64,000 nucleotides of DNA. Origin: Euonymus europaeus (lineage: Eukaryota; Streptophyta; Magnoliopsida; Celastrales; Celastraceae). Below the pieces are notes generated by a model, which was not told where the DNA came from, did no database searches, and was given only the letters and a program-made list of their open reading frames with translations. A program made the position numbers and the translations under genes. Position 1 is the first letter of the stretch, and the number at the start of each line of letters is the position of its first letter. The stretch spans positions 10,067,001 to 10,131,000 of the forward strand of contig OY756971.1 of NCBI GenBank assembly GCA_963580455.1, written 5' to 3'. Shown in pieces: positions 1 to 64,000 of the stretch.

Positions 1-889
1 CAAAAAGTCAAGCCAAATTTATTTTGACAAAAATGTGTGAATGACTGATTTTCTAAAAACCATCAAGGCTCTAGACTATCCTAGCTGTCCATCACCTTTT
101 TCCATTCCAAAATTTCGGCCAGCTCACTCTCCAAAAAGATTTTGCAAGAAAATCCTTCCCTCTCTTACCCATTGAGCTGTCTTTGGCCTAACCCTATTTA
201 AAGCATCATTTTCTTCAAGCCAAACCAAGAAAAACGTGAGACATCATTTCTAAACCATATTCATACACATTTGAATTATCTCTCTTGAGTTCTATCGTTT
301 TCATAAACCTTTTGCAAGAGAGCTTTGAGAAAAACGTTTTTGGGAGAGCCTACTGCTACATACTTGCTGAAACCTTGAGCCTATTGTTCTTGAGCCTATC
401 ATTCCTATATTGCTACCAAAGAGCCTACCTTGAGCCTTATTGATCACATACACTAGACTATTGAGTCACATCTTTTATTTGTTTATTGAGCTGTGAAGGT
501 TGGTTGATTCAGCCACAAAATCAACAAATTGTATCTTGTACTCATTATCACTCATAGTGGAGGTGTTGGCAAGTCCCTTTGAAGGAGGGCCGTGGATGTA
601 CTCAGTTTGAGGAACCACGTAAAAATCTCGCACTAACATCACTCTTAGGTGTGTTGGAGGAAATTATAAGGCCTGGCTCATCAAAAGCTCTACATTTGGT
701 TATTCTTAAAATTGATTATTTTATCGTTGTATGAGTTTTTGATTTAAAGAGTTGTTTCATTGAATTGTGCATACATTTAAAACTTGTCGAATCTTATTGA
801 ATATTAATTTGTGATTTTGTGTGTAACACTTTAAAATTTGGCATAATCTTAATTCACCCCCCCTCTTAAGGTTAGAAACGATCCTAACA
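1..889 (+). mobile_element. Ty1/copia 5' LTR, left end outside window
   Basis: This is read as the 3' part of a 5' long terminal repeat. It ends in CA at 889 and is followed two bases later by a primer-binding site complementary to initiator methionine tRNA, then by a copia-type gag start. A C-rich run near 857-864, just before the LTR end, resembles the ends of many plant copia LTRs. A TATA-like stretch (CTATTTAAA, near 193-201) could be the promoter; this is inference. No LTR start is recognisable, so at least 889 bp of LTR are present and the true left boundary lies upstream of base 1. There is no matching 3' LTR in the window. The LTR carries no credible coding sequence; the open frame on the minus strand at 757-1050 is incidental. 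Confidence 0.75.
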
Positions 890-891
890 AG

Positions 892-904
892 TGGTATCGG
901 AGCC
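892..904 (+). other. copia primer-binding site (initiator Met-tRNA type)
   Basis: The word TGGTATCGGAGCC differs by one base (G for A) from the TGGTATCAGAGCC found downstream of many plant copia 5' LTRs, which pairs with the 3' end of initiator Met-tRNA. It lies two bases after the inferred LTR end. The mismatch may mark a lineage variant or decay. Confidence 0.8.
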
Positions 905-978
905 AGGTTAGGGCACTTAAGAAGTAATTTTTCTTGTGCTTGTTTGATTGTTTGATTGTGTTTAATTGTTCCATTGAA

Positions 979-1299
979 ATGGCATCTAGAGGTCAAGAGG
1001 GTCAATCTAGTGCTAGGCCTCCATTCTTTGATGGAGAAGATTACACACATTGGAAAATGTTAATGAGATTGCATTTTATATCTTTAGATGTTGATTTATG
1101 GAGTATAGTAGAAGATGGCCCCTATGTTCCTAAGGAAACCATAAAAGTTGATGGAGTTGATAAGCTTGTGTCCAAATCTAAAGAAAAATGGAACGAAAAT
1201 GATAAGAAACAAATTTCATTAAATGCTAGGTCTATGTCCATCTTGTATAATGCATTAAACAAAGTAGATGCTAAATTAATCAATAATTGCACCATCTAA
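979..1299 (+). pseudogene. gag: copia gag, 5' fragment truncated by satellite
   Basis: The start ATG at 979 (MASRGQEG) is chosen over an upstream in-frame ATG at 934, because copia Gag proteins commonly begin about 75-100 bases after the primer site with a short polar leader. The frame gives about 105 residues. They include PPFFDGEDYTHWKMLMRLHF and LWSIVEDG, the N-terminal gag signature of plant Ty1/copia elements (DUF4219/UBN2-like region). Similarity ends around KLINNC. The following codons ACC ATC TAA come from, or are shared with, the satellite word ACCATCTAAG, so the stop at 1297-1299 is satellite sequence. The rest of gag, all of pol and the 3' LTR are missing. This is a dead fragment of a nucleocapsid-type protein gene. 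Confidence 0.85.
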
Positions 1300-2280
1300 G
1301 TTGCTCGATCTACACTGTTTATTGTGCTTCTATGTCAAATTTTACGAGTATAAGCTTCCTAGATTATTTCGATGCCAAAACACCAACTTTCTATGACAAA
1401 TGGACAAAACCGTTAAAAGCTGCTCCATAGAGAGAGTTGAGCAACTTCGGACCAGAAAAGTTACTCGATGTACACTTCTATGTCAAATTTTACAAGTATA
1501 AGCATCCTAGATTATGTCGATGCAAAAACCCCAACTTTTTATGACAAATGGACAAAACCGTTAAAAGCCCCGTAGAGAGAGTTGAGCAACTTCGGACCAT
1601 CAAAGTTGCACGGTGTACACTTTTTAATGTTTTTCTATGTCAAATTTTACAAGTATAAGCTTCCTAGATTATTTTGATGCCAAAACACCAACTTTCTATG
1701 ACCAATGGACAAAATTGTTAAAAGCTCCTCCATAGAGAGAGTTGAGCAACTTCGGACCATCTAAGTTGCTCGATCTACACTGCTTATTGTGCTTCTATGT
1801 CAAATTTTACGAGTATAAGCTTCCTAGATTATTTCGATGCCAAAACGCCAACTTTCTATGACAAATGGACAAAACCGTTAAAAGCTCCTCCATAGAGAGA
1901 GCTGAGCAACTTCGGACCAGAAAAGTTACTCGGTGTACACTTTTTAATGTTCTTCTATGTCAAATTTTACAAGTATAAGTAAGCTTCCTAGATTATTTCG
2001 ATGCGAAAACACCAACTTTTATGACAAATGGACAAAACCGTTAAAAGCTCCTCCATAGAGAGAGTTGAGCAACTTCGGACCGTCAAAGATGCTCTGTATA
2101 CAACTTTTATTGTTCTTTTATGCCAAATTTTACGAGTATAAGTAAGCGTCCTAGATTATTTCGATGCCAAAACACCAACTTTTTCTGATAAATGGACAAA
2201 ACCGTTAAAAGCTCCTCCACAGAGAGAGTTGATCAACTTCGGACTATCTAAGTTGCTCGGTGTAACTTTTTACTGTGCTT
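1291..2280 (+). repeat. Copy 1 segment of 2,546-bp tandem duplication
   Basis: This segment recurs at an offset of 2,546 bp (3837-4826). Shared private markers include ACCATCTAAG with CGATCTACACTG, a short monomer reading GTACACTTCTATGTC at about 1474, the TAAGTAAGC insertions and TGCTCTGTATACAAC. The duplicated interval (1291-3836) is about 16 monomers. Copy 1 starts exactly where the copia fragment ends, so the copia breakpoint may have removed an earlier part of the copy. Confidence 0.8.
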
Positions 2281-3836
2281 CTATGTCAAATTTTACGAGG
2301 ATAAGCTTCCTAGATTATTTCGATGCCAAAACAGCAACTTTCTATGACCAATGGACAAAATTGTTAAAAGCTCCTCCATAGAGAGAGTTGAGCAACTTCG
2401 GACAATCAAAGTTGCTCGATGTACACTTTTTATTGTGCTTCTATGTCAAATTTTACGAGTATAAGCTTCCTAGATTATTTCGATGCCAAAACACCAACTT
2501 TCTATGACAAATGGACAAAACCGTTGAAAGCTCCTCCATAGAGAGAGTTGATCAACTTCGGACCATCTAAGTTGCTCGGTGTACGTTTTTTAATGTTCTT
2601 CTATGTCAAATTTTACGAGTATAAGCTTCCTAGATTATTTCGATGCAAAAGCCCCCAACTTTCTATGACAAATGCACAAAATTGTTAAAAGCTCCTCCAA
2701 AAAGAGTGTTGAGCAACTTCGGACCATAAAAGTTGCTTGGTGTACACCTTTTATTGTTCTTCCATTTGAAATTTTACGAGTATAAGTGTCAAGATTAATT
2801 AATTGCCAAAACACCAACTTTCTATGAGAAATGGACAAAGCCATTAAAAGGTCCTCCATAGAGAGAGTTTAGCAAGTTCGGACCATCAAAGTTGCTTGGT
2901 ACATGTACACTTTGTATTGTTTTTCTATGTCAAATTTTATGAGTATAAGCTTCCTCGATTATTTCGATGCCAAAACACCAACTTTCTATGACCAATGGAC
3001 AAAATTGTTAAAAGCACCTCTATAGAGAGAGTTGAGCATTTTCGAACTATCAAAGTTGCTCGGTGAAACTTTTTACTGTGCTTCTATGTCAAATTTTACG
3101 AGTATAAGCTTTCAAGATTATTTCGATGCCAAAACATCAACTTTTTATGACAAATGGACAAAACCGTTAAAAGCCCCATAGAGAGAGTTGAGCAACTTCG
3201 GACCATCAAAGTTGCACGGTGTACACTTTTTAATGTTCTTCTATGTCAAATTTTACAAGTATAAGCTTCCTAGATTATTTTGATGCCAAAACACCAACTT
3301 TCTATGACCAATGGACAAAATTGGTAAAAGCACCTCTATAGAGAGAGTTGAGCATTTTCGAACCATCAAAGTTGCTCGGTGAAACTTTTTACTGTGCTTC
3401 TATGTCAAATTTTACGAGTATAAGCTTTCAAGATTATTTCGATAACAAAACACCAACTTTCTATGACAAATGGACAAAACCGTTAAAAGCCCCGTAGAGA
3501 GAGTTGAGCAACTTCGGACCATCAAAGTTGCACGGTGTACACTTTTTAATGTTTTTCTATGTCAAATTTTACGAGTATAAGCTTCATAGATTATTTCGAT
3601 GCCAAAACACCAACTTTTTATGACAAATGGACAAAACCGTTAAAAGCCCCATAGAGAGAGTTGAGCAACTTCGGACCATCAAAGTTGCACGGTGTACACT
3701 TTTTAATGTTCTTCTATGTCAAATTTTACAAGTATATGCTTCCTAGATTATTTTGATGCCAAAACACCAACTTTCTATGACCAATGGACAAAATTGTTAA
3801 AAGCTCCTCCATAGAGAGAGTTGAGCAACTTCGGAC

Positions 3837-4826
3837 CATCTAAGTTGCTCGATCTACACTGTTTATTGTGCTTCTATGTCAAATTTTACGAGTATAAGCT
3901 TCCTAGATTATTTCGATGCCAAAACACCAACTTTCTATGACAAATGGACAAAACCGTTAAAAGCTGCTCCATAGAGAGAGTTGAGCAACTTCGGACCAGA
4001 AAAGTTACTCGATGTACACTTCTATGTCAAATTTTACAAGTATAAGCATCCTAGATTATGTCGATGCAAAAACCCCAACTTTTTATGACAAATGGACAAA
4101 ACCGTTAAAAGCCCCGTAGAGAGAGTTGAGCAACTTCGGACCATCAAAGTTGCACGGTGTACACTTTTTAATGTTTTTCTATGTCAAATTTTACAAGTAT
4201 AAGCTTCCTAGATTATTTTGATGCCAAAACACCAACTTTCTATGACCAATGGACAAAATTGTTAAAAGCTCCTCCATAGAGAGAGTTGAGCAACTTCGGA
4301 CCATCTAAGTTGCTCGATCTACACTGCTTATTGTGCTTCTATGTCAAATTTTACGAGTATAAGCTTCCTAGATTATTTCGATGCCAAAACGCCAACTTTC
4401 TATGACAAATGGACAAAACCGTTAAAAGCTCCTCCATAGAGAGAGCTGAGCAACTTCGGACCAGAAAAGTTACTCGGTGTACACTTTTTAATGTTCTTCT
4501 ATGTCAAATTTTACAAGTATAAGTAAGCTTCCTAGATTATTTCGATGCGAAAACACCAACTTTTATGACAAATGGACAAAACCGTTAAAAGCTCCTCCAT
4601 AGAGAGAGTTGAGCAACTTCGGACCGTCAAAGATGCTCTGTATACAACTTTTATTGTTCTTTTATGCCAAATTTTACGAGTATAAGTAAGCGTCCTAGAT
4701 TATTTCGATGCCAAAACACCAACTTTTTCTGATAAATGGACAAAACCGTTAAAAGCTCCTCCACAGAGAGAGTTGATCAACTTCGGACTATCTAAGTTGC
4801 TCGGTGTAACTTTTTACTGTGCTTTT
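3837..4826 (+). repeat. Copy 2 segment of 2,546-bp tandem duplication
   Basis: It matches 1291-2280 nearly base for base, including the 12-bp deletion monomer (about 4020) and both TAAGTAAGC monomers. It diverges from about 4824, where copy 1 has TTACGAGGATAAGC and this copy TTACGAGTATAAGC. A more distant relative of this segment lies at about 13848-16270 inside the 10,653-bp unit. Confidence 0.8.
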
Positions 4827-6972
4827 ATGTCAAATTTTACGAGTATAAGCTTCCTAGATTATTTCGATGCCAAAACACCAACTTTTTCTGATAAATGGAC
4901 AAAACTGTGAAGGCTCCTCTACAGAGAGAGTTGATCAACTTCGGACCATCTAAGTTGCTCGGTGTATCATTTTAATGTTCTTCTATGTCAAATTTTACAA
5001 GTATCAGCTTCAAAGATTATTTCGATGCCAAAACACCGACTTTCTATGAAAAATGGACAAAACCGTTAAAAGGTCCTCCATAGAGAGAGTTGAGCAACTT
5101 CGGACCAGAAAAGTTACTTGGTGTACACTTTTTAATGTTCTTCTATGTCAAATTTTACGAGTATAAGCTTTCTAGATTATTTCGATGCAAAAACCCCAAC
5201 TTTTTATGACAAATGCACAAAATTGTTAAAAGCTCCTCCATAGAGAGAGTTGAGAAACTTCGGATCGTCAAAGTTGCTTCGTGTACACCTTTTATTGTTG
5301 TTTTATGCCAAATTTTACGAGTATAACCATCAAGATTATTTAATTGCCAAAACACCAACTTTCTATGAGAAATGAACAAAGCCGTTTAAAGCTCCTCCAT
5401 AGAGAGAGTTGAGCAACTTCGGACCATCAAAGTTGCTCGTTGTATGCTTTTTATTGTTCTTCTATGTCAAATTTTACGAATATAAGATTTCAAGATTATT
5501 TCGAAGCAAAAACTCCAACTTTCTATGACAAATGGACAAAACCGTTAAAAGCTCCTCCGTAGAGAGAGTTGAGCAACTTCGGACCATCAACGTTGCTTGG
5601 TGTACACCTTTTATTGTTCTTCCATTTGAAATTTTACGAGTATAAGCGTCAAGATTAATTAATCGCCAAAACACCAACTTTCTACGAGAAATGAACAAAG
5701 CCGTTTAAAGCTCCTCCATAGAGAGAGTTGAGCAACTTCGAACAATCAAAGTTGCTCGATGTACACTTTTTATTGTGCTTCTATGTCAAATTTTACAAGT
5801 ATAAGCTTCCTAGATTATTTCGATGCCAAAACACCAACTTTCTATGACAGTTGGACAAAACCGTTGAAAGCAGCTCCATAGAGAGAGTTGATCAACTTCG
5901 GACCATCTAAGTTGCTCGGAGTACACTTTTTAATGTTCTTCTATGTCAAATTTTACGAGTATAAGCTTCCTAGATTACTTCGATGCAAAAGCCCTCAAAT
6001 TTCTATGACAAATGCACAAAATTGTTAAAAGCTCCTCCATAAAGAGTGTTGAGCAACTTCGGACCATCAAAGTTGCTTGGTGTACACCTTTTATTGTTCT
6101 TCCATTTGAAATTTTACGAGTATAAGCGTCAAGATTAATTAATCGCCAAAACACCAACTTTCTACGAGAAATGAACAAAGCCGTTTAAAGCTCCTCCATA
6201 GAGAGAGTTGAGCAACTTCGGACAATCAAAGTTGCTCGATGTACACTTTTTATTGTGCTTCTATGTCAAATTTTACAAGTATAAGCTTCCTAGATTATTT
6301 CAATGCCAAAACACCAACTTTCTATGACAGTTGGACAAAACAGTTGAAAGCTCCTCCATAGAGAGAGTTGATCAACTTTGAACCATCTAAGTTGCTCGGT
6401 GTAAACTTTTTAATGTTCTTCCATGTCAAATTTTACGAGGATAAGCTTCCTAGATTATTTCGATGCCAAAACAGCAACTTTCTATGACCAATGGACAAAA
6501 TTGTTAAAAGCTCCTCCATAGAGAGAGTTGAGCAACTTCGGACAATCAAAGTTGCTCGATGTACACTTTTTATTGTGCTTCTATGTCAAATTTTACGAGT
6601 ATAGGCTTCCTAGATTATTTCGATGCCAAAACACCAACTTTCTATGACAAATGGACAAAACCGTTGAAAGCTCCTCCATAGAGAGAGTTGATCAACTTCG
6701 GACCATCTAAGTTGCTCGGTGTACATTTTTTAATGTTCTTCTATGTCAAATTTTACGAGTATAAGCTTCCTAGATTATTTCGATGCAAAAGCCCCCAACT
6801 TTCTATGACAAATGCACAAAATTGTTAAAAGCTCCTCCAAAAAGAGTGTTGAGCAACTTCGGACCATAAAAGTTGCTTGGTGTACACCTTTTATTGTTCT
6901 TCCATTTGAAATTTTACGAGTATAAGTGGCAAGATTAATTAATTGCCAAAACACCAACTTTCTATGAGAAAT

Positions 6973-6977
6973 GGACA
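6973..6977 (+). other. Microhomology deletion junction (about 47 bp lost)
   Basis: In the monomer here, GAAATGGACA runs directly into ATCAAAGTTGCTCG. The bases normally lying between, from AAAGCCGTTAAAAGC to GAGCAACTTC, are missing. The shared word GGACA sits at the join, so a deletion between two GGACA copies about 47 bp apart explains it. The same junction occurs at about 17626, 28279 and 32707, making it a diagnostic marker for the larger duplications. Confidence 0.85.
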
Positions 6978-9900
6978 ATCAAAGTTGCTCGATGTACACT
7001 TTTTATTGTGCTTCTATGTCAAATTTAACGAGTATAAGCTTCCTAGATTATTTCGATGGCAAAACACTAACTTTCTATGACAAATGGACAAAGCCGTTAA
7101 AACCTCCTCCATAGAGAGAGTTGAGCAACTTCGGTCCATCAAAGTATCTCGGTGTACACTTTTTAATGTTCTTCTATGTCAAATTTTACGAGTATATGCT
7201 TCCAAGATTATTTCGATGCAAAACACCAACATGCTATGACAAATGGACAAAATCGTTAAAAGCTCCTCCATAGAGAGAGTTAATCAACTTCGGACCATCA
7301 AAGTTGCTCGTTGTACACTTTTTAATGTTCTTCTATGTTAAATTTTACGAGTATAAGCTTCATAGATTATTTCGATGCAAAAATCTCAACTTTCTATGAG
7401 AAATGGACAAAATTGTTAAAAGCTCCTCTACAGAGCGAGTTGAACATTTTCGAACCATCAAAATTGCTCGGTGAAACTTTTTATTGTGCTTGTATGTCAA
7501 ATTTTACGAGTATAAGCTTCCAAGATTATTTCGATGCCAAAACACCGACTTTCTATGACAAATGGACAAAACCGATAAAATCTCCTCCATAGAGAGAGTT
7601 GAGCAACTTCGGACCAGAAAAATTGCTCGGTGTACACTTTTTAATGTTCTTCTATGTCAAATTTTACGAGTAGAAGCTTCCTAGATTATTTCTTTGGCAA
7701 AACATTAACTTTCTATGACAGATGGACAAATCCGGTAAAAGCTCTTCCATAGAGAGAGTTGATCAAGTTTGGACTACCAAAGTTGCTCTGTGTACACTTT
7801 TTATTGTTATTCTATGTCAAATTTTATGAGTATAAGCATCCTAGATTATGTCGATGCAAAAACCCCAACTTTTTATGACAAATGCACAAAATTGTTAAAA
7901 GCTCCTCCATCGAGAGAGTTGAGAAACTTCGGACCGTCAAAGTTGCTTCGTGTACACCTTTTATTGTTCTTTTATGCCAAATTTTACGAGTATAACCATC
8001 AAGATTATTTAATTTCCAAGACACCATCTTTCTATGAGAAAAGAACAAAGCCGTTTAAAGCACCTCCGTAGAGAGAGTTGAGCAAATTCGGACCATCAAA
8101 GTTGCTCGTTGTATGCTTTTTATTGTTCTTCTATTCAAATTTTACGAATATAAGATTTCAAGATTATTTCGAAGCAAAAACACTAAATTTCTATGAAAAA
8201 TGGACAAAAGCGTTAAAAGTTCCTCCGTAGAGAGAGTTGAGCAACTTCGGAACGTCAAAGATGCAAGGTGTACACTTTTTAATGTTCTTCTATGTCAAAT
8301 TTACGAGTATAAGCTTCCTAGATTATTTCGATGCCAAAACACCAACTTTCTATGACCAATGGACAAAATTGTTAAAAGCTCCTCCATAGAGAGAGTTGAG
8401 CAACTTCGGACCATCAAAGTTGCTCGGTGTACACTTTTTATTGTGCTTCTATGTCAAATTTTACGAGTATAAGCTTCCAAGATTATTTCGATGCCAAAAC
8501 ACCAACATGCTATGACAAATGGACAAAATCGTTAAAGGCTCGTCCATAGAGAGAGTTCATCAACTTCGGACCATCAAAGTTGCTCAGTGTACACTTTTTA
8601 TTGTTTTTCTATGTCAAATTTTACGAGTATAAGCTTCCTAGATTATTTCGATGCCAAAACACAAACTTTCTATGACGAATGGACAAAATTTTTAAAAGCT
8701 CCTCCATAGAGAGAGTTGAGCAACTTTGGACCATCAAAGTTCCTCGGTGTACACTTTTTATTGTGCTTCTATGTCAAATTTTACGAGTATAAGCTTCCAA
8801 GATTATTTCGATGCCAAAACACCAACATGCTATGACAAATGGACAAAATCATTAAAGGCTCTTCCATAGAGAGAGTTGATCAACTTCGGACCATCAAAGT
8901 TGCTTGGTGTGCATTTTTTAATGTTCTTCTATGTCAAATTTACGAATATAAGCTTCATCGATTATTTCGATGGCAAAACACCAACTTTTTATGACAAATG
9001 GACAAAGCCGTTAAAAACACCTCCATAAAGAGAGTTGAGCAAGTTCGGACCATCAAAGTTGCTTGGTGTACACTTTTTATTTTTTTTCTATTTCAAATTT
9101 TATGAGTATAAGCTTCCTAGATTATTTCGATGCCAAAACACCAACTTTCTATGACGAATGGACAAAATTGTTAAAAGCTCCTCCATAGAGAGAGTTGAGC
9201 AACCTCGAACCATCAAAGTTCCTCAGTGTACACTTTTTATTGTGCTTCTATGTCAAATTTTACGAGTATAAGCTTCCAAGATTATTTCGATGCCAAAACA
9301 CCAACATGCTATGACAAATGGACAAAATCGTTAAAGGCTCGTCCATAGAGAGAGTTGATCAACTTTGGACCATCAAAGTTGCTTGGTGTACACTTTTTAA
9401 TGTTCTTCTATGTCAAATTTTACGAATATAAGCTTCATAGATTATTTCGATGGCAAAACACTATCTTTTTATGACAAATGGACAAAGCCATTAAAAGCAC
9501 CTCCATAAAGAGAGTTGAGCAAGTTCGGACCATCAAAGTTGCTTGGTGTACACTTTTTATTATTTTTCTATGTAAATTTTATGAGTATAAGCTTCCTAGA
9601 TTATTTCGATGCCAAAACACCAACTTTCTATGACGAATGGACAAAACTGTTAAAAGCTCCTCCATAGAGAGAGTTGAGCAACCTCGGACCATCAAAGTTC
9701 CTCGGTGTACACTTTTTATTGTGCTTCTATGACAAATTTTACGAGTATAAGCTTCCAAGATTATTTCGATTCCAAAACACCAACATGCTATGACAAATGG
9801 ACAAAATCGTTAAAGACTCGTCCATAGAGAGAGTTGATCAACTTCAGACCATCAAAGTTGCTCGGTGTACACCTTTTAATGTTCTTCTATGTCAAATTTT

Positions 9901-12550
9901 ACGAGTATAGGCTTCATAGATTATTTCGATGCAAAAATCCCAACTTTCTATGAGAAATAGACAAAATTGTTAAAAGCTCCTTTACAGAGAGAGTTGAGCA
10001 TTTTCGAACCATCAAAGTTGCTCGGTGAAACTTTTTATTGTGCTTCTATGTCAAATTTTACGAGTATAAGCTTCTCAGATTATTTCGATGCTAAAACACC
10101 AACTTTCTATGACAAATGGACAAAGCCGTTAAAAGCACCTTTATAAAGAGAGTTGAGCAAGTTTGGACCATCAAAGTTACTTGATGTACACTTTTTATTG
10201 TTTTTCTAAGTCAAATTTTATGAGTATAAGCTTCCTAGATTATTTTGATGCCAAAACACCAACTTTCTATGACGAATGGACAGAATTGTTAAAAGCTCCT
10301 CTATAGAGAGAGTTGAACAACCTCGGACCATCATAGTTCCTCGGTGTACACTTTTTATTGTGTTTCTATGTCAAATTTTACGAGTATAAGCTTCCAAGAT
10401 TATTTCGATTCCAAAACACCAACATGCTATGACAAATGGACAAAATCGTTAAAGGCTCGTCCATAGAGAGAGTTGATCAACTTCGGACCATCAAAGTTGC
10501 TCGGTGTACACCTTTTAATGTTCTTCTATGTCAAATTTTGCGAATATAAGCTTCCTAGATTATTTCGATGCCAAAACACAAACTTTCTATGACGAATGGA
10601 CAAAATTGTTAAAAGCTCCTCCATAGAGAGAGTTGAGCAACTTCGGACCATCAAAGTTCCTCGGTGTACACTTTTTATTGTTCTTCTATTTGAAATTTGA
10701 AGAGTATAAGCTTCAAGATTAATTAATTGCCAAAACACCAACTTTCTATGAGAAATGGAAAAAGCCATTAAAAGCTCCTCCATAGAGAGAGTTGATCAAG
10801 TTCGGAGCATCAAATTTGCTTGGTGTACACTTTGTATTGTTTTTCTATGTCAAATTTAACGAGTATAAGCTTCCTAGATTATTTCGATGGCAAAACACTA
10901 ACTTTCTATGACAAATGGACAAAGCCGTTAAAACCTCCTCCATAGAGAGAGTTGAGCAACTTCGGTCCATCAAAGTTGCTCGGTGTACACTTTTTAATGT
11001 TCTTCTATGTCAAATTTTACGAGTATAAGCTTCCAAGATTATTTGGATGCAAAACACCAACATGCTATGACAAATGGACAAAATCGTTAAAAGCTCCTCC
11101 ATAGAGAGAGTTAATCAACTTCGGACAATCAAAGCTGCTCGTTGTACAATTTTTAATGTTCTTCTATGTCAAATTTTACGAGTATAAGCTTCATAGATTA
11201 TTTCGATGCAAAAATCTCAACTTTCAATGAGAAATGGACAAAATTGTTAAAAGCTCCTCTATAGAGCGAGTTGAACATTTTCGAACCATCAAAATTGCGC
11301 GGTGAAACTTTTTATTGTGCTTGTATGTCAAATTTTACGAGTATAAGCTTCCAAGATTATTTCGATGCCAAAACACCGACTTTCTATGACAAATGGACAA
11401 AACCGATAAAAGCTCCTCCTTAGAGAGAGTTGAGCAACTTCGGACCAGAAAAATTGCTCGGTGTACACTTTTTAATGTTCTTCTATGTCAAATTTTATTT
11501 GTATAAGCTTCCTAGATTATTTCGATGCCAAAACACCAACTTTTATGACAAATGGACAAAACCGTTAAAAGCTCCTCCATAGAGAGAGTTGAGCAACTTC
11601 GGACCTTCAAAGATGCTTTGTCTACAACTTTTATTGTTCTTTTATGCCAAATTTTATGAGTATAAGCTTCCTAGATTATTTCTTTGGCAAAACATTAACT
11701 TTCTATGACAGATGGACAAATCCGTTAAAAGCTCTTGCATAGAGAGAATTGAGCAAGTTCGGACTATCAAAGTTGCTCTGTGTACACTTTTTATTGTTTT
11801 TTCTATGTCAAATTTTATGAGTATAAGCATCCACGATTATGTCAATGCAAAAACCCCAACTTTCTGTGAAAAATGCACAAAATTGTTAAAAGCTCCTCCA
11901 TCGAGAGAGTTGAGAAACTTCGGACCGTCAAAGTTGCTTCGTGTACACCTTTTATTGTTCTGTTATGCCAAATTTTTTGAGTATAACCATCAAGATTGTT
12001 TAATTGCCAAGACACCAACTTTCTATGAGAAATGAACAAAACCGTTAAAAGCTCTTCCATAGAGAGAGTTGAGCAACTTTGGACCATCAAAGTTACTCGT
12101 TGTATGCTTTTTATTGTTCTTCTATGTCAAATTTTATGAATATAAGATTTCATGATTATTTCGAAGCAAAAACACCAACTTTCTATGACAAATGGACAAA
12201 ACCGCTAAAAGCACCTCCGTAGAGAGAGTTGAGTAACTTCGGACCATCGAAGTTGCACGGTGTACACTTTTTAATGTTCTTCTATGTCAAATTTTACGAG
12301 TATAAGCTTCCTAGATTATTTCGATGCAAAAGCCCTCAAATTTCTATGACAAATGCACAAAATTGTTAAAAGCTCCTCCATAAAGAGTGTTGAGCAACTT
12401 CGGACCATCAAAGTTGCTTGGTGTACACCTTTTATTGTTCTTCCATTTGAAATTTTACGAGTATAAGCGTCAAGATTAATTAATCGCCAAAACACCAACT
12501 TTCTACGAGAAATGAACAAAGCCGTTTAAAGCTCCTCCATAGAGAGAGTT

Positions 12551-12578
12551 GAGCAACTTCGGACAATCAAAGTTGCTC
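12551..12578 (+). repeat. Representative 9-bp dyad in the satellite monomer
   Basis: GAGCAACTT (12551-12559) and its exact reverse complement AAGTTGCTC (12570-12578) flank a 10-nt loop. This arrangement is part of the monomer consensus and recurs in many monomers of both blocks. Variant monomers weaken it, such as GATCAACTT, GAGAAACTT, or AGAAAAGTTACTC on the right arm. A hairpin or protein-binding role is inference. Confidence 0.8.
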
Positions 12579-15500
12579 GATGTACACTTTTTATTGTGCT
12601 TCAATGTCAAATTTTACGAGTATAAGCTTCCTAGATTATTTCGATGCCAAAACACCAACTTTCTATGACAGTTGGACAAAACCGTTGAAAGCTCCTCCAT
12701 AGAGAGAGTTGATCAACTTTGAACCATCTAAGTTGCTCGGTGTACACTTTTTAATGTTCTTCTATGTCAAATTTTACGAGGATAAGCTTCCTAGATTATT
12801 TCGATGCCAAAACAGCAACTTTCTATGACCAATGGACAAAATTGTTAAAAGCTCCTCCATAGAGAGAGTTGAGCAACTTCGGACAATCAAAGTTGCTCGA
12901 TGTACACTTTTTATTGTGCTTCTATGTCAAATTTTACGAGTATAAGCTTCCTAGATTATTTCGATGCCAAAACACCAACTTTCTATGACAAATGGACAAA
13001 ACCGTTGAAAGCTCCTCCATAGAGAGAGTTGATCAACTTCGGACCATCTAAGTTGCTCGGTGTACATTTTTTAATGTTCTTCTATGTCAAATTTTACGAG
13101 TATAAGCTTCCTAGATTATTTCGATGCAAAAGCCCCCAACTTTCTATGACAAATGCACAAAATTGTTAAAAGCTCCTCCAAAAAGAGTGTTGAGCAACTT
13201 CGGACCATAAAAGTTGCTTGGTGTACACCTTTTATTGTTCTTCCATTTGAAATTTTACGAGTATAAGTGTCAAGATTAATTAATTGCCAAAACACCAACT
13301 TTCTATGAGAAATGGACAAAGCCATTAAAAGGTCCTCCATAGAGAGAGTTTAGCAAGTTCGGACCATCAAAGTTGCTTGGTACATGTACACTTTGTATTG
13401 TTTTTCTATGTCAAATTTTATGAGTATAAGCTTCCTCGATTATTTCGATGCCAAAACACCAACTTTCTATGACCAATGGAAAAAATTGTTAAAAGCACCT
13501 CTATAGAGAGAGTTGAGCATTTTCGAACCATCAAAGTTGCTCGGTGAAACTTTTTACTGTGCTTATATGTCAAATTTTACGAGTATAAGCTTTCAAGATT
13601 ATTTCGATGCCAAAACACCAACTTTTTATGACAAATGGACAAAACCGTTAAAAGCCCCATAGAGAGAGTTGAGCAACTTCGGACCATCAAAGTTGCACGG
13701 TGTACACTTTTTAATGTTCTTCTATGTCAAATTTTACAAGTATAAGCTTCCTAGATTATTTTGATGCCAAAACACCAACTTTCTGTGACCAATGGACAAA
13801 ATTGTTAAAAGCTCCTCCATAGAGAGAGTTGAGCAACTTCGGACCATCTAAGTTGCTCGATCTACACTGTTTATTGTGCTTCTATGTCAAATTTTACGAG
13901 TATAAGCTTCCTAGATTATTTCGATGCCAAAACACCAACTTTCTATGACAAATGGACAAAACCGTTAAAAGCTGCTCCATAGAGAGAGTTGAGCAACTTC
14001 GGACCAGAAAAGTTACTCGGTGTACACTTCTATGTCAAATTTTACAAGTATAAGCATTCTAGATTATGTCGATGCAAAAACCCCAACTTTTTATGACAAA
14101 TCCACAAAATTGTTAAAAGCTCCTCCATAGAGAGAGTTGAGAAACTTCGGACCGTCAAAGTTGCTTCGTGTACACCTTTTATTGTTCTTTTACGCCAAAT
14201 TTTACGAGTATAACCATCAAGATTATTTAATTGCCAAAACACCAACTTTCTATGAGAAATGAACAAAGCCGTTTAAAGCTCCTCCATAGAGAGAGTTGAG
14301 CAACTTCGGACCATCAAAGTTGCTCGTTGTATGCTTTTTATTTTTCTTCTATGTCAAATTTTACGAATATAAGATTTCAAGATTATTTCGAAGCAAAAAC
14401 ACCAACATTTTATGACAAATGGACAAAACCGTTAAAAGCTCCTCCGTAGAGAGAGTTGAGCAACTTCGGACCATCAAAAGTTGTACGGTGTACACTTTTT
14501 AATGTTCTTCTATGTCACATTTTACGAGTATAAGCTTCCTAGATTATTTCCATGCCAAAACAGCAACTTTCTATGACCAATGGACAAAATTGTTAAAAGC
14601 TCCTCCATAGAGAGAGTTGAGCAACTTCGGACAATCAAAGTTGCTCGATGTACACTTTTTATTGTGCTTCTATGTCAAATTTTACGAGTATAAGCTTCCT
14701 AGATTATTTCGATGCCAAAACAACAACTTTCTATGACAAATGGACAAAACCGTTGAAAGCTCCTGCATAGAGAGAGTTGATCAACTTCGGACCAGAAAAG
14801 TTCTCGGTGTACACTTTTTAATGTTCTTCTATTTCAAATTTTACAAGTATAAGTAAGCTTGCTAGATTATTTCGATGCGAAAACACCAACTTTTATGACA
14901 AATGGACAAAACCGTTAAAAGCTCCTCCATAGAGAGAGTTGAGCAATTTCGGACCGTCAAAGATGCTCTGTGTACAACTTTTATTGTTCTTTTTTGCCAA
15001 ATTTTACGAGTATAAACTTCAAGATTATTTAATTGCCAAAACACCAACTTTCTATGAGAAACGGACAAAGCCGTAAAAAGCTCTTCTATTGAGAGAGTTG
15101 AGCTACTTCGGACCATCAAAGTTGCTCGGTGTACACTTTTTAATGTTCTTCTATGTCAAATTTTACGAGTATAAGCTTCCTAGATTATTTCTTTGGCAAA
15201 ACATTAACTTTCTATGACAGATGGACAAATCCGTTAAAAGCTCTTCCATAGAGAGAGTGGAGCAAGTTCGGACCATCAAAGTTGCTCGATGTACACTTTT
15301 TATTGTGCTTCTGTGTCAAATTTTACGAGTATAAGCTTCCTAGATTATTTCGATGCCAAAACACCAACTTTTTCTGATAAATGAACAAAGCCGTTTAAAG
15401 CTCCTCCATAGAGAGAGTTGAGCAACTTCGGACAATCAAAGTTGCTCGATGTGCACTTTTTATTATGCTTCTATGTCAAATTTCACGAGTATAAGCTTCC

Positions 15501-17521
15501 GAGATTATTTCGATGCCGAAACACCAACTTTCTATGACCAATGAACAAAATTGTTAAATGCTCCTCTATAGAGAGAGTTGAGCATTTTCGAACCATCAAA
15601 GTTGCTCGGTGAAACTTTTTACTGTGCTTCTATGTCAAATTTTACGAGTATAAGCTTTCAAGATTATTTCGATGCCAAAACACCAACTTTCTATGACAAA
15701 TGGACAAAACCGTTAAAAGCTCCTCCATAGAGAGAGTTGAGCAACTTCGGACCATCTAAGTTGCTCGATCTACACTGCTTATTGTGCTTCTATGTCAAAT
15801 TTTACGAGTATAAGCTTCCTAGATTATTTCGATGCCAAAACGCCAACTTTCTATGACAAATGGACAAAACCGTTAAAAGCTCCTCCGTAGAGAGAGTTGA
15901 GCAACTTCGGACCAGAAAAGTTACTCGGTGTACATTTTTTAATGTTCTTCTATGTCAAATTTTACAAGTATAAGTAAGCTTCCTAGATTATTTCGATGCG
16001 AAAACACCAACTTTTATGACAAATGGACAAAACCGTTAAAAGCTCCTCCATAGAGAGAGTTGAGCAACTTCGGACCGTCAAAGATGCTCTGTATACAACT
16101 TTTATTGTTCTTTTATGCCAAATTTTACGAGTATAAGTAAGCGTCCTAGATTATTTCGATGCCAAAACACCAACTTTTTCTGATAAACGGACAAAACCGT
16201 TAAAAGCTCCTCCACAGAGAGAGTTGATCAACTTCGGACTATCTAAGTTGCTCGGTGTAACTTTTTACTGTGCTTTTATGTCAAATTTTACGAGTATAAG
16301 CTTCCTAGATTATTTCGATGCCAAAACACCAACTTTTTCTGATAAATGGACAAAACTGTAAAGGCTCCTCCACAGAGAGAGTTGATCAACTTCGGACCAT
16401 CTAAGTTGCTCGGTGTATCATTTTAATGTTCTTCTATGTCAAATTTTACAAGTATCAGCTTCAAAGATTATTTCGATGCCAAAACACCGACTTTCTATGA
16501 AAAATGGACAAAACCGTTAAAAGCTCCTCCATAGAGAGAGTTGAGCAACTTCGGACCAGAAAAGTTACTTGGTGTACACTTTTTAATGTTCTTCTATGTC
16601 AAATTTTACGAGTATAAGCTTTCTAGATTATTTCGATGCAAAAACCCCAACTTTTTATGACAAATGCACAAAATTGTTAAAAGCTCCTCCATAGAGAGAG
16701 TTGAGAAACTTCGGATCGTCAAAGTTGCTTCGTGTACACCTTTTATTGTTGTTTTATGCCAAATTTTACGAGTATAACCGTCAAGATTATTTAATTGCCA
16801 AAACACCAACTTTCTATGAGAAATGAACAAAAGCCGTTTAAAGCTCCTCCATAGAGAGAGTTGAGCAACTTCGGACCATCAAAGTTGCTCGTTGTATGCT
16901 TTTTATTGTTCTTCTATGTCAAATTTTACGAATATAAGATTTCAAGAGTATTTCGAAGCAAAAACTCCAACTTTCTATGACAAATGGACAAAACCGTTAA
17001 AAGCTCCTCCGTAGAGAGAGTTGAGCAACTTCGGACCATCAACGTTGCTTGGTGTACACCTTTTATTGTTCTTCCATTTGAAATTTTACGAGTATAAGCG
17101 TCAAGATTAATTAATCGCCAAAACACCAACTTTCTACGAGAAATGAACAAAGCCGTTTAAAGCTCCTCCATAGAGAGAGTTGAGCAACTTCGGACAATCA
17201 AAGTTGCTCGATGTACACTTTTTATTGTGCTTCTATGTCAAATTTTACGAGTATAAGCTTCCTAGATTATTTCGATGCCAAAACACCAACTTTCTATGAC
17301 AGTTGGACAAAACCGTTGAAAGCAGCTCCATAGAGAGAGTTGATCAACTTCGGACCATCTAAGTTGCTCGGAGTACACATTTTTAATGTTCTTCTATGTC
17401 AAATTTTACGAGTATAAGCTTCCTAGATTATTTCGATGCAAAAGCCCTCAAATTTCTATGACAAATGCACAAAATTGTTAAAAGCTCCTCCAAAAAGAGT
17501 GTTGAGCAACTTCGGACCATC

Positions 17522-20500
17522 AAAGTTGCTTGGTGTACACCTTTTATTGTTCTTCCATTTGAAATTTTACGAGTATAAGTGGCAAGATTAATTAATTGCC
17601 AAAACACCAACTTTCTATGAGAAATGGACAATCAAAGTTGCTCGATGTACACTTTTTATTGTGCTTCTATGTCAAATTTAACGAGTATAAGCTTCCTAGA
17701 TTATTTCGATGGCAAAACACTAACTTTCTATGACAAATGGACAAAGCCGTTAAAACCTCCTCCATAGAGAGAGTTGAGCAACTTCGGTCCATCAAAGTAT
17801 CTCGGTGTACACTTTTTAATGTTCTTCTATGTCAAATTTTACGAGTATATGCTTCCAAGATTATTTCGATGCAAAACACCAACATGCTATGACAAATGGA
17901 CAAAATCGTTAAAAGCTCCTCCATAGAGAGAGTTAATCAACTTCGGACCATCAAAGTTGCTCGTTGTACACTTTTTAATGTTCTTCTATGTTAAATTTTA
18001 CGAGTATAAGCTTCATAGATTATTTCGATGCAAAAATCTCAACTTTCTATGAGAAATGGACAAAATTGTTAAAAGCTCCTCTACAGAGCGAGTTGAACAT
18101 TTTCGAACCATCAAAATTGCTCGGTGAAACTTTTTATTGTGCTTGTATGTCAAATTTTACGAGTATAAGCTTCCAAGATTATTTCGATGCCAAAACACCG
18201 ACTTTCTATGACAAATGGACAAAACCGATAAAATCTCCTCCATAGAGAGAGTTGAGCAACTTCGGACCAGAAAAATTGCTCGGTGTACACTTTTTAATGT
18301 TCTTCTATGTCAAATTTTACGAGTAGAAGCTTCCTAGATTATTTCTTTGGCAAAACATTAACTTTCTATGACAGATGGACAAATCCGGTAAAAGCTCTTC
18401 CATAGAGAGAGTTGATCAAGTTTGGACTACCAAAGTTGCTCTGTGTACACTTTTTATTGTTATTCTATGTCAAATTTTATGAGTATAAGCATCCTAGATT
18501 ATGTCGATGCAAAAACCCCAACTTTTTATGACAAATGCACAAAATTGTTAAAAGCTCCTCCATCGAGAGAGTTGAGAAACTTCGGACCGTCAAAGTTGCT
18601 TCGTGTACACCTTTTATTGTTCTTTTATGCCAAATTTTACGAGTATAACCATCAAGATTATTTAATTTCCAAGACACCATCTTTCTATGAGAAAAGAACA
18701 AAGCCGTTTAAAGCACCTCCGTAGAGAGAGTTGAGCAAATTCGGACCATCAAAGTTGCTCGTTGTATGCTTTTTATTGTTCTTCTATTCAAATTTTACGA
18801 ATATAAGATTTCAAGATTATTTCGAAGCAAAAACACTAAATTTCTATGAAAAATGGACAAAAGCGTTAAAAGTTCCTCCGTAGAGAGAGTTGAGCAACTT
18901 CGGAACGTCAAAGATGCAAGGTGTACACTTTTTAATGTTCTTCTATGTCAAATTTACGAGTATAAGCTTCCTAGATTATTTCGATGCCAAAACACCAACT
19001 TTCTATGACCAATGGACAAAATTGTTAAAAGCTCCTCCATAGAGAGAGTTGAGCAACTTCGGACCATCAAAGTTGCTCGGTGTACACTTTTTATTGTGCT
19101 TCTATGTCAAATTTTACGAGTATAAGCTTCCAAGATTATTTCGATGCCAAAACACCAACATGCTATGACAAATGGACAAAATCGTTAAAGGCTCGTCCAT
19201 AGAGAGAGTTCATCAACTTCGGACCATCAAAGTTGCTCAGTGTACACTTTTTATTGTTTTTCTATGTCAAATTTTACGAGTATAAGCTTCCTAGATTATT
19301 TCGATGCCAAAACACAAACTTTCTATGACGAATGGACAAAATTTTTAAAAGCTCCTCCATAGAGAGAGTTGAGCAACTTTGGACCATCAAAGTTCCTCGG
19401 TGTACACTTTTTATTGTGCTTCTATGTCAAATTTTACGAGTATAAGCTTCCAAGATTATTTCGATGCCAAAACACCAACATGCTATGACAAATGGACAAA
19501 ATCATTAAAGGCTCTTCCATAGAGAGAGTTGATCAACTTCGGACCATCAAAGTTGCTTGGTGTGCATTTTTTAATGTTCTTCTATGTCAAATTTACGAAT
19601 ATAAGCTTCATCGATTATTTCGATGGCAAAACACCAACTTTTTATGACAAATGGACAAAGCCGTTAAAAACACCTCCATAAAGAGAGTTGAGCAAGTTCG
19701 GACCATCAAAGTTGCTTGGTGTACACTTTTTATTTTTTTTCTATTTCAAATTTTATGAGTATAAGCTTCCTAGATTATTTCGATGCCAAAACACCAACTT
19801 TCTATGACGAATGGACAAAATTGTTAAAAGCTCCTCCATAGAGAGAGTTGAGCAACCTCGAACCATCAAAGTTCCTCAGTGTACACTTTTTATTGTGCTT
19901 CTATGTCAAATTTTACGAGTATAAGCTTCCAAGATTATTTCGATGCCAAAACACCAACATGCTATGACAAATGGACAAAATCGTTAAAGGCTCGTCCATA
20001 GAGAGAGTTGATCAACTTTGGACCATCAAAGTTGCTTGGTGTACACTTTTTAATGTTCTTCTATGTCAAATTTTACGAATATAAGCTTCATAGATTATTT
20101 CGATGGCAAAACACTATCTTTTTATGACAAATGGACAAAGCCATTAAAAGCACCTCCATAAAGAGAGTTGAGCAAGTTCGGACCATCAAAGTTGCTTGGT
20201 GTACACTTTTTATTATTTTTCTATGTAAATTTTATGAGTATAAGCTTCCTAGATTATTTCGATGCCAAAACACCAACTTTCTATGACGAATGGACAAAAC
20301 TGTTAAAAGCTCCTCCATAGAGAGAGTTGAGCAACCTCGGACCATCAAAGTTCCTCGGTGTACACTTTTTATTGTGCTTCTATGACAAATTTTACGAGTA
20401 TAAGCTTCCAAGATTATTTCGATTCCAAAACACCAACATGCTATGACAAATGGACAAAATCGTTAAAGACTCGTCCATAGAGAGAGTTGATCAACTTCAG

Positions 20501-23500
20501 ACCATCAAAGTTGCTCGGTGTACACCTTTTAATGTTCTTCTATGTCAAATTTTACGAGTATAGGCTTCATAGATTATTTCGATGCAAAAATCCCAACTTT
20601 CTATGAGAAATAGACAAAATTGTTAAAAGCTCCTTTACAGAGAGAGTTGAGCATTTTCGAACCATCAAAGTTGCTCGGTGAAACTTTTTATTGTGCTTCT
20701 ATGTCAAATTTTACGAGTATAAGCTTCTCAGATTATTTCGATGCTAAAACACCAACTTTCTATGACAAATGGACAAAGCCGTTAAAAGCACCTTTATAAA
20801 GAGAGTTGAGCAAGTTTGGACCATCAAAGTTACTTGATGTACACTTTTTATTGTTTTTCTAAGTCAAATTTTATGAGTATAAGCTTCCTAGATTATTTTG
20901 ATGCCAAAACACCAACTTTCTATGACGAATGGACAGAATTGTTAAAAGCTCCTCTATAGAGAGAGTTGAACAACCTCGGACCATCATAGTTCCTCGGTGT
21001 ACACTTTTTATTGTGTTTCTATGTCAAATTTTACGAGTATAAGCTTCCAAGATTATTTCGATTCCAAAACACCAACATGCTATGACAAATGGACAAAATC
21101 GTTAAAGGCTCGTCCATAGAGAGAGTTGATCAACTTCGGACCATCAAAGTTGCTCGGTGTACACCTTTTAATGTTCTTCTATGTCAAATTTTGCGAATAT
21201 AAGCTTCCTAGATTATTTCGATGCCAAAACACAAACTTTCTATGACGAATGGACAAAATTGTTAAAAGCTCCTCCATAGAGAGAGTTGAGCAACTTCGGA
21301 CCATCAAAGTTCCTCGGTGTACACTTTTTATTGTTCTTCTATTTGAAATTTGAAGAGTATAAGCTTCAAGATTAATTAATTGCCAAAACACCAACTTTCT
21401 ATGAGAAATGGAAAAAGCCATTAAAAGCTCCTCCATAGAGAGAGTTGATCAAGTTCGGAGCATCAAATTTGCTTGGTGTACACTTTGTATTGTTTTTCTA
21501 TGTCAAATTTAACGAGTATAAGCTTCCTAGATTATTTCGATGGCAAAACACTAACTTTCTATGACAAATGGACAAAGCCGTTAAAACCTCCTCCATAGAG
21601 AGAGTTGAGCAACTTCGGTCCATCAAAGTTGCTCGGTGTACACTTTTTAATGTTCTTCTATGTCAAATTTTACGAGTATAAGCTTCCAAGATTATTTGGA
21701 TGCAAAACACCAACATGCTATGACAAATGGACAAAATCGTTAAAAGCTCCTCCATAGAGAGAGTTAATCAACTTCGGACAATCAAAGCTGCTCGTTGTAC
21801 AATTTTTAATGTTCTTCTATGTCAAATTTTACGAGTATAAGCTTCATAGATTATTTCGATGCAAAAATCTCAACTTTCAATGAGAAATGGACAAAATTGT
21901 TAAAAGCTCCTCTATAGAGCGAGTTGAACATTTTCGAACCATCAAAATTGCGCGGTGAAACTTTTTATTGTGCTTGTATGTCAAATTTTACGAGTATAAG
22001 CTTCCAAGATTATTTCGATGCCAAAACACCGACTTTCTATGACAAATGGACAAAACCGATAAAAGCTCCTCCTTAGAGAGAGTTGAGCAACTTCGGACCA
22101 GAAAAATTGCTCGGTGTACACTTTTTAATGTTCTTCTATGTCAAATTTTATTTGTATAAGCTTCCTAGATTATTTCGATGCCAAAACACCAACTTTTATG
22201 ACAAATGGACAAAACCGTTAAAAGCTCCTCCATAGAGAGAGTTGAGCAACTTCGGACCTTCAAAGATGCTTTGTCTACAACTTTTATTGTTCTTTTATGC
22301 CAAATTTTATGAGTATAAGCTTCCTAGATTATTTCTTTGGCAAAACATTAACTTTCTATGACAGATGGACAAATCCGTTAAAAGCTCTTGCATAGAGAGA
22401 ATTGAGCAAGTTCGGACTATCAAAGTTGCTCTGTGTACACTTTTTATTGTTTTTTCTATGTCAAATTTTATGAGTATAAGCATCCACGATTATGTCAATG
22501 CAAAAACCCCAACTTTCTGTGAAAAATGCACAAAATTGTTAAAAGCTCCTCCATCGAGAGAGTTGAGAAACTTCGGACCGTCAAAGTTGCTTCGTGTACA
22601 CCTTTTATTGTTCTGTTATGCCAAATTTTTTGAGTATAACCATCAAGATTGTTTAATTGCCAAGACACCAACTTTCTATGAGAAATGAACAAAACCGTTA
22701 AAAGCTCTTCCATAGAGAGAGTTGAGCAACTTTGGACCATCAAAGTTACTCGTTGTATGCTTTTTATTGTTCTTCTATGTCAAATTTTATGAATATAAGA
22801 TTTCATGATTATTTCGAAGCAAAAACACCAACTTTCTATGACAAATGGACAAAACCGCTAAAAGCACCTCCGTAGAGAGAGTTGAGTAACTTCGGACCAT
22901 CGAAGTTGCACGGTGTACACTTTTTAATGTTCTTCTATGTCAAATTTTACGAGTATAAGCTTCCTAGATTATTTCGATGCAAAAGCCCTCAAATTTCTAT
23001 GACAAATGCACAAAATTGTTAAAAGCTCCTCCATAAAGAGTGTTGAGCAACTTCGGACCATCAAAGTTGCTTGGTGTACACCTTTTATTGTTCTTCCATT
23101 TGAAATTTTACGAGTATAAGCGTCAAGATTAATTAATCGCCAAAACACCAACTTTCTACGAGAAATGAACAAAGCCGTTTAAAGCTCCTCCATAGAGAGA
23201 GTTGAGCAACTTCGGACAATCAAAGTTGCTCGATGTACACTTTTTATTGTGCTTCTATGTCAAATTTTACGAGTATAAGCTTCCTAGATTATTTCGATGC
23301 CAAAACACCAACTTTCTATGACAGTTGGACAAAACCGTTGAAAGCTCCTCCATAGAGAGAGTTGATCAACTTTGAACCATCTAAGTTGCTCGGTGTACAC
23401 TTTTTAATGTTCTTCTATGTCAAATTTTACGAGGATAAGCTTCCTAGATTATTTCGATGCCAAAACAGCAACTTTCTATGACCAATGGACAAAATTGTTA

Positions 23501-26500
23501 AAAGCTCCTCCATAGAGAGAGTTGAGCAACTTCGGACAATCAAAGTTGCTCGATGTACACTTTTTATTGTGCTTCTATGTCAAATTTTACGAGTATAAGC
23601 TTCCTAGATTATTTCGATGCCAAAACACCAACTTTCTATGACAAATGGACAAAACCGTTGAAAGCTCCTCCATAGAGAGAGTTGATCAACTTCGGACCAT
23701 CTAAGTTGCTCGGTGTACATTTTTTAATGTTCTTCTATGTCAAATTTTACGAGTATAAGCTTCCTAGATTATTTCGATGCAAAAGCCCCCAACTTTCTAT
23801 GACAAATGCACAAAATTGTTAAAAGCTCCTCCAAAAAGAGTGTTGAGCAACTTCGGACCATAAAAGTTGCTTGGTGTACACCTTTTATTGTTCTTCCATT
23901 TGAAATTTTACGAGTATAAGTGTCAAGATTAATTAATTGCCAAAACACCAACTTTCTATGAGAAATGGACAAAGCCATTAAAAGGTCCTCCATAGAGAGA
24001 GTTTAGCAAGTTCGGACCATCAAAGTTGCTTGGTACATGTACACTTTGTATTGTTTTTCTATGTCAAATTTTATGAGTATAAGCTTCCTCGATTATTTCG
24101 ATGCCAAAACACCAACTTTCTATGACCAATGGAAAAAATTGTTAAAAGCACCTCTATAGAGAGAGTTGAGCATTTTCGAACCATCAAAGTTGCTCGGTGA
24201 AACTTTTTACTGTGCTTATATGTCAAATTTTACGAGTATAAGCTTTCAAGATTATTTCGATGCCAAAACACCAACTTTTTATGACAAATGGACAAAACCG
24301 TTAAAAGCCCCATAGAGAGAGTTGAGCAACTTCGGACCATCAAAGTTGCACGGTGTACACTTTTTAATGTTCTTCTATGTCAAATTTTACAAGTATAAGC
24401 TTCCTAGATTATTTTGATGCCAAAACACCAACTTTCTGTGACCAATGGACAAAATTGTTAAAAGCTCCTCCATAGAGAGAGTTGAGCAACTTCGGACCAT
24501 CTAAGTTGCTCGATCTACACTGTTTATTGTGCTTCTATGTCAAATTTTACGAGTATAAGCTTCCTAGATTATTTCGATGCCAAAACACCAACTTTCTATG
24601 ACAAATGGACAAAACCGTTAAAAGCTGCTCCATAGAGAGAGTTGAGCAACTTCGGACCAGAAAAGTTACTCGGTGTACACTTCTATGTCAAATTTTACAA
24701 GTATAAGCATTCTAGATTATGTCGATGCAAAAACCCCAACTTTTTATGACAAATCCACAAAATTGTTAAAAGCTCCTCCATAGAGAGAGTTGAGAAACTT
24801 CGGACCGTCAAAGTTGCTTCGTGTACACCTTTTATTGTTCTTTTACGCCAAATTTTACGAGTATAACCATCAAGATTATTTAATTGCCAAAACACCAACT
24901 TTCTATGAGAAATGAACAAAGCCGTTTAAAGCTCCTCCATAGAGAGAGTTGAGCAACTTCGGACCATCAAAGTTGCTCGTTGTATGCTTTTTATTTTTCT
25001 TCTATGTCAAATTTTACGAATATAAGATTTCAAGATTATTTCGAAGCAAAAACACCAACATTTTATGACAAATGGACAAAACCGTTAAAAGCTCCTCCGT
25101 AGAGAGAGTTGAGCAACTTCGGACCATCAAAAGTTGTACGGTGTACACTTTTTAATGTTCTTCTATGTCACATTTTACGAGTATAAGCTTCCTAGATTAT
25201 TTCCATGCCAAAACAGCAACTTTCTATGACCAATGGACAAAATTGTTAAAAGCTCCTCCATAGAGAGAGTTGAGCAACTTCGGACAATCAAAGTTGCTCG
25301 ATGTACACTTTTTATTGTGCTTCTATGTCAAATTTTACGAGTATAAGCTTCCTAGATTATTTCGATGCCAAAACAACAACTTTCTATGACAAATGGACAA
25401 AACCGTTGAAAGCTCCTGCATAGAGAGAGTTGATCAACTTCGGACCAGAAAAGTTCTCGGTGTACACTTTTTAATGTTCTTCTATTTCAAATTTTACAAG
25501 TATAAGTAAGCTTGCTAGATTATTTCGATGCGAAAACACCAACTTTTATGACAAATGGACAAAACCGTTAAAAGCTCCTCCATAGAGAGAGTTGAGCAAT
25601 TTCGGACCGTCAAAGATGCTCTGTGTACAACTTTTATTGTTCTTTTTTGCCAAATTTTACGAGTATAAACTTCAAGATTATTTAATTGCCAAAACACCAA
25701 CTTTCTATGAGAAACGGACAAAGCCGTAAAAAGCTCTTCTATTGAGAGAGTTGAGCTACTTCGGACCATCAAAGTTGCTCGGTGTACACTTTTTAATGTT
25801 CTTCTATGTCAAATTTTACGAGTATAAGCTTCCTAGATTATTTCTTTGGCAAAACATTAACTTTCTATGACAGATGGACAAATCCGTTAAAAGCTCTTCC
25901 ATAGAGAGAGTGGAGCAAGTTCGGACCATCAAAGTTGCTCGATGTACACTTTTTATTGTGCTTCTGTGTCAAATTTTACGAGTATAAGCTTCCTAGATTA
26001 TTTCGATGCCAAAACACCAACTTTTTCTGATAAATGAACAAAGCCGTTTAAAGCTCCTCCATAGAGAGAGTTGAGCAACTTCGGACAATCAAAGTTGCTC
26101 GATGTGCACTTTTTATTATGCTTCTATGTCAAATTTCACGAGTATAAGCTTCCGAGATTATTTCGATGCCGAAACACCAACTTTCTATGACCAATGAACA
26201 AAATTGTTAAATGCTCCTCTATAGAGAGAGTTGAGCATTTTCGAACCATCAAAGTTGCTCGGTGAAACTTTTTACTGTGCTTCTATGTCAAATTTTACGA
26301 GTATAAGCTTTCAAGATTATTTCGATGCCAAAACACCAACTTTCTATGACAAATGGACAAAACCGTTAAAAGCTCCTCCATAGAGAGAGTTGAGCAACTT
26401 CGGACCATCTAAGTTGCTCGATCTACACTGCTTATTGTGCTTCTATGTCAAATTTTACGAGTATAAGCTTCCTAGATTATTTCGATGCCAAAACGCCAAC

Positions 26501-28174
26501 TTTCTATGACAAATGGACAAAACCGTTAAAAGCTCCTCCGTAGAGAGAGTTGAGCAACTTCGGACCAGAAAAGTTACTCGGTGTACATTTTTTAATGTTC
26601 TTCTATGTCAAATTTTACAAGTATAAGTAAGCTTCCTAGATTATTTCGATGCGAAAACACCAACTTTTATGACAAATGGACAAAACCGTTAAAAGCTCCT
26701 CCATAGAGAGAGTTGAGCAACTTCGGACCGTCAAAGATGCTCTGTATACAACTTTTATTGTTCTTTTATGCCAAATTTTACGAGTATAAGTAAGCGTCCT
26801 AGATTATTTCGATGCCAAAACACCAACTTTTTCTGATAAACGGACAAAACCGTTAAAAGCTCCTCCACAGAGAGAGTTGATCAACTTCGGACTATCTAAG
26901 TTGCTCGGTGTAACTTTTTACTGTGCTTTTATGTCAAATTTTACGAGTATAAGCTTCCTAGATTATTTCGATGCCAAAACACCAACTTTTTCTGATAAAT
27001 GGACAAAACTGTAAAGGCTCCTCCACAGAGAGAGTTGATCAACTTCGGACCATCTAAGTTGCTCGGTGTATCATTTTAATGTTCTTCTATGTCAAATTTT
27101 ACAAGTATCAGCTTCAAAGATTATTTCGATGCCAAAACACCGACTTTCTATGAAAAATGGACAAAACCGTTAAAAGCTCCTCCATAGAGAGAGTTGAGCA
27201 ACTTCGGACCAGAAAAGTTACTTGGTGTACACTTTTTAATGTTCTTCTATGTCAAATTTTACGAGTATAAGCTTTCTAGATTATTTCGATGCAAAAACCC
27301 CAACTTTTTATGACAAATGCACAAAATTGTTAAAAGCTCCTCCATAGAGAGAGTTGAGAAACTTCGGATCGTCAAAGTTGCTTCGTGTACACCTTTTATT
27401 GTTGTTTTATGCCAAATTTTACGAGTATAACCGTCAAGATTATTTAATTGCCAAAACACCAACTTTCTATGAGAAATGAACAAAAGCCGTTTAAAGCTCC
27501 TCCATAGAGAGAGTTGAGCAACTTCGGACCATCAAAGTTGCTCGTTGTATGCTTTTTATTGTTCTTCTATGTCAAATTTTACGAATATAAGATTTCAAGA
27601 GTATTTCGAAGCAAAAACTCCAACTTTCTATGACAAATGGACAAAACCGTTAAAAGCTCCTCCGTAGAGAGAGTTGAGCAACTTCGGACCATCAACGTTG
27701 CTTGGTGTACACCTTTTATTGTTCTTCCATTTGAAATTTTACGAGTATAAGCGTCAAGATTAATTAATCGCCAAAACACCAACTTTCTACGAGAAATGAA
27801 CAAAGCCGTTTAAAGCTCCTCCATAGAGAGAGTTGAGCAACTTCGGACAATCAAAGTTGCTCGATGTACACTTTTTATTGTGCTTCTATGTCAAATTTTA
27901 CGAGTATAAGCTTCCTAGATTATTTCGATGCCAAAACACCAACTTTCTATGACAGTTGGACAAAACCGTTGAAAGCAGCTCCATAGAGAGAGTTGATCAA
28001 CTTCGGACCATCTAAGTTGCTCGGAGTACACATTTTTAATGTTCTTCTATGTCAAATTTTACGAGTATAAGCTTCCTAGATTATTTCGATGCAAAAGCCC
28101 TCAAATTTCTATGACAAATGCACAAAATTGTTAAAAGCTCCTCCAAAAAGAGTGTTGAGCAACTTCGGACCATC
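17522..28174 (+). repeat. 10,653-bp super-unit, copy B
   Basis: This is the second full copy of the interval at 6869-17521, directly abutting it in the same orientation. The sequence to the left of its end matches the sequence to the left of its start (17428-17521 and 28081-28174), as expected for a simple tandem duplication by unequal exchange. One base difference from copy A was seen (23256), so the copies are not strictly identical. No retrotransposon interrupts either copy. Confidence 0.93.
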
Positions 28175-31100
28175 AAAGTTGCTTGGTGTACACCTTTTAT
28201 TGTTCTTCCATTTGAAATTTTACGAGTATAAGTGGCAAGATTAATTAATTGCCAAAACACCAACTTTCTATGAGAAATGGACAATCAAAGTTGCTCGATG
28301 TACACTTTTTATTGTGCTTCTATGTCAAATTTAACGAGTATAAGCTTCCTAGATTATTTCGATGGCAAAACACTAACTTTCTATGACAAATGGACAAAGC
28401 CGTTAAAACCTCCTCCATAGAGAGAGTTGAGCAACTTCGGTCCATCAAAGTATCTCGGTGTACACTTTTTAATGTTCTTCTATGTCAAATTTTACGAGTA
28501 TATGCTTCCAAGATTATTTCGATGCAAAACACCAACATGCTATGACAAATGGACAAAATCGTTAAAAGCTCCTCCATAGAGAGAGTTAATCAACTTCGGA
28601 CCATCAAAGTTGCTCGTTGTACACTTTTTAATGTTCTTCTATGTTAAATTTTACGAGTATAAGCTTCATAGATTATTTCGATGCAAAAATCTCAACTTTC
28701 TATGAGAAATGGACAAAATTGTTAAAAGCTCCTCTACAGAGCGAGTTGAACATTTTCGAACCATCAAAATTGCTCGGTGAAACTTTTTATTGTGCTTGTA
28801 TGTCAAATTTTACGAGTATAAGCTTCCAAGATTATTTCGATGCCAAAACACCGACTTTCTATGACAAATGGACAAAACCGATAAAATCTCCTCCATAGAG
28901 AGAGTTGAGCAACTTCGGACCAGAAAAATTGCTCGGTGTACACTTTTTAATGTTCTTCTATGTCAAATTTTACGAGTAGAAGCTTCCTAGATTATTTCTT
29001 TGGCAAAACATTAACTTTCTATGACAGATGGACAAATCCGGTAAAAGCTCTTCCATAGAGAGAGTTGATCAAGTTTGGACTACCAAAGTTGCTCTGTGTA
29101 CACTTTTTATTGTTATTCTATGTCAAATTTTACAAGTATAAGCATCCTAGATTATGTCGATGCAAAAACTCCAACTTTTTACGACAAATGCACAAAATTG
29201 TTAAAAGCTCCTCCATAGAGAGAGTCTAGAAACTTCGGACCGTCAAAGTTGCTACGTGTACACCTTTTATTGTTCTTTTTTGCCAAATTTTACGAGTATA
29301 ACCATCAAGATTATTTAATTGCCAAAACACCAACTTTCTATGAGAAATGAACAAAGTCGTTTAAAGTTCCTCCATAGAGAGAGTCGAGCAACTTCGGACC
29401 ATCAAAGTTGCTCGTTGTATGCTTTTTATTGTTCTTCTATGTCAAATTTTATATATATAAGATTTCAAGATTATTTCGAAGCAAAAACACCAGCATTCTA
29501 TGACAAATGGACAAAACCGTTAAAAGCTCCTCCGTAGAGAGAGTTGAGCAACTTCGGACCATCAAAGTTGCTTGGTGTACACCATTTATTGTTCTTCCAT
29601 TTGAAATTTTATGAGTATAAGCGTCAAGATTAATTAATTGCCAAAACACCAACTTTCTATGAGAAATGGACAAAGCCCTTAAAAGCTCCTCCATAGAGAG
29701 AGTTCAGCAAGTTCGGACCATCAAAGTTGCTTGGTACATGTAAACTTTGTATTATTTTTCTATGTCAAATTTTATGAGTATAAGCTTCCTAGAATATTTC
29801 GATGCCAAAACACCAACTTTCTATGACAAATGGACAAAATTGTTAAAAACTCCGTAGAAAGAGTTGAGCAACTTTGGACCATCAAAGTTGCTCGGTGTAC
29901 ACTTTTTAACGTTCTTCTATGTCAAATTTTACGAGTATAAGCTTCCTAGATTATTTTGATCCCAAAACACCAACTTTCTATGACCAATGGACAAAATTGT
30001 TAAAAGCTCCTCCATAGAGAGAGTTGAGCAACTTCGGACCATCTAAGTTGCTCGATCTACACTGTTTATTGTGCTTCTATGTCAAATTTTACGAGTATAA
30101 GCTTCCTAGATTATTTCGATGCCGAAACACCAACTTTCTATGACCTATGGACAAAACCGTTAAAAGCTCCTCCATAGAGAGAGTTGAGCAACTTCGGACC
30201 AGAAAAGTTACTCGGTGTACACTTTTTTATGTTCTTCTATGTCAAATTTTACAAGTATAAGCATCCTAGAATATGTCGATGCAAAAACCCCAACTTTTAA
30301 TGACAAATGCACAAAATTGTTAAAAGCTCCTCCGTAGAGAGAGTTGAGAAACTTCGGACCGTCAAAGTTGCTTCGTGTACACCTTTTATTGTTCTTTTAT
30401 GCCAAATTTTACGAGTATAACCATCAAGATTATTTAATTGCCAAAACACCAACTTTCTATGAGAAATGAACAAAGCCATTTAAAGCTCCTCCGTAGAGAG
30501 AGTTGAGCAACTTCGGACCATCAAAAGTTGCACGGTGTACACTTTTTAATATTCTTCTATGTCAAATTTTACGAGTATAAGCTTCCTAGATTATTTCGAT
30601 GCAAAACAGCAACTTTCTATGACCAATGGACAAAATTTTTAAAAGCTCCTCCATAGAGAGAGTTGAGCAACTTCGAACAATCAAAGTTGCTCGATGTACA
30701 CTTTTTGTTGTGCTTCTATGTCAAATTTTACGAGTATAAGCTTCCTAGATTATTTCGATGCCAAAACACCAACTTTCTATGACAAATGGACAAAATCGTT
30801 GAAAGCTCCTCCATAGAGAGAGTTGATCAACTTCGGACCATCTAAGTTGCTCGGTGTACACTTTTTAATAATCTTCTATGTCAAATTTTACGAGTATAAG
30901 CTTCCTAGATTATTTCGATGCCAAAACACCAACTTTCTATGACCAATGGACAAAATTATTAAAAGCTCATCCATAGAGAGAGTTGAGCAACTTCGGACAA
31001 TCAAAGTTGCTCAATGTACACTTTTTATTGTGCTTCTATGTCAAATTTTACGAGTATAAGCTTCCTAGATTATTTCGATGCCAAAACACCAACTTTCTAT

Positions 31101-31748
31101 GACAAATGGACAAAACCGTTGAAAGCTGCTCCATACAGAGAGTTGATCAACTTCGGACCATCAAAGTTGCTCGGTGTACACTTTTTAATGTTCTTCTATG
31201 TCAAATTTTACAAGTATAAGCGTCCTAGATTATGTCGATGCAAAAACTCCAACTTTTTATGACAAATGCACAAAATTGTTAAAAGCTCCTCCATAGAGAG
31301 AGTTGAGAAACTTCGGACCGTCAAAGTTGCTACGTGTACACCTTTTATTGTTCTTTTATGCCAAATTTTACGAGTATAACCATCATGATTATTTAATTGC
31401 CAAAACACCAACTTTCTATGAGAAATGAACAAAGCTGTTTAAAGCTCCTCCATAGAGAGAGTCGAGCAACTTCGGACCATCAAAGTTGCTCGTTGTATGC
31501 TTTTTATTGTTCTTCTATGTCAAATTTACAAATATAAGATTTCAAGATTATTTCGAAGCAAAAACACCAGCATTCTATGACAAATGGACAAAACCGTTAA
31601 AAGCTACTCCGTAGGGAGAGTTGAGCAACTTTGGACCATCAAAATTTGCACGGTGTACACTTTTTAATGTTCTTCTATGTCAAATTTTACGAGTATAAGC
31701 TTCCAAGATTATTTCGATGCCAAAACACCAACTTTCTATGACCAATGG
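27321..31748 (+). repeat. 4,428-bp tandem duplication, copy 1 (about 28 monomers)
   Basis: Landmarks from 27321 onward recur 4,428 bp later: 28081 and 32509, 28641 and 33069, 29319 and 33747, 31014 and 35442. The left edge is set by GCAC at 27319-27322 against GGAC at 31747-31750. Differences between the copies are few, for example AGAGTCTAGAAAC at 29222 against AGAGTTGAGAAAC, and GCTACTCCG at 31606 against GCTCCTCCG. It overlaps the end of super-unit copy B and all of partial copy C, so this duplication arose after the 10,653-bp duplication or took part in its rearrangement. Confidence 0.9.
28175..29132 (+). repeat. 10,653-bp super-unit, partial copy C (958 bp)
   Basis: It matches the first 958 bp of copies A and B, including the 47-bp deletion junction at 28279. 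The match stops at 29133, where TTTTACAAG replaces TTTTATGAG, and the array continues as a different variant series. Copy C is itself inside the first copy of a 4,428-bp duplication. Confidence 0.9.
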
Positions 31749-34700
31749 ACAAAATTGTTAAAAGCTCCTCCATAGAGAGAGTTGAGAAACTTCGGATCGT
31801 CAAAGTTGCTTCGTGTACACCTTTTATTGTTGTTTTATGCCAAATTTTACGAGTATAACCGTCAAGATTATTTAATTGCCAAAACACCAACTTTCTATGA
31901 GAAATGAACAAAAGCCGTTTAAAGCTCCTCCATAGAGAGAGTTGAGCAACTTCGGACCATCAAAGTTGCTCGTTGTATGCTTTTTATTGTTCTTCTATGT
32001 CAAATTTTACGAATATAAGATTTCAAGATTATTTCGAAGCAAAAACTCCAACTTTCTATGACAAATGGACAAAACCGTTAAAAGCTCCTCCGTAGAGAGA
32101 GTTGAGCAACTTCGGACCATCAACGTTGCTTGGTGTACACCTTTTATTGTTCTTCCATTTGAAATTTTACGAGTATAAGCGTCAAGATTAATTAATCGCC
32201 AAAACACCAACTTTCTACGAGAAATGAACAAAGCCGTTTAAAGCTCCTCCATAGAGAGAGTTGAGCAACTTCGGACAATCAAAGTTGCTCGATGTACACT
32301 TTTTATTGTGCTTCTATGTCAAATTTTACGAGTATAAGCTTCCTAGATTATTTCGATGCCAAAACACCAACTTTCTATGACAGTTGGACAAAACCGTTGA
32401 AAGCAGCTCCATAGAGAGAGTTGATCAACTTCGGACCATCTAAGTTGCTCGGAGTACACATTTTTAATGTTCTTCTATGTCAAATTTTACGAGTATAAGC
32501 TTCCTAGATTATTTCGATGCAAAAGCCCTCAAATTTCTATGACAAATGCACAAAATTGTTAAAAGCTCCTCCAAAAAGAGTGTTGAGCAACTTCGGACCA
32601 TCAAAGTTGCTTGGTGTACACCTTTTATTGTTCTTCCATTTGAAATTTTACGAGTATAAGTGGCAAGATTAATTAATTGCCAAAACACCAACTTTCTATG
32701 AGAAATGGACAATCAAAGTTGCTCGATGTACACTTTTTATTGTGCTTCTATGTCAAATTTAACGAGTATAAGCTTCCTAGATTATTTCGATGGCAAAACA
32801 CTAACTTTCTATGACAAATGGACAAAGCCGTTAAAACCTCCTCCATAGAGAGAGTTGAGCAACTTCGGTCCATCAAAGTATCTCGGTGTACACTTTTTAA
32901 TGTTCTTCTATGTCAAATTTTACGAGTATATGCTTCCAAGATTATTTCGATGCAAAACACCAACATGCTATGACAAATGGACAAAATCGTTAAAAGCTCC
33001 TCCATAGAGAGAGTTAATCAACTTCGGACCATCAAAGTTGCTCGTTGTACACTTTTTAATGTTCTTCTATGTTAAATTTTACGAGTATAAGCTTCATAGA
33101 TTATTTCGATGCAAAAATCTCAACTTTCTATGAGAAATGGACAAAATTGTTAAAAGCTCCTCTACAGAGCGAGTTGAACATTTTCGAACCATCAAAATTG
33201 CTCGGTGAAACTTTTTATTGTGCTTGTATGTCAAATTTTACGAGTATAAGCTTCCAAGATTATTTCGATGCCAAAACACCGACTTTCTATGACAAATGGA
33301 CAAAACCGATAAAATCTCCTCCATAGAGAGAGTTGAGCAACTTCGGACCAGAAAAATTGCTCGGTGTACACTTTTTAATGTTCTTCTATGTCAAATTTTA
33401 CGAGTAGAAGCTTCCTAGATTATTTCTTTGGCAAAACATTAACTTTCTATGACAGATGGACAAATCCGGTAAAAGCTCTTCCATAGAGAGAGTTGATCAA
33501 GTTTGGACTACCAAAGTTGCTCTGTGTACACTTTTTATTGTTATTCTATGTCAAATTTTACAAGTATAAGCATCCTAGATTATGTCGATGCAAAAACTCC
33601 AACTTTTTACGACAAATGCACAAAATTGTTAAAAGCTCCTCCATAGAGAGAGTTGAGAAACTTCGGACCGTCAAAGTTGCTACGTGTACACCTTTTATTG
33701 TTCTTTTTTGCCAAATTTTACGAGTATAACCATCAAGATTATTTAATTGCCAAAACACCAACTTTCTATGAGAAATGAACAAAGTCGTTTAAAGTTCCTC
33801 CATAGAGAGAGTCGAGCAACTTCGGACCATCAAAGTTGCTCGTTGTATGCTTTTTATTGTTCTTCTATGTCAAATTTTATATATATAAGATTTCAAGATT
33901 ATTTCGAAGCAAAAACACCAGCATTCTATGACAAATGGACAAAACCGTTAAAAGCTCCTCCGTAGAGAGAGTTGAGCAACTTCGGACCATCAAAGTTGCT
34001 TGGTGTACACCATTTATTGTTCTTCCATTTGAAATTTTATGAGTATAAGCGTCAAGATTAATTAATTGCCAAAACACCAACTTTCTATGAGAAATGGACA
34101 AAGCCCTTAAAAGCTCCTCCATAGAGAGAGTTCAGCAAGTTCGGACCATCAAAGTTGCTTGGTACATGTAAACTTTGTATTGTTTTTCTATGTCAAATTT
34201 TATGAGTATAAGCTTCCTAGAATATTTCGATGCCAAAACACCAACTTTCTATGACAAATGGACAAAATTGTTAAAAACTCCGTAGAAAGAGTTGAGCAAC
34301 TTCGGACCATCAAAGTTGCTCGGTGTACACTTTTTAACGTTCTTCTATGTCAAATTTTACGAGTATAAGCTTCCTAGATTATTTTGATCCCAAAACACCA
34401 ACTTTCTATGACCAATGGACAAAATTGTTAAAAGCTCCTCCATAGAGAGAGTTGAGCAACTTCGGACCATCTAAGTTGCTCGATCTACACTGTTTATTGT
34501 GCTTCTATGTCAAATTTTACGAGTATAAGCTTCCTAGATTATTTCGATGCCGAAACACCAACTTTCTATGACCTATGGACAAAACCGTTAAAAGCTCCTC
34601 CATAGAGAGAGTTGAGCAACTTCGGACCAGAAAAGTTACTCGGTGTACACTTTTTTATGTTCTTCTATGTCAAATTTTACAAGTATAAGCATCCTAGAAT

Positions 34701-36176
34701 ATGTCGATGCAAAAACCCCAACTTTTAATGACAAATGCACAAAATTGTTAAAAGCTCCTCCGTAGAGAGAGTTGAGAAACTTCGGACCGTCAAAGTTGCT
34801 TCGTGTACACCTTTTATTGTTCTTTTATGCCAAATTTTACGAGTATAACCATCAAGATTATTTAATTGCCAAAACACCAACTTTCTATGAGAAATGAACA
34901 AAGCCATTTAAAGCTCCTCCGTAGAGAGAGTTGAGCAACTTCGGACCATCAAAAGTTGCACGGTGTACACTTTTTAATATTCTTCTATGTCAAATTTTAC
35001 GAGTATAAGCTTCCTAGATTATTTCGATGCAAAACAGCAACTTTCTATGACCAATGGACAAAATTTTTAAAAGCTCCTCCATAGAGAGAGTTGAGCAACT
35101 TCGAACAATCAAAGTTGCTCGATGTACACTTTTTGTTGTGCTTCTATGTCAAATTTTACGAGTATAAGCTTCCTAGATTATTTCGATGCCAAAACACCAA
35201 CTTTCTATGACAAATGGACAAAATCGTTGAAAGCTCCTCCATAGAGAGAGTTGATCAACTTCGGACCATCTAAGTTGCTCGGTGTACACTTTTTAATAAT
35301 CTTCTATGTCAAATTTTACGAGTATAAGCTTCCTAGATTATTTCGATGCCAAAACACCAACTTTCTATGACCAATGGACAAAATTATTAAAAGCTCATCC
35401 ATAGAGAGAGTTGAGCAACTTCGGACAATCAAAGTTGCTCAATGTACACTTTTTATTGTGCTTCTATGTCAAATTTTACGAGTATAAGCTTCCTAGATTA
35501 TTTCGATGCCAAAACACCAACTTTCTATGACAAATGGACAAAACCGTTGAAAGCTGCTCCATACAGAGAGTTGATCAACTTCGGACCATCAAAGTTGCTC
35601 GGTGTACACTTTTTAATGTTCTTCTATGTCAAATTTTACAAGTATAAGCGTCCTAGATTATGTCGATGCAAAAACTCCAACTTTTTATGACAAATGCACA
35701 AAATTGTTAAAAGCTCCTCCATAGAGAGAGTTGAGAAACTTCGGACCGTCAAAGTTGCTACGTGTACACCTTTTATTGTTCTTTTATGCCAAATTTTACG
35801 AGTATAACCATCATGATTATTTAATTGCCAAAACACCAACTTTCTATGAGAAATGAACAAAGCTGTTTAAAGCTCCTCCATAGAGAGAGTCGAGCAACTT
35901 CGGACCATCAAAGTTGCTCGTTGTATGCTTTTTATTGTTCTTCTATGTCAAATTTACAAATATAAGATTTCAAGATTATTTCGAAGCAAAAACACCAGCA
36001 TTCTATGACAAATGGACAAAACCGTTAAAAGCTCCTCCGTAGGGAGAGTTGAGCAACTTTGGACCATCAAAATTTGCACGGTGTACACTTTTTAATGTTC
36101 TTCTATGTCAAATTTTACGAGTATAAGCTTCCAAGATTATTTCGATGCCAAAACACCAACTTTCTATGACCAATAG
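31749..36176 (+). repeat. 4,428-bp tandem duplication, copy 2
   Basis: This is the second copy of 27321-31748, directly adjacent in the same orientation. It includes the copy-C-like segment, with its 47-bp deletion junction at about 32707. The match with copy 1 runs out just after 36176, where GAGCAACTTCGGACAATCG replaces GAGAAACTTCGGATCG. Only a handful of base differences from copy 1 were seen. Confidence 0.9.
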
Positions 36177-38740
36177 ACAAAATTGTTAAAAGCTCCTCCA
36201 TAGAGAGAGTTGAGCAACTTCGGACAATCGAAGTTGCTCGATGTACACTTTTTATTGTGCTTCTATGTCAAAGTTTACGAGTATAAGCTTCCTAGATTAT
36301 TTCGATGCCAAAACACCAACTTTCTATGACAAATGGACAAAACCGTTGAAAGCTCCTCCATAGAGAGAGTTGATCAACTTCGGACCATCTAAGTTGCTCG
36401 GTGTACACTTTTTAATGTTCTTCTATGTCAAATTTTACGAGTATAAGCTTCCTAGTTTATTTCGATGCAAAAGCCCCCAACTTTCTATGACAAATACACA
36501 AAATTGTTAAAAGCTCCTCCATAAAGAGTGTTGAGCAACTTCGGACCATCAAAGTTGCTTGGTGTACACCTTTTATTGTTCTTCCAATTGAAATTTTACG
36601 AGTATAAGCGTCAAGATTAATTAATCGCCAAAATACCAACTTTCTATGACCAATGGACAAAATTGTTAAAAGCTCCTCCATAGAGAGAGTTGAGCAACTT
36701 CGGACGATCAAAGTTGCTCGATGTACACTTTTTATTGTGCTTCTATGTCAAATTTTACGAGTATAAGCTTCCTAGATTATTTCGATGCCGAAACACCAAC
36801 TTTCTATTACAAATGGACAAAACCGTTGAAAGCTCCTCCATAGAGAGAGTTGATCAACTTCGGACCATCTAAGTTGCTCGGTGTACACTTTTTCATGTTC
36901 TTCTATGTCAAATTTTACGAGTATAAGCTTCCTAGATTATTTCGATGCGAAAACACCAACTTTCTATGACCAATGGACAAAATTGTTAAAAGCTCCTCCA
37001 TAGAGAGAGTTGAGCAACTTCGGACAATCAAAGTTGCTCGATGTACACTTTTTATTGTGCTTCTATGTCAAATTTTACGAGTATAAGCTTCCTAGATTAT
37101 TTCAATGCCAAAACACCAACTTTCTACGACAAATGGACAAAACCGTTGAAAGCTCCTCCATAGAAAGAGTTGATCGACTTCGGACCATCTAAGTTGCTCG
37201 GTGTACACTTTTTAATGTTCTTCTATGTCAAATTTTACGAGTATAAGCTTCCTAGATTATTTCGATGCAAAAGCCCCCAACTTTCTATGACAAATGCACA
37301 AAATTGTTAAAAGCTCCTCCATAAAGAGTGTTGAGCAACTTCGGACCATCAAAGTTGCTTGGTGTACACCTTTTATTGTTCTTCCACTTGAAATTTTATG
37401 AGTATAAGCATCAAGATTAATTAATTGCCAAAACACCAACTTTCTATGAGAAATGGACAAAGCCATTAAAAGCTCCTCTATAGAGAGAGTTCAGCAAGTT
37501 CGGACCATCAAAGTTGCTTGGTACATGTACACTTTGTAAAGCTTCCTAGATTATTTCGATGCCAAAACACCAACTTTCCATGACCAATGGACAAAATTGT
37601 TAAAAGCTCCTCTATAGAGAGAGTTGAGCATTTTCGAACCATCAAAGTTGCTCGGTGAAACTTTTTACTATGCTTCTATGTCAAATTTTACGAGTATAAG
37701 CTTTCAAGATTATTTCGATGCCAAGACACCAACTTTCTATGACAAATGGACAAAACCGTTAAAAGCCCCGTAGAGAGAGTTGAGCAACTTCGGACCATCA
37801 AAGTTGCACGGTGTACACTTTTTAATGTTCTTCTATGTCAAACTTTACAAGTATAAGCTTCCTAGATTATTTTGATGCCAAAACACCAACTTTCTATGAC
37901 TAATGGACAAAATTGTTAAAAGCTCCTCCATAGAGAGAGTTGAGCAACTTCGGACCATCTAAGTTGCTCGATCTACATTGTTTATTGTGCTTCTATGTCA
38001 AATTTTACGAGTATAAGCTTCCTAGATTATTTCGATGCCAAAACACCAACTTTCTATATGAAAAATGGACAAAACCGTTAAAAGCTCCTCTATAGAGAGA
38101 GTTGAGCAACTTCGGACCAGAAGAGTTACTCGGTGTACACTTTTTTATGTTCTTCTATGTCAAATTTTACAAGTATAAGCATCCTAGATTATGTCGATGA
38201 AAAAACTCCAACTTTTTATGACAAATGCACAAAATTGTTAAAAGCTCCTCCATAGAGAGAGTTGAGAAACTTCGGACCGTCAAAGTTGCTACGTGTACAC
38301 CTTTTATTGTTCTTTTATGCCAAATTTTACGAGTATAACCATCAAGATTATTTAATTGCCAAAACACCAAATTTCTATGAAAAATGAACAAAGCTGTTTA
38401 AAGCTCCTCCATAGAGAGAGTCGAGCAACTTCGGACCATCAAAGTTGCTCGTTGTATGCTTTTTATTGTTCTTCTATGTCAAATTTTACAAATATAAGAT
38501 TTCAAGATTATTTCGAAGCAAAAACACCAGCATTCTATGATAAATGGACAAAACCGTTAAAAGCTCCTCCGTAAAGAGAGTTGAGCAACTTCGGACCATC
38601 AAAAGTTGTACAATGACACTTCTTAATGTTCTTCTATGTCAAATTTTACGAGTATAAGCTTCCTAGATTATTTCGATGCCAAAACAGCAACTTTTTATGA
38701 CCAATGGACAAAATTGTTAAAAGCTCCTCCATAGAGAGAG

Positions 38741-39620
38741 TTGAGCAACTTCGGACGATCAAAATTGCTCGAAGTACACTTTTTATTGTGGTTCTATGTC
38801 AAATTTTACGAGTATAAGCTTCCTAGATTATTTCGATGCCGAAACACCAACTTTCTATGACAAATGGACAAAATCGTTGAAAGCTCCTCCATAGAGAGAG
38901 TTGATCAACTTCGGACCATCTAAGTTGCTCGGTGTACACTTTTTCATGTTCTTCTATATCAAATTTTACGAGTATAAGCTTCCTAGATTATTTCGATGCC
39001 AAAACACCAACTTTCTATGACCAATGGACAAAATTGTTAATAGCTCCTCCATAGAGAGAGTTGAGCAACTTCGGACAATCAAAGTTGCTCGATGTACACT
39101 TTTTATTGTGCTTCTATGTCAAATTTTACGAGTATAAGCTTCCTAGATTATTTCGATGCCAAAACACCAACTTTCTATGACAAATGGACAAAACCGTTGA
39201 AAGCTCCTCCATAGAGAGAGTTGATCAACTTCGGACCATCTAAGTTGCTCGGTGTACACTTTTTCATGTTCTTCTATATCAAATTTTACGAGTATAAGCT
39301 TCCTAGATTATTTCGATGCCAAAACACCAACTTTCTATGACCAATGGACAAAATTGTTAAAAGCTCCTTCATAGAGAGAGTTGAGCAACTTCGGACAATC
39401 AAAGTTGCTCGATGTACACTTTTTATTGTACTTCTATGTCAAATTTTACGAGTATAAGCTTCCTAGATTATTTCGATGCCAAAACACCAACTTTCTATGA
39501 CAAATGGACAAAACCGTTGAAAGCTCCTCCATAGAGAGAGTTGATCAACTTCTGACCATCTAAGTTGCTCGGTGTACACTTTTTAATGTTCTTCTACGTC
39601 CAATTTTACGAGTATAAGCT
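38741..39620 (+). repeat. 320-bp dimeric satellite repeats
   Basis: Two monomer types alternate. One has GGACAATC or GGACGATC, CGATGTACAC and ACCGTTGAAAGC. The other has TTGATCAACTTC, CGGTGTACAC and ACAAAATTGTTAA. TTGATCAACT occurs at 38901, 39221 and 39541, a 320-bp period. The second type also carries TTTTTCATGTTCTTCTATATC in two successive dimers. The same alternation occurs around 36650-37250. Confidence 0.8.
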
Positions 39621-41601
39621 TCTTAGATTATTTCGATGCAAAAGCCCCCAACTTTCTATGACAAATACACAAAATTGTTAAAAGCTCCTCCATAAAGGGT
39701 GTTGAGCAACTTCGGACCATCAAAGTTGCTTGGTGTACACCTTTTATTGTTCTTCCATTTGACATCTTACGAGTATAAGCGTCAAGATTAATTAATCGCC
39801 AAAATACCAACTTTCTATGAGAAATGAACAAAGCCGTTTAAAGCTCCTCCATAGAGAGAGTTGAGCAACTTCGGACAATCAAAGTTGCTCGATGCACACT
39901 TTTTATTGTGCTTCTATGTCAAATTTTACGAGTGTAAGCTTCCTAGATTATTTCGATGCCAAAACACCAACTTTTTATGACAGTTGGACAAAACCATTGA
40001 AAGCTCCTCCATAGAGAGAGTTGATCAACTTCGGACCATCTAAGTTGCTCGGTGTACACTTTTTAATGTTCTTCTATGTCAAATTTTACGAGTATAAGCT
40101 TCCTATATTATTTCGATGCCGAAACAGCAACTTTCTATGACCAATGGACAAAATTGTTAAAAGCTCCTCCATAGAGAGAGTTGAGCAACTTCGGACAATC
40201 AAAGTTGCTCGATGTACACGTTTTATTGTGCTTCTATGTCAAATTTTACGAGTATAAGCTTCCTAGATGATTTCGATGCCAAAACACCAACTTTCTATGA
40301 CAAATGGACAAAACCGTTGAAAGCTCCTCCATAGAGAGAGTTGATCAATCGGACCATCTAAGTTGCTCGGTGTACACTTTTTCATGTTCTTCTATGTTAA
40401 ATTTTACGAGTATAAGCTTCCTAGATTATTTCGATGCCAAAACAACAACTTTCTATGACCAATGGACAAAATTGTTAAAAGCTCTTCCATAGAGAGAGTT
40501 GATCAACTTCGGACCATCTAAGTTGCTCGATGTACACTTTTTATTGTGCTTCTATGTCAAATTTTACGAGTATAAGCTTCCTAGATTATTTCGATGCCAA
40601 AACACCAACTTTCTATTACCAATGGACAAAATTGTTAAAAGCTCCTCCATAGAGAGAGTTGAGCAACTTCGGACCATCTAAGTTGCTCGATCTACACTGT
40701 TTATTGTGCTTCTATGTCAAATTTTACGAGTATAAGCTTCCTAGATTATTTCGATGCCGAAACACCAACTTTCTATGACATATGGACAAAACCGTTAAAA
40801 GCTCCTCCATAGAAAGAGTTGAGCAACTTCGGACCAGAAAAGTTACTCGGTGTACACTTTTTTATGTTCTTCTATGTCAAATTTTACAAGTATAAGCATC
40901 CTAGATTATGTCGATGCAAAAACCCCAACTTTTAATTACAAATGCACAAAATTGTTAAAAGCTCCTCCATAGAGAGAGTTGAGAAACTTCGGACCGTCAA
41001 AGTTGCTTCGTGTACACCTTTTATTGTTCTTTTATGCCAAATTTTACGAGTATAACCATCAAGATTATTTAATTGCCAAAACACCAAATTTCTATAAGAA
41101 TTGAACAAAGCCATTTAAAGCTCCTCCATAGAGAGAGTTGAGCAACTTCGGACCATCAAAGTTGCTCGTTGTATGCTTTTTATTGTTCTTCTATGTCAAA
41201 TTTTACGAATATAAGATTTCAATATTATTTCGAAGCAAAAACACCAACATTCTATGACAAATGGACAAAACCGTTAAAAGCTCCGCCGTAGAGAGAGTTG
41301 AGCAACTTCGGACCATCAAAAGTTGCACGGTGTACACTTTTTAATATTCTTCTATGTCAAACATTACGAGTATAAGCTTCCTATATTATTTCGATGCCAA
41401 AACAGCAACTTTCTATGACCAATGGACAAAATTGTTAAAAGCTCCTCCATAGAGAGAGTTGAGCAACTTCGAACAATCAAAGTTGCTTGGTACATGTACA
41501 CTTTGTATTGTTTTTCTATGTCAAATTTTACGAGTATAAGCTTCCAATATTATTTCGATGCCGAAACACCAACTTTCTATGACAAATGGACAAAACCGTT
41601 G

Positions 41602-41606
41602 AAAGC
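41602..41606 (+). other. Target site duplication AAAGC, left
   Basis: AAAGC lies directly before the 5' LTR and is repeated directly after the 3' LTR at 51075-51079. A 5-bp duplication is standard for gypsy integrases. Removing the element and one AAAGC restores a normal satellite monomer (CCGTTGAAAGC followed by TCCTCC). Confidence 0.95.
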
Positions 41607-42148
41607 TGATATGATCATATTTGTGCATAATTACATGCCTTTTAGTTGTTCAATTCAGTTGGTTTTATGCTTGAGAAGGTTGGTTTGTGATGATATAATA
41701 TTCATATGACTTGAATGTGATAATCCTAAGGAAATGCGTTTTAAAATGGAAATTATAGTATCATTGTATTTGAGACCTCTGTGAATGTTTTGCAGGTTAT
41801 TAGGCGTTTGGGATTGACGGAATTATGTGAGGTCTTCAGTAAATTATTAGAGGACATTTCAAGATTTTTGGGAAGTGTTGGTTCGTACAAATCGGAGTCC
41901 GTTCGGGTTTTGGAAGTTATCCTAGAAGTCAGGGCTGGAAATCCTAACAGAAGCAGGATTCTTATCTGCGGACCGGGCCTTTAGGCGTGAATAACTCTAT
42001 CATATGATGTCCGAATCGAGTGATTCAAAAGCCTGTAATTATCTACACGTTCAGAGCTACACTTTTGATGAAGAGGTTCATGTCTGAATATGCTCAGAAT
42101 AGCCCAGAATTCGGTTGCAAGAGTATGGACAGATTTTGACAGGAGTTT

Positions 42149-42171
42149 GTTTCCTAAAAAGCTTAGGAAAC
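42149..42171 (+). promoter_or_regulatory. Perfect 9-bp inverted repeat in U3
   Basis: GTTTCCTAA and TTAGGAAAC flank a 5-nt loop (AAAGC). It lies about 60 bp upstream of the TATA box and is unchanged in the other LTR (50150-50172). It could be a dimeric factor-binding site or a small hairpin; no function is shown by the sequence. Confidence 0.55.
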
Positions 42172-42231
42172 ATAGTGAGCGCAGGAGTCTAATTTTAGGG
42201 CTTCTAGAGTACGTGGGAGGGAGTGAAGTCA

Positions 42232-42239
42232 TATATAAG
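42232..42239 (+). promoter_or_regulatory. TATA box of the 5' LTR promoter
   Basis: TATATAAG is a strong plant TATA box. It is repeated at 50233-50240 in the 3' LTR. RNA start would be expected about 30 bases downstream, near 42265, giving a U3 of about 660 bp; that position is inferred. Confidence 0.75.
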
Positions 42240-43078
42240 GAGGCAGTAGAATAATTTTGGGGATTTTCTTTTTACTTTTCAAAAAAGACGAGAGTCCATC
42301 TAAACTATGAGCAGCTAATTTATTTTATTCGGTTCAAGGTATTCTAGTCAGTTAATGGTCTTTGTGAGACTTGGTTTGATTTTGTGATTCCAGTGGTTAT
42401 TTGAATGTTATGTTTCTCTGATTTCATTGAGATGGTCATATGGGTAATTGATTAAAGTGCGCACTAGTCGATAGTCTGTATGATGTATGCTAGATCGAAT
42501 TCTTGATCCGTAATTGTCTTGGTATTTGGTCATAGTAGTAGTTAGATTATGCAATTGTTATCTAAACTTTTGGTTGTTGATCTAAGGGAAATATAAATTG
42601 GATTAAATAGTTTTCGCTGGTGAAATTCTATTATTCAATCTTAGTTATTCTGAGTACAAGGCTATTATTAATTGACGGAGGATTCTTAATACCAAAGTAA
42701 TTGATAATAAGATTCAACGTGAGTGCTGGGTTCATGTTGATGTTCATAATGAAGGAAAAGGTCATTTAACTTTTGAATGATCTTGACTGAGCGTTTGAAA
42801 AATTGGTAGTACGTTGATGTCTATGATCAAAGCTATAACTGACTATTTAATCATCTTGAACCGATGTTTCTTTAACTTCGCTTTCGTTAAAGTTTAATTT
42901 GTTAGTCCTTTTATATTGATTTAAACCATACAATTCCCCCCGTTCTTTCCTAATTGTGTGTGTCTCTACCAGTCAATTATATTTCACTTCTCTGTGGGAT
43001 CGACTTTTGTTCATCACTACTGCAGGTTGTAGTTGAGATAAGGTATTTAATTTGTTGCGAACGGCACGCATCAAATTT

Positions 43079-43096
43079 TGGCGCCGTTGCCGGGGA
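43079..43096 (+). other. Primer-binding site, tRNA-Asp
   Basis: TGGCGCCGTTGCCGGGGA is the exact complement of the 18 bases at the 3' end of plant aspartate tRNA including CCA. It starts five bases after the 5' LTR. This primer is characteristic of Athila-type elements and several related plant gypsy groups. Confidence 0.93.
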
Positions 43097-43131
43097 AGTG
43101 ATTCCTTTTTGGCTGGTTTTATTTTATTTTT

Positions 43132-44256
43132 ATGACTCGATCTTCTCACGAGGGTGAATTGAATTTTGATCCAGAGATTGAGAGGACTTTCCACCGATTG
43201 AAGGGAGAAGCTAGACACGTGGAGATAGAGCACATACCATCGACTTCATCAACAGGAATTAACATTGCTCTTACGTGGTTATCAACAAGTGATTCGGAAG
43301 AAGAAGACATGGCTGCCAATAATCAAACCTTGAAGGAGCTTGCAGCTCCAGATTTTACTGCTCAACCTTTATGCATTATATATCCTACTTTAAATGCTGC
43401 TTTTGAATTGAAATCTGGACTAATTCATCTTCTGCCTACCTTTCGTGGTCTTTCAGGTGAAGACCCCCACAAGCATCTCAAAGAGTTTCATGTAGTGTGC
43501 TCAACTATGAAACCGCAAGGAATAATGGAGGACCAAATTAAATTGAGAGCATTTCCATTCTCTTTAGCAGATGATGCTAAGGATTGGTTATATTACTTGC
43601 CTTCCGGTTCTATCAATTCATGGACAGAGATGAAAAAGCAATTTTTGGAGAAGTTTTTTCCTGCCTCTAGAGCTGCAAACATACGAAAAGAAATATGCGG
43701 TATCCGTCAGTACAATGGAGAGTCATTGTATGAATATTGGGAGCGTTTCAAAAAGCTTTGCGCGAGTTGCCCACATCATCAAATAAGTGAGCAACTTTTG
43801 ATCCAATATTTTTATGAAGGGCTGTTGCCAATGGAGCGAAGTATGATAGATGCAGCTAGTGGAGGAGCATTGGTTGACAAAACTCCAACAGCTGCCAGAC
43901 AATTGATCTCTAACATGGCTGCGAATACCCAACAATTTGGAATAAGGCTAGATCACGCACCAAAGAAAGTGAATGAGGTAAGTACTTCTAATCTTGAGAA
44001 ACAAATTTCTGAATTAACTTCTTTGGTGAGGCAATTGGCTGTAGGGAATATGCAAGCTGTCAAAGCTTGTGGCATCTGTTTGGTGACGAGTCATACCACA
44101 GATATGTGTCCTACATTGCAAGAAGACGATTCGATGCAAGTTAATGCAATGGGAGGCTTCACAGGACAACAACAACGCAAGTATGATCCTTTTTCAAATA
44201 CTAAAACCCCGGATGGAGGGATCATCCAAATTTACGGTATGGAAATCCATCTGTAA
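43132..44256 (+). CDS. gag: Gag polyprotein, C-terminally frameshifted
   Basis: Gag forms the virus-like particle that packages element RNA. The frame begins at the first ATG, 35 bases after the primer site (MTRSSHEGELNF), and gives 374 residues. A capsid domain of the plant retrotransposon gag family spans about residues 100-265 (LPTFRGLSGEDPHKHLKEF, WTEMKKQFLEKFFP, YEYWERFKKLC). A CCHC zinc knuckle of the form CX2CX4HX4C follows, with C313, C316, H321 and C326, and would bind RNA. Near 44197-44205 the frame shifts: codons resembling the usual gag tail continue in the frame used by pol, while this frame runs about 17 more residues to a stop at 44254-44256. In related elements gag and pol often share one frame, so I read this as a disabling indel, though a sequencing error is possible. 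Confidence 0.9.
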   Translation: MTRSSHEGELNFDPEIERTFHRLKGEARHVEIEHIPSTSSTGINIALTWLSTSDSEEEDMAANNQTLKELAAPDFTAQPLCIIYPTLNAAFELKSGLIHLLPTFRGLSGEDPHKHLKEFHVVCSTMKPQGIMEDQIKLRAFPFSLADDAKDWLYYLPSGSINSWTEMKKQFLEKFFPASRAANIRKEICGIRQYNGESLYEYWERFKKLCASCPHHQISEQLLIQYFYEGLLPMERSMIDAASGGALVDKTPTAARQLISNMAANTQQFGIRLDHAPKKVNEVSTSNLEKQISELTSLVRQLAVGNMQAVKACGICLVTSHTTDMCPTLQEDDSMQVNAMGGFTGQQQRKYDPFSNTKTPDGGIIQIYGMEIHL

Positions 44257-44339
44257 CCAACCAATTTCAACCCCAATATCAATAAAGGCAACAACCCACT
44301 CCAGCTCCAAATTTATCACTAGAAGATATCGTCAAGGCG
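44257..44339 (+). other. Broken gag-pol joint with in-frame stop
   Basis: In the pol frame, recognisable gag-like coding sequence runs from about 44205 and is interrupted by TAA at 44283-44285, then continues open to the end of pol. So two lesions, one small indel near 44200 and one nonsense codon, lie within 90 bases. The nonsense codon is in a glutamine-rich stretch, so a CAA-to-TAA transition is the simplest cause. No programmed-frameshift signal was recognised. Confidence 0.7.
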
Positions 44340-47300
44340 TTGGCCACCAATACTCAGCAGTTCCAGAACGAATCAAGAACAAGCATTCAAAATTTGGAGA
44401 GACAAGTTAGTCAACTTGCACAATCAATGAGTAAGTTTGAAAATTCTGGTAAATTGCCTTCTCAAACTGTTAATAACCCTAAAGAGAATGTGAGTGCTGT
44501 TGTTTTGCGAAGTGGAAAGGAACTTGTAGGTCCAAATGAAGATTCTTCTAGTTCAACTAAGGTGCACCGAGGAGACAGAGATGAGGAAAACAAGCAAAAG
44601 ATTTCCTCACAGGTAATTCCTTCACCCATAATTAATAAGCCTACTAACTTAGTTCCTCTACCTTTTCCTAGCAGGTTGACAAAATCAAAGAAGGAGGAAC
44701 ACGAAAGAGAAATTCTTGAGACTTTTCGAAAGGTGGAAGTAAACATACCGCTCTTGGATGCAATCAAGCAAGTTCCAAGGTATGCCAAATTTTTAAAAGA
44801 ATTGTGCACTTCAAAGCGAAGGTTGCAAAGGGATGAGAAATTAAGTGTGGTAGAAAATATCTCAGCTGTTATACATGGTAAGTTGCCTCAAAAATACAAA
44901 GACCCAGGTACGGTTACTATTCCATGTGTTATAGGTAATCATAAAATTGATCGTGCCATGTTAGACTCTGGTGCATCTATTAATGTCATGCCACAATCAA
45001 TTTATGCATCTCTTAACATGGGGCCTCTTAAAAAGACGGGGGTAATCATTCAATTAGCTGATCGGTCTAATGTATATCCTGAAGGGATAGTGGAGGATGT
45101 TCTAGTACAGGTAAATGACTTAATTTTTCCAGCTGATTTTTATATCTTGGATATTGAAGATGGTAATTCGGTTGGATCTGCACAACTTTTATTAGGACGG
45201 CCATTTCTCAAAACTGCAAACACCAAGATTGACATGGCAGATGGGAGTCTTACTATGGAATTTGATGGAGAGATTGTCAAATTTAACATTTATGAGGCCA
45301 TGAGATATCCACGTACTGATGCTCATTATGTCTTTGCTTTCGATGTTATTGATATTTTCGCACAGGAAGTATTCGATTCAATGGACGTGGATGCATTGAA
45401 TTTTGTATTGGGTCGTCAAAAGAAGGGGAACCATTCTCTTATGCCGCTAGATTTTGAACTTGAGGAAATATTAATGGCTTTACAATCATCACCAATCATT
45501 TCAAGGAGGTATGAGATTAAAGCTTTGGATTCACAGGAATCTCATACAAAGTTGTTACCTTCTGTGGTGCAGGCTCCGGCGCTAGAATTGAAACCTCTTC
45601 CAAGTCATCTAAAATATTCTTATTTGGGAGATGATGAGACATTGCCGGTTATTATTGCTAATCACTTGACCACCATGCAAGAGGGGAAGCTATTGAAGGT
45701 GTTGCGAGAACACCGAACAGCGATTGGGTGGACTATAGCGGACATAAAAGGAATCAATCCATCAATGTGCATGCACAAAATATTGATGGAGGACAATTTC
45801 AAACCCAGCCGTGAAGCTCAAAGAAGACTAAATCCTCAAATGATGGAGGTGGTAAAGAAAGAGATTTTGAAGCTCTTAGAAGCAGGGATTATTTATCCCA
45901 TCTCCGATAGTCAATGGGTAAGTCCAATCCATGTAGTGCCTAAAAAGTCAGGAGTGACGGTGGTAAAGAATCAGGACAATGAACTTGTTCCAACAAGAGT
46001 GGTAAGCGGATGGAGAATGTGTATAGATTACCGTAAGCTGAACTCAATGACGAGGAAAGACCACTTTCCTCTACCTTTTATTGATCAGATGCTAGAACGA
46101 CTAGCCGGTAAGTCTTACTATTGTTTTCTTGACGGTTATTCAGGATATAATCAAATTGTTATTGCATTAGAGGACCAAGAGAAAACAACATTCACTTGTC
46201 CATTTGGCACGTTTGCATTTAGGAGGATGCCATTTGGACTTTGTAATGCACCAGGCACATTTCAAAGATGCATGTTGAGCATATTTTCTGATCTAATAGC
46301 GAATTGCATTGAAGTTTTCATGGATGATTTTACGGTTTATGGTGAGTCCTTTGATCATTGTTTGGCAAATTTATCTAGTGTGCTTGCACGTTGCATTGAA
46401 ACAAACCTTGTGTTGAATTTTGAAAAATGTCATTTTATGGTAGAACAAGGGATCGTTTTGGGGCATGTGGTGTCAAGTAAGGGAATTGAAGTAGATAAAG
46501 CCAAAATTGATTTAATTGTGAACTTACCATACCCTTCAAGTGTGCGGGAAATTCGTTCTTTTTTGGGACATGCAGGCTTTTATCGCAGGTTCATTAAAGA
46601 CTTTTCGAAGATTGCCCAACCATTATCAAGGTTGCTGCAAAAGGAGGTGTCATTCGAGATAAGTCCAAAATGTAAAGAGGCATTTGATGAGCTCAAAGCA
46701 GCCCTAACTTCAGCACCAATAGTTCAACCACCTGATTGGACGTTTCCCTTTGAGATAATGTGTGATGCTAGCAATTATGCCATTGGAGCAGTTTTAGGGC
46801 AACATATTGGCAAGGAACCACATGTGATCTACTATGCATCCAAGACACTCAATCCGGCTCAGTGCAATTACTCCACAACTGAAAAAGAGCTTCTAGCTAT
46901 TGTCTTTGCATTAGATAAATTTCGATCTTATCTACTTGGCTCTAAGGTGATTGTGTTTTCTGATCATGCAGCTTTAAAATACCTTTTGTCCAAGAAGGAG
47001 TCAAAGCCAAGATTAATAAGGTGGATTCTTTTGCTACAAGAATTCGATATTGAGATTAAGGACAAGAAGGGAGCTGAAAATTTAGTAGCTGATCATTTAA
47101 GTAGGTTGGTGAGAGAGGAGACAGCCGAGCCATTGAAGGAGTTATTTCCAGATGAGCACTTATTTACGATGAGAGGTATGGTTCCTTGGTATGCTGATTT
47201 GGTTAATTACCTAGTAGGGAAAGCTGTGCCTACTGACATGAGTAGAGCTAAAAAAGATAAATTAAAAAGTGAGGCTAAATACTACACTTGGGATGATCCA

Positions 47301-48482
47301 TACTTGTGGAAATATTGTGCTGATCAAATTATTAGGAGATGTGTGCATGATGATGAGACTCACTCAATACTTGTTTTTTGTCATGCGTATGCTTGTGGAG
47401 GTCATTTTGGACCTAAAAGAACAGCTAGAAAGGTGTTAGACAGTGGATTTTATTGGCCTACATTATTCCATGATGCATATAATTTTTGTAAAAATTGTGA
47501 ACAATGCCAACGAACTGGAGGGTTGTCCATAAGGAATGAGATGATACAAACCCCTATACTAGTTTGTGAGATTTTTGATGTGTGGGGTATTGATTTTATG
47601 GGTCCTTTTCCTTCTTCTTTTGGTTTTGTTTATATTTTACTAGCAGTGGATTATGTCTCAAAATGGGTGGAAGCAAAAGCCACCCGAACTAACGATTCAA
47701 AGGCTGTTGTAGGTTTTGTGAAGTCTAATATTTTTAGTAGGTTCGGCATTCCAAGGGCTATCATCAGTGATCAAGGTAGCCATTTTTGTAACCGATCCAT
47801 GGAAGCATTGCTGAAGAAATATGGTGTATTTCATCGTACCTCAACCGCGTACCATCCTCAAACTAATGGACAAGCGGAAGTGTCTAATAGAGAGGTCAAG
47901 TCTATTTTAGAGAAGACTGTGAAACCAAATCGGAAGGATTGGAGTCTTCAACTTGATGATGCACTCTGGGCCTATAGGACCGCATACAAGACACCTATTG
48001 GAATGTCTCCATATAGGTTGGTCTATGGCAAACAATGTCATCTGCCTGTTGAGTTAGAACACAAGGCGTATTGGGCCGTGAAGATGTGCAATATGGACAT
48101 GGATAAAGTGGGACTGGAGAGGAAGTTGCAATTGCAAGAATTGGAGGAACTCCGATTGGAAGCATATGAGAACTCTAGAATTTATAAGGACAAGACCAAA
48201 GCGTTGCACGATAAGATGATTACAAGGAAGCAATTTGTGGTGGGACAAAAAGTGCTCCTTTGCAATTCACGACTCAAATTAATGCCAGGTAAGTTACGTT
48301 CTCGTTGGATTGGACCATTTGAAGTCATTAACGTATTTCCTTATGATGCAGTTGACATAAAGAGCTTATCCACTAACAAAGTTTTCAAAGTCAACGGTCA
48401 TCGTCTCAAACCATTCTATGCCAACTTTCAAGAGTCTACCATTGAAGAAGTGCACCTCACTGCACCCAGTTACTCTGATTAA
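44340..48482 (+). CDS. pol: Pol polyprotein: protease, RT, RNase H, integrase
   Basis: Pol copies element RNA into DNA and integrates it. The frame is open from 44286; 44340 is only the first ATG, so the start is nominal. In order: a gag-tail and linker region (about residues 1-190, with [17 protein letters not shown]); aspartic protease with D209-SGAS and a later LLLGRPFL; reverse transcriptase (about 500-700) with D598 in [11 protein letters not shown] and D662/D663 in FMDDF; RNase H with D809, E848 or E850, and D875; integrase with zinc ligands H1015, H1022, C1053 and C1056, and catalytic D1085, D1144 and E1180 (DX35E). It ends in a GPFEV-type C-terminal domain without a chromodomain. All catalytic residues are present and there is no internal stop in 1,380 residues. 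Translation from the normal gag start is blocked by the upstream lesions. Confidence 0.95.
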
Positions 48483-49590
48483 GGGAGACACTGTGTCGAG
48501 CCAACGACGTAAAATGGAGGCGCTGCATGGGAGGCAACCCATGATTGGCTTCTCTGTCATTTCAGATTTGTTTCACTCTCCTTCCTTTTATTATATTATT
48601 CATTACCTGCTATTGGTGCTATACATTGAGGTCAATGTGTGTTCTAAGTGTGAGGGAGTGTATCTTGATGATTATGCGTTGAAAAAAAAAAAAGAAAAAG
48701 AAAAAAAACACACATCCCTACCATTCGAATCATAGCTTGCATACCCAGCAACACATGAGGACATTGCATAATACTTGCATGAAAGGGGAAGATCACCTAG
48801 CTTCATGTATCTTAGCACGGTTGGGGGACGATAAGTGTTAACAGTATCCTTACTAATCAATTGAAGCACTGTCTCTTGAGAAGTTGGGTGAACATTAGAT
48901 GAGCATAACTAAGGAGTGTATGATAAATCTGGAGATTGCTTCTGAGGCTAGTCCTAAATTGGGTTTAAGTAATTGGAGCTATATCTTTAATTTCGAAGGA
49001 CATTATGTTTAATCTACTCCGCTGGTTTTTCGTTGTTACTTAGTAACCGGAAATCTTCATCGTCAATGTCGATTTTCGCGTCAAAACGTGACGTCAACTA
49101 TGAGTATGCAAAGCATTCCAAGTTTGTTTATGTTGAGTAACCGGGTATCTTCGTAACCAACGTTGGTCCTCGCGTCAAAAGACTGAAAACGACTTAGGAA
49201 AAGAGGATTCGTGTATTCTTGTGAGAAAAAAAAAAGTCTGTTACTCCGGTGAGATGGAGCATAAAATGCACTCTCCGTGAAGAAAAAAAGTGACTCTTTA
49301 AATTGCTACCTGATTTGTAGTAGCCGAGGGGAATAATTGAAGGGTGAATTATGCATGAATTTGTTATGTATAATTGATTGTTTACTTTAACTAATTGAGA
49401 GTAGTGTGGATAAGGACGAAGTGGGATGAATGTGCTTAACCTGAGTTCACGTTACTAGTGCTTTGTTTTGAAGGCTAGGATGGTCTATCCCCCTGAGAAT
49501 TAGCATGGCCACTTATATATGCTCGGTATTCTTGCTATGGTTGGAATTCATTGAGTATGGATTGCTTAAATTGCCGAGGACGTGCAAGGT
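48483..49590 (+). other. Non-coding 3' internal region of the element
   Basis: About 1.1 kb lies between the pol stop and the polypurine tract. It holds an A-rich run (48682-48709), a diverged tandem pair at 49041-49180 and further A-rich stretches near 49226. The longest open frames, at 48418-48735 (plus) and 48672-48869 (minus), are short and lack a signal peptide, membrane segment or family motif. No env-like gene is visible. Confidence 0.8.
49041..49180 (+). repeat. Diverged 94-bp-period tandem pair in element 3' region
   Basis: Two 46-bp segments, 49041-49086 and 49135-49180, share AGTAACCGG at the start, ATCTTC in the middle and CGCGTCAAAA at the end. They have the same length with scattered differences, so this is an old duplication inside the retrotransposon 3' region. 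Function is unknown. Confidence 0.7.
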
Positions 49591-49607
49591 TTAAGTGTGG
49601 GGGAATT
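49591..49607 (+). other. Polypurine tract
   Basis: TTAAGTGTGGGGGAATT ends immediately before the 3' LTR. The purine-rich AAGTGTGGGGGAA part is the expected primer for plus-strand DNA synthesis by the element's reverse transcriptase. Confidence 0.88.
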
Positions 49608-51074
49608 TGATATGATCATATTTGTGCATAATTACATGCCTTTTAGTTGTTCAATTCAGTTGGTTTTATGCTTGAGAAGGTTGGTTTGTGATGATATAAT
49701 ATTCATATGACTTGAATGTGATAATCCTAAGGAAATGCGTTTTAAAATGGAAATTATAGTATCATTGTATTTGAGACCTCTGTGAATGTTTTGCAGGTTA
49801 TTAGGCGTTTGGGATTGACGGAATTATGTGAGGTCTTCAGCAAATTATTAGAGGACATTTCAAGATTTTCGGGAAGTGTTGGTTCGTACAAATCGGAGTC
49901 CGTTCGGGTTTTGGAAGTTATCCTAGAAGTCAGGGCTGGAAATCCTAACAGAAGCAGGATTCTTATCTGCGGACCGGGCCTTTAGGCGTGAATAACTCTA
50001 TCATATGATGTCCGAATCGAGTGATTCAAAAGCCTGTAATTATCTACACGTTCAGAGCTACACTTTTGATGAAGAGGTTCACGTCTGAATATGCTCAGAA
50101 TAGCCCAGAATTCGGTTGCAAGAGTATGGACAGATTTTGACAGGAGTTTGTTTCCTAAAAAGCTTAGGAAACATAGTGAGCGCAGGAGTCTAATTTTAGG
50201 GCTTCTAGAGTACGTGGGAGGGAGTGAAGTCATATATAAGGAGGCAGTAGAATAATTTTGGGGATTTTCTTTTTACTTTTCAAAAAAGACGAGAGTCCAT
50301 CTAAACTATGAGCAGCTAATTTATTTTATTCGGTTCAAGGTATTCTAGTCAGTTAATGGTCTTTGTGAGACTTGGTTTGATTTTGTGATTCCAGTGGTTA
50401 TTTGAATGTTATGTTTCTCTGATTTCATTGAGATGGTCATATGGGTAATTGATTAAAGTGCGCACTAGTCGATAGTCTGTATGATGTATGCTAGATCGAA
50501 TTCTTGATCCGTAATTGTCTTGGTATTTGGTCATAGTAGTAGTTAGATTATGCAATTGTTATCTAAACTTTTGGTTGTTGATCTAAGGGAAATATAAATT
50601 GGATTAAATAGTTTTCGCTGGTGAAATTCTATTATTCAATCTTAGTTATTCTGAGTACAAGGCTATTATTAATTGACGGAGGATTCTTAATACCAAAGTA
50701 ATTGATAATAAGATTCAACGTGAGTGCTGGGTTCATGTTGATGTTCATAATGAAGGAAAAGGTCATTTAACTTTTGAATGATCTTGACTGAGCGTTTGAA
50801 AAATTGGTAGTACGTTGATGTCTATGATCAAAGCTATAACTGACTATTTAATCATCTTGAACCGATGTTTCTTTAACTTCGCTTTCGTTAAAGTTTAATT
50901 TGTTAGTCCTTTTATATTGATTTAAACCATACAATTCCCCCCGTTCTTTTCTAATTGTGTGTGTCTCTACCAGTCAATTATATTTCACTTCTCTGTGGGA
51001 TCGACTTTTGTTCATCACTACTGCAGGTTGTAGTTGAGATAAGGTATTTAATTTGTTGCGAACGGCACGCATCA
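49608..51074 (+). repeat. 3' LTR of the Athila-type element
   Basis: It is 1,467 bp and aligns with the 5' LTR without gaps. It differs at 49841, 49870, 50082 and 50950, all transitions, giving about 0.27% divergence. The TATA box is at 50233-50240. The LTR normally provides the end-processing and polyadenylation signals of the RNA; I did not assign a specific polyadenylation site. Confidence 0.97.
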
Positions 51075-51079
51075 AAAGC
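51075..51079 (+). other. Target site duplication AAAGC, right
   Basis: It is identical to 41602-41606 and is followed by satellite sequence that continues the interrupted monomer (AAAGCTCCTCCATAG). Confidence 0.95.
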
Positions 51080-51898
51080 TCCTCCATAGAGAGAGTTGAT
51101 CAACTTCGGACCATCTAAGTTGCTCGGTGTACACTTTTTAATAATCTTCTATGTCAAATTTTACGAGTATAAGCTTCCTAGATTATTTCGATGCCAAAAC
51201 AGCAACTTTCTATGACCAATGGAAAAAAAATTTAAAAGCTCCTCCATAGAGAGAGTTGAGCAACTTCGGACAATCAAAGTTGCTCGATGTACACTTTTTA
51301 TTGTGCTTCTATGTCAAATTTTACGAGTATAAGCTTCCTAGATTATTTCGATGCCAAAACACCAACTTTCTATGACAAATGGACAAAACCGTTGAAAGCT
51401 CCTCGATAGAGAGAATTGATCAACTTCGGACCATCTAAGTTGCTCGGTGTACAATTTTTAATGTTGTTCTATGTCAAATTTTACGAGTATAAGCTTCCTA
51501 GATTATTTCGATGCAAAAGCCCCAACTTTCTATGACAAATGCACAAAATTGTTAAAAGCTACTCCATAAAGAGTGTTGAGCAACTTCGGACCATCAAAGT
51601 TGCTTGGTGTACACCTTTTATTGTTCTTTTATGCCAAATTTTACGAGTATAACCATCAAGATTATTTAATTGCCAAAACACCAACTTTCTATGAGAAATG
51701 AACAAAGCCGTTTAAAGCTCTTCCATAGAGAGAATTGAGCATCTTCGGACCATCAAAGTTGCTAGTTGTATGCTTTTTATTGTTCTTCTATGTCAAATTT
51801 TACGAATATAGGATTTCAAGATTATTTCGAAGCAAAAACACCAACATTCTATGACAAATGGACAAAACCATTAAAAGCTCCTCCGTAGAGAGAGTTGA

Positions 51899-53019
51899 GC
51901 AACTTCGGACCATCAAAAGTTGCACGGTGTACACTTTTTAATGTTCTTCTATGTCAAATTTTACGAATATAAGCTTCCTAGATTATTTCGATGCCAAAAC
52001 AACAACTTTCTATGACCAATGGACAAAATTGTTAAAAGCTCCTCCATAGAAAGAGTTGAACAACTTCGGACAATAAAAGTTGCTCGATGTACACTTTTTA
52101 TTGTGCTTCTATGTCAAATTTTACGAGGATAAGCTTCCTAGATTATTTCGATGCCAAAACACCAACTTTCTATGAGAAATGGACAAAACCGTTGAAAGCT
52201 CCTCCATAGAGAGAGTTGATCAACATCGGACCATCTAAGTTGCTCGGTGTACACTTTTTAATGTTCTTCTATGTCAAATTTTACGAGTATAAGCTTCCTA
52301 GATTATTTCGATGCCAAAACAGCAACTTTCTATGACCAATGGACAAAATTGTTAAAAGCTCCGCCATAGAGAGAGTTGAGCAACTTCGGACAATCAAAGT
52401 TGCTCGATGTACACTTTTTATTGTGCTTCTATGTCAAATTTTACGAGTATAAGCTTCCTAGATTATTTCGATGCCAAAACACCAACTTTCTATTACAAAT
52501 GGACAAAACCGTTGAAAGCTCCTCGATAGAGAGAATTGATCAACTTCAGACCATCTAAGTTGCTCGGTGTACACTTTTTAATGTTTTTCTATGTCAAATT
52601 TTACGAGTATAAGCTTCCTAGATTATTTTGATGCAAAAGCCCCCAAATTTCTATGAAAAATGCACAAAATTGTTAAAAGCTCCTCTATAAAGAGTGTTGA
52701 GCAACTTCGGACCATCAAAGTTGCTTCTTGTACACCTTTTATTGTTCTTTTATGCCAAATTTTACGAGTATAACCATCAAGATTATTTAATTGCGAAAAC
52801 ACCAACTTTCTATGAGAAATGAACAAAGCCGTTTAAAGCTCCTCCATAGAGAGAATCGAGCAACTTTGGACCATCAAAGTTGCTCGTTGTATGCTTTTTA
52901 TTGTTCTTCTATGTCAAATTTTACGAATATAAGATTTCAAGATTATTTCGAAGCAAAAACACCAACATTCTATGACAAATGGACAAAACCGTTAAAAGCT
53001 CCTCCGTAGAGAGAGTTGA
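51899..53019 (+). repeat. 1,121-bp seven-monomer higher-order repeat, copy 1
   Basis: The word CCATCAAAAGTTGCACGG and the ordered series of seven monomer variants after it recur 1,121 bp later. Differences between the copies are scattered, roughly a few percent by eye, so this unit is older than the large duplications in the left block. The limits are given by the repeated marker and are arbitrary in phase. Confidence 0.8.
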
Positions 53020-54140
53020 GCAACTTCGGACCATCAAAAGTTGCACGGTGTACACTTTTTAATGTTCTTCTATGTCAAATTTTACGAGTATAAGCTTCCT
53101 AGATTATTTCGATGCCAAAACAGCAACTTTCTATGACCAATGGACAAAATTGTTAAAAGCACCTCCATAGAAAGAGTTGAACAACTTCGGACAATAAAAG
53201 TTGCTCGATGTACACTTTTTATTGTGCTTCTATGTCAAATTTTACGAGTATAAGCTTCCTAGATTATTTCGATGCCAAAACACCAACTTTCTATGACAAA
53301 TGGACAAAACCGTTGAAAGCTCCTCCATAGAGAGAGTTGATCAACTTCGGACCATCTAAGTTGCTCGGTGTACACTTTTTAATGTTCTTCTATGACAAAT
53401 TTTACGAGTATAAGCTTCCTAGATTATTTCGATGCCAAAACAGCAACTTTCTATGACCAATGGAAAAAATTGTTAAAAGCTCCGCCATAGAGAGAGTTGA
53501 GCAACTTCGGACAATCAAAGTAGCTCGATGTACACTTTTTATTGTGCTTCTATGTCAAATTTTACGAGTATAAGCTTCCTAGATTATTTCGATGCCAAAA
53601 CACCAACTTTCTATTACAAATGGACAAAACCGTTGAAAGCTCCTCGATAGAGAGAATTGATCAACTTCGGACCATCTAAGTTGCTCGGTGTACACTTTTT
53701 AATGTTTTTCTTTGTCAAATTTTACGAGTATAAGCTTCCTAGATTATTTTGATGCAAAAGCCCCCAACTTTCTATGAAAAATGCACAAAATTGTTAAAAG
53801 CTCCTCTATAAAGAGTGTTGAGCAACTTCGGACCATCAAAGTTGCTTCGTGTACATCTTTTATTGTTCTTTTATGCCAAATTTTACGAGTATAACCATCA
53901 AGATTATTTAATTGCCAAAACACCAACTTTCTATGAGAAATGAACAAAGCCGTTTAAAGCTCCTCCTTAGAGAGAATTTAGCAACTTTGGACCATCAAAG
54001 TTGCTCGTTGTATGCTTTTTATTGTTCTTCTATGTCAAATTTTACGAATATAAGATTTCAAGATTATTTCGAAGCAAAAACACCAACATTCTGTGACAAA
54101 TGGACAAAACCGATAAAAGCTCCTCCGTAGAGAGAGTTGA
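53020..54140 (+). repeat. 1,121-bp seven-monomer higher-order repeat, copy 2
   Basis: It matches copy 1 in variant order: ACAGCAACTTTC, then CGATGTACAC with ACCGTTGAAAGC, then CGATAGAGAGAATTG, then the GCAAAAGCCCCC monomer, then the ATTTAATTGCC monomer, then the CGAAGCAAAAACACC monomer. A third copy begins at 54141 and breaks off near 54430. Confidence 0.8.
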
Positions 54141-54420
54141 GCAACTTCGGACCATCAAAAGTTGCACGGTGTACACTTTTTAATGTTCTTCTATGTCAAA
54201 TTTTACGAGTATAAACTTCCTAGATTATTTCGATGCCAAAAGAGCAACTTTCTATGACCAATGGACAAAATTGTTAAAAGCTCCTCCAATAGAGAGAGAG
54301 TTGAGCAACTTCGGACAATCAAAGTTGCTCGATGTATACTTTTTATTGTGCTTCTATGTCAAATTTTACGAGCATAAGCTTCCTAGATTATTTCGATGCC
54401 AAAACACCAACTTTCTATGA

Positions 54421-55060
54421 CAAATGGACAAAACCGTTGAAAGCCCCTCCATAGAGAGAGTTGAGCAACTTCGGACCATCAAAGTTGCACGGTGTACACT
54501 TTTTAATGTTCTTCTATGTCAAATTTTACAAGTATAAGCTTCCTAGATTATTTTGATGCCAAAACACCAACTTTCTATGACCAATGGACAAAATTGTTAA
54601 AACCTCCTCCATAGAGAGAGTGGAGCAACTTCGGACCATCTAAGTTGCTCGATCTACACTTTTTATTGTGCTTCTATGTCAAATTTTACGAGTATAAGCT
54701 TCCTAGATTATTTCGATGCCAAAACACCAACTTTCTATGACAAATGGACAAAACCGTTGAAAGCCCCTCCATAGAGAGAGTTGAGCAACTTCGGACCATC
54801 AAAGTTGCACGGTGTACACTTTTTAATGTTCTTCTATGCCAAATTTTACAAGTATAAGCTTCCTAGATTATTTTGATGCCAAAACACCAACTTTCTATGA
54901 CCAATGGACAAAATTGTTAAAAGCTCCTCCATAGAGAGAGTGGAGCAACTTCGGACCATCTAAGTTGCTCGATCTACACTTTTTATTGTGCTTCTATGTC
55001 AAATTTTACGAGTATAAGCTTCCTAGATTATTTCGATGCCAAAACACCAACTTTCTATGA
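54421..55060 (+). repeat. 320-bp dimer, two tandem copies
   Basis: 54421-54740 and 54741-55060 repeat the same pair of variants: AAAGCCCCTCCATAG with TTGCACGG, then GAGAGTGGAGCAAC with CGATCTACAC. Only a few bases differ. Confidence 0.8.
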
Positions 55061-56860
55061 CAAATGGACAAAACCGTTAAAAGCTCCTCCATAGAGAGAG
55101 TTGAGCAACTTCAGACCAGAAAAGTTACCCGGTGTACACTTTTTTATGTTCTTCTATGTCAAATTTTACAAGTATAAGCATCCTAGATTATGTCGATGCA
55201 AAAACCCCAACTTTTTATGACAAATGCACAAAATTGTTAAAATTTCTTCCATAGAGAGAGTTGAGAAACTTCGAACCGTCAAAGTTGCTTCGTGTACACG
55301 TTTTATTATTCTTTTATGCCAAATTTTACGAGTATAACCATCAAGATTATTTAATTGCCAAAACACCAACTTTCTATGAGAAAAGAACAAAGCCGTTTAA
55401 AGCTCCTCCATAGAGAGAGTTGATCAACCTCGGACCATCAAAGTTGCTCGTTGTATGCTTTTTATTGTTCTTCTATGTCAAATTTTACAAGTATAAGCTT
55501 CCTAGATTATTTTGATGCCAAAACACCAACTTTCTATGACCAATGGACAAAATTGTTAAAAGCTCCGCCATAGAGAGAGTTGAGCAACTTCGGACAATCA
55601 AAGTTGCTCGATGTACACTTTTTATTGTGCTTCTATGTCAAATTTTACGAGTATAAGCTTCCTAGATTATTTCGATGCCAAAACACCAACTTTCTATGAC
55701 AAATGGATAAAACCGTTGAAAGCTTCTCGATAGAGAGAATTGATCAACTTCGGACCATCTAAGTTGCTCGGTGTACACTTTTTAAAGTTTTTCTATGTCA
55801 AATTTTACGAGTATAAGCTTCCTAGATTATTTCGATGCAAAAGCCCCCAACTTTCTATGACAAATGCACAAAATTGTAAAAAGCTCCTCTATAAAGAGTG
55901 TTGATCAACTTCGTACCATCTAAGTTGCTCGGTGTACACTTTTTAAAGTTTTTCTATGTCAAATTTTACGAGTATAAGCTTCCTAGATTATTTCGATGCA
56001 AAAGCCCCCAACTTTCTATGACAAATGCACAAAATTGTAAAAAGCTCCTCTATAAAGAGTGTTGAGCAACTTCGGACCATCAAAGTTGCTTCGTGTACAA
56101 CTTTTATTGTTCTTTTATGCCAAATTTTACGAGTATAACCATCAAGATTATTTAATTGCCAAAACACCAACTTTCTATGAGAAATGAACAAAGCCGTTTA
56201 AAGCTCTTCCATAGAGAGAATTGAGCATCTTCGGACCATCAAAGTTGCTCGTTGTATGCTTTTTATTGTTATTCTATGTCAAATTTTACGAATATAGGAT
56301 TTCAAGATTATTTCGAAGCAAAAACACCAACATTCTATGACAAATGGACAAAACCATTAAAAGCTCCTCCGTAGAGAGAGTTGAGCAACTTCGGACCATC
56401 AAAAGTTGCACGGTGTACACTTTTTAATGTTCTTCTATATCAAATTTTACGAGTATAAGCTTCCTAGATTATTTCGATGCCAAAACAGCAACTTTCTATG
56501 ACAAATGGACAAAACCGTTGAAAGCTCCTCCATAGAGAGAGTTGATCAACTTCGGACCATCTAAGTTGCTCAGTGTACACTTTTTAATGTTCTTCTATGT
56601 CAAATTTTACGAGTATATGCTTCCAAGATTAGTTCGATGCAAAACACCAACATGCTATGACAAATGGACAAAACCATTAAAAGCTCCTCCATAGATAGAG
56701 TTAATGAACTTCGGACTATCAAAGTTGCCCGATGTACACTTTTTATTGTGCTTTTATGTCAAATTTTACGAGTATAAGCTTCCTAGATTATTTCGATGCG
56801 AAAACACCAACTTTCTATGACCAATGGACAAAATTGTTAAAAGCTCCTCCATAGAGAGAG

Positions 56861-57419
56861 TTGAGCAACTTCGGACAATCAAAGTTGCTCGATGTACACT
56901 TTTTATTGTGCTTCTATGTCAAATTTTACGAGTATAAGTTTCCTATATCATTTCGATGCCAAAACACCAACTTTCTATTACAAACGGACAAAACCGTTGA
57001 AAGCTCCTCCATAGAGAGAGTTGATCAACTTCGGACCATCTAAGTTGCTCGGTGTACACTTTTTAATGTTCTTCTATGTCAAATTTTACGAGTATAAGCT
57101 TCCTAGATTATTTCGATGCAAAAGCCCCCAACTTTCTATGACAAATGCACAAAATTGTTAAAAGCTCCTCCATAAAGAGTGTTGAGCAACTTCGGACCAT
57201 CAAAGTTGTTTGGTGTACACCTTTTATTGTTATTCCATTTGAAATTTTACGAGTATAAGCGTCAAGATTAATTAATCGCCAAAACACCAAATTTCTACGA
57301 GAAATGAACAAAGCCGTTTAAATTTTACGAGTATAAGCTTCCTAGATTATTTCGATGCCAAAACAGCAACTTTATATGACCAATGGAAAAAATTGTTAAA
57401 AGCTCCGCCATAGAGAGAG
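56861..57419 (+). repeat. 559-bp (3.5-monomer) repeat, single copy locus
   Basis: This unit contains a register break near 57318-57323, where AACAAAGCCGTTTAAA runs straight into TTTTACGAGTATAAGC. About half a monomer is missing, so the unit is 3.5 monomers long. It is followed at 57420 by a unit of the same start (GAGCAACTTCGGACAATC). The whole block resembles 61083 onward at an offset of 4,222. Confidence 0.82.
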
Positions 57420-60330
57420 TTGAGCAACTTCGGACAATCAAAGTTGCTCGATGTACACTTTTTATTGTGCTTCTATGTCAAATTTTACGAGTATAAGCTT
57501 CCTAGATTATTTCGATGCCAAAACACCAACTTTCTATTACAAATGGACAAAACCGTTGAAAGCTCCTCGATAGAGAGAATTGATCAACTTCGGACCATCT
57601 AAGTTGCTCGGTGTACACTTTTTAATGTTTTTCTATGTCAAATTTTACGAGTATAAGCTTCCTAGATTATTTTGATGCAAAAGCCCCCAACTTTCTATGA
57701 AAAATGCACAAAATTGTTAAAAGCTCCTCTATAAAGAGTGTTGAGCAACTTCGGACCATCAAAGTTGCTTCGTGTACACCTTTTATTGTTCTTTTATGCC
57801 AAATTTTACGAGTATAACCATCAAGATTATTTAATTGCCAAAACACCAACTTTCTATGAGAAATGAACAAAGCCGTTTAAAGCTCCTCCATAGAGAGAAT
57901 TGAGCAACTTTGGACCATCAAAGTTGCTCGTTGTATGCTTTTTATTGTTCTTCTATGTCAAATTTTACGAATATAAGATTTCAAGATTATTTCGAAGCAA
58001 AAACACCAACATTCTATGACAAATGGACAAAACCGTTAAAAGCTCCTCCGTAGAGAGAGTTGAGCAACTTCGGACCATCAAAAGTTGCACGGTGTACACT
58101 TTTTAATGTTCTTCTATGTCAAATTTTACGAGTATAAACTTCCTAGATTATTTCGATGCCAAAACAGCAACTTTCTATGACAAATGGACAAAACCGTTGA
58201 AAGCCCCTCCATAGAGAGAGTTGAGCAACTTCGGATCATCAAAGTTGCACGGTGTACACTTTTTAATGTTCTTCTATGTCAAATTTTACAAGTATAAGCT
58301 TCCTAGATTATTTTGATTCCAAAACACCAACTTTCTATGACCAATGGACAAAATTGTTAAAAGCTCCTCCATAGAGAGAGTGGAGCAACTTCGGACCGTC
58401 AAAGATGCTCTGTGTACAACTTTTATTGTTCTTTTATGCCAAATTTTACAAGTATAAGCTTCAAGATTATTTAATTGCCAAAACACTAACTTTCTATGAG
58501 AAACGGACAAAGCCATAAAAAGCTTCTCTATTGAGAGAGTTGAGCTACTTCGGACCATCAAAGTTTCTCGGTGTATACTTTTTAATGTTCTTCTATGTCA
58601 AATTTTATGAGTATAAGCTTCCTAGATTATTTCTTTGGCAAAATATTAACTTTCTATGACAGATGGACAAATCCGTTAAAAGCTCTTCCATAGAGAGAGT
58701 TGAGCAAGTTCGGACCATCAAAGTTGCTCTGTGTACACTTTTTATTGTTATTCTATGTCAAATTTTATGAGTATAAGCATCCTAGATTATGTCGATGCAA
58801 AAACCCCAACTTTCTATGACAAATGCACAAAATTGTTAAAAGCTCCTCCATAGAGAGAGTTGAGAAACTTCGGACCGTCAAAGTTGCTTCGTGTACACCT
58901 TTTATTGTTCTTTTATGCCAAATTTTACGAGTATAACCATCAAGATTATTTAATTGCCAAAACACCAACTTTCTATGAGAAATGAAAAGCCGTTAAAAGC
59001 TCCTCCATAGAGAGAGTTGAGCAACTTCGGACCATCAAAGTTGCTCGTTGTATGCTTTTTATTGTTCTTCTATGTCAAATTTTAAAAATATAAGATTTCA
59101 AGATTATTTCGAAGCAAAAACACCAGCATTCTATGACAAATGGACAAAACCGTTAAAAGCTCCTTCGTAGAGAGAGTTGAGCAACTTCGGACCATCAAAA
59201 GTTGCACGGTGTACACTTTTTAATGTTCTTCTATGTCAAATTTTACGAGTATACGCTTCCTAGATTATTTCGATGCCAAAACACCAACTTTCTATGACAA
59301 ACGGACAAAACCGTTAAAAGCTCCTCCATAGAGAGTGTTGAGCAACTTCGGACCATCAATGTTGTGTGTACACCTTTTATCGTTCTTCCATTTGAAATTT
59401 TACAAGTATAAGCGTCAAGATTAATTAATTGCCAAAACACCAACATTCTATGAGAAGTGGACAAAGCCATTAAATGCTCCTCCATAGAGAGAGTTCAGCA
59501 AGGTCGGACTATCAAAGTTGCTTGGTGTACACTTTGTATTGTTTTTCTATGTCAAATTTTATGAGTATAAGCATCCTAGATTATGTCGATGAAAAAACCC
59601 CAACCTTCTATGACAAATGCACAAAATTGTTAAAAGCTCCTCCATAGAGAGAGTTGAGAAACTTCGGACTGTCAAAGTTGCTTCGTGTACACCTTTTATT
59701 GTTCTTTTATGCCAAATTTTACGAGTATAACCATCAAGATTATTTAATTGCCAAAACAACAACTTTCTATGAGAAATGAACAAAGCCGTTAAAAGCTCCT
59801 CCATAGAGAGAGTTGTGCAACTTCAGACCATCAAAGTTGCTCGTTGTATGCTTTTTATTGTTCTTCTATGTCTAATTTTACGAATATAAGATTTCAAGAT
59901 TATTTCGAAGCAAAAACACTAACTTTCTATGAGAAATGGACAAAACCGTTAAAAGCTCCTCCGTAGAGAGAGTTGAGCAACTTCGGACCATCAAAGTTGC
60001 ACGGTGTACACTTTTTAATGTTCTTCTATGTTAAATTTTACGAGTATAAGCTTCCAAGATTATTTCGATGCAAAATACCAACATGCTATGACAAATGGAC
60101 AAAATCGCTAAAAACTCCTCCATAGATAGAGTTAATGAACTTCGGACCATCAAAGTTGCCCGATGTACACTTTTTATTGTGCTTCTATGTCAAATTTTAC
60201 GAGTATAAGCTTCCTCTAGATTATTTCGATGCCAAAACACCAACTTTCTATGACAAATGGACAAAACCGTTGAAAGCTCCTCCATAGAGAGAGTTGATCA
60301 ACTTCGGACCATCTAAGTTGCTCGGTGTAA

Positions 60331-62878
60331 ACTTTTTAATGTTCTTCTATGTCAAATTTTACGAGTATAAGCTTTCTAGATTATTTCGATGCAAAAGCCC
60401 CCAACTTTTGCACAAAATTGTTAAAAGCTCCTCCATAAAGAGTGTTGAGCAACTTCGGACCATCAAAGTTGCTTGGTGTACACCTTTTATTGTTCTTCCA
60501 TTTGAAATTTCACGAGTAAAAGCGTCAAGATTAATTAATCGCCAAAACACCAACTTTCTATGAGAAATGAACAAAGCCATTTAAAGCTCCTCCATAGAGA
60601 GAGTTGAGCAACTTCGGACAATCAAAGTTGCCCGATGTAAACTTTTTATTGTGCTTCTATGTCAAATTTTACGAGTATAAGCTTCCTAGATTATTTCGAT
60701 GCCAAAACACCAACTTTCTATGACAAATGGACAAAACCGTTGAAAGCTCCTCCATAGAGAGAGTTGATCAACTTCAGACCATCTAAGTTGCTCAGTGTAC
60801 ACTTTTTAATGTTCTTCTATGTCAAATTTTACGAGTATATGCTTCCAAGATTAGTTCGATGCAAAACACCAACATGCTATGACAAATGGACAAAACCATT
60901 AAAAGCTCCTCCATAGATAGAGTTAATGAACTTCGGACTATCAAAGTTGCCCGATGTACACTTTTTATTGTGCTTCTATGTCAAATTTTACGAGTATAAG
61001 CTTCCTAGATTATTTCGATGCCAAAACACCAACTTTCTATGACCAATGGACAAAATTGTTAAAAGCTCCTCCATAGAGAGAGTTGAGCAACTTCGGACAA
61101 TCAAAGTTGCTCGATGTACACTTTTTATTGTGCTTCTATGTCAAATTTTACGAGTATAAGTTTCCTATATCATTTCGATGCCAAAACACCAACTTTCTAT
61201 TACAAACGGACAAAACCGTTGAAAGCTCCTCCATAGAGAGAGTTGATCAACTTCGGACCATCTAAGTTGCTCGGTGTACACTTTTTAATGTTCTTCTATG
61301 TCAAATTTTACGAGTATAAGCTTCCTAGATTATTTCGATGCAAAAGCCCCCAACTTTCTATGACAAATGCACAAAATTGTTAAAAGCTCCTCCATAAAGA
61401 GTGTTGAGCAACTTCGGACCATCAAAGTTGTTTGGTGTACACCTTTTATTGTTATTCCATTTGAAATTTTACGAGTATAAGCGTCAAGATTAATTAATCG
61501 CCAAAACACCAACTTTCTATGAGAAATGAACAAAGCCGTTTAAATTTTACGAGTATAAGCTTCCTAGATTATTTCGATGCCAAAACAGCAACTTTATATG
61601 ACCAATGGAAAAAATTGTTAAAAGCTCCGCCATAGAGAGAGTTGAGCAACTTCGGACAATCAAAGTTGCTCGATGTACACTTTTTATTGTGCTTCTATGT
61701 CAAATTTTACGAGTATAAGTTTCCTATATCATTTCGATGCCAAAACACCAACTTTCTATTACAAACGGACAAAACCGTTGAAAGCTCCTCCATAGAGAGA
61801 GTTGATCAACTTCGGACCATCCAAGTTGCTCGGTGTACACTTTTTAATGTTCTTCTATGTCAAATTTTACGAGTATAAGCTTCCTAGATTATTTCGATGC
61901 AAAAGCCCCCAACTTTCTATGACAAATGCACAAAATTGTTAAAAGCTCCTCCATAAAGAGTGTTGAGCAACTTCGGACCATCAAAGTTGTTTGGTGTACA
62001 CCTTTTATTGTTATTCCATTTGAAATTTTACGAGTATAAGCGTCAAGATTAATTAATCGCCAAAACACCAAATTTCTACGAGAAATGAACAAAGCCGTTT
62101 AAATTTTACGAGTATAAGCTTCCTAGATTATTTCGATGCCAAAACAGCAACTTTATATGACCAATGGAAAAAATTGTTAAAAGCTCCGCCATAGAGAGAG
62201 TTGAGCAACTTCGGACAATCAAAGTTGCTCGATGTACACTTTTTATTGTGCTTCTATGTCAAATTTTACGAGTATAAGCTTCCTAGATTATTTCGATGCC
62301 AAAACACCAACTTTCTATTACAAATGGACAAAACCGTTGAAAGCTCCTCGATAGAGAGAATTGATCAACTTCGGACCATCTAAGTTGCTCGGTGTACACT
62401 TTTTAATGTTTTTCTATGTCAAATTTTACGAGTATAAGCTTCCTAGATTATTTTGATGCAAAAGCCCCCAACTTTCTATGAAAAATGCACAAAATTGTTA
62501 AAAGCTCCTCTATAAAGAGTGTTGAGCAACTTCGGACCATCAAAGTTGCTTCGTGTACACCTTTTATTGTTCTTTTATGCCAAATTTTACGAGTATAACC
62601 ATCAAGATTATTTAATTGCCAAAACACCAACTTTCTATGAGAAATGAACAAAGCCGTTTAAAGCTCCTCCATAGAGAGAATTGAGCAACTTTGGACCATC
62701 AAAGTTGCTCGTTGTATGCTTTTTATTGTTCTTCTATGTCAAATTTTACGAATATAAGATTTCAAGATTATTTCGAAGCAAAAACACCAACATTCTATGA
62801 CAAATGGACAAAACCGTTAAAAGCTCCTCCGTAGAGAGAGTTGAGCAACTTCGGACCATCAAAAGTTGCACGGTGTAC
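60331..62878 (+). repeat. 2,548-bp tandem duplication, copy 1
   Basis: From 60331 on, the sequence recurs 2,548 bp later, including the short monomer CCCAACTTTTGCACAAAA (about 60400 and 62950, 12 bp lost) and the GTATATGCTTCCAAGATTAG variant. The left edge is set by A at 60330 against C at 62878. The unit contains the two 559-bp copies. Confidence 0.87.
61083..62200 (+). repeat. 559-bp (3.5-monomer) repeat, two tandem copies
   Basis: Starts lie at 61083 and 61642, with the next unit beginning at 62201. The half-monomer junction TTTAAATTTTACG recurs at about 61541 and 62100. The following unit (from 62201) diverges from the first two at about 62278, reading TAAGCTTCCTAGATTA in place of TAAGTTTCCTATATCA. 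The related locus at 56861 has only one copy, so copy number of this unit has changed between loci. Confidence 0.85.
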
Positions 62879-64000
62879 ACTTTTTAATGTTCTTCTATGT
62901 CAAATTTTACGAGTATAAGCTTTCTAGATTATTTCGATGCAAAAGCCCCCAACTTTTGCACAAAATTGTTAAAAGCTCCTCCATAAAGAGTGTTGAGCAA
63001 CTTCGGACCATCAAAGTTGCTTGGTGTACACCTTTTATTGTTCTTCCATTTGAAATTTCACGAGTAAAAGCGTCAAGATTAATTAATCGCCAAAACACCA
63101 ACTTTCTATGAGAAATGAACAAAGCCATTTAAAGCTCCTCCATAGAGAGAGTTGAGCAACTTCGGACAATCAAAGTTGCCCGATGTAAACTTTTTATTGT
63201 GCTTCTATGTCAAATTTTACGAGTATAAGCTTCCTAGATTATTTCGATGCCAAAACACCAACTTTCTATGACAAATGGACAAAACCGTTGAAAGCTCCTC
63301 CATAGAGAGAGTTGATCAACTTCGGACCATCTAAGTTGCTCAGTGTACACTTTTTAATGTTCTTCTATGTCAAATTTTACGAGTATATGCTTCCAAGATT
63401 AGTTCGATGCAAAACACCAACATGCTATGACAAATGGACAAAACCATTAAAAGCTCCTCCATAGATAGAGTTAATGAACTTCGGACTATCAAAGTTGCCC
63501 GATGTACACTTTTTATTGTGCTTCTATGTCAAATTTTACGAGTATAAGCTTCCTAGATTATTTCGATGCCAAAACACCAACTTTCTATGACCAATGGACA
63601 AAATTGTTAAAAGCTCCTCCATAGAGAGAGTTGAGCAACTTCGGACAATCAAAGTTGCTCGATGTACACTTTTTATTGTGCTTCTATGTCAAATTTTACG
63701 AGTATAAGTTTCCTATATCATTTCGATGCCAAAACACCAACTTTCTATTACAAACGGACAAAATCGTTGAAAGCTCCTCCATAGAGAGAGTTGATCAACT
63801 TCGGACCATCTAAGTTGCTCGGTGTACACTTTTTAATTTTCTTCTATGTCAAATTTTACGAGTATAAGCTTCCTAGATTATTTCGATGCAAAAGCCCCCA
63901 ACTTTCTATGACAAATGCACAAAATTGTTAAAAGCTCCTCCATAAAGAGTGTTGAGCAACTTCGGACCATCAAAGTTGTTTGGTGTACACCTTTTATTGT
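62879..64000 (+). repeat. 2,548-bp tandem duplication, copy 2, cut by window end
   Basis: It matches the first 1,122 bp of copy 1 with few differences, such as ACTTCGGACC at 63319 against ACTTCAGACC at 60771, and AATTTTCTTC at 63836 against AATGTTCTTC at 61288. The copy continues beyond the window. Confidence 0.87.

Follow-up and report, generated by a model that had tools for sequence, protein, structure and literature searches.

A near-identical tandem duplication of 67 satellite monomers as a probable recent growth step in a centromere-like array of Euonymus europaeus

A satellite array of Euonymus europaeus holds two adjoining blocks of 10,653 bp that are nearly identical, while the monomers inside each block are diverged. 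What does such a pair record: one recent duplication, a regular higher-order repeat, or one real copy laid down twice by the assembly? We studied the pair in a window, by which we mean the whole stretch of 64,000 nucleotides analysed (C15:10067001-10131000, where C15 is a 24.0-Mb contig in a 443-Mb assembly of 30 contigs), and in 264 kb (C15:9927001-10191000; 0 N) made up of that window and 200 kb fetched around it. The setting of the blocks is given by the following features, the first three in window coordinates:

1291-41606, plus strand: satellite array of about 160-bp monomers in the left part of the window (TRF, monomer decomposition, consensus match).
41607-51074, plus strand: Ty3/gypsy LTR retrotransposon, Athila-like, with LTRs at 41607-43073 and 49608-51074.
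51075-64000, plus strand: satellite array continued, a domain with its own 6,770-bp block in 2.83 copies, partly outside the window.
9944488-10047836, 10068291-10108607, and 10118074 to the end of the stretch read (C15 coordinates), plus strand: satellite runs, the array extending beyond the stretch read.

TRF reported arrays with a 160-bp period in the window, and the right edge of the left array, 41606, was set by the LTR start together with the target-site copy. Across the 264 kb, this satellite amounts to 216,593 bp in three plus-strand runs, interrupted by a 20.4-kb Copia block and the 9.5-kb Ty3/gypsy element, and the 103-kb array on the left shows no register breaks. This total excludes a short satellite run, 4.2 kb long, where the stretch begins on the left, and also 530 bp in reverse orientation. 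Six pieces of 18-20 bases of the satellite (both strands in part) had no match in the PMC papers searched.

The retrotransposon that divides the array has LTRs of 1,467 bp with four mismatches, an AAAGC target-site duplication on both sides, and gag, RT, RNase H and integrase domains, with a protease match under the curated cut-off. Gag and pol domains, LTRs, target-site duplication and primer site are all present, as in Athila-type Ty3/gypsy elements; we call the element Athila-like, a name taken from its primer-site motif, which is presumably typical of Athila/Tat elements. The best 120 of 2,639 relatives of its gag were 56-83% identical, and the named ones among these 120 were all from plants except for a record labelled Candidatus Burkholderia verschuerenii, which is probably host DNA. 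For the Copia gag, the best 120 of 148 relatives were 39-67% identical. The satellite lies at about 10 Mb of the 24.0-Mb contig, presumably a chromosome, in one orientation over at least 216.6 kb, and a mid-contig array of this kind holding an Athila-like element looks like a plant centromere.

Within the left array, the duplicated block is laid out as follows:

6869-17521, plus strand: copy 1, with 67 monomer starts and A at 12603.
17522-28174, plus strand: copy 2, with T at 23256, its single difference from copy 1.
28175-29132, plus strand: start of a third copy, 958 bp, identical in all four of the blocks that we call X blocks (described below).

At a shift of 10,653, positions 6869-18479 and 17522-29132 differ by one mismatch, A at 12603 against T at 23256. 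The original prediction had placed two complete copies and 958 bp of a third at these positions, with which the alignment agrees, and the one base difference that it had found by eye proved to be the sole mismatch between 6869-17521 and 17522-28174. Near-identity reaches 142 bp further to the left (6727-6868), with three mismatches. The predicted count of about 67 monomers per unit, with neighbours differing by many bases, was also borne out: the block holds 67 monomer starts, one monomer being truncated to 117 bp and the others measuring 148-164 bp. The 66 full-length monomers of copy 1 had a mean identity of 85.4%, and neighbours were 84.7% alike; none of the 2,145 pairs was identical, and mean identity was flat over lags 1 to 10 (0.847-0.861), showing no preferred lag. 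Because the monomers are so diverged, ordinary monomer similarity cannot explain the match between the copies. Near-identity of adjoining many-monomer blocks combined with divergence of the monomers inside them is what characterizes an adjacent segmental duplication, and both were found here.

A true higher-order repeat of the kind known from human alpha satellite, here with 67 monomers per unit, would likewise have diverged monomers inside near-identical units, and two whole units with a partial third could be taken for a short run of one. Against this reading, the copy number of the block is 2.1 and neighbouring blocks have periods of 10-52 monomers. In addition, a genome search with the first 1,001 bp of the unit, in which 40 of 8,723 candidates were scored, found near-identical sequence only at four sites in the window, the next best match being 94%; all 118 matches among the scored candidates were on C15. 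A regular higher-order repeat array contains the same unit many times, whereas the other domains here have other periods, and we regard this explanation as extremely unlikely. Since the block has only 2.1 copies and other periods occur nearby, it is a single duplication and no 67-mer higher-order repeat. The claim that homogenisation in this array acts on a unit of about 67 monomers was consequently overstated, block sizes ranging from 10 to 67 monomers with none above 2.83 copies.

Near-identical tandem copies in a satellite are a classic site of assembly error, and one real copy might have been laid down twice. The base that differs bears directly on this. At the monomer position of 12603, the 1,331 monomers in the 264 kb carry T in 1,262 cases, C in 58 and A in 11; of 20 listed sites that share the 40 bp on either side exactly, 19 have T, and A occurs only at 12603. 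From these counts, the A looks like a private derived change in copy 1, and the copies thus appear to differ at a base where copy 2 agrees with the nearest paralogues and copy 1 does not. The substitution had been held to argue against an assembly duplication; that argument gains from the base being apparently private to copy 1 and derived, and loses from the fact that a base-call error may explain the A. If the copies really differ at this base, they are resolvable by reads of at least 10.7 kb, and the diagnostic sites, 10,653 bp apart and 5.7-5.9 kb from unique flanks, are close enough for ordinary long reads to span. The 264 kb is joined without N, and eleven other satellite block duplications of varied periods and divergences lie nearby. 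On this evidence, we consider an assembly artefact unlikely. Usual heterozygosity in outcrossing plants is far above 1 in 10,653, which makes it unlikely that two haplotypes were laid end to end, and the apparently private base in copy 1 counts against a haplotype duplication as well.

The block is bounded by older layers:

4261-6868, plus strand: older paralogue of the block end (15712-17521), 99.2% over aligned bases, with an 800-bp gap equal to five monomers.
6978, plus strand: register break J, 47 bp of a monomer missing, with the same letters at 17631, 28284 and 32712.
27224-36174, plus strand: separate adjacent 4,428-bp duplication (27224-31746 against 31652-36174), with 13 mismatches, eight of them in the left edge.

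The X block that opens each unit is present four times in the window, at 6869, 17522, 28175 and 32603, because the separate 4,428-bp duplication follows. It carries J, on account of which the 10,653-bp block consists of 66 monomers and a truncated one and is no whole number of 160-bp units; the ends of J share a short GGAC. The closest three relatives of the unit start among the 40 of 8,723 candidates scored lie in the left 103-kb array (94, 94 and 93%) and are 47 bases longer than it (1,048 against 1,001), as the undeleted form should be. These undeleted relatives, together with the lack of breaks in the left array, suggest that J is derived; it probably had one origin and was spread by block duplication, the order being perhaps an older duplication that gave two X blocks, X1 and X2, followed by the 10,653-bp and 4,428-bp duplications.

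The two sides of the block differ in what they retain of this history. On the left, 4261-6868 aligns to 15712-17521 with 1,794 matches, 15 mismatches and 800 gap positions (1,809 aligned bases). Right of 29132, identity to the site after copy 1 is 94% and then 85-91% per 320 bp, compared with a mean of 0.873 (5-95% range 0.831-0.938) for random in-register pairs. Since the right paralogy is near this null beyond 29132, the exchange point would lie inside the 958-bp tract shared unchanged by all X blocks. That tract has 0 differences among X blocks, against about 8 expected by simple arithmetic if it had diverged by 0.8% like the left flank. Two causes would give this: an exchange that made use of the longest stretch of perfect homology, or homogenisation of the tract by repair.

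The 10,653-bp duplication is not alone. In a self-comparison of the 264 kb, we inspected the 90 longest of 254 ungapped diagonals of at least 700 bp, and these contained at least 13 adjacent block duplications, 12 in satellite and one in Copia with a period of 7,251.

Satellite duplication periods, in bp: 10,653; 7,938; 6,770; 5,103; 4,963; 4,471; 4,428; 4,306; 4,150; 3,183; 2,175; 1,600.

Among the 12, the 10,653-bp duplication has both the longest period and the lowest divergence (0.017%, a 69-bp left extension included); the other 11, whose periods span 10 to 52 monomers, show divergences of 0.048-0.818%. Ten of the 12 satellite blocks have copy numbers of 1.73-2.11, the other two of 2.73 and 2.83. 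Of the 216.6 kb of satellite, 46% lies in blocks of 2 kb or more that have diverged by no more than 0.2%, and 74% in blocks of 1 kb or more that have diverged by no more than 1%. The copies abut in nine of the 12, and a register break new to the junction was found in none of these nine by a method that misses phase shifts of up to about 7 bp. In the remaining three, the copies are separated by 557-861 bp, and two of these spacers contain a register break. Its type makes up 29 of the 62 breaks detected and is confined to the right part of the array. At least one 500-bp flank reached an identity of 0.95 in five of the 12 duplications; among 400 random in-register pairs, 3.7% did so. This comparison sets two flanks per case against single null pairs drawn from the left and middle arrays, and some of the high-identity flanks may be the same duplication split by an indel. 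This difference is suggestive of a preference of duplications for long older homology. For the 10,653-bp block, simple 500-bp flanks (0.908 and 0.914) stay inside the null range, and its left paralogy appears only with the 800-bp gap.

Taken as a whole, the evidence makes it likely that the block is a genuine, very recent tandem segmental duplication of 67 monomers that arose by in-phase exchange or copying between older paralogous blocks in a centromere-like array. An older duplication would have left two paralogous blocks, X1 on the left edge and X2 some 10.7 kb further right. X1 would then have paired with X2, out of place but with the monomers in phase, and everything between X1 and X2 would have been copied once more, either by unequal exchange between sister chromatids or by break-induced replication that resumed in the wrong block. 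Recent unequal exchange or break-induced replication of a large, fresh block, as originally proposed, is thereby supported as the best explanation. Sister crossover and break-induced replication would leave an identical product here and are indistinguishable; the occurrence of an exchange, the form it took and the centromeric setting are all inferred. Break-induced replication is the route favoured in section 8 of a review (PMC12321929).

The phase of the junctions bears on how the ends were joined. The junction at 17522 is in phase, the nearby break J at 17631 being present already in copy 1 at 6978, and the monomer register is kept across it at a resolution of about 7 bp, as in a homology-guided (in-frame) expansion. 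In maize CEN10, according to excerpts of PMC4806543, end joining is the proposed origin of adjacent CentC duplications and of one duplication of 22.7 kb, and the short GGAC at both ends of the older deletion J would suit such an origin. Had non-homologous or microhomology-mediated end joining made the present duplication, however, one would have to accept that all nine abutting duplications are in phase, for which random phase within 7 bp gives a chance of about 1e-9 by simple arithmetic, and that older paralogy happens to lie left of the block. We therefore hold end joining to be very unlikely, its out-of-phase form being judged unlikely from the in-phase junctions, and the in-phase junctions in nine events favour pairing by homology. 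Rolling-circle copying of an excised satellite circle followed by reinsertion, a recognised satellite route (section 8 of PMC12321929), would be expected to give many copies away from the source, whereas two adjacent copies are found here and likewise in most of the 12. Such two-copy outcomes favour single exchanges or copying rounds over rolling circles, which we rate as highly unlikely.

Divergence places the duplication of the block as the youngest of three datable layers: the block differs at 1 site in 10,653, the core of the 4,428-bp duplication at 5 in 4,050 and the LTRs at 4 in 1,467. With a plant rate of 7e-9 per site per year, rough ages are about 6,700 years (170-37,400) for the block and 88,000 years (29,000-206,000) for the 4,428-bp core, both subject to a possibly higher satellite rate, and 195,000 years (53,000-499,000) for the Ty3/gypsy LTRs.

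The array is a mosaic of segmental duplications that differ in size and were probably guided by homology. A broader reading, which we put forward only tentatively, is that exchange is guided by kilobase-long older paralogous blocks, above the level of single monomers, so that each duplication eases the next and the array grows in steps of tens of monomers (up to 67) while staying patchy and forming no regular higher-order repeat. If this were true, growth steps would reach 67 monomers, above the 1-31 told for Arabidopsis mutation lines in the excerpted account. Because the block is large and young, and the older layers on its borders can be put in sequence, it offers a clean record of one array growth step. 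The 958-bp tract, the probably derived deletion J and the apparently private base at 12603 are markers for typing other individuals, and such typing would give the frequency and size of growth steps in a plant other than Arabidopsis or maize.

The 10,653-bp block is a large, clear example of a known mode of satellite array growth. Human alpha-satellite higher-order repeats, in the sources excerpted, share its near-identical units with diverged monomers inside, but form long arrays of one unit, whereas the block here has 2.1 copies and every neighbouring domain has a period of its own. Rosa CANR4 is, in excerpts of PMC7262465 and PMC12222009, also a plant satellite of about 159-160 bp, from centromeres with Athila insertions; identity with CANR4 was rejected, its published probe and primers being without match in the window (best 6-9 mismatches in 19-22 bases). 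In pea CEN6, as excerpted, large parts of satellite arrays are duplicated, giving long parallel dot-plot lines, and homogenisation is patchy and local as it is here, but the satellites are other ones, two of the pea ones being outside the families said to bind CENH3. For maize CEN10, excerpts of PMC4806543 describe a 10-monomer adjacent CentC duplication, for which they give an age of 98,000 years, and a segmental duplication of 22.7 kb, attribute both to alternative end joining, and date seven CentC repeats to 98,000 to 498,000 years. These, too, are adjacent near-identical blocks of diverged centromeric monomers, datable by divergence; the youngest CentC block described, however, has 10 monomers and 98,000 years, whereas the block here has 67 monomers and is far less diverged, and the authors favour alternative end joining, whereas the junctions here are in phase. 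Arabidopsis mutation-accumulation lines gained 1-31 monomers in frame in their centromeres (Dong et al. 2025, as told in PMC12321929), which are likewise whole-monomer, in-phase insertions copying adjacent sequence; the 67 monomers here exceed the range told, and the event here is reconstructed from one assembly, whereas there it was observed. The 10,653-bp case belongs with the events in maize CEN10, pea CEN6 and the Arabidopsis mutation lines, at their large, young end.

Six further features were recorded in and beside the satellite array across the 264 kb around and including the window (OY756971.1:9927001-10191000); coordinates are those of the contig unless the window or a segment is named.

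About 4678-9265 within segment 9927001-9937000: pararetrovirus-like reading frames
9943964-9944493: 530 bp of reversed satellite at the array's left edge
10047837-10068290 (right end, window 1-1290): Copia retrotransposon block
Window 41607-51074: Ty3/gypsy element, Athila-like, inside the satellite array
10123440-10148621 (window from about 56440 on, continuing past the window end): domain that has a 6,770-bp block of its own
10149663-10190955: domain with a short-monomer variant

The Copia block consists of a 7,251-bp unit repeated head-to-tail in 2.82 copies (10 mismatches in 13,178), with three primer-site motifs. Satellite flanks it on the left and right, and the satellite phase, the place within the monomer register, is broken across it, passing from 67 to 2. 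At both ends of the block gag is interrupted, and a short filler at the left end repeats nearby gag sequence. On one reading, a concatemer from a one-LTR circle would have been inserted; on another, LTR exchange would have been followed by two deletions.

Further right, the 6,770-bp block is present in 2.83 copies, with an additional related copy at 10144107-10148621. In the rightmost domain a shortened monomer, from which about 55 bp are missing (consensus position 11 to 67), occurs 29 times; it was seen at no place further left in the 264 kb, so this short-monomer variant is the domain's own.

The reversed stretch was the only one detected in the 264 kb. The LTRs of the Ty3/gypsy element are almost the same, with 4 mismatches over 1,467 bp, and its frames for gag and pol stay open over long stretches; a primer-site motif typical of Athila/Tat elements suggests that it is Athila-like. 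The reading frames adjoining the left end of the array appear similar to those of an endogenous plant pararetrovirus.
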